A stretch of DNA of 25,950 nt. Origin: a virus. Within the stretch, counting starts at the first letter, position 1. Each line of letters starts with the position of its first letter. The stretch lies in IMG/VR virus record IMGVR_UViG_3300020406_000313, positions 1-25,950 of that record; one strand, written 5' to 3'. The notes below the pieces were generated by a model that saw only the letters and a list, made by a program, of their open reading frames with translations, searched no databases and was not told where the DNA came from. The position numbers were made by a program, and so were the translations under genes. This document shows, in pieces, positions 1-25,950 of this stretch.

Positions 1-80
1 AGGTCACTAAGGTCATTGTCAATAACAATCTGATAAACTGAAAAAATCTGTGGTCCGGATTTTGCAATTAATGTTGACAT
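1..80 (-). CDS. N-terminus of an unidentified protein, cut by window edge
   Basis: An ATG at 80 on the minus strand, preceded by a GAGGAGAG ribosome site, opens a frame that stays open for 26 codons to base 1. The peptide begins MSTLIAKSGPQIFSVYQIVI. A TTGACA promoter lies just upstream (111-138). The fragment is too short to identify; its small size so far and its own promoter resemble the small early genes of T4-type phages. The rest lies outside the window. Confidence 0.6.
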   Translation of the reverse strand, partial: MSTLIAKSGPQIFSVYQIVIDNDLSD

Positions 81-110
81 CTATCTCTCCTCAAAAACAA
101 CTTACTCTTT

Positions 111-138
111 AAATTAACACATATATGATATGTGTCAA
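111..138 (-). promoter_or_regulatory. Sigma70-type promoter for the gene starting at 80
   Basis: On the minus strand a consensus TTGACA (138-133) is followed after 16 bases by TAATTT (116-111). Transcription would begin near 104, about 24 bases before the ATG at 80. The -35 box sits in the same context, AAAAAGGTTGACA, as the promoter at 995-1022. The -10 box is weak, so this rests mainly on the perfect -35 and the shared flank. Confidence 0.5.
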
Positions 139-143
139 CCTTT

Positions 144-209
144 TTATTGCATTGGAAAGGCACTAAGTACAATATTTCCAACAATAAGAAAACTTATTAA
201 CGCAATCAT
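144..209 (-). CDS. Mini-ORF, 21-residue hydrophobic peptide
   Basis: An ATG at 209 with a good AGGAG six bases upstream opens a 21-residue frame, MIALISFLIVGNIVLSAFPM plus Q. It is strongly hydrophobic over residues 2-18, so if made it could be a single-pass membrane peptide. Its ATG overlaps by ATGA the stop of the AT-hook tail remnant (206-277), and its ribosome site is part of the duplicated segment, in the position equivalent to that of the 56-aa ORF at 278-448. It may be a real micropeptide or the decayed remainder of a duplicated gene. No function can be assigned. Confidence 0.35.
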   Translation of the reverse strand: MIALISFLIVGNIVLSAFPMQ

Positions 210-277
210 TTATTTCTCCTCACTTTTTTAGGACGCCCTGGTCCTCTTTTCCAAACATTTAAAACCAAGTCTTCAGT
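206..277 (-). pseudogene. Duplicated AT-hook C-terminal tail without its own start
   Basis: This minus-strand stretch encodes 23 residues beginning TEDLVLNVWKRGPGRPKK, nearly identical to the C-terminus of the intact protein at 449-610. It has no start codon of its own. It lies directly after, and in the same frame as, the TAA that ends the ORF at 278-448, so reading through that single stop would add the AT-hook tail. Near its end a run of A is one base shorter than in the intact copy, which changes the last residues to VRRNK before a TGA. It is either a broken gene end or the second half of a gene split by one nonsense codon. Confidence 0.6.
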
Positions 278-278
278 T
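216..278. repeat. Direct repeat copy 1 (period 240 bp)
   Basis: This matches 455-518 at an offset of 240 bases with a few substitutions and one T-run length difference. It covers the AT-hook coding tail plus the AGGAG ribosome site of the following ORF. The unit duplicated was therefore the end of one gene together with the translation start of the next. Confidence 0.8.
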
Positions 279-448
279 TACTTTTCATTTGACTCATCGA
301 GTATTAACTTCTTGATTTTTTCCAGATGTTCTTTGTTGACCGCCTCATAGGATGGGTAACCCTTCTCAAAGACAGGTTCTATATCACTCAACTTATACCA
401 TGTAACTTCAAAGTCTGTGATGTTGTCAGCATTTATCTTTATACCCAT
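278..448 (-). CDS. 56-aa hypothetical protein, possibly a stop-split longer gene
   Basis: An ATG at 448 with GAGGAG upstream opens a frame that begins MGIKINADNITDFEVTWYKL and ends DESNEK then TAA. It was found by direct translation. The gene starts right after the stop of the AT-hook gene (449-610), so the two are probably co-translated. The codon after its TAA continues in frame into a copy of the AT-hook tail (206-277), and NEK before the stop lines up with NER in the intact copy. The ancestral product may thus have been about 80 residues with a DNA-binding tail. No family is recognised. Confidence 0.6.
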   Translation of the reverse strand: MGIKINADNITDFEVTWYKLSDIEPVFEKGYPSYEAVNKEHLEKIKKLILDESNEK

Positions 449-610
449 TTATCTCTCCTCACTTTTTTTAGGACGCCCTGGTCCTCTTTTCCAAACATTT
501 ACAACCAAATCTTCAGTTCGTTCATTTACAGGACAAACTGTAACCTTACCGCCATTAGCAAAATATTCTGCAATGGCGTCATCATACGCCTTTTTTTCTT
601 TAGTATCCAT
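449..610 (-). CDS. 53-aa small protein with C-terminal AT-hook motif
   Basis: The start chosen is the ATG at 610 (MDTKEKKAYDDAIAEYF), which has AGGAA five bases upstream; a longer frame upward to 655 lacks a comparable site and would run into the preceding gene. The C-terminus (residues about 43-50) reads RGPGRPKK, the glycine-arginine-proline core of an AT-hook, which in known proteins binds the minor groove of AT-rich DNA. The protein is small, charged and probably a host- or phage-DNA-binding accessory factor. It follows the 113-aa gene by 11 bases and belongs to the small-gene operon read from the promoter at 995-1022. Confidence 0.7.
   Translation of the reverse strand: MDTKEKKAYDDAIAEYFANGGKVTVCPVNERTEDLVVNVWKRGPGRPKKSEER
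455..518. repeat. Direct repeat copy 2 (period 240 bp)
   Basis: This is the partner of 216-278. It is the functional copy: here the AT-hook tail is joined to a full gene (449-610), and the ribosome site serves the ORF starting at 448. Confidence 0.8.
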
Positions 611-621
611 TATAGTTCCTT

Positions 622-963
622 CTACAAATAAAGAGGACCTGTCCACTGGATGCAATATCCACCGTCCAGAATGTTGCCACGAGCGGCATTACGAGCAGGA
701 GCATTCCAGCCAGCGGCTTTTAGGATATCTCCCTTACGAAACTTTTTGTCTTTGTCAGTATTAACAACGAATCCCCAAACACTTCCACCTTCAGTAAAGA
801 TTTTAATGTACTTGTTACCTTCTTTGAAAGAAATGCGCGACTTAAAACGAGTAAACATATCTTCCTGAACTTGGGTTTTTGGCTCACCTTTTGCACAACG
901 ATTCTGCCAAACATCATAATCATTAACAATATCTTCTAACAATTTTTCGATTTGCTGTTGCAT
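622..963 (-). CDS. Conserved 113-aa phage protein of unknown function
   Basis: It starts at the ATG at 963 behind GAGGAGAG. The N-terminal half (residues 1-50) is a charged helical stretch. The C-terminal half contains YIKIFTEGGSVWGFVVN and GDILKAAGWNAPARNAARGN, ending WTGPLYL. I recognise this C-terminal pattern from small uncharacterised proteins of marine T4-type phages, from memory and without a search. It has a clear promoter (995-1022) and is the first gene of the small operon that continues with the AT-hook protein. No catalytic motif is evident; the regular strand-turn pattern suggests a compact beta domain. Function unknown. Confidence 0.75.
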   Translation of the reverse strand: MQQQIEKLLEDIVNDYDVWQNRCAKGEPKTQVQEDMFTRFKSRISFKEGNKYIKIFTEGGSVWGFVVNTDKDKKFRKGDILKAAGWNAPARNAARGNILDGGYCIQWTGPLYL

Positions 964-994
964 TTGTCTCTCCTCAATTTCAACTTACTATATT

Positions 995-1022
995 AATATA
1001 GCACGTTTTAGACAACTGTCAA
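995..1022 (-). promoter_or_regulatory. Sigma70-type promoter of the small-gene operon
   Basis: On the minus strand TTGACA (1022-1017) is followed after 16 bases by TATATT (1000-995). The start would be near 988, giving a leader of about 25 bases with GAGGAGAG before the ATG at 963. The -35 box overlaps the last codons of the upstream glycosyltransferase gene (LTVV, stop at 1008), so the promoter is built into that gene's end. Confidence 0.75.
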
Positions 1023-1730
1023 CCTTTTTTTACCGAAATTAGTCTCATAGGGATCAGGTTTGCCGTGAAATACTACAATACTACAGTCTTTGGGCACAAC
1101 ATGTTTTTCGTTTGGTTGTAAATAGTCCTCAGGGTATTTAACATCAGGCCCTCCTACACGAGTCCCACCATGTAGTATTTCCCATTTATAACTCATTGCC
1201 CAATTGTGTGGCCACCAAACACTATCAGTTCTTTTCTTAAAATAATCTGTTACTAAATCCTGATCTCCTCTATAGGATCTAATAATCTTTTCTGGATTTT
1301 CGATGAATTTAAGATATAGATCTGCCACTGCGCTGGGCGTAAAACGCATGATGCTACTGTTACTCACTGGATAATCAGGTAGAAACTGTCTGTTAAAGTC
1401 CTGACATATACAGAATTTATCAGGTTCATAGTCCCAAAATTTATCTATGTTACGAATAATGATTGTATCAAGATCCATGTATAGCACAGGGCTAGTCCAT
1501 TCATATGGTTGAAAAACTGCTATTTTATACCACCATAGTTTTCTTGGATCTCGAGATATAGGCCAGTCTGGCAAACGAATTATTCTAACACCCGGAAGTC
1601 CTATATCCTGATCAGTAAATACTGTTAAACGAAAGTCAGTACAATACTGGTGTAGATTTGTATATATTTGTTTGACATGCACGTTAGGATCAAACTTATC
1701 ACCTGCACATACTAGTGCTACTTCTTTCAT
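1008..1730 (-). CDS. GT-A fold glycosyltransferase (GT8-like)
   Basis: This is a 240-residue protein. YMDLDT at residues 85-90 is a DxD motif (D86, D88), which in GT-A enzymes binds the metal and the nucleotide sugar; HGKPDP near the C-terminus is consistent with the histidine/glycine motif of GT8-type enzymes. No signal peptide or membrane segment is seen, so it is probably cytoplasmic. Its ATG at 1730 overlaps the TGA of the cytidylyltransferase-cupin gene (ATGA), which couples transfer to sugar activation in one translation unit. Donor and acceptor are unknown. It is a single domain of normal length for short phage-encoded glycosyltransferases. Confidence 0.75.
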   Translation of the reverse strand: MKEVALVCAGDKFDPNVHVKQIYTNLHQYCTDFRLTVFTDQDIGLPGVRIIRLPDWPISRDPRKLWWYKIAVFQPYEWTSPVLYMDLDTIIIRNIDKFWDYEPDKFCICQDFNRQFLPDYPVSNSSIMRFTPSAVADLYLKFIENPEKIIRSYRGDQDLVTDYFKKRTDSVWWPHNWAMSYKWEILHGGTRVGGPDVKYPEDYLQPNEKHVVPKDCSIVVFHGKPDPYETNFGKKRLTVV

Positions 1731-2506
1731 TCGTAACGCTCTATATCATCTTCTGTTAGTAGTTCGCTTTTGCCTTTCCATATTTCTATAATATGTGCAG
1801 GTTCATTTGTGTCATTACATCCTTGATGCCAGGTTCTAGCAGGAATATCCACAGGATTATGTATACTTAGATTAAGTATACTGCAACTATTGTGTGGATC
1901 ACTGCCTGTGTGAGTTTTAACATATGCACTTCCGCTTACGAGATTCCATGTTTCTGAACGGTGTTTATGGCGTTGCATGCTTAGTTTACTATGAGGAGCA
2001 ATAACCAGTTCTTTTACTTGAAAGCCCTTGCCCTTGTATAGGTTACGATAGTGTCCCCAGTCTCTGACAGTCTTTGGTGCTTTCCATTCTCCAAGTATCC
2101 AACTACTGCTGTTTATTTTATCTGTGCCTCCAACTCCAAATACAAATTGTATATTGGGTGCATTAATAAAAAAATTTTGTTCGGGTGTAGTGTCTTGCTG
2201 TCTATCGCCACCATTAGCAAATATAATATGTTCTGCACCTTGACTTAATGCTTCGTGTATAGCATCGCATGCTGTGTCATCTGTATCCTTAAACTCTATA
2301 ACACGATCTACCATCCATAGATTTCTAACAATCATACCACGTTCTTCCCAGGGCATAAAGTGTTGACCTTTCTTACGAGCAAGCCAAGCGTCACTGTTCA
2401 ATCCTACCCAAAGTTTGTCGCCAAGTATACGAGCTGCTTTAAAATAATTAATATGTCCTGAATGAAGTGGATCAAAGCCACCTGTTACTAAAACTATCTT
2501 GCTCAT
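1727..2506 (-). CDS. Cytidylyltransferase-like domain fused to a phosphomannose isomerase-type cupin
   Basis: Residues 1-140 form a nucleotidyltransferase of the HxGH class: TGGFDPLHSGHI at 8-19 with H15 and H18, as in the RfaE/HldE C-terminal domain and TagD, which join a nucleotide to a sugar or polyol phosphate. Residues 150-259 form a cupin: WGHYRNLY, then SMQRHKHRSETW with metal-type ligands H180, H182, E185 and H227 in TWHQG. This resembles the isomerase half of ManC-type mannose-6-phosphate isomerase/GDP-mannose pyrophosphorylases. One chain would thus isomerise and activate a sugar phosphate. The start ATG at 2506 has AGG seven bases upstream. The gene is transcribed from the divergent region at 2507-2562 and overlaps the glycosyltransferase downstream. 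The exact substrate cannot be told. Confidence 0.8.
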   Translation of the reverse strand: MSKIVLVTGGFDPLHSGHINYFKAARILGDKLWVGLNSDAWLARKKGQHFMPWEERGMIVRNLWMVDRVIEFKDTDDTACDAIHEALSQGAEHIIFANGGDRQQDTTPEQNFFINAPNIQFVFGVGGTDKINSSSWILGEWKAPKTVRDWGHYRNLYKGKGFQVKELVIAPHSKLSMQRHKHRSETWNLVSGSAYVKTHTGSDPHNSCSILNLSIHNPVDIPARTWHQGCNDTNEPAHIIEIWKGKSELLTEDDIERYE

Positions 2507-2516
2507 AGAACTACCT

Positions 2517-2524
2517 GATAAATA
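2517..2524 (+). promoter_or_regulatory. T4-late-like promoter element, rightward
   Basis: GATAAATA resembles the TATAAATA consensus of T4-type late promoters, which need only this -10 element. Transcription would start near 2531, about 32 bases ahead of the ATG at 2563. It lies in the only intergenic gap between the divergent genes at 2506 and 2563. Confidence 0.4.
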
Positions 2525-2536
2525 ATATACGCACTT

Positions 2537-2544
2537 TATTTATT
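2537..2544 (-). promoter_or_regulatory. T4-late-like promoter element, leftward
   Basis: On the minus strand AATAAATA sits about 31 bases upstream of the ATG at 2506. With the element at 2517-2524 it forms two face-to-face late-type promoters whose transcripts would start inside each other. Confidence 0.4.
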
Positions 2545-2562
2545 ATACAGGATTTTCGAGTA

Positions 2563-3252
2563 ATGAACAATATATACGTTGGCTGGGATAGCCGAGAAGA
2601 TATTGCATACCAGGTATGCGAACATTCAATACTAAGACGCACATACAGAGAATTTGTAAATGTCATACCCCTCAAACAAAATGACTTACGAGAACAAAAA
2701 CTTTACTGGCGTGAAGTTGATAAACTTGCTAGTACAGAATTTACATTCACACGTTTTCTTATTCCACATCTAAATGGATACAAAGGCCTAGCAGTATTTT
2801 GTGATAGTGACATGGTATTTCTAACTGATGCACATAATCTATTCCAGAACGGATACAGGGACGAAAGCAAAGCAGTTTGGGTTGTAAAGCATGACTATAA
2901 TCCTCCTGAAGGGCTAAAAATGGATGGACAACTACAACTACAGTATCCTCGTAAAAACTGGAGTTCGTTCATGATATTCAATTGTGAACATCCCAGTTGT
3001 CGTAACCTAGATCTGGAAACTGTTAATAGCCAAACAGGCGCATACCTACATCGCTTTGAATGGTGTGATGACAGTGAAATAGGTGAACTGGGTTGTGAAT
3101 GGAACTGGCTTGTAGGACACTACGCAGAGCCCACTGACGGTACACCAAAAGTATTACACTATACAGAAGGTGGTCCATGGTTTGAAAACATGCGTGACTG
3201 TGAATATGATCATGTATGGAAAAAGGAAGTAATTAATCTTTATAGTTCATGA
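2563..3252 (+). CDS. GT-A fold glycosyltransferase (GT8-like)
   Basis: This 229-residue protein opens with NIYVGWDSREDIAY. At residues 79-85 it has FCDSDMV, a DxD motif (D81, D83) typical of GT-A transferases that use nucleotide sugars. HYTEGGPWF toward the end could supply the C-terminal histidine/glycine motif. AGGAT lies ten bases upstream of the ATG. The gene is read rightward, away from its neighbours, and its stop codon overlaps the start of the GT61-like gene by four bases, so the two are coupled. The second DxD enzyme of the window (1008-1730) has a similar layout but is only distantly alike. The sugar is unknown. Confidence 0.75.
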   Translation: MNNIYVGWDSREDIAYQVCEHSILRRTYREFVNVIPLKQNDLREQKLYWREVDKLASTEFTFTRFLIPHLNGYKGLAVFCDSDMVFLTDAHNLFQNGYRDESKAVWVVKHDYNPPEGLKMDGQLQLQYPRKNWSSFMIFNCEHPSCRNLDLETVNSQTGAYLHRFEWCDDSEIGELGCEWNWLVGHYAEPTDGTPKVLHYTEGGPWFENMRDCEYDHVWKKEVINLYSS

Positions 3253-4283
3253 TTAGTGTACGCGAAGCATTTGATTCTGAAGGTATAGGTGTATACAACA
3301 ACCTACAGATACTGGACTTTACCAGTAAAGTAGAATGGTTTGTGCAGGGCGAAGATGTTATACCCTATCATCTCGGAAAAAACCTAACATTTCTAAGTAA
3401 CAAAATAAAACCAACACCTCCCAGTGTAACACGCACTATACCTGGTACATTCTTTTATTGGTATACATTTCCCACTATGAACTACTATCATTGTATTAAT
3501 GATGGTGTAGGTCCACTATACAACTATTTTTTACTAAAAGATCGTATACCGGATATAAAATTTATTTTAAATGCTCGTCCTCGCAAAGTGGAAAAACATC
3601 CTCCCTTTGTTACTGAACTGCTAGATCTCCTGGATATTCCCTATGAATTTTCAGATCAGACTGCGCAATATGAACGTGTATACTTTAGTGATACACTGTG
3701 TAACGAACGTGGCACAGGCAAACGTAAACCGCCTGATAATAGAATATACAGTATTTTAGAACGCTTAGTAGGGATAAGCAGAATAAGATATCCTGATGTG
3801 CCCGTGCATGACAGTGTATATTTAAGCAGACGTGCTCACGCTAATCCGCAATACAATACACACATTATAGGTGAAGATAACACAGTAAAACGTGGATTAG
3901 TAAATGAAGATTTGATTGTGGATATTCTAAAGGATATAGGATTTACAGAAGTGTTTGGTGAGAATTACAATTTAGGTGAAAAGATCAGTATGTTTAGCAA
4001 AATGCAAAAATATATTAGTACAGCAGGTGCTGGTGTTACTAACTGTCTCTGGCGAATAAACGAACCTCTCAGTGTAGGAGGAATACATACACCAGGTTTT
4101 CCGTTTCCCAGTGAGGATCACAACAGACATATTGTTGCACAAAAACCCTGGATGCAGAATTGTAGAATAAGATTATATCCTGGAGAAGTTCGTTTTGAAG
4201 ATCCACAACCTACAAAAGGTTACAATCATCCCTGGTTAATTGCTAACACCCAGGAGTTTTATAACTGGGCAAAAACTATTTGA
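3249..4283 (+). CDS. GT61 (DUF563)-type glycosyltransferase
   Basis: This is a 344-residue protein. NYYHCINDGVGPLYNY (about 78-93) matches the histidine-aspartate N-terminal signature of GT61 enzymes. VYLSRR near the middle and NEDLIVDILKDIGF followed by STAGAGVTN (about 250-265) match the conserved core and GAxxTN motif of the family. GT61 members transfer xylose, GlcNAc or related sugars. The gene is coupled by ATGA to the glycosyltransferase upstream. Its last eight bases overlap the end of the convergent methyltransferase gene (4276-4950), so no terminator fits between them. Confidence 0.75.
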   Translation: MISVREAFDSEGIGVYNNLQILDFTSKVEWFVQGEDVIPYHLGKNLTFLSNKIKPTPPSVTRTIPGTFFYWYTFPTMNYYHCINDGVGPLYNYFLLKDRIPDIKFILNARPRKVEKHPPFVTELLDLLDIPYEFSDQTAQYERVYFSDTLCNERGTGKRKPPDNRIYSILERLVGISRIRYPDVPVHDSVYLSRRAHANPQYNTHIIGEDNTVKRGLVNEDLIVDILKDIGFTEVFGENYNLGEKISMFSKMQKYISTAGAGVTNCLWRINEPLSVGGIHTPGFPFPSEDHNRHIVAQKPWMQNCRIRLYPGEVRFEDPQPTKGYNHPWLIANTQEFYNWAKTI

Positions 4284-4950
4284 CACACAAATAATAGGGT
4301 CTATGTTCAGTCTGTCCGGGCATGCGTTCAACTTGGTTGAATAATTTAAGTGCATTTTCATAGAACAGTGCTTCAGTATAACCAGTATCCATAGTCCACT
4401 TGTGTCCTTTACTGTCCTGTTCAGTGGGCACTTCAAACAGTATTGTATCTGCTTTGTCCGCAAAGTCTTTAATTAGCCTATACATGTCCATGTATTTTTC
4501 TGTGCGATTGTATAGATGATGTATTACATTAAACACTGTCATAAACTCATACACACCGTCCCGCCACTGTTCCAAGTTTGTGTGTTTGAAAGTTGCTAGA
4601 CTTGCACTGTGTCTTGCTTTAATACTCTCGCACACTGCTATGTATTCCATGTTATAGTCAACACCAACAGCAGGTATGTCATATTCCTGCGCACACACAA
4701 ACACATAGAATCCTAGATTGCTGCCAAAGTCTGCATAACTTTTGGGACTCACACTATGAAATATACGATTAAAATCCTCGAACTTTACTCGTGTATCAAC
4801 CCAGGGACGTTTATGCCCAGGGTTGTTGATAGGCAAAACTTGTTTATCACTAATATCATAGTTCTGATAACCTCGCACCTGCGTTACGCTACTATCATGT
4901 CCACCAAAAGTAATACTCTCTATATCTGCTCGTTCAAGTGTGGTTAGCAA
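4276..4950 (-). CDS. SAM-dependent methyltransferase
   Basis: This is a class I methyltransferase fold: YADFGSNLGFYVF at 72-84 is motif I for SAM binding, AVGVDYNMEYI at 94-104 is motif II with the acidic residue, and TVFNVIHHLYN is the motif IV/post region common in small-molecule and glycan methyltransferases. The start is a TTG at 4950: GGGAG lies eight bases upstream, and it overlaps the stop of the kinase-like gene. Its tail overlaps the convergent GT61 gene by eight bases. It may O-methylate a sugar of the glycan, by context only. The length of 224 residues is normal for a single domain. Confidence 0.75.
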   Translation of the reverse strand: MLTTLERADIESITFGGHDSSVTQVRGYQNYDISDKQVLPINNPGHKRPWVDTRVKFEDFNRIFHSVSPKSYADFGSNLGFYVFVCAQEYDIPAVGVDYNMEYIAVCESIKARHSASLATFKHTNLEQWRDGVYEFMTVFNVIHHLYNRTEKYMDMYRLIKDFADKADTILFEVPTEQDSKGHKWTMDTGYTEALFYENALKLFNQVERMPGQTEHRPYYLCVK

Positions 4951-5932
4951 TTATATATCTCCCTAGTTCTTTCCAAGTGGTTTGATCGTCCCAGCGGCGA
5001 TCTTTAAAATTTTCAAATATATCCTGTGTAAATCTACTCTTACATAAACGTGGCATAAGGTACATAATCTCAGGAACCATTTGCTTTCTTACTTGTAACA
5101 TGCTGGCATATATATCTGCTGTGCTATCAGGCTGTGCATGAAATTCGTAGTTTAATAAAAACTGACACATTATAAAATCACTATTAGCAATTACTAAATT
5201 TTCCTTATTTTGCAAAGGCGTTAGGCTTAGCACTGGTGCATTTTTATATTTGCTAACAACCTCATCGAAGTTAGGACATCGTAACATGCCTGCACCACCA
5301 TAGTCTACCCATCTTAATTTTTTATTATCGCTCATAAAATTTCTGCCGTTGTTGTATCCCAGGTCCCAAAAAACCATACCAGTGTTACGAATACACCAGT
5401 AGTTCATATTACAAATACTAGCCAACATGTGGTGTAGTTCTTTAAGTCCTGGCCTTACATGTTTGTAAGGCTTACGTGAATAGTAGTAGCAGAAAGTATC
5501 TTTAACAGTCTGATCTTTAATAAGTGGGTGTGTAGCAATACCATTTTCTCTAGCCTGAAGCACTAGAAAATTGAAAATTTTTGTGTTCTCTACATAGTGT
5601 TGTGCATAACCACTAAGTATTTTAATTATATGATTCTTAGTATTATTTGTTCCTCGTTCAATAAATTTGTGTCCTAAAAATGTATATCCATCCTTACCTT
5701 GTCCAAGATGTTCAACAACATGCCAGCCATATGCAGCAATTATCTGATCATTATCATCTTTTGCAACTTTACTTGCTACTTTATATGTAACAATTTGCAG
5801 TGCTAAACTTGGTTTACTTAGATAATTCTGCACGTATGTTATAACATCATCACGTTCTTCCTTAACAAGATCTATATATCCAGGAATATCCTGAACATTT
5901 TCATAGCAAAGTATATCTGTTCTAGTATCCAC
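4934..5932 (-). CDS. Protein-kinase-fold phosphotransferase
   Basis: Kinase landmarks appear in order: HLGQGKDGYTF (75-85) as a glycine-rich loop, HIIKIL (101-106) with K104 as the ATP-anchoring lysine, FWDLGYNNGRNF (188-199) with D190 and N195 in the catalytic-loop positions, and WVDYGG (208-213) with D210 as the metal-binding aspartate. This fits the kinase-like superfamily (protein, sugar or LPS kinases); the family inside it is not clear. The start is a GTG at 5932 with AGGAG seven bases upstream, overlapping the end of the preceding GT-B gene. In context it may phosphorylate a sugar or lipid carrier, though a protein target is possible. Confidence 0.65.
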   Translation of the reverse strand: MDTRTDILCYENVQDIPGYIDLVKEERDDVITYVQNYLSKPSLALQIVTYKVASKVAKDDNDQIIAAYGWHVVEHLGQGKDGYTFLGHKFIERGTNNTKNHIIKILSGYAQHYVENTKIFNFLVLQARENGIATHPLIKDQTVKDTFCYYYSRKPYKHVRPGLKELHHMLASICNMNYWCIRNTGMVFWDLGYNNGRNFMSDNKKLRWVDYGGAGMLRCPNFDEVVSKYKNAPVLSLTPLQNKENLVIANSDFIMCQFLLNYEFHAQPDSTADIYASMLQVRKQMVPEIMYLMPRLCKSRFTQDIFENFKDRRWDDQTTWKELGRYIIANHT

Positions 5933-6866
5933 TGTAGTTCTCCTGTAGCATTACCCAGGCCTTTCCATCCTCTATTTCCTTCATTTTCCATTGATTATAT
6001 GCTAACCAGTTAAGTAGTGCTTGTCTATTCTGAGGTTCAGTATTAAAACAATTAGGCATAACAGTATTAACAAAATCCGCTAAACTAAAACTAACTCTTG
6101 TACAACAACTGTGCTCGCTTGTTATTACGGGAATGCCTTTTAGTGTTGCCTCAAGTGCTACCATACTATTGTAAGCAATAACGCAGTGTGCATCTTCCAG
6201 TGCTTGTGCTAGTGTTCCGTCTTGACTGTATTCACGTAATTCTAATAGGTTTCCTTTGCCGTCAACTATAGGTTCTTTAGGCTTACGTCTAACTACTATG
6301 CGACTGTGTTCACTTTCAGGTAACATTGCTTTTAGTGTTTTTACTACTTGTTCTCCCCAGTCCTGTTCTTCATTGTAGAACCAACTTACTGCATGAGTAG
6401 GAGGACAAACTACAATTGCACTTCCTCTCTCACTGTTGGATTTCCATGGTTCTTTAACATAACCATTGTTTTTATGAAATCCTTTCCATCTAACAGGCTT
6501 GACATCTTTAATTGTAGTGCATGCATGTCCGTTTTTTGTAATACGCATCCAGCCTTTACCGCTGTAGCCAGGACTAAAATATGCATGATCCATGTAATAA
6601 TAATCTAGTCCTCGAAGTTTTGCTTGTTTAAGTAGTAGTCCTGTTCCTCGTAGTATGCCCAGTGTTGCTATTGCATCTACACCCGATTCTAGTTCGTCTG
6701 GCATTCCATTTTCAATGTAGTGTTGAATACTTCTATGTTTTACTTCCCACTTGGGCCTATGTTCAAAGAAAGGATCATTGTTTGCTTTTACTGCTCCCCT
6801 AGCAAATGCTACTGTGAAGTTCGTTGTTACTCTTCTACTGGTATCATATACAAATAATTTAGGCAT
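5922..6866 (-). CDS. Capsule-type GT-B glycosyltransferase, paralogue 1
   Basis: This is a 314-residue protein with no membrane segment. The C-terminal half carries AHCVIAYNSMVALEATLKG (226-244) then IPVITSEHS (245-253), the donor-binding signature of capsule polysaccharide/Kdo-transferase-type GT-B enzymes. ELREYSQDGTLAQAL before it is the usual helix. The same block recurs in the proteins at 6859-7671 and 16549-17376, so these three are paralogues. The start ATG at 6866 overlaps the end of the second paralogue. An RRKPKEP motif (about 193-199) is the basic-proline strand found in the same family. The sugar is unknown. Confidence 0.65.
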   Translation of the reverse strand: MPKLFVYDTSRRVTTNFTVAFARGAVKANNDPFFEHRPKWEVKHRSIQHYIENGMPDELESGVDAIATLGILRGTGLLLKQAKLRGLDYYYMDHAYFSPGYSGKGWMRITKNGHACTTIKDVKPVRWKGFHKNNGYVKEPWKSNSERGSAIVVCPPTHAVSWFYNEEQDWGEQVVKTLKAMLPESEHSRIVVRRKPKEPIVDGKGNLLELREYSQDGTLAQALEDAHCVIAYNSMVALEATLKGIPVITSEHSCCTRVSFSLADFVNTVMPNCFNTEPQNRQALLNWLAYNQWKMKEIEDGKAWVMLQENYSGY

Positions 6867-7671
6867 GTAATATCTCGTATGCTAATCCTGATGCAATTTC
6901 ATCCTGTGTAAACTGACTGTATGCAAGGTTATTAAACCATTGTTGTGTGTCTATACGTTTTGGATTTTCGATTTCGTCTAATCTCGTACTACTTATATTA
7001 TTAGCAAAACTATCTGGATGACAAATGGTTGGGATGCCCAGTAGTTGTGCTTCTAATGCACATAAACTAATACAGGTTACCACACAATGTGCATCCTGTG
7101 CTTGTTCCGCAAAAGGAATAAGTGCGGCAGCAGGGCCACTAGTGCCTTTACCTCTGGGTTTGTAACGAACTTCAATAGGCCTATCAGTGTTTTTACGCAA
7201 ACCTAGTGTAATCATTTGCACCCACATTTTTACATCCATGCCAGTAATCCATCTTGTCATTGTTTCACTACTTGGACATATTAATATTTTACTGCCAGTG
7301 CTATACTGTTTAGGTTCTACTTGCCATTTACTAAATCTATCACTTGGATAATCCTTAACGTGTTTGTAATGTACACTATTTTTACTAACACGCCAGTAAA
7401 AGTCTTGATCTGGATTCACTGCTTCTTTTAGTCCGTTCCAACGTCCATAATAGGGCATATCCCAGAAGTACCAATCCTTTTTATTTTTTTTAAGAGTATT
7501 AATAGCCTCTTCATTGTTTTCAATAAACCCCCAAAAATGACTAGTGTCAAGGGGTATGTCTTCTTTGCGATAATAGGGAAAACTATTGGGCCAGCCTTTT
7601 AGGAGGCAACGCATTACCCAGTTACATTTACTTTCAACATTTTGAGTATTATAATATAAGTGTGCCGTCAT
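6859..7671 (-). CDS. Capsule-type GT-B glycosyltransferase, paralogue 2
   Basis: This 270-residue protein shares the family signature AHCVVTCISLCALEAQLLG then IPTICHPDSF with the neighbour at 5922-6866. ILICPSSETMTRW matches the start of its C-terminal domain, and VRYKPRGKG is the basic strand. In this copy the serine/asparagine pair of the donor loop is replaced by CIS, so specificity may differ. The N-terminal half is diverged and aromatic-rich. It overlaps the DUF115-like gene upstream by 23 bases and the first paralogue downstream by eight, a tandem pair likely born by duplication. Confidence 0.65.
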   Translation of the reverse strand: MTAHLYYNTQNVESKCNWVMRCLLKGWPNSFPYYRKEDIPLDTSHFWGFIENNEEAINTLKKNKKDWYFWDMPYYGRWNGLKEAVNPDQDFYWRVSKNSVHYKHVKDYPSDRFSKWQVEPKQYSTGSKILICPSSETMTRWITGMDVKMWVQMITLGLRKNTDRPIEVRYKPRGKGTSGPAAALIPFAEQAQDAHCVVTCISLCALEAQLLGIPTICHPDSFANNISSTRLDEIENPKRIDTQQWFNNLAYSQFTQDEIASGLAYEILHA

Positions 7672-8713
7672 TGTTTCTTTGATAGTCTATAAAAGTTCCG
7701 TTATTGTTCCACAGTCTTAAGTTGTCTGTTGGATACTGTTTTGCTAGTTGTTCTAGTGCAAGTGTAACTGTGTTTGCAGTAATAGTTGAATCAACAAATT
7801 TAAGTGCCTGTAAAACTGGTTGCATATCTACTGACTTGCTAGATTCTGAACAACTTATTACAAGTTTATCTGATTTCTGTCTCGCTGTTGCTATAAGTTC
7901 AACATGTTCTGTAATTAGAGGATAAAAGTCTCCGTGTATTACGCCTATAGTTTTTGGTCTTACATATCCAGAAAGAATATTTTCCAATCTATCCGTAGGC
8001 ATTGCAGAGATATGTGGTTGAAGTTCCTGATAATATTTGGATTTATAACCTCTACTTAGATTAACAAGTTCAACACCTTTTGTAGCAAAGGATTCACTTA
8101 ATTTACACATTGCTTGGTTTATGCCCTTGCGTTGTCCCTGTTGTACTTTAGGGCCACTTACTTTATAGTCCCAAGCATTTGCCTCAAAGAAATAAGGATT
8201 ACGAGTGTAATCTAGATCCATGCCCAGTAAATATATTTTCTTATATCCCATAAAGTAACACAGATACGCCATGTCCAGTGTAACACTGCCAGTTTTTCCT
8301 ATTCCTTCCTGCAAGTCGTCCGGAATATATCCGCTTTTTCCGCCTCGTTCATTGTTGCCCTGTAGTTTACGTTTAGAATAAACATAAACTTTGTCCTGAT
8401 GTGGTGCATATTTTTTATATTCACTACTATCCCAGATTAGATCACTGTAAAATTTAGGTATATAATCCAATCCATATGCTTTCATTTCGTCAATATGTTC
8501 TATCCAACTTGAAAGTCCTGTATAGCAAATGCCATTTGCTTTGTATAATAATTGCATCTCCAATGCTTTCCAGGCTTTATTACACAAAAAAACTATTTGA
8601 CCAGACAGCAAATCTAGTGGTTCATCTAATAAACTGGGACTACCGCCTACAATAAATGCTGGCAGTTTTTTCTCTACTTCTAATAGTGTATTCCAGTTAA
8701 GTCTTTCAGGCAT
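7649..8713 (-). CDS. DUF115/MAF-like (sialyltransferase-fold) protein
   Basis: AFIVGGSPSLLD (19-30) is the glycine-rich nucleotide-binding start, VFLCNKAW (41-48) follows, and GSVTLDMAYLCYFMGYKK (142-159) then IYLLGMDLDYT form the conserved core seen in DUF115 proteins, the motility-associated factors that act in flagellin glycosylation, and in the related GT42 sialyltransferases. That suggests handling of a nucleotide-activated nonulosonic-type sugar, but family assignment is by eye. Residues from about 245 form an extra C-terminal domain starting IGVIHGDFY, of unknown role. AGAGGCGG precedes the ATG at 8713 at workable spacing. The downstream GT-B gene overlaps its end. Confidence 0.6.
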   Translation of the reverse strand: MPERLNWNTLLEVEKKLPAFIVGGSPSLLDEPLDLLSGQIVFLCNKAWKALEMQLLYKANGICYTGLSSWIEHIDEMKAYGLDYIPKFYSDLIWDSSEYKKYAPHQDKVYVYSKRKLQGNNERGGKSGYIPDDLQEGIGKTGSVTLDMAYLCYFMGYKKIYLLGMDLDYTRNPYFFEANAWDYKVSGPKVQQGQRKGINQAMCKLSESFATKGVELVNLSRGYKSKYYQELQPHISAMPTDRLENILSGYVRPKTIGVIHGDFYPLITEHVELIATARQKSDKLVISCSESSKSVDMQPVLQALKFVDSTITANTVTLALEQLAKQYPTDNLRLWNNNGTFIDYQRNNDGTLIL

Positions 8714-8729
8714 CTAGCCGCCTCTTGAT

Positions 8730-9227
8730 TTACTTTATAAAATAGTTTACAGTTATTCTTTTTTCAGGTTCCCAGTGTCCATAGTCGTGCCAGGTTACTC
8801 CGGGTATTCCTGAAAATATAAATGCACGATTTGGCTTCCATGCAACCTGTTTGACTAGTTCTTTGTTTTCATTGTAAAGGAATGTTCCGCTGCCATACTG
8901 TGGTGCAATGTAAACAACTGTGCTAACTTTCTTCTTTGCATGTTCATCATGTATGCCAAACATGTATCCGCGTTCAGGATCTGGCACACATCTTGCTATT
9001 TCACAGTAACTACTACCATTAGGTTCATTTTTATTATATGTTAAATGCTGTTTAATAAAATCTATTCCAGTATTGTCTTCAAAATAATTAATAATTTCCT
9101 TATCATAAACACGATTAAGACGTTTATCATTGCTAGACAAATTAAGTATTTTTTCTATTAAGGGATCTGTAAAAAAATTATCTATTACAAGATGTTCAAA
9201 AGGATATGTATATTTTTGTATTTCCAT
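8730..9227 (-). CDS. 2-oxoglutarate/Fe(II) oxygenase-like protein
   Basis: This 165-residue single domain has MFGIHDEHAKKKVSTVVYIA (89-108) followed by GSGTFLY, then WKPNRAFIF and WHDYGHW, then KRITVNYF (156-163). This is the order of the double-stranded beta helix of 2-oxoglutarate oxygenases: first ligand pair, GT strand, distal histidine (H147 or H151), and R157 for the co-substrate. The usual HxD pair reads H93-D-E95, so the acidic ligand is either E95 or shifted. Its ATG overlaps the stop of the radical SAM gene (TAATG). It may hydroxylate a sugar, lipid or protein; the target is unknown. Confidence 0.65.
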   Translation of the reverse strand: MEIQKYTYPFEHLVIDNFFTDPLIEKILNLSSNDKRLNRVYDKEIINYFEDNTGIDFIKQHLTYNKNEPNGSSYCEIARCVPDPERGYMFGIHDEHAKKKVSTVVYIAPQYGSGTFLYNENKELVKQVAWKPNRAFIFSGIPGVTWHDYGHWEPEKRITVNYFIK

Positions 9228-10192
9228 TATCTAAAATCATTCAGGCTAAATTTTGTGCCATTCATATGCATTTCTGATCTTCCACTATTAGTATACACTA
9301 ATGTTTCAGGATCGTCAATTAGAAAGTCACAGTCTTTGCAGAAGTCTGGATAATTACCAGTTCTATGTTGTTCTCGTAATTTTTCATAAAGTTTACCGGT
9401 CATTATTTCTTCCACAGTATTTTCACTAAAATGTCCAAGTACTGCTTCGTCGTCTCTGCCCAGCACTTGACAGCAGGGATGCACTGCACCTGCCTTACCA
9501 TCTGTACCGCCTGCACGAATTACTATATCTGGACTGAAAGGTCTTCCACATGTCTTAATTTTTCCGGAACGTTCATATTCCGGATTATATATTCCGCTCC
9601 AGTTGTGCATTTTCCATATCTCTGTGTGTACTCCTGCACTTTCAACTATTTTCCTATATTCTGAAACTTCATGTTCTATGTTATCATTATCCAAAACAAG
9701 ATGATAAGTTGCAACTTCAGTGCTTGCGCCTGTATCACGTACATATTGTTGCATGCGATGTAGATTGTCCACAACCTTTTCAAAGTTTGTGCTATTCATC
9801 CATTGTAAATATAGATCAGCATTGTATCCTATTATACTAAATCTGTAAAAGTCAAGTCCAGCATCAACACAATCCTCCATAAACTTGCCATGCATTTTGA
9901 ATCCGTTGGAAAATATGTATGCTTTAGCCTTGTATTTTTTAACTATTTCAATATAAAGTGGTAAGTCTGGATTTAGTGTGGCTTCTCCACTGCCTTCAAG
10001 ATTTACAACGTTGAGTCCACCAGCACTAGCACACTGCTTTACTGCTTCTTCAAAAAGATCAAGCGGCATTTTCTTTAGCCAGTTTTTGCCTCTAGCGCCA
10101 GTTTTACCTTCAGATGTAGTTTGTGGACACATTGCACATGTGTAATTACATCCTCCATTTATTTCAATGACTGCTCTATCTATTTCAAACAT
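9227..10192 (-). CDS. Radical SAM/SPASM-type enzyme
   Basis: The N-terminal radical SAM motif CNYTCAMC (C15, C19, C22) binds the SAM-reducing 4Fe-4S cluster, and GSGEATLNPDL (67-77) is the SAM amino-group motif. A C-terminal cysteine set (C215, C240, C241, C285, C288) fits a SPASM/twitch auxiliary cluster domain. The 321-residue length and motif order are standard for SPASM enzymes, which modify peptides or small molecules by radical chemistry. It differs from the other four radical SAM proteins here, whose auxiliary cysteines are N-terminal. It is the only gene of the block with a late-like element (10208-10215) directly upstream. No precursor peptide gene is visible nearby. Confidence 0.8.
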   Translation of the reverse strand: MFEIDRAVIEINGGCNYTCAMCPQTTSEGKTGARGKNWLKKMPLDLFEEAVKQCASAGGLNVVNLEGSGEATLNPDLPLYIEIVKKYKAKAYIFSNGFKMHGKFMEDCVDAGLDFYRFSIIGYNADLYLQWMNSTNFEKVVDNLHRMQQYVRDTGASTEVATYHLVLDNDNIEHEVSEYRKIVESAGVHTEIWKMHNWSGIYNPEYERSGKIKTCGRPFSPDIVIRAGGTDGKAGAVHPCCQVLGRDDEAVLGHFSENTVEEIMTGKLYEKLREQHRTGNYPDFCKDCDFLIDDPETLVYTNSGRSEMHMNGTKFSLNDFR

Positions 10193-10207
10193 AAGTATTC
10201 CCTTCTA

Positions 10208-10215
10208 TATTTATT
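10208..10215 (-). promoter_or_regulatory. T4-late-like promoter element
   Basis: AATAAATA on the minus strand overlaps the stop of the upstream gene and would start transcription about ten bases before the ATG at 10192, with AAGGG between. It matches the element at 2537-2544 exactly, but an eight-base AT-rich word can arise by chance. Confidence 0.3.
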
Positions 10216-10831
10216 GAAGGGTATCTATGTTTCGTTCCAGTTTACATACACTGTCATTGTTTATGAACTGTTCGTCAATGTGTTTATGTAAACACACCCA
10301 CCATGCAACATGTCCACTACTGGGCAATAGAGTTTCGTAAGGATTACGCATGCGATATCTTCTATGCATTATCACATGATCCGCAGCAAATCTTTCAGTT
10401 ACACCAACACGTGGACCCTGTCCACTTCCATAACCTATTACAAAATCATTAAAATGGGCACTTTCCAGATCACGTTGCCAGTTGTGTTCATATAGCACAA
10501 CGTCCGGACGTACTCTAATTATCATATCATAGTGTTCAGGTACCTGTTGCATGCAGTGCCAATGATTATACACTTGATATATTCGTTCGTGAAAACGTTT
10601 TCCGCTATCAAGTTTACGTGTAAACCATATACGAGTAGGATTGTTTGGCGGCAAACATGCTATCCAAGTATTAAATGCCAGTATAAATGTTTCCATACTG
10701 GGTAGTTCGGGTATGGGTGTGTCTGCCCAGGTGTGTTCAAACTGATCATAGGGCAGATATTTGCGTATACTTTCCATACAAAGTTCTGTATTGCCCCTAA
10801 ATTCTCCGCTTATGCAGACTGCGACATCCAT
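10211..10831 (-). CDS. Putative glycosyltransferase-like surface polysaccharide protein
   Basis: The start used is the ATG at 10831 with GAGGAG eight bases upstream; a TTG two codons earlier is too close to that site. It begins MDVAVCISGEFRGNTELCME, and the core YDMIIRVRPDVVLYE (about 103-117) has an RxRPD motif found in a group of phage and bacterial proteins linked to LPS and glycan synthesis. No classical DxD is seen; the RPD aspartate could take that role. The gene overlaps the SGNH gene end by 22 bases. The assignment is tentative and rests on one motif and on context. Confidence 0.5.
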   Translation of the reverse strand: MDVAVCISGEFRGNTELCMESIRKYLPYDQFEHTWADTPIPELPSMETFILAFNTWIACLPPNNPTRIWFTRKLDSGKRFHERIYQVYNHWHCMQQVPEHYDMIIRVRPDVVLYEHNWQRDLESAHFNDFVIGYGSGQGPRVGVTERFAADHVIMHRRYRMRNPYETLLPSSGHVAWWVCLHKHIDEQFINNDSVCKLERNIDTLQ

Positions 10832-11559
10832 GTGCAAAACTCCTCTGCCCAGCGTTTATAGTATATATGATTAGGATGCGTATCGTCCCGTGCAATCTGA
10901 TACTTCTGATCTAGGAGTACTTCGTCATGCATGCCAGTGTCTGGTTTGTAATAGTTCAACATATTAATTTGATCTCGCAATCGTTGTATCTCTGGCTTGT
11001 CAGTTGTTTGTTGCATGTGTCCATGCACACTATTATATAGCCAGTAGCGATTTTCTGGCAAATGATAACTTAGTTTATGAGTCATTGTAAGTTGTATTAA
11101 CAGTATGTTATAAAAACTCCAGTATGCAGTTGTTTCTAATAGATCAACCTTTTCAAAATCACTATCCCATGTTTTTGTAATAAACCAATCCTCAGGTATT
11201 TTAGGACCTTGGTTAAATGCGTTCTGTCTCCATTCGCTGGGATTGTTAAATTTTTTGCGTATTTTATTCTGATTGCGTGGTTCAGTGCGCACTGCCTGTA
11301 GTCTTAAGTTGGGCGGTAATCCTATAAGAAATATATCGTCACGTTCAAACTTATAACTGTGTAGTCTCCGTAGTACACCATCTAAACTTAATCCTGGACT
11401 AGCAATATTAAGTTCTTCAATGCCCATATATTTAGCAACTAGGGTGCCTGGACTTATGTGTTTATCAGCAAATGTTTCATATTCGCTGATAATGTTTCCA
11501 TAACTAAAACTACATCCAACATTAATAAGTCGCACTGGTGTGATCTTTCTGTCGCACAT
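10810..11559 (-). CDS. SGNH/GDSL-type hydrolase-like protein
   Basis: NVGCSFSYGN (13-22) gives the block I nucleophile S17, NIASPGLSLDGVLRRL (51-66) gives the block II-III region with N51, and DDTHPNHIYYKRWAE (225-239) gives the catalytic Asp-His of block V. This order marks the SGNH family, whose members remove or transfer acyl groups on carbohydrates and lipids. The 249-residue length fits a single domain. The start at 11559 overlaps the methyltransferase by 38 bases, the longest overlap of the operon. It may be a glycan O-acetyl esterase or transferase; no signal peptide, so action is cytoplasmic. Confidence 0.65.
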   Translation of the reverse strand: MCDRKITPVRLINVGCSFSYGNIISEYETFADKHISPGTLVAKYMGIEELNIASPGLSLDGVLRRLHSYKFERDDIFLIGLPPNLRLQAVRTEPRNQNKIRKKFNNPSEWRQNAFNQGPKIPEDWFITKTWDSDFEKVDLLETTAYWSFYNILLIQLTMTHKLSYHLPENRYWLYNSVHGHMQQTTDKPEIQRLRDQINMLNYYKPDTGMHDEVLLDQKYQIARDDTHPNHIYYKRWAEEFCTWMSQSA

Positions 11560-12340
11560 CTACATTTGTTTGACTATATTCGCCTTTTAGATCATCCACT
11601 ATATCATTTACATATCTTCCCTGGAACGGAATCTGAAACGGCTTATCTGACGTTTTAGTGTACGCAGTAACAATACTAACATTATGAGCTTTGCCTTCGC
11701 GATTATGAAGGGCATCAAAATGCTTTTCCAGATCACTAATAGGATTGCGAGGCTTCTTTTGTTCATAGTATGTCCAACTTTCCAAGTCCGTAGGGCAATC
11801 CACATACTTGCCCGTGTTCTGTGCTAACCACATGAACTGCCAACGATATCCATTTGCGGCTGCAATATCTCTAAACAGTTGTGGATGAAAACTATAAAAA
11901 CAGTGATTGAACCAGGGTGCGAACGGCAGGACATTTATCATAGTACCGCCTGTTTTACACAAATTGTGCATGTTTTCAAACACTGTGCGCTGATCAAATA
12001 TATGTTCACCAGTGCCGTTGTTTGTGACATAATCAAACTGTTCTGTATAATTATACTTGTCCTTTAATATAAAATTAAGATCCATAGCAATACTACGCAG
12101 TTCAGTGTTAATATCAATAGCAAGATAGTTTACAAATCCTAAATCTTCAAAGTACTGCCATACAAACTCCGTTGGTCTTCTGTGTATTCTTCCGGATATC
12201 TTTTCACATTCACTTAACCACTGTTCGTTGTATCTGAATCTCTGGTTTCCCCATTCAACAACTGTTGCACTGCCCACTGGAAAACAATCACGACGTGCTA
12301 GTTCTGCTGTTGCAAGTTGCATAATATTATTAAAAGCCAT
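11522..12340 (-). CDS. SAM-dependent methyltransferase-like protein
   Basis: This 272-residue protein contains YLAIDINTELRSIAMDLN (about 72-89), a motif II/III region with an acidic SAM-ribose ligand, then FDYVTNNGTGEHIFDQ (about 103-118) and GGTMINVLPF, the motif IV and beta5 region of class I methyltransferases. A classical glycine-rich motif I is not obvious and may be degenerate (VVEWGNQRF). The NGTGEHIFD pattern, with a following FHPQLF, also occurs in phage and bacterial glycan-modifying methyltransferases. It overlaps the radical SAM gene start by 11 bases. Substrate unknown; an inactive SAM-binding protein is possible. Confidence 0.6.
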   Translation of the reverse strand: MAFNNIMQLATAELARRDCFPVGSATVVEWGNQRFRYNEQWLSECEKISGRIHRRPTEFVWQYFEDLGFVNYLAIDINTELRSIAMDLNFILKDKYNYTEQFDYVTNNGTGEHIFDQRTVFENMHNLCKTGGTMINVLPFAPWFNHCFYSFHPQLFRDIAAANGYRWQFMWLAQNTGKYVDCPTDLESWTYYEQKKPRNPISDLEKHFDALHNREGKAHNVSIVTAYTKTSDKPFQIPFQGRYVNDIVDDLKGEYSQTNVDVRQKDHTSATY

Positions 12341-13460
12341 TGATAAGTTCCTCTACTTCTGGAAACGTTTTTGCAAAATTTGTATTTCTATATACGTCAT
12401 GCTTGTCTCTCATTGTTAAAAAACGTTGATAGTGTTCGCTACTGTTGTTTGTTTTCATGTATTTGCCCCAAGTCTTAACATCATCATGCTTGCTTGTATC
12501 TAAATATTTCGCTATACTTGTGCGTACAGGATCTGTATAAACACAGGGTCTCATGTGGCTAGGGTTGTGCGCTCTACCACACCAGGGTTTGGGTAATCCT
12601 ATATCACTACACCATGTAAAAAATTCATCAAGATAATATATGTTGTAAGCACTTACAGTGTGACTAACACTCAATTTAATGTTGTGTATATTTTGCTGTT
12701 CTAAATATCTATCAACGTTTTCTAATAGAACTGTATTCTTTGCTGGATATCTTATGTATTCATATCTGTTACCTACGCCATCTATACTAAGTTGTATATC
12801 TATCTCCTTAAAGTTTTCCCACAAACTCCACCATTTACTGTCAGGATATACCTGTGTGTTTGTTGTATAATGCAGTGCCATATGTTCGCTTTGTCCACTG
12901 TCAACATATCTTTGCAATAGTTCAAGTTGCTTATCTACTTCACTTAGGAAAGGTTCACCGCCCGGTATGTCAAAATGAATTGCGTTTGGCAATGCCCTAT
13001 ATATGTCCTCACTAGTCATATTGTTTATTACTTCGACTGGAGGTTTGTCAATACCATACAAATCTCTGTATTCTTTTCGCCAACGACTACTAGGACCAGG
13101 ATTACAAGTAATGCACTTTAGATTACATGTGTTGCCAAAAGCAATACTTGCTGTTATAAATCCTTGATCTTCTGTGTAATTATCATAGGCTTCTTGCCAA
13201 CGTTCATAGTCTAATAGTCTTTTACTCTTAATGCCACTTTCTTCTTCTGTTTTACATCTTACGCAACCCTCTGGCCATTGGTTGTCTAACATTTGCTGTT
13301 TTATTTTTTGTAAATTTTTACTCTTTACATAGTCATGAATTGTGTTTTTAGTAATATTCATGACTTCGCTATTAGGCACTTCATACTTACAGCAAGGCTG
13401 TATATTACCACGTGGTGCTATATCAATATTTGTCCAGGGTATGAGACATAGGGGTTGCAT
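12330..13460 (-). CDS. Twitch-domain radical SAM enzyme, paralogue A
   Basis: Residues 5-69 hold an N-terminal cysteine set (C5, C23, C24, C66, C69) that fits an auxiliary 4Fe-4S twitch domain placed before the core, as in the N-twitch radical SAM family. The core motif TCNLKCITC (C112, C116, C119) and IPGGEPFLS (166-173) follow. The IDGVGNRYEYIRYP block and the ending RNTNFAKTFPEVEEL recur in the copies at 17363, 20652 and 22308. Its ATG overlaps the stop of the methyltransferase upstream (TAATG). The substrate is unknown; members of this type are commonly found beside surface-glycan genes (from memory). Confidence 0.8.
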   Translation of the reverse strand: MQPLCLIPWTNIDIAPRGNIQPCCKYEVPNSEVMNITKNTIHDYVKSKNLQKIKQQMLDNQWPEGCVRCKTEEESGIKSKRLLDYERWQEAYDNYTEDQGFITASIAFGNTCNLKCITCNPGPSSRWRKEYRDLYGIDKPPVEVINNMTSEDIYRALPNAIHFDIPGGEPFLSEVDKQLELLQRYVDSGQSEHMALHYTTNTQVYPDSKWWSLWENFKEIDIQLSIDGVGNRYEYIRYPAKNTVLLENVDRYLEQQNIHNIKLSVSHTVSAYNIYYLDEFFTWCSDIGLPKPWCGRAHNPSHMRPCVYTDPVRTSIAKYLDTSKHDDVKTWGKYMKTNNSSEHYQRFLTMRDKHDVYRNTNFAKTFPEVEELINGF

Positions 13461-14158
13461 TAGTTGTCGTTATTATATCTTAATAGGTGATAGTATTCTC
13501 TACTGCCACTTGGTCTTGCTTGTCCGTGTTCAATAATTTTAAAATGTTTACTAAATGCTTCCAGCATCCGCTCAGTATGTTCTTGATTGTTAGGACGATT
13601 AGCAAGTTTCTGTGTTTCGTGTATAACTATACCATCTGGCGCCAATAGTTGCCAGTATGCTTTTGCAATCTGGTCTTCACTAAGTCCACCAAAGTCACGT
13701 AATTGTATACTCACCGCCAAACTTAGTAGTACATCAAATCTAGTTGCTGAAATCCTAGTGTAGTCATTAAACGTGCCTCTATACCATTTAACATTATCTG
13801 GTTTTTTGTTGTCCTTAAGATTTACAAATGGTTCAACACCAATACATTTTGCACAGTTTTCCGCTATTTGCCTTGTAATATATCCATCGTTACATCCAAC
13901 ATCAAGTAGTACACAACCCGGAACATCCTGCCCAGTGTCCCAGTACTGTTTCACTACTTCTTTAATTTTCATACGTTCTATTCTATCAGTGGCATCCTTC
14001 CAACCATAGCGTTTTTGATAGTTGTCCCATTCACTAATAATTTTATCTGATGGTTGTTTATATTCCATTTTCTTTCCTAGATGTTCTATATCCACTGACA
14101 GTACATGTGGTCTTTTGTGTTTTTTGTATTTTAGTTTTTGAGCCTCAGATTTAGCCAT
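13460..14158 (-). CDS. SAM-dependent methyltransferase with N-terminal shared motif
   Basis: VLLDVGCNDGYITRQIAENC (about 81-100) is a textbook motif I, CIGVEPF gives motif II, and DVLLSLAVSIQLRD gives motif IV of class I methyltransferases. In front, residues 34-51 (KQPSDKIISEWDNYQKRY) repeat the last part of the kinase-like protein encoded just upstream (221-238), a short helix shared by adjacent proteins. The first 30 residues are strongly basic. The start ATG at 14158 overlaps the kinase gene by eight bases, and the stop overlaps the radical SAM start. Context suggests methylation of a phosphorylated glycan end, as in kinase-methyltransferase capping of O-antigen chains (inference from the WbdD precedent). 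Confidence 0.75.
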   Translation of the reverse strand: MAKSEAQKLKYKKHKRPHVLSVDIEHLGKKMEYKQPSDKIISEWDNYQKRYGWKDATDRIERMKIKEVVKQYWDTGQDVPGCVLLDVGCNDGYITRQIAENCAKCIGVEPFVNLKDNKKPDNVKWYRGTFNDYTRISATRFDVLLSLAVSIQLRDFGGLSEDQIAKAYWQLLAPDGIVIHETQKLANRPNNQEHTERMLEAFSKHFKIIEHGQARPSGSREYYHLLRYNNDN

Positions 14159-14879
14159 TTATCTGATACCTCTGCTTGTAATTTTTCCATTCTTTAATAA
14201 CTTTATCAGGTGGACTAGTGTACAATTCCATACTAGCCCACTGTGTTCTTGGGTTGTTGTGTTTAACACTTTCAAATTTATCTTTATCCACTAGTTTTGC
14301 CATAAGTTCACTTTCATAACTCATAACTGGTTTTTGTAGTGCTAGTACTAAACTTTCTCTAAAATTATCTGGATTATAAAAGCCATATAGATAACTAAGT
14401 CTATCACTTAGTCTATCCTCTGCACGACTGTCCATAGGTACAGCCATTTCAAAATCTATTAAACTTATTACCCCGTCCTTAACGCAGAAATTACTTAGTG
14501 GAAACTTTGTGTGCTCTTTATTTTTCCCAGCAGGATCCATACCTGGGTAGAAGTATTTAACTTTTGCTTCTTCTAACGTGTCTGCTATAGCGTGTACTTG
14601 ATCAATATACTGTGTAAGATCATGTTCTTTCCAGGCTGGAAATAAACTTTCACCACAGTTAGACATAGATAAACTTAGATCAGACTCTTCACAGTCATCC
14701 AGTTGTGGAAAATGATCGTGTCCTTTAAGTCTTTGCAAGCAAGTAGTCTCACGCAACCAGCAGTCAAATATGCTTCCGCGAGCAGGTTTAACAGTTTTTT
14801 TATTTCTTAAACCATAGCATTTTACAACACGGTCTTCAGTTATAAAGCACCAACTTGCTTTACCCATTGTGTATTTCAT
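14151..14879 (-). CDS. Kinase-fold protein, likely sugar/LPS kinase type
   Basis: The start used is the ATG at 14879, which overlaps the TGA of the oxygenase gene (ATGA); a GTG nine codons earlier would lie inside that gene. RVVKCYG (17-23) supplies the ATP lysine K20, WLRETTCLQRL (41-51) the helix-C glutamate E44, LSMSNCGESL (70-79) the hinge, LSNFCVKDGV (128-137) the N130 metal ligand and LIDFEMA (140-146) the DFG-like aspartate D142. The order is that of small kinase-like folds (choline/LPS kinases). The C-terminus (221-238) carries the motif shared with the next protein's N-terminus. With the adjacent methyltransferase it could make a phospho-methyl cap on a glycan. Confidence 0.65.
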   Translation of the reverse strand: MKYTMGKASWCFITEDRVVKCYGLRNKKTVKPARGSIFDCWLRETTCLQRLKGHDHFPQLDDCEESDLSLSMSNCGESLFPAWKEHDLTQYIDQVHAIADTLEEAKVKYFYPGMDPAGKNKEHTKFPLSNFCVKDGVISLIDFEMAVPMDSRAEDRLSDRLSYLYGFYNPDNFRESLVLALQKPVMSYESELMAKLVDKDKFESVKHNNPRTQWASMELYTSPPDKVIKEWKNYKQRYQING

Positions 14880-15649
14880 TTGTTTTTTATTTCTTTTACT
14901 TTCCACATTTTTCCATTGCCGTTGAACTCGCCAATAATGTTTATACTGCGACGCCGCATTGTAGGCTCAATACGTGGTGTAACACCATGCACACTGTCTT
15001 TAACATTTAGAAACATGCAAAAGTTATTTGCTTCATAGGGCACTTCAAAGTGTGGAGTATGTAAACTGTCATCCACTTGACGTCCTAAACTTTTGTTTAC
15101 TTCTGTAATTTGGCCATGCACTCTATGGACTGTAAAGTTTCCGCCCTGTGCGCGATCTCCTGGCTGACGCATGTACAATAATCCGGCATAGATTTCAATA
15201 GGATTGTCCACATGTGGTGTACGACTTGTGCCTGTCTGATCTACAGGTTCGTGTACTACAAACTGGCAGTCTGCTACATACTGGCCTGTATTATCAACAT
15301 CACGTGGCGTAACACTTCCAGTGCTTAGATTATGCAAAAAGTCTGCACCATATGCAGTTTCGATACTTGGTGCAAACAGTTCTACACAACTTCTAAAGTA
15401 TTCAGGACTTGTATGATACTCAAAAAAGTCTTGCCAGATAGCAGGAGGTGCTTCCTGCGCACACTCCTTCATTTTGTAACGATAGCAAATACCTCCATCA
15501 TGTGGATCTGTACTGGTAACCAGTTCCATAGGAAATGTCTCACATAGTTCCTTATAACGTGCTGTAGGTAGTGCACCTTTAACACAAACATACGGATACG
15601 GATCAGTATGCACTTCTTTAACATTTTGTATACAACTTAGATCACTCAT
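14876..15649 (-). CDS. 2-oxoglutarate/Fe(II) oxygenase
   Basis: RTPHVDNP (143-150) gives the HxD pair H146 and D148, SVHGVTPR (219-226) the distal ligand H221, and RRRSINIIGEF (232-242) the arginine for 2-oxoglutarate. QGGNFTVHR between them is the usual GGxF strand. All three iron ligands are intact, unlike the variant set in the smaller oxygenase at 8730-9227. The length of 257 residues is typical for the phage and bacterial family with an N-terminal helical part. AAGGG lies eight bases before the ATG at 15649. A likely role is hydroxylation of a sugar or lipid in the glycan pathway; the substrate is not known. Confidence 0.75.
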   Translation of the reverse strand: MSDLSCIQNVKEVHTDPYPYVCVKGALPTARYKELCETFPMELVTSTDPHDGGICYRYKMKECAQEAPPAIWQDFFEYHTSPEYFRSCVELFAPSIETAYGADFLHNLSTGSVTPRDVDNTGQYVADCQFVVHEPVDQTGTSRTPHVDNPIEIYAGLLYMRQPGDRAQGGNFTVHRVHGQITEVNKSLGRQVDDSLHTPHFEVPYEANNFCMFLNVKDSVHGVTPRIEPTMRRRSINIIGEFNGNGKMWKVKEIKNK

Positions 15650-16550
15650 TTTTTATTCCCTTACTTTTAACTTGTTGTGTGGCATCATATTCGTGAGGAT
15701 TTTTTTGTTTCTCTGCCATAATCATACTCTTTGTAACATGGCGAATGTCTTTCCACCATGCTACATCCTGATGTTGAAAATTATTTGTAATATCATTTAG
15801 TGTGCTTTTGCCAACTTCCTTACGGAAACCCTTTAGGTGGTCCATGTATTTACCCAGTACACTATTAATAAACACATGTCCGCTTTGTTCTGAACCACCT
15901 AGATCTCGCATTTCAACACCCATGCTCTTAAAGTCCTCAACAAGTTCTCCAAAAATAAAACTGTCATGACTTTCCTTGTGTTTAAATATATCATCGCTTT
16001 CGTATATCCAACGCCATTGTTCCATTAGTTCCTGAAACTTTGGATGATTGCGATTAAACATCATCCAACCACATTCAGGCCAAGTTTTACGTCCCAAGTA
16101 TGTTGCTAGTTGATTTTCGTTGGGTGCAATTTCATTAAGGAATTCAATAGGCATAGGTGTATGCGTTCTAACATCTCCGTCACACCACATAAAAATGTCT
16201 GTTCCACATGTTTTTGCAAAATGCCAGAGTGCAAATGTTTTGTTTGCAAAACGACTTGCATCCCATAAAAAACTTTTCTTGCTCATATCATGATTCCATC
16301 CATGAGCATGTTTGTTATCCTTGTGACGCAGTTGCCATGCCTTAAGATCTGGCAGTGTAGTTGCTTGATCCAATACAGTAATATTTGGATTATTAGTAAT
16401 AGGTTCATGATCCTCTGCGTATATTGTAAGAGGAACACTTTGTGGCCAGTAATTGTTGTATCCCTCAATAAATTGCTGACCGTATTTTTTGTATCCTGCA
16501 GGGTGCCAGGAGGTAAATACTGATAATGTACGCATATAACTATTTACCAT
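15642..16550 (-). CDS. GT-A fold glycosyltransferase-like protein
   Basis: SVFTSWHPAGYKKYGQQF near the start and FMWCDGDVRTHTPMP (120-134) with DGD as the DxD motif indicate a GT-A-like transferase. RKTWPECGWMMFNRNHP is the typical acceptor-loop strand of the group, and HDSFIFGELV follows. An ATG at 16550 gives 302 residues; a second ATG at 16535 (MRTLSVFTSW) is equally likely because neither has a clear ribosome site. If 16550 is used, its start codon overlaps the oppositely directed start at 16549. It is the first gene of the long minus-strand block that continues to 4276. Confidence 0.65.
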   Translation of the reverse strand: MVNSYMRTLSVFTSWHPAGYKKYGQQFIEGYNNYWPQSVPLTIYAEDHEPITNNPNITVLDQATTLPDLKAWQLRHKDNKHAHGWNHDMSKKSFLWDASRFANKTFALWHFAKTCGTDIFMWCDGDVRTHTPMPIEFLNEIAPNENQLATYLGRKTWPECGWMMFNRNHPKFQELMEQWRWIYESDDIFKHKESHDSFIFGELVEDFKSMGVEMRDLGGSEQSGHVFINSVLGKYMDHLKGFRKEVGKSTLNDITNNFQHQDVAWWKDIRHVTKSMIMAEKQKNPHEYDATQQVKSKGIKNE

Positions 16551-17376
16551 GATTGTAAGTCACTTTCCAAATAATTTACCTGGCAACGCAAGTCTGGTAT
16601 ATCCTCAAGTTTTAGATGCAATTAAAAAAACAGATACACTCGTAGAAAACTCCATGGACGCGGATGCTGCACTTATTTGGAGTGTGCTATGGTATGGAAA
16701 AATGCGTCCTAATAAAGATGTATGGGATCATTATCGCGCACAGGGTAAGCCAGTTATTGTCATAGAAGTGGGCGGGCTATTACGCAACGCAACTTGGAAG
16801 TTGGGTATAAACGGGATCAACAGAGACGCAGAGTTTGCACTAAATGAATACATGCCAGATGATAGACAAAAAAAGTTTAGTATTGTACTACAGCCCTGGA
16901 AGCATGATGGTGATTATGTTCTAGTATGTGGACAACATGGTGCCAGCGAACAATGGCGCAACATGCCTGATATAAATACCTATTACAAGCAAACTGTAGA
17001 ACAGATAAGACAGGTTACAGATAAGCCTATTGTAATTCGTAGTCATCCAAGATATCCTGAGCAACATCAGTTTGAGGGCGTCACTTGGAACAGACCATTA
17101 CATGTGCAGGAAACCTATGATGATTTCGATCTTGATATAATGCTTGCACATGCATATTTTACAGTAAGTCACAGTAGCAATCCAGGCATACATAGTATTA
17201 TTGCAGGAGTGCCTGCTGTTGTTAGTGAACACAGTCTAGCATGGGATGTAAGCACTAGTATGTCTAAATGGCTAAGTAAACCCCATAGACATCAATGGTT
17301 AAATCGTATTACATATACTGAATGGTTTGCAGACGAAATACATATCCAATGGAGTAGACTTCGTGATTATATTTGA
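16549..17376 (+). CDS. Capsule-type GT-B glycosyltransferase, paralogue 3
   Basis: This 275-residue protein is related to the proteins at 5922-6866 and 6859-7671 by FTVSHSSNPGIHSIIAGVP then AVVSEHS, the donor-binding block of the capsule/Kdo-transferase-type GT-B fold. IVIRSHPRYPEQ is the basic strand that precedes it. DYVLVCGQHGASEQWRN begins the C-terminal domain. It is the only one of the three on the plus strand, and its N-terminal half (IWSVLWYGKMRPNKDVW) differs from theirs. No ribosome site is evident at the ATG. It overlaps the following radical SAM gene by 14 bases. Confidence 0.65.
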   Translation: MIVSHFPNNLPGNASLVYPQVLDAIKKTDTLVENSMDADAALIWSVLWYGKMRPNKDVWDHYRAQGKPVIVIEVGGLLRNATWKLGINGINRDAEFALNEYMPDDRQKKFSIVLQPWKHDGDYVLVCGQHGASEQWRNMPDINTYYKQTVEQIRQVTDKPIVIRSHPRYPEQHQFEGVTWNRPLHVQETYDDFDLDIMLAHAYFTVSHSSNPGIHSIIAGVPAVVSEHSLAWDVSTSMSKWLSKPHRHQWLNRITYTEWFADEIHIQWSRLRDYI

Positions 17377-18868
17377 AAAGGAAATAAGCGAATATTACAC
17401 GCAACCATTTGAAGATATGTATAGGGATCTTATAAGAATTAAAAAGGATCACTATACAAATGAACAGATTATAATTACAAGTTATGGCTGGACAAATGAA
17501 AATATTTGGCGTCATTTTTTTCGTATAGTAAATTCAATTGATATACCTACATATTTTATAAAAGTAAAAACAAACAACCCTGATACAATACGCATAGTAA
17601 GAGAACAGTGCGGCAAATGTGTGCCAAAAGATAATATTGTTGAATGTACAATAGTGCTTAAACCACTGCCAACAAAAAGTTATATCAATAACCGTTTCGA
17701 TATTCATGATGCTATGTGTATAAATCCTTTTACAAATCTAGAAGTTGCAGTGAATGGAAATATTACAGTGTGTTGTGACTTAGACAGCGCATACTATGGA
17801 ACTGATCTACTACCAAAACCTTTAAACATAAAAGATAGTTCTATAGAAGAAGCAAAGAACAGTGAACATGTACGAAAGATACAACAGGATTTTTTGCAAG
17901 GAAAATCAACACCATACTGTAACAGTTGCTGGAACAACGAAGCAGTTGGATTTCCTAGCAAAAGACAGCGAGACGAATATTTTTTTCGTGATATAATATA
18001 CACTACTGACTTTCATAATTCAAACGAAATACAAACACTTGATCTAAAGATGGGATTTACTTGTAATTTGAAATGTAGAATATGCTCACATCAACTTAGC
18101 AGTAGTTGGTATAGTGAAGATAAACGATACGATAATGTGCCTAGTATAAAAACACTGGACTATGGATACACTCTTAGTAGAAAAATGTGGTCAGATGCTG
18201 TGGACAATTTGCCTGATCTACGCTATATAAATTATGCTGGAGGTGAACCACTACTGGACAAAACACATCTAGCAAAACTTGAAAGATTAATAGAATTAAA
18301 TAGAAAAAATGTTCACATCCATTACAACACTAACGGAACAGTGTATAGTGAACGTCATATAGAACTACTGGAACAATTTGATACTGTTAGTATAACCTTT
18401 AGTATAGATAACACAGAAGAAAGATTTGAATATGAAAGGCACGGATCCGATTGGAACACAGTTCTGAAAACACTAGACAAGTATAGCAAACTGGATAGAA
18501 GTCGCTTTATACTGGAGTTTTTTCCAACTGTAAATATTTTTAATGTTATGTATCTTGATGGTGTAATAGATCTTTGTGATCAGTTAGGTTTTCAGTATGC
18601 TTTTGGATTTGTAAATAAACCAAAATATTTAAGTCTATACAATATTCCACCTGAAAACCGTCACGTTGTAACTGAACGCTTACGGAGTAGTAAACACAGT
18701 AAGATACAATCTCTTGCAAGAAGATTTGAGGAACAGGATACATATCATGACATGCAAGCAGAATTATGGAATGAAATTACTAGAATAGATTTGCGTAGAA
18801 ACGAAAACTTTTGTGCAACTTATCCTGAACTATCTAAACTACTGCACATCCCAGTCAGTCAATTCTAA
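17363..18868 (+). CDS. Twitch-domain radical SAM enzyme, paralogue B, with N-terminal extension
   Basis: A GTG at 17363 with GGAG eight bases upstream is the preferred start; an ATG at 17327 lacks such a site and lies further inside the previous gene. The 501-residue protein is longer than its paralogues: residues 1-110 form an extra domain (SYGWTNENIWRHFFRIV) of unknown role. Then come C119, C137, C138, C186 and C189 (twitch cysteines), the core FTCNLKCRIC (C234, C238, C241), YAGGEPLLD (291-299), and the shared FEYERHG block. The last 14 bases overlap the convergent UvsY-like gene. It may belong to the glycan system. Confidence 0.8.
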   Translation: MIIFEKEISEYYTQPFEDMYRDLIRIKKDHYTNEQIIITSYGWTNENIWRHFFRIVNSIDIPTYFIKVKTNNPDTIRIVREQCGKCVPKDNIVECTIVLKPLPTKSYINNRFDIHDAMCINPFTNLEVAVNGNITVCCDLDSAYYGTDLLPKPLNIKDSSIEEAKNSEHVRKIQQDFLQGKSTPYCNSCWNNEAVGFPSKRQRDEYFFRDIIYTTDFHNSNEIQTLDLKMGFTCNLKCRICSHQLSSSWYSEDKRYDNVPSIKTLDYGYTLSRKMWSDAVDNLPDLRYINYAGGEPLLDKTHLAKLERLIELNRKNVHIHYNTNGTVYSERHIELLEQFDTVSITFSIDNTEERFEYERHGSDWNTVLKTLDKYSKLDRSRFILEFFPTVNIFNVMYLDGVIDLCDQLGFQYAFGFVNKPKYLSLYNIPPENRHVVTERLRSSKHSKIQSLARRFEEQDTYHDMQAELWNEITRIDLRRNENFCATYPELSKLLHIPVSQF

Positions 18869-19316
18869 TATCCTCCATGCCCGCTGTGCGCAATCTAACA
18901 ACATGTCCCATTTGCCATTGTTTAGTATCTAGTCCTTTCATGATACCCAACCAGCGATTGCGTAACAGTGCAACTTCATTAATAATAGTTTCAAAATCAA
19001 TAACTTCATCTTCTCCGTCTACATACTTTTCTGCATCTCTACTAGTCAATGCTCTCGCATAACCTTCCAAATATTTCTGAAAATGTTTGCGGCGAATCTT
19101 GCGTAGTTGTATATTAAGATAGTTTAGCACTGCTTCTATCTCCTGTAACTGATTAAAGCGATGTTCTGTTATTCCGGGCAACGCTGTTATATTACGCTCC
19201 ACAATACCTTTTACACTACACTCGCGTTTTGCCTCTTCCAACTCTGTTTCATAGTAACTAATAAAACTAGGAATAGCACCTAAATCATTTACAATTCTAT
19301 TATAGTACTGACTCAA
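18855..19316 (-). CDS. UvsX-cluster protein, possible UvsY-like recombination mediator
   Basis: This is a 153-residue, largely helical protein rich in charged residues. The block YLEGYARALTSRDAEKYVDG then VALLRNRWLGIMKGLDTKQW and VVRLRTAGMED is strongly patterned and familiar to me from marine T4-type phages. In T4 the accessory protein UvsY loads UvsX on gp32-coated DNA; this gene's position directly after uvsX fits, but the size, motifs and T4 gene order do not prove it. The start is a TTG at 19316 that overlaps the TGA of the previous gene; no in-frame ATG exists near it. The 3' end overlaps the convergent radical SAM gene. Confidence 0.55.
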   Translation of the reverse strand: MSQYYNRIVNDLGAIPSFISYYETELEEAKRECSVKGIVERNITALPGITEHRFNQLQEIEAVLNYLNIQLRKIRRKHFQKYLEGYARALTSRDAEKYVDGEDEVIDFETIINEVALLRNRWLGIMKGLDTKQWQMGHVVRLRTAGMEDIRID

Positions 19317-19546
19317 TAGTCTTCATCTTCGTAATCGAAGTCCTCTTCGGGTTCGCCAAGAATATCCATTACACTGGCTTTCATATTCTTATCAAGTCCC
19401 GCTAGTCTATAAAGTTCTTCCTCATCCAACAGTTCTTGCAAGTCATCCACTAGATGATCAGTTGCTTGTTGCATGTCCTTCTGTGAGATATATTGTTTTA
19501 AAATAGTGTAAACTTGTTTAACTATTTCTTCATTCATGCATTTCAT
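19313..19546 (-). CDS. Small acidic protein in the uvsX operon
   Basis: This 77-residue protein starts at the ATG at 19546, whose GAGG lies five bases upstream inside the uvsX tail; a second ATG at 19537 (MNEE) is possible. It is mostly helix, with DDLQELLDEEELYRLAG in the middle and a highly acidic ending EPEEDFDYEDEDY. The gene overlaps uvsX and the UvsY-like gene by a few bases. I do not recognise a family. An acidic tail next to recombination proteins may mimic DNA or contact gp32 or UvsX, which is conjecture from composition only. Confidence 0.6.
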   Translation of the reverse strand: MKCMNEEIVKQVYTILKQYISQKDMQQATDHLVDDLQELLDEEELYRLAGLDKNMKASVMDILGEPEEDFDYEDEDY

Positions 19547-20618
19547 CCTCTATGTCTTCAGCATATATATCGCCTTCTACTTCATCAGCGATATCGTCTA
19601 TACTTAGTCCAACATTAGAAATATCCTGCATAATTACTTCAAGTTTTTCACCTGTCCAGCCCTTGCGGAACTCCAGCATTTCTTCACCTTTGCTGGTTGT
19701 ATATTTTAGTCTGTTACCCTGTTTAACTAGTAAGCCTTTACCCTCAAACAAATCCAGTAATCCACTGTAGGGATCCATACCTGTTTCATAGGGAATCTTA
19801 ACCTGCACTGCCTCAAAAGGTTTTGCATAGCGTGTTTTCATAACTTTACAAGCGGCACGGATACCACGCACATCACTTACTTTGTTTCCTGCTTCATCTT
19901 CTTTTAGTTTTAGTTTACGCATTGCAATAACAATACTACTAGCATAGATGAAGCCCTGTCCGCCACTGATCTTGTCATCTGGATCGAACATATCCTGAGA
20001 AGCATATGTATGGTTAGTACACACCATGCCTACATTGTAACTGCCAATCATGTTTACTGTGTTGCGAACAAGTGCAGTAAGTGCCTTAGGCTTACGCCCC
20101 ATATCACCTTTCATATCGCCTTTGTCAAACTGATCAACATCTGTAGGAGTAAGTAACATACCCAAACTATCAATAACAAATAGAACCTTAGGGCGATCCT
20201 CTTCTGCCATTGCTTTGTAGTCTTTCATAAACGTGCTAATAGTTTTTGCAACGTCATCAATCATACTCATGCTTAGTTTAAGCAGTTTACTTTCGTCAGT
20301 GTCAACATTAAGTGCTTGTAACCAACTTTCATCCAGTGCATTTTCACTGTCAATTAACACAACAAAGATACCCTGCTCCTGCGCTGCTCTTACAATATTT
20401 GCACTTGCAAAGTAACTTTTGCCCGCACCACTTTCACCTGCAAACACAGTAACTTTGCCCATGGGCACACCTTTATGAAAGTCACCACTTACTAGATAGT
20501 TTAGTGCGTAACTACCTGTGCTTATCCAGTCTGTGGGATCATTAAAGCCAATACTTAGTCCATCAATGCTTTTTGTTATGTCCTTGCGGAACTTGCTTAC
20601 GTCAAAAGGTTTTGCCAT
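19530..20618 (-). CDS. uvsX: UvsX, RecA-like recombinase
   Basis: This is a 362-residue RecA-family strand-exchange protein of T4-type phages. Walker A GESGAGKS is at 61-68, VVLIDSENALD (87-96) carries the catalytic-type glutamate E92, and VLFVIDSLG (145-153) is Walker B. MVCTNHTYAS and KISGGQGFIYASS are the L1/L2 DNA-binding region. UvsX forms filaments on single-stranded DNA with gp32 and drives recombination-dependent replication and repair. AGGAG precedes the ATG with AAAAAC between. A perfect TTGACA-17-TATAAT promoter lies just upstream (20646-20674). It heads an operon of three genes. Assignment is firm. Confidence 0.95.
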   Translation of the reverse strand: MAKPFDVSKFRKDITKSIDGLSIGFNDPTDWISTGSYALNYLVSGDFHKGVPMGKVTVFAGESGAGKSYFASANIVRAAQEQGIFVVLIDSENALDESWLQALNVDTDESKLLKLSMSMIDDVAKTISTFMKDYKAMAEEDRPKVLFVIDSLGMLLTPTDVDQFDKGDMKGDMGRKPKALTALVRNTVNMIGSYNVGMVCTNHTYASQDMFDPDDKISGGQGFIYASSIVIAMRKLKLKEDEAGNKVSDVRGIRAACKVMKTRYAKPFEAVQVKIPYETGMDPYSGLLDLFEGKGLLVKQGNRLKYTTSKGEEMLEFRKGWTGEKLEVIMQDISNVGLSIDDIADEVEGDIYAEDIEDEMHE

Positions 20619-20645
20619 GTTTTTCTCCTATGAGCCTATGTTAGT

Positions 20646-20674
20646 ATTATATTACAGATAACGTTCAATGTCAA
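20646..20674 (-). promoter_or_regulatory. Perfect consensus sigma70 promoter of uvsX
   Basis: On the minus strand TTGACA (20674-20669), a 17-base spacer and TATAAT (20651-20646) match the bacterial sigma70 consensus exactly. The start would be near 20639, giving a 21-base leader that contains AGGAG. The -35 box and spacer lie inside the last codons of the radical SAM gene at 20652, so this gene's end doubles as the promoter. Confidence 0.9.
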
Positions 20675-21782
20675 ACACATTTTTAAAGTTATTATTACGC
20701 CGCTTATCCATATCGTTTAACCTTTGAATAGTTTTACAGGACTGTTTATTATATTCTCCATCCAAATGAATAAGCATGTTCACATAACTATTGTGTAACA
20801 AATAACGAGTATCTGCTCCTTGAATCCTTGCTTTTAGTCTTATTTCTAAATCCTTTAGTATCTTATCGTTTAGGTTTCTCACATCATATTCTGTAGGTCC
20901 TGTAAGCGGCCCTATAACAAACGAGTTTTGCTTATATCCCATGGATCTAAAAAAGTCAACAGTGTCGAAAATAGTATATGGATTAAGTATAAACCAAAGC
21001 ATGTTAAAACTAATTTTATGATCTAAACTTCTTATTGTGTCTAAATTTTTTAAAAATTTTTCCCAACTAGCACCATACCTAATGTACTCAAATTCTTTAT
21101 CCATGGTTTCCACACTAATAGTCCAGTGTACGTTTTTAAACTTACTTGCACGTTGAAATACAGGACCTTGAATATTGCTTAAATTTGTGTTAATGCGTAT
21201 AGTACAGTCTGGATTTATTTTATCCAATAGTTCACTGTTTTCTTTCATTAGCAGAGGTTCACCGCCCGCTAAGTAAACGTTCTTAAGATTATGTGCATTA
21301 TCCAATACATATTGTTTTGTTTTTGCTAGTTGTGTTTCATTTACCCTTATAGTTTGTCCTAATTCTTTCTGCCAAGTACTGCTAAGTTCTGGGCTACAAT
21401 ATACACAAGCAAGGTTACATGTATTACGCCAACGAATATCAACAGTGCTTAGTGTAGTGTCCATTGTGTCATATGCTGTATATGGAACTCTAGCAAGTGC
21501 CTTTAAATAATAATATCTATCACTGCGTACATTTAATCCAGTATTTCCCTGTTCAAGTTTATAACAATTACTACAATTACTATGAGGTTTGTTAAGAGCA
21601 AGTGTTTGTTTTATATTATTGTTTTCAGGACCATGTAGTATATCTTCAATATCTGTATTGTTAATATGACCTGTATAGTCATTGCTAAGAACACAGGGCT
21701 TTACTTTCCCGTTGGGTTCCATATAAAAACCAGTCCAGGGCACTGGACAGAATGTTCCGTTTATTGCACTTTTAGGATCCAT
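20652..21782 (-). CDS. Twitch-domain radical SAM enzyme, paralogue C
   Basis: Cysteines C12, C30, C70 and C73 form the N-terminal twitch set; the core TCNLACVYC (C122, C126, C129) and LAGGEPLLM (171-179) follow. The shared block FEYIRYGASW and the ending RRNNNFKNVFDIERYL place it with the copies at 12330 and 17363. The ATG at 21782 is used, though a TTG at 21788 has AGGAG at a better distance (seven bases) and would add two residues. Its 3' end carries the uvsX promoter. It follows the short-chain dehydrogenase with an 11-base overlap. Substrate unknown; likely part of the glycan set. Confidence 0.8.
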   Translation of the reverse strand: MDPKSAINGTFCPVPWTGFYMEPNGKVKPCVLSNDYTGHINNTDIEDILHGPENNNIKQTLALNKPHSNCSNCYKLEQGNTGLNVRSDRYYYLKALARVPYTAYDTMDTTLSTVDIRWRNTCNLACVYCSPELSSTWQKELGQTIRVNETQLAKTKQYVLDNAHNLKNVYLAGGEPLLMKENSELLDKINPDCTIRINTNLSNIQGPVFQRASKFKNVHWTISVETMDKEFEYIRYGASWEKFLKNLDTIRSLDHKISFNMLWFILNPYTIFDTVDFFRSMGYKQNSFVIGPLTGPTEYDVRNLNDKILKDLEIRLKARIQGADTRYLLHNSYVNMLIHLDGEYNKQSCKTIQRLNDMDKRRNNNFKNVFDIERYL

Positions 21783-22308
21783 AGCCAAGACTGATCTCCT
21801 GCAATCTTAGATTACGTTTCTTACAGTATTCCCAGGTGTCCACAACTGCTTCACACCAATCTCTAACAGGCGCACTGTCAACACCTGCAGTGTTGTGTGG
21901 TTGTGTTGCAACTATACCAGGGCGTATAAGCACTAGTCTACATTTACTGGATGTATTTTTTAGATTGTAATATGCTTGATCAAGTGTTTGTTTTTGTAGT
22001 TTGTACTCCTGCATTTCAAAATCTACAGTGTATTGTGCGCTCATAATACTGCCTATTAGCCAGATAAGTTTGCGTTGATCATGCCATTGATGCCATACTT
22101 TGTATAATAATTCTGTTTGTGCATAACCTGCTTGTGCGTTGTTAATAAACCAATCACACTCAACAATAGGGCCAACTATCTTTTGCAAACTACGAATATT
22201 GTTTCCGTCACGCCTACTAAGACCTACAACTTCATGTCCTCGTTCAGACAGTATTTGTGCAAAACACTGTCCTATACCTGCTGAATGTCCTGTGATTGCC
22301 ACACGCAT
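21772..22308 (-). CDS. Short-chain dehydrogenase/reductase-like protein
   Basis: This 178-residue protein has TGHSAGIG (6-13), the NAD(P)-binding glycine motif, NNA (56-58) that stabilises the central sheet, S87/S90 and EYKLQK with Y102 and K106 as the YxxxK catalytic pair. At 178 residues it is shorter than the usual 230-260, lacking part of the substrate-binding region. The ATG at 22308 overlaps the stop of the radical SAM gene (TAATG). A likely task is oxidation or reduction of a sugar or sugar-nucleotide group. The SDR-radical SAM-radical SAM arrangement suggests one modification sequence. Confidence 0.75.
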   Translation of the reverse strand: MRVAITGHSAGIGQCFAQILSERGHEVVGLSRRDGNNIRSLQKIVGPIVECDWFINNAQAGYAQTELLYKVWHQWHDQRKLIWLIGSIMSAQYTVDFEMQEYKLQKQTLDQAYYNLKNTSSKCRLVLIRPGIVATQPHNTAGVDSAPVRDWCEAVVDTWEYCKKRNLRLQEISLGYGS

Positions 22309-23273
22309 TACCAAAATCTTTCTATACCTGGCCTGCAGGATTCTTCAAAATCTAAAAATATTTTAAGTTCCTGTGTATTATCACGATCAGTAGCAACTCC
22401 TGCTATATCTGTGTTTTCTGTTAGCCAATTTTTATATTTTACATTTAGCATATCAGGTTCTTTTAAAAATGCAAACTGATGACGTATTTCATTAGCAGTA
22501 CAATATTCCTGTATTTGGGGCAAGTGTTTTACGTTAAGGGCACTAACTGTTGTCCATGTATCTAGTGTAAACATTTTATACTGTGTTGAAAGTTCTCTAT
22601 AGTATAACATGTTACTCTCAAAATTATCCCATTTTACTGGATATCTTATATAATCGTGTACGTTGCCTATACCATCAAAACTTACTGTTACAATTACTGC
22701 TACGTTTTTTTCTAATAGGTTTTGTATTTGTTTGATCCTTACACATGCATTAGTATTAATTCGAACAATACGAACACTATCTGGTAAATCGTTTAGAACT
22801 GTATTGTAATTTTTGCTAATACTAGGTTCGCCGCCATTAATATCTATTTCAACTACACGTTCCAGGGGTAATGTATTGTACAGTTCATAATTATCCTTTA
22901 CTACTAATTTACCTTTTAAATTTCCTATGCGTGTACTTAAACTAGGTTTACATGTTACACATGCACTATTGCAATAGTTGTCCAGTGTGCCTCCTAGTTG
23001 TATGTAACGTTTGTTAAACTTTCGCAGTATCCTATCACGTTCAATGCTGTTTAATCTTATACTAGTGCCATTGAGTTCTTCAGTTTGTTTACATCTAATG
23101 CATTCATTAGGCCATTGATCATTGCGCATTTGATATCTTAGGTATTCTAGCCAAGCACTGTTTTCCAGTTGTCTGAAACTATTATATTGGTTTGCATTTA
23201 CCATATGGCCACAACATCCTATTGTTCCGTTGCTGTTTAATCTTGCGTAGTGGCCTAGTCTTGGGCAATGCAT
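22308..23273 (-). CDS. Twitch-domain radical SAM enzyme, paralogue D
   Basis: The protein of 321 residues has N-terminal twitch cysteines C3, C20, C21, C58 and C61, the core YCNSACVTC (C101, C105, C108) and INGGEPSIS (145-153). FDGIGNVHDYIRYPVKW matches the block shared with the other three paralogues. The usual NxNF ending is missing and the C-terminus is shorter (IERFW). The start ATG at 23273 overlaps the sulfotransferase end by 19 bases. The four paralogues differ in sequence throughout, so they are not recent copies and probably act on different substrates or positions. Confidence 0.8.
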   Translation of the reverse strand: MHCPRLGHYARLNSNGTIGCCGHMVNANQYNSFRQLENSAWLEYLRYQMRNDQWPNECIRCKQTEELNGTSIRLNSIERDRILRKFNKRYIQLGGTLDNYCNSACVTCKPSLSTRIGNLKGKLVVKDNYELYNTLPLERVVEIDINGGEPSISKNYNTVLNDLPDSVRIVRINTNACVRIKQIQNLLEKNVAVIVTVSFDGIGNVHDYIRYPVKWDNFESNMLYYRELSTQYKMFTLDTWTTVSALNVKHLPQIQEYCTANEIRHQFAFLKEPDMLNVKYKNWLTENTDIAGVATDRDNTQELKIFLDFEESCRPGIERFW

Positions 23274-23821
23274 TTTTTATATAACACCTTTTGTGTATCT
23301 TTAATGTATTGATTTATTTCAGTTAGATTCGTTGTAGTGTTGACAAATTTTTTATAAATTATGTTATCTAAATTTATCCAGTGTGTTGGTGCAACATAGT
23401 CATAGTATCTAGTGCTTGCATTTTTATGCACACTTATCTTAAGATCGTCTAAACTGAGAATGTGAATTTGTCCAGTATAGTTTTTATAAAGATGACACAA
23501 CCACATGTACTGTGGCATAAAATGTCTATCTACAAGTTCACCACGTTCTATTAAGGATACTAGTGTATCTTCATCCAATTGTTGGTTAAGTTCTATGTAT
23601 GTATTTACTCCACTGTTGAATCTTGTTTGTGCTTCACGCCAGAATACTGTTACTAGTTCAGTGCTTTTGTCAAAACTTCTGTTTACAACGTGCTTATTTA
23701 CTGCTAATTGTTCTAGGCTACTGCTTGCATTCTTAAAAATAGGATACACAAAGCCATGCACAGATAATTCTAAAACTGTACATAGCCTTGGGTATACTTG
23801 TTCAGGATTGTATTGAATCAT
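23255..23821 (-). CDS. Sulfotransferase-like protein
   Basis: GFVYPIFKNASSSLEQL (23-39) matches the 5'-phosphosulfate-binding loop of PAPS-dependent sulfotransferases (K30 and the following serines), and VTVFWREAQTRFNSGVN (57-73) matches the 3'-phosphate-binding RxPxxRFxSG motif, with R62 and S70. DRHFMPQYMWL is a pattern usual in carbohydrate sulfotransferases of the Sulfotransfer_2 type. It would put sulfate from PAPS on a sugar hydroxyl. At 188 residues it is short. The ATG at 23821 lies right behind the T-run of the gp32 terminator and has no ribosome site of AGGAG type, so its expression is odd. Confidence 0.7.
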   Translation of the reverse strand: MIQYNPEQVYPRLCTVLELSVHGFVYPIFKNASSSLEQLAVNKHVVNRSFDKSTELVTVFWREAQTRFNSGVNTYIELNQQLDEDTLVSLIERGELVDRHFMPQYMWLCHLYKNYTGQIHILSLDDLKISVHKNASTRYYDYVAPTHWINLDNIIYKKFVNTTTNLTEINQYIKDTQKVLYKKCIAQD

Positions 23822-23823
23822 TT

Positions 23824-23851
23824 AAAAAAGGGGGGCAGTGCCCCGCCCCCC
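23824..23851 (-). terminator. Intrinsic terminator after gp32
   Basis: On the minus strand GGGGGGC pairs with GCCCCCC around an eight-base loop, followed by TTTTTT. A smaller hairpin GGGGC-ACT-GCCCC can form as an alternative. It lies seven bases after the gp32 stop, and the next gene begins three bases beyond its T-run. Confidence 0.85.
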
Positions 23852-23857
23852 TATGCC

Positions 23858-24844
23858 TTATGATTGGCGGTTACGAATCATCGCTAGGATATCTTCTGCC
23901 CGCTTGCTTTCACCAGTAGGTGCTTCTGCAGGTGCCGCCACTGTTTCTGTTTGTGGAGCAGGAGCAGGAGTTTCTGCTGGTGCTGGAGTTGCTGCCGGAG
24001 CAGGTGTTGCTGGAGCCGCTGCCGCAGTAGACGTACTTGAGGATGAGGATCCTGCGGGTGCTTCTACTCCATATGGACGATAGTATTGTGCAAATCTCTC
24101 TGCATCATATGGTTGTCCATCTACACTTGCTTCGAACATCTCTTTAATGCACTGCAATTCTACTTCAGTAGGTTTCTTAGGAAGGAAATCACTAAGTGTA
24201 TGTAAGCCATGTGCGTCAATAGCCGCCATCTGCTGTTCAGTAAGTGCAGTTTCTTTACGAGCCCATTTACTGGTACTGTAATCTGCATACTGACCCTTAG
24301 TTGTCTTTGTGATACGGAAGTCCAATCCCTGTGTATAATCTGTAGGAAGTTCCTGGATATCCGGATCCATAAGTGCATCCTTGATTAGATTAAAGATGCT
24401 TGGAGAGATAACAAATCTGCGGATAGGATTATCCGGAGTGTTATCTTCTGCTAAAGGATTTTCAGTTACAAAACCCTGGAAAATGTAACTACGCTTCTTC
24501 CAGTATTTGCGTCCCATTTCCTCTAGTGAACTATCCTTAAACCAACCACGTACTTCAGTAAGTACTGGACATGTCTCACTCCACATTTCAACACAGGGAA
24601 CCTGTACCATTACAGGCTTACTGTTCATGTCGTTTTTAATACCACTAAAGGGTAAACGAATCATAAGCCTTTCAGCCCAAAAGAATGTGTTATTAGGATC
24701 TCCATCGGGCAAGAAACGAACTGCTGCCGTCGTGCCTTCTGGGATATTCCAATGTGGGAAGATTGCGTTGTCGCCGCCGCCTGTACGCTCACTGCGTGAT
24801 TCTTGTGATTTAAGTTTTGCTCTAATTTCTGCCAAAGATGCCAT
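23858..24844 (-). CDS. 32: gp32 single-stranded DNA-binding protein
   Basis: This 328-residue T4-type SSB protects single-stranded DNA and coordinates replication with UvsX. The core (residues 1-260) has the order seen in marine T4-type phages: basic N-terminus LAEIRAKLK, FPHWNIPEGTTAAVRFLPDG, FFWAERLMIRLPF, PCVEMWSETCPVL, YIFQGFV and RRFVISPSIF. Only C84 and C92 remain near the T4 zinc-site region, so zinc binding is uncertain. An alanine/proline/serine-rich linker (about 262-312) leads to a short terminal helix AEDILAMIRN in place of the T4 acidic tail. TAGGAGAAAATA precedes the ATG. It has its own promoter and terminator. Assignment is firm. Confidence 0.92.
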   Translation of the reverse strand: MASLAEIRAKLKSQESRSERTGGGDNAIFPHWNIPEGTTAAVRFLPDGDPNNTFFWAERLMIRLPFSGIKNDMNSKPVMVQVPCVEMWSETCPVLTEVRGWFKDSSLEEMGRKYWKKRSYIFQGFVTENPLAEDNTPDNPIRRFVISPSIFNLIKDALMDPDIQELPTDYTQGLDFRITKTTKGQYADYSTSKWARKETALTEQQMAAIDAHGLHTLSDFLPKKPTEVELQCIKEMFEASVDGQPYDAERFAQYYRPYGVEAPAGSSSSSTSTAAAAPATPAPAATPAPAETPAPAPQTETVAAPAEAPTGESKRAEDILAMIRNRQS

Positions 24845-24856
24845 TATTTTCTCCTA

Positions 24857-24889
24857 TATGTGCCATTGTTTAGCCTTGTATGTGCCATT
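24857..24889. repeat. Direct repeat in the gp32 leader
   Basis: AATGGCACATA occurs twice on the minus strand (24889-24879 and 24867-24857), 22 bases apart, in the untranslated leader of gp32. The second copy runs into the AGGAG ribosome site. T4 gp32 controls its own translation through its leader, so the repeat may be a protein or RNA-fold site. Confidence 0.5.
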
Positions 24890-24893
24890 TCAC

Positions 24894-24912
24894 ATACTAT
24901 ATTACATAGTAT
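24894..24912. promoter_or_regulatory. Palindrome over the gp32 promoter start (operator candidate)
   Basis: ATACTAT, five bases, ATAGTAT form a perfect 7-base dyad that overlaps the -10 box (24908-24913) and the predicted start (about 24901). Such a position suits a repressor or activator site; an AT-rich word of this type may also be chance. Confidence 0.4.
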
Positions 24913-24937
24913 ATGACATTAGTATTTAGCATGTCAA
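24908..24937 (-). promoter_or_regulatory. Sigma70-type promoter of gp32
   Basis: On the minus strand TTGACA (24937-24932) is followed after 18 bases by TATACT (24913-24908). The start near 24901 leaves a leader of about 57 bases, longer than at uvsX. It lies directly downstream of the terminator at 24961-24990, so gp32 is its own transcription unit. Confidence 0.75.
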
Positions 24938-24960
24938 TAACTTTTTTGTGGTTTTTTTGA

Positions 24961-24990
24961 TATAAAAAAACAGGGCCGAAGCCCTGTTTA
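24961..24990 (-). terminator. Intrinsic terminator with UUCG tetraloop
   Basis: On the minus strand ACAGGGC-TTCG-GCCCTGT forms a 7-bp stem with a UUCG tetraloop followed by a run of seven T. It ends the transcript of the gene at 25008. A run of A on the other side lets it work in reverse as well, though no plus-strand gene is near. Confidence 0.9.
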
Positions 24991-25007
24991 GTTAGTAGTG
25001 TGTTGGT

Positions 25008-25950
25008 TTACTTTTCGAGATCCTGTAGTTTCCGTAGTTGTCTTGCCACTATACTTCTTGGTGTTATTTGATAGCCTGGTTCGCCTTCATGTATGCCGTG
25101 GTTGCTCCGCATGTTTGACCCTACGCCTGCCATTGCCTTCATTTTTGCAATGCTTTCCGCCACTTCGTCTGCCTCTTGTGATTCTTCAACTGCTTCTTTG
25201 GATTCAAAAAATCCCATTCTCTTGAGTTCTTTCATTACCAAACGCTTGACCATTTTATCTTGACCACTAGCATACTTCATGAATAACTCTCTTGCTTCTT
25301 TGTCCGTTGCAGGATCTTCCATCTCAATCTTATCTAAAATTTTATTTGACATGGCCATTGCTTCGCCGCCTTCGCCGCCTACATATGATCCATCTGCTTT
25401 TTGTGTGCCTTTGTAAATGCCTGGCTTGTCTACGTCTTTTATAGTGCCGCCACCTGGCAAATCAATATCTGCCTCTTGTACTGACTCGTCCATTTCTCTA
25501 CGCATCCTTTCAATATCGCTGTCGCTTACCATAGGGTGCATTTTTTTAATTTCTTCATTGCTAGACCCGTCACGGATCATATCTTCAATATGCATCATAA
25601 GATCTTTCATCTTACCTTCTTCAAGATCTTCGCCTTCAGCAATCATCTTTGGGGGATCTATATCTGCATCTTTAATTGCTTTTCTTGCTGCCTTCATGTC
25701 ATCTCTATCAATATATAGGAAGCCGTTTCTAAAGCCATCATGTGATATGCCTGCATCTTTGAGTGCATTTATTACCATTTTTTCGTAACCTTCATCAATT
25801 AATTCAACATCTTCAAAACGTGGGCGGCCAAATCTTCTTGGAATAACCATTTTTGTTTGATCAGGTCCTGTTTTGTTAATTTGATCCAGTGCCATTTGCA
25901 TTGACTTTTGGAACTTTGGTCCATAGTCATCAACATGATCCATTAGCCAG
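25008..25950 (-). CDS. C-terminal part of a charged helical protein of unknown function
   Basis: The frame is open to the window edge: TGG and CTA codons precede the ATG at 25943, so that ATG may be internal and the gene continues beyond 25950. About 313 residues are visible, rich in Asp, Glu, Lys and Met. Features are PRRFGRPRFEDVELIDEGYE early, an amphipathic stretch (MMHIEDMIRDGSSNEEIKKM) followed by DSDIERMRREM that resembles a small helix-turn-helix, a glycine-rich linker GGGTIKDV, and a tail ending RQLRKLQDLEK. No enzyme motif is seen. It lies upstream of gp32 and ends at a strong terminator. A structural or scaffold role is possible but not supported. Confidence 0.6.
   Translation of the reverse strand, partial: WLMDHVDDYGPKFQKSMQMALDQINKTGPDQTKMVIPRRFGRPRFEDVELIDEGYEKMVINALKDAGISHDGFRNGFLYIDRDDMKAARKAIKDADIDPPKMIAEGEDLEEGKMKDLMMHIEDMIRDGSSNEEIKKMHPMVSDSDIERMRREMDESVQEADIDLPGGGTIKDVDKPGIYKGTQKADGSYVGGEGGEAMAMSNKILDKIEMEDPATDKEARELFMKYASGQDKMVKRLVMKELKRMGFFESKEAVEESQEADEVAESIAKMKAMAGVGSNMRSNHGIHEGEPGYQITPRSIVARQLRKLQDLEK

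What the first reader, a model, noticed from the sequence alone, without database searches (positions are those of the whole stretch)
1727..2506. Cytidylyltransferase-cupin fusion
An HxGH nucleotidyltransferase domain (1-140) is joined to a phosphomannose-isomerase-type cupin (150-259). The known isomerase fusion in bacteria is to the unrelated GDP-mannose pyrophosphorylase fold. Here the cupin keeps its metal ligands but partners with the RfaE/TagD class, which suggests a different activated sugar or polyol, made in two steps by one chain.
Basis: partly seen in the sequence, partly recalled or inferred. Interest (0 to 1): 0.6.

Follow-up and report, generated by a model that had tools for sequence, protein, structure and literature searches.

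The report
Nucleotidyltransferase–isomerase fusion, likely ManC substitute
A marine phage and many SAR86 ocean bacteria carry one protein that joins two sugar-activating enzymes of unrelated folds, and the bacterial gene patterns suggest that it replaces the usual enzyme that makes GDP-mannose, a building block of cell-surface sugars.

Summary
Window 1727-2506 (-) encodes 259 aa: an HxGH nucleotidyltransferase (PF01467) joined to a PMI-II cupin (PF01050), all predicted catalytic and metal residues kept, AF2 pLDDT 94.5. It is not a one-off. The same fusion is in about 50 IMG/VR contigs and on SAR86 chromosomes (82 of 151 sampled genomes of the order full-length), but in none of 397 other sampled Pseudomonadota. 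No paper I found describes it. The window is a fragment of a T4-like, jumbo-related myovirus; there the gene overlaps a glycosyltransferase gene by 4 bp.

The new evidence is on the bacterial side. An Elusimicrobium MAG has the two domains as separate adjacent genes in the order PMM–NTase–PMI cupin–GT–GMD–GDP-fucose synthase. In SAR86's order the fusion and ManC never co-occur (0 of 17 ManC genomes; 89 of the other 134), yet together they cover 26 of 28 genomes with GDP-mannose dehydratase. Two inspected genomes have GMD but no recognisable GDP-mannose pyrophosphorylase. I therefore infer that it does ManC's two jobs (F6P→M6P; Man-1-P→GDP-mannose) with an unrelated transferase fold. The activity is inferred, not shown.

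The parts
1727..2506 (-). Fusion gene: HxGH nucleotidyltransferase plus PMI-II cupin, 259 aa
   Evidence: ORF; Pfam; conserved over the full length in viral and bacterial homologues
2084..2506 (-). N-terminal nucleotidyltransferase domain (residues 1-141): GGFDPLHSGH, NSDAWLARKKG, FANGGDR, GGTDKINSSSW
   Evidence: PF01467; phrog_7878 E 5e-28; VIA Z 14.6-16.0 to 3glv, 1coz, 2b7l, 5xf2 (HldC) and 5x3d (Fom1)
1730..2074 (-). C-terminal PMI-II cupin (residues 145-259): S176-x-Q178-x-H180-x-x-R183-x-E185 ... H227
   Evidence: PF01050; VIA Z 15.7-15.9 to Thermococcus phosphomannose isomerases 7zvm and 7zvy, and Z 16.2 to the CapF cupin; invariant residues
1008..1730 (-). Glycosyltransferase-like gene, overlapping the end of the fusion by 4 bp (1727-1730), so probably translationally coupled
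   Evidence: phrog_1962 glycosyltransferase E 2e-24; coordinates; the neighbour downstream of the fusion in the viral set is mostly a GT8-like gene
2563..3252 (+). Divergent GT8-like gene; in related phages its homologue flanks the fusion on the same strand
   Evidence: phrog_28018 E 1e-52; cluster 5 adjacency
3249..4283 (+). GT61-family glycosyltransferase
   Evidence: PF04577 E 4e-8

Best explanation
A bifunctional sugar-activating enzyme that does the two jobs of ManC with a non-homologous transferase. The C-terminal cupin interconverts fructose-6-P and mannose-6-P. A separate phosphomannomutase of the host makes mannose-1-P. The N-terminal HxGH nucleotidyltransferase then joins mannose-1-P to a nucleotide, most likely GTP, giving GDP-mannose and PPi. 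In SAR86 this feeds surface-polysaccharide islands with GMD-type GDP-deoxysugars. In the phage it would feed the translationally coupled glycosyltransferases. Shown: the two domains, kept catalytic and metal residues, recurrent pairing, genomic context, and mutual exclusion with ManC. Inferred: substrate, nucleotide, direction, and the role in the phage.
For: Domains and invariant residues. PMI-II residues S, Q, H and R (R408 of P. aeruginosa, as listed in PMC9602691) are S176, Q178, H180, R183 here. The cupin's solved neighbours include Thermococcus PMIs, Z 15.7-15.9, rmsd 1.6 over 101-103 residues. Elusimicrobium MAG L143: PMM (PF03332, E 6e-28), NTase, cupin PMI, GT2, GMD (558 bits, over cut-off) and GDP-fucose synthase in one run of genes, NTase and cupin split by one TAG. 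Same neighbourhood in SAR86 (L084, L122, L139, L157: GMD plus Fcl-like) and Dadabacteria (L145-L150: GMD). In 151 genomes of SAR86's order: fusion and ManC overlap 0 of 17, Fisher p 6e-8; GMD genomes are 21 fusion, 5 ManC, 2 neither. Fusion and GMD lie within 45 kb in 17 of 21 genomes, against about 1.8 expected. PF00483 inventory in two GMD genomes: complete chromosome G001 has RmlA, GalU-like, MurU-like, GlmU; G004 has RmlA, GlgC, RfbF, GlmU; no recognisable GDP-mannose pyrophosphorylase. The two domains have been re-paired more than once.
Against: To my knowledge no HxGH enzyme is known to make a GDP-sugar; the family uses CTP or ATP, and its best named matches are HldE-C and TagD, both far below the equivalog cut-offs. 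68 fusion genomes lack GMD. Two GMD genomes have neither ManC nor fusion. The mutual exclusion may partly follow SAR86 phylogeny, which I did not correct for. MurU-like proteins (160-205 bits against a cut-off of 250) could conceivably make GDP-mannose. In phages no GMD was seen next to the fusion, and 80 viral GMD loci carry no close relative of its NTase. The fused cupin lacks the terminal DxYGR that stand-alone cupins keep. The trees rest on few columns.
Confidence: 0.5

Rival explanations
1. Same logic, different product: the cupin isomerises a ketose phosphate and the NTase makes a CDP-, ADP- or other NDP-sugar or polyol that is not GDP-mannose. GDP-mannose in these bacteria would come from another, unrecognised enzyme.
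For: The NTase domain is nearest to HldE-C, TagD and Fom1-type transferases that use ATP or CTP. Many fusion genomes lack GMD. Phage copies sit with glycosyltransferases, not GMD.
Against: PMM-NTase-PMI-GMD-Fcl order in L143; exclusion with ManC and coverage of 26 of 28 GMD genomes; no pyrophosphorylase candidate in G001 or G004 except a MurU-like protein in G001.
Confidence: 0.28
2. It supplies ADP-heptose-like sugars: the cupin replaces GmhA (S7P isomerase) and the NTase replaces HldE-C.
For: Best NCBIfam match is rfaE_dom_II, E 5e-19. S7P/manno-heptose-7-P isomerisation resembles F6P/M6P chemistry (established knowledge).
Against: Only 4 of 30 fusion genomes have a strong HldE kinase match (G019, G023, G030, G074) and 8 of 30 have a GmhA-like match, none over the GmhA cut-off; fusion-negative genomes have the kinase more often.
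Confidence: 0.07
3. The cupin is not an isomerase but a sugar epimerase, another tailoring enzyme or a regulatory domain, and only the NTase does what is proposed.
For: CapF's cupin (Z 16.2) matches as well as PMI's. The terminal DxYGR is missing. Some SAR86 copies have lost the cupin and keep the NTase at the same locus (L153-L155).
Against: Sequence family is PMI-II, not CapF or RmlC; S/Q/H/R signature and metal ligands invariant or nearly so; second-type fusions (L113, L136, L157) carry cupins with the full PMI motif ending in YGR.
Confidence: 0.13

Closest known systems
ManC/AlgA/XanB-type bifunctional PMI-GDP-mannose pyrophosphorylase (TIGR01479)
   Same: One chain joins a PMI-II cupin (C-terminal, E 7.7e-18 to that part of the model) to a sugar nucleotidyltransferase (N-terminal); same genomic niche near GMD in SAR86's order
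   Different: The transferase is HxGH/Rossmann type, not GT-A (PF00483) type; no match to the GMP part of the model; 259 aa instead of about 470
HldE C-terminal / HldC (RfaE domain II, TIGR02199)
   Same: HxGH fold, GGD motif, acts on a manno-configured sugar-1-phosphate; VIA Z 14.6 to HldC 5xf2
   Different: 68.5 bits against a cut-off of 181.5; NGGDR where HldC has KGGDY; joined to a cupin, not a kinase; heptose pathway mostly absent
TagD/TarD glycerol-3-phosphate cytidylyltransferase (TIGR01518)
   Same: HxGH fold, Z 14.8-15.0, 25-29% identity
   Different: 48 bits against 165.4; the family has NSSSW where TagD has ISTT (TagD motif from memory)
Stand-alone cyanophage nucleotidyltransferase (S-SSM7 SSSM7_186, P-TIM68, S-SCSM2R; phrog_7878)
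   Same: Same NTase subfamily, 54-57% identity, NGGDR and NSSSW kept
   Different: No cupin; sits between DNA polymerase gp43 and uvsX; annotated as hypothetical, G3P cytidylyltransferase or heptose enzyme
Cyanophage S-SCSM1 mannose-6-phosphate isomerase (PMC9602691)
   Same: Type II PMI cupin in marine T4-like phages, same S/Q/H/R residues
   Different: Discussed there as an isomerase gene; a fusion to an HxGH transferase was not seen in the passages read

Membership tests
PMI type II cupin (PF01050) | Match over the family cut-off | tested here: met
   69.8 bits against 23.6
PMI type II cupin (PF01050) | Ser, Gln, His and Arg (R408) of the 9-residue motif | tested here: met
   S176 42/43, Q178, H180 and R183 43/43; residues named in PMC9602691
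PMI type II cupin (PF01050) | C-terminal EDDIxRxxDxYGR | tested here: inconclusive
   EDDIERYE kept, DxYGR missing in the window and most fusions, present in L113, L136, L157
PMI type II cupin (PF01050) | F6P/M6P isomerase activity | not testable with these tools
   needs purified enzyme
HxGH nucleotidyltransferase (PF01467) | Match over cut-off, HxGH and a C-terminal S/T-rich NTP motif | tested here: met
   44.1 bits against 21; H15, G17, H18, S134, S135 invariant
HldE-C / RfaE domain II (TIGR02199) | Equivalog score of at least 181.5 bits | tested here: not met
   68.5 bits
Glycerol-3-phosphate cytidylyltransferase (TIGR01518) | Equivalog score of at least 165.4 bits | tested here: not met
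   48.1 bits
ManC bifunctional PMI/GMP (TIGR01479) | GT-A type GMP domain at the N-terminus | tested here: not met
   Only model positions 358-462 match; 64.5 bits against 372.95
ManC bifunctional PMI/GMP (TIGR01479) | Works as PMI plus GDP-mannose pyrophosphorylase | not testable with these tools
   Supported indirectly by context and exclusion

The most novel reading that the evidence does not exclude
The HxGH nucleotidyltransferase is a second, unrelated kind of mannose-1-phosphate guanylyltransferase: a fold not known to make GDP-sugars, fused to PMI, has displaced ManC in SAR86 and is carried by the large marine phages of this window.
Probability: 0.45. Interest if true: 0.75.

Novelty: new variant of a known kind. 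Interest (0 to 1): 0.58.

Why it matters
GDP-mannose is the entry point to mannose, fucose, perosamine and related surface sugars. If the inference holds, one of the most abundant groups of ocean bacteria makes it with an enzyme that annotation would call 'adenylyltransferase/cytidyltransferase family' or 'heptose adenylyltransferase', so pathway reconstructions would wrongly score the pathway as missing, and phages carry the same enzyme. It would add a nucleotide specificity (GTP) and an acceptor class to the HxGH family, and show convergent assembly of a PMI-pyrophosphorylase fusion from unrelated transferases. The test is a single small protein in vitro.

Tried and rejected
ADP-heptose pathway: HldE kinase and GmhA are mostly absent from fusion genomes. 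TagD-like teichoic role: score far below the equivalog cut-off. Phage curiosity or chimera: rejected by bacterial chromosomes including a complete one. Eukaryotic-type PMM (PF03332) as a general partner: found only in the Elusimicrobium genome, 1 of 57. Viral co-occurrence with GMD: no close relative of the NTase within 8 kb of 80 viral GMD loci; only weak, distant NTase and ManC-type cupin matches. Plasmid search: only ManC cupin or weak distant matches. PDB sequence search with the cupin alone: only 2oa2 at E 0.23. Structure matches at the cupin end do not separate PMI from CapF. Literature searches found no description of this pair.

Full report
Observation. The ORF at 1727-2506 (-) is real: 259 aa, ATG start, two Pfam domains over cut-off. 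Residues 7-84 match CTP_transf_like and 145-259 match MannoseP_isomer. In a 43-row alignment of full-length homologues the HxGH motif, K45-K46, N98-G-G-D-R102, K130, S134-S135 and the cupin residues Q178, H180, R183, E185, H227 are invariant. H182 of the canonical HxH cupin motif is not invariant (25 of 43), so the likely metal set is Q178/H180/E185/H227, as in the Gln/His/Glu/His set of type I PMI (from memory); this is inferred from conservation, not from coordinates. AlphaFold2 gives pLDDT 94.5 and pTM 0.68, i.e. two well-formed domains with less certain relative placement.

Where it lies. The window is a 25,950-base IMG/VR virus record with UvsX, UvsY and a gp32-type SSB; UvsX is closest to jumbo phages such as Phosso and Atu_ph07. 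The fusion's stop overlaps the start of a glycosyltransferase-like gene (1008-1730, phrog_1962) by 4 bp, and a GT8-like gene (2563-3252) and a GT61 gene follow divergently. In related viral contigs the gene after the fusion is usually a GT8-like gene, in others a methyltransferase-like gene (family read from the sequence), often with a 1-4 base overlap.

How common. A viral-contig scan returned 67 loci, about 50 with the full fusion at 49-72% identity. In phage records only the single domains were found: the NTase alone in Synechococcus and Prochlorococcus phages (54-57% identity, beside gp43 and uvsX) and distant cupins. In L058-L062 and L071 both occur as separate genes, with a probable glycosyltransferase gene beside the cupin. 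A scan of genome contigs found the full fusion in many SAR86 contigs including the complete chromosome CP097973.1, in SAR116 and Dadabacteria, and in phage contigs binned into MAGs. In 151 genomes drawn from SAR86's order 89 have a match, 82 of them full-length or nearly so; in 398 Pseudomonadota only the SAR86 reference itself matched. The fusion is therefore lineage-enriched, not rare and not general.

What the bacterial context says. In the Elusimicrobium MAG locus L143 the NTase ends at a TAG and the cupin starts one codon later; upstream is a eukaryotic-type phosphomannomutase (PF03332, E 5.9e-28), downstream a GT2, GDP-mannose 4,6-dehydratase and GDP-fucose synthase. That is a full F6P-to-GDP-fucose set if the NTase is the mannose-1-P guanylyltransferase. 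GMD and an Fcl-like gene also sit close to the fusion in SAR86 loci L084, L122, L139 and L157, and GMD in Dadabacteria L145-L150. A published SAR86 genome notes GDP-mannose dehydratases in a hypervariable outer-membrane island (PMC3569297).

Presence and absence. Over the same 151 genomes, ManC's pyrophosphorylase domain occurs in 17 and never with the fusion (0 of 17 against 89 of 134; Fisher p 6e-8). Genomes with GMD number 28: 21 have the fusion, 5 ManC, 2 neither (G037, G137). Fusion and GMD lie within 45 kb in 17 of 21 genomes. I listed PF00483 proteins in ten GMD-bearing fusion genomes plus G003 and G004 and read 20 of them, ten by NCBIfam. G001, a complete chromosome, has RmlA, a GalU-like, a MurU-like (159.7 bits against 250) and GlmU; G004 has RmlA, GlgC, RfbF and GlmU. 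Neither has a recognisable GDP-mannose pyrophosphorylase. These statistics are not corrected for shared ancestry, genome completeness is unknown, and 68 fusion genomes have no GMD.

Evolution. In the NTase tree most SAR86 copies group apart from phage copies, and three SAR86 NTase-only genes (L153-L155) nest among fusions at the same synteny, so the cupin has been lost there. In the cupin tree, L113, L136 and L157 carry a different cupin with the full YGR ending, and viral L043-L048 carry a cupin like SAR86 L075/L078 although their NTase groups with other phages. The same pair has thus probably been joined or re-joined more than once, which argues for a functional link. Support values are modest and columns few.

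Mechanism. Best reading: cupin = metal-dependent F6P/M6P isomerase; host PMM makes Man-1-P; HxGH domain = Man-1-P nucleotidyltransferase, probably with GTP. Steps 1 and 3 on one chain repeat ManC's layout with an unrelated transferase. The nucleotide is the weakest point: I know of no HxGH enzyme that makes a GDP-sugar. In the phage the product would serve the coupled glycosyltransferases, by analogy only; no GMD was found in the window or beside viral copies, and 80 viral GMD loci lack close relatives of the NTase.

Verdict. No characterisation was found in the searched papers, which lack most subscription journals.

Noticed in passing
window 8730-23300: Several radical SAM/SPASM genes (9227-10192, 12330-13460, 17327-18868; 20652-21788 and 22308-23273 look alike by eye) lie among methyltransferase- and glycosyltransferase-like genes between the fusion and gp32: an unusual density for a T4-like phage, function unknown.
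   Followed up: partly
L153 5007-5450, L154 5011-5475, L155 5002-5445: SAR86 genomes where the cupin half is gone but the NTase stays at the same locus as the fusion in relatives; no PMI-type cupin was found elsewhere in three of these genomes.
   Followed up: partly
L143 6001-6777: NTase and cupin are two adjacent in-frame genes separated by a single TAG, a natural split or pre-fusion state; a second weaker hit in the same genome also holds one TAG.
   Followed up: partly
L081, L085, L094, L110, L130, L073, L074: Phage-like contigs with structural or replication genes are binned in bacterial MAGs (Rhodobacteraceae Water_Bin34, Pirellulales, Bacteroidetes, Neomarinimicrobiota), so taxonomic calls from these loci are unsafe.
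   Followed up: partly
L089 9302-10104, L117, L111: Some SAR86 fusion loci also carry a kinase-like gene and another nucleotidyltransferase-like gene (clusters 99 and 100) as a pair.
   Followed up: no
phage records OR845929.1, OR851530.1, OR848984.1: Short 'Escherichia', 'Salmonella' and 'Listeria phage' records of 1.5-3 kb holding GMD, ManC-type cupin or TagD-like matches look like host DNA deposited as phage.
   Followed up: no
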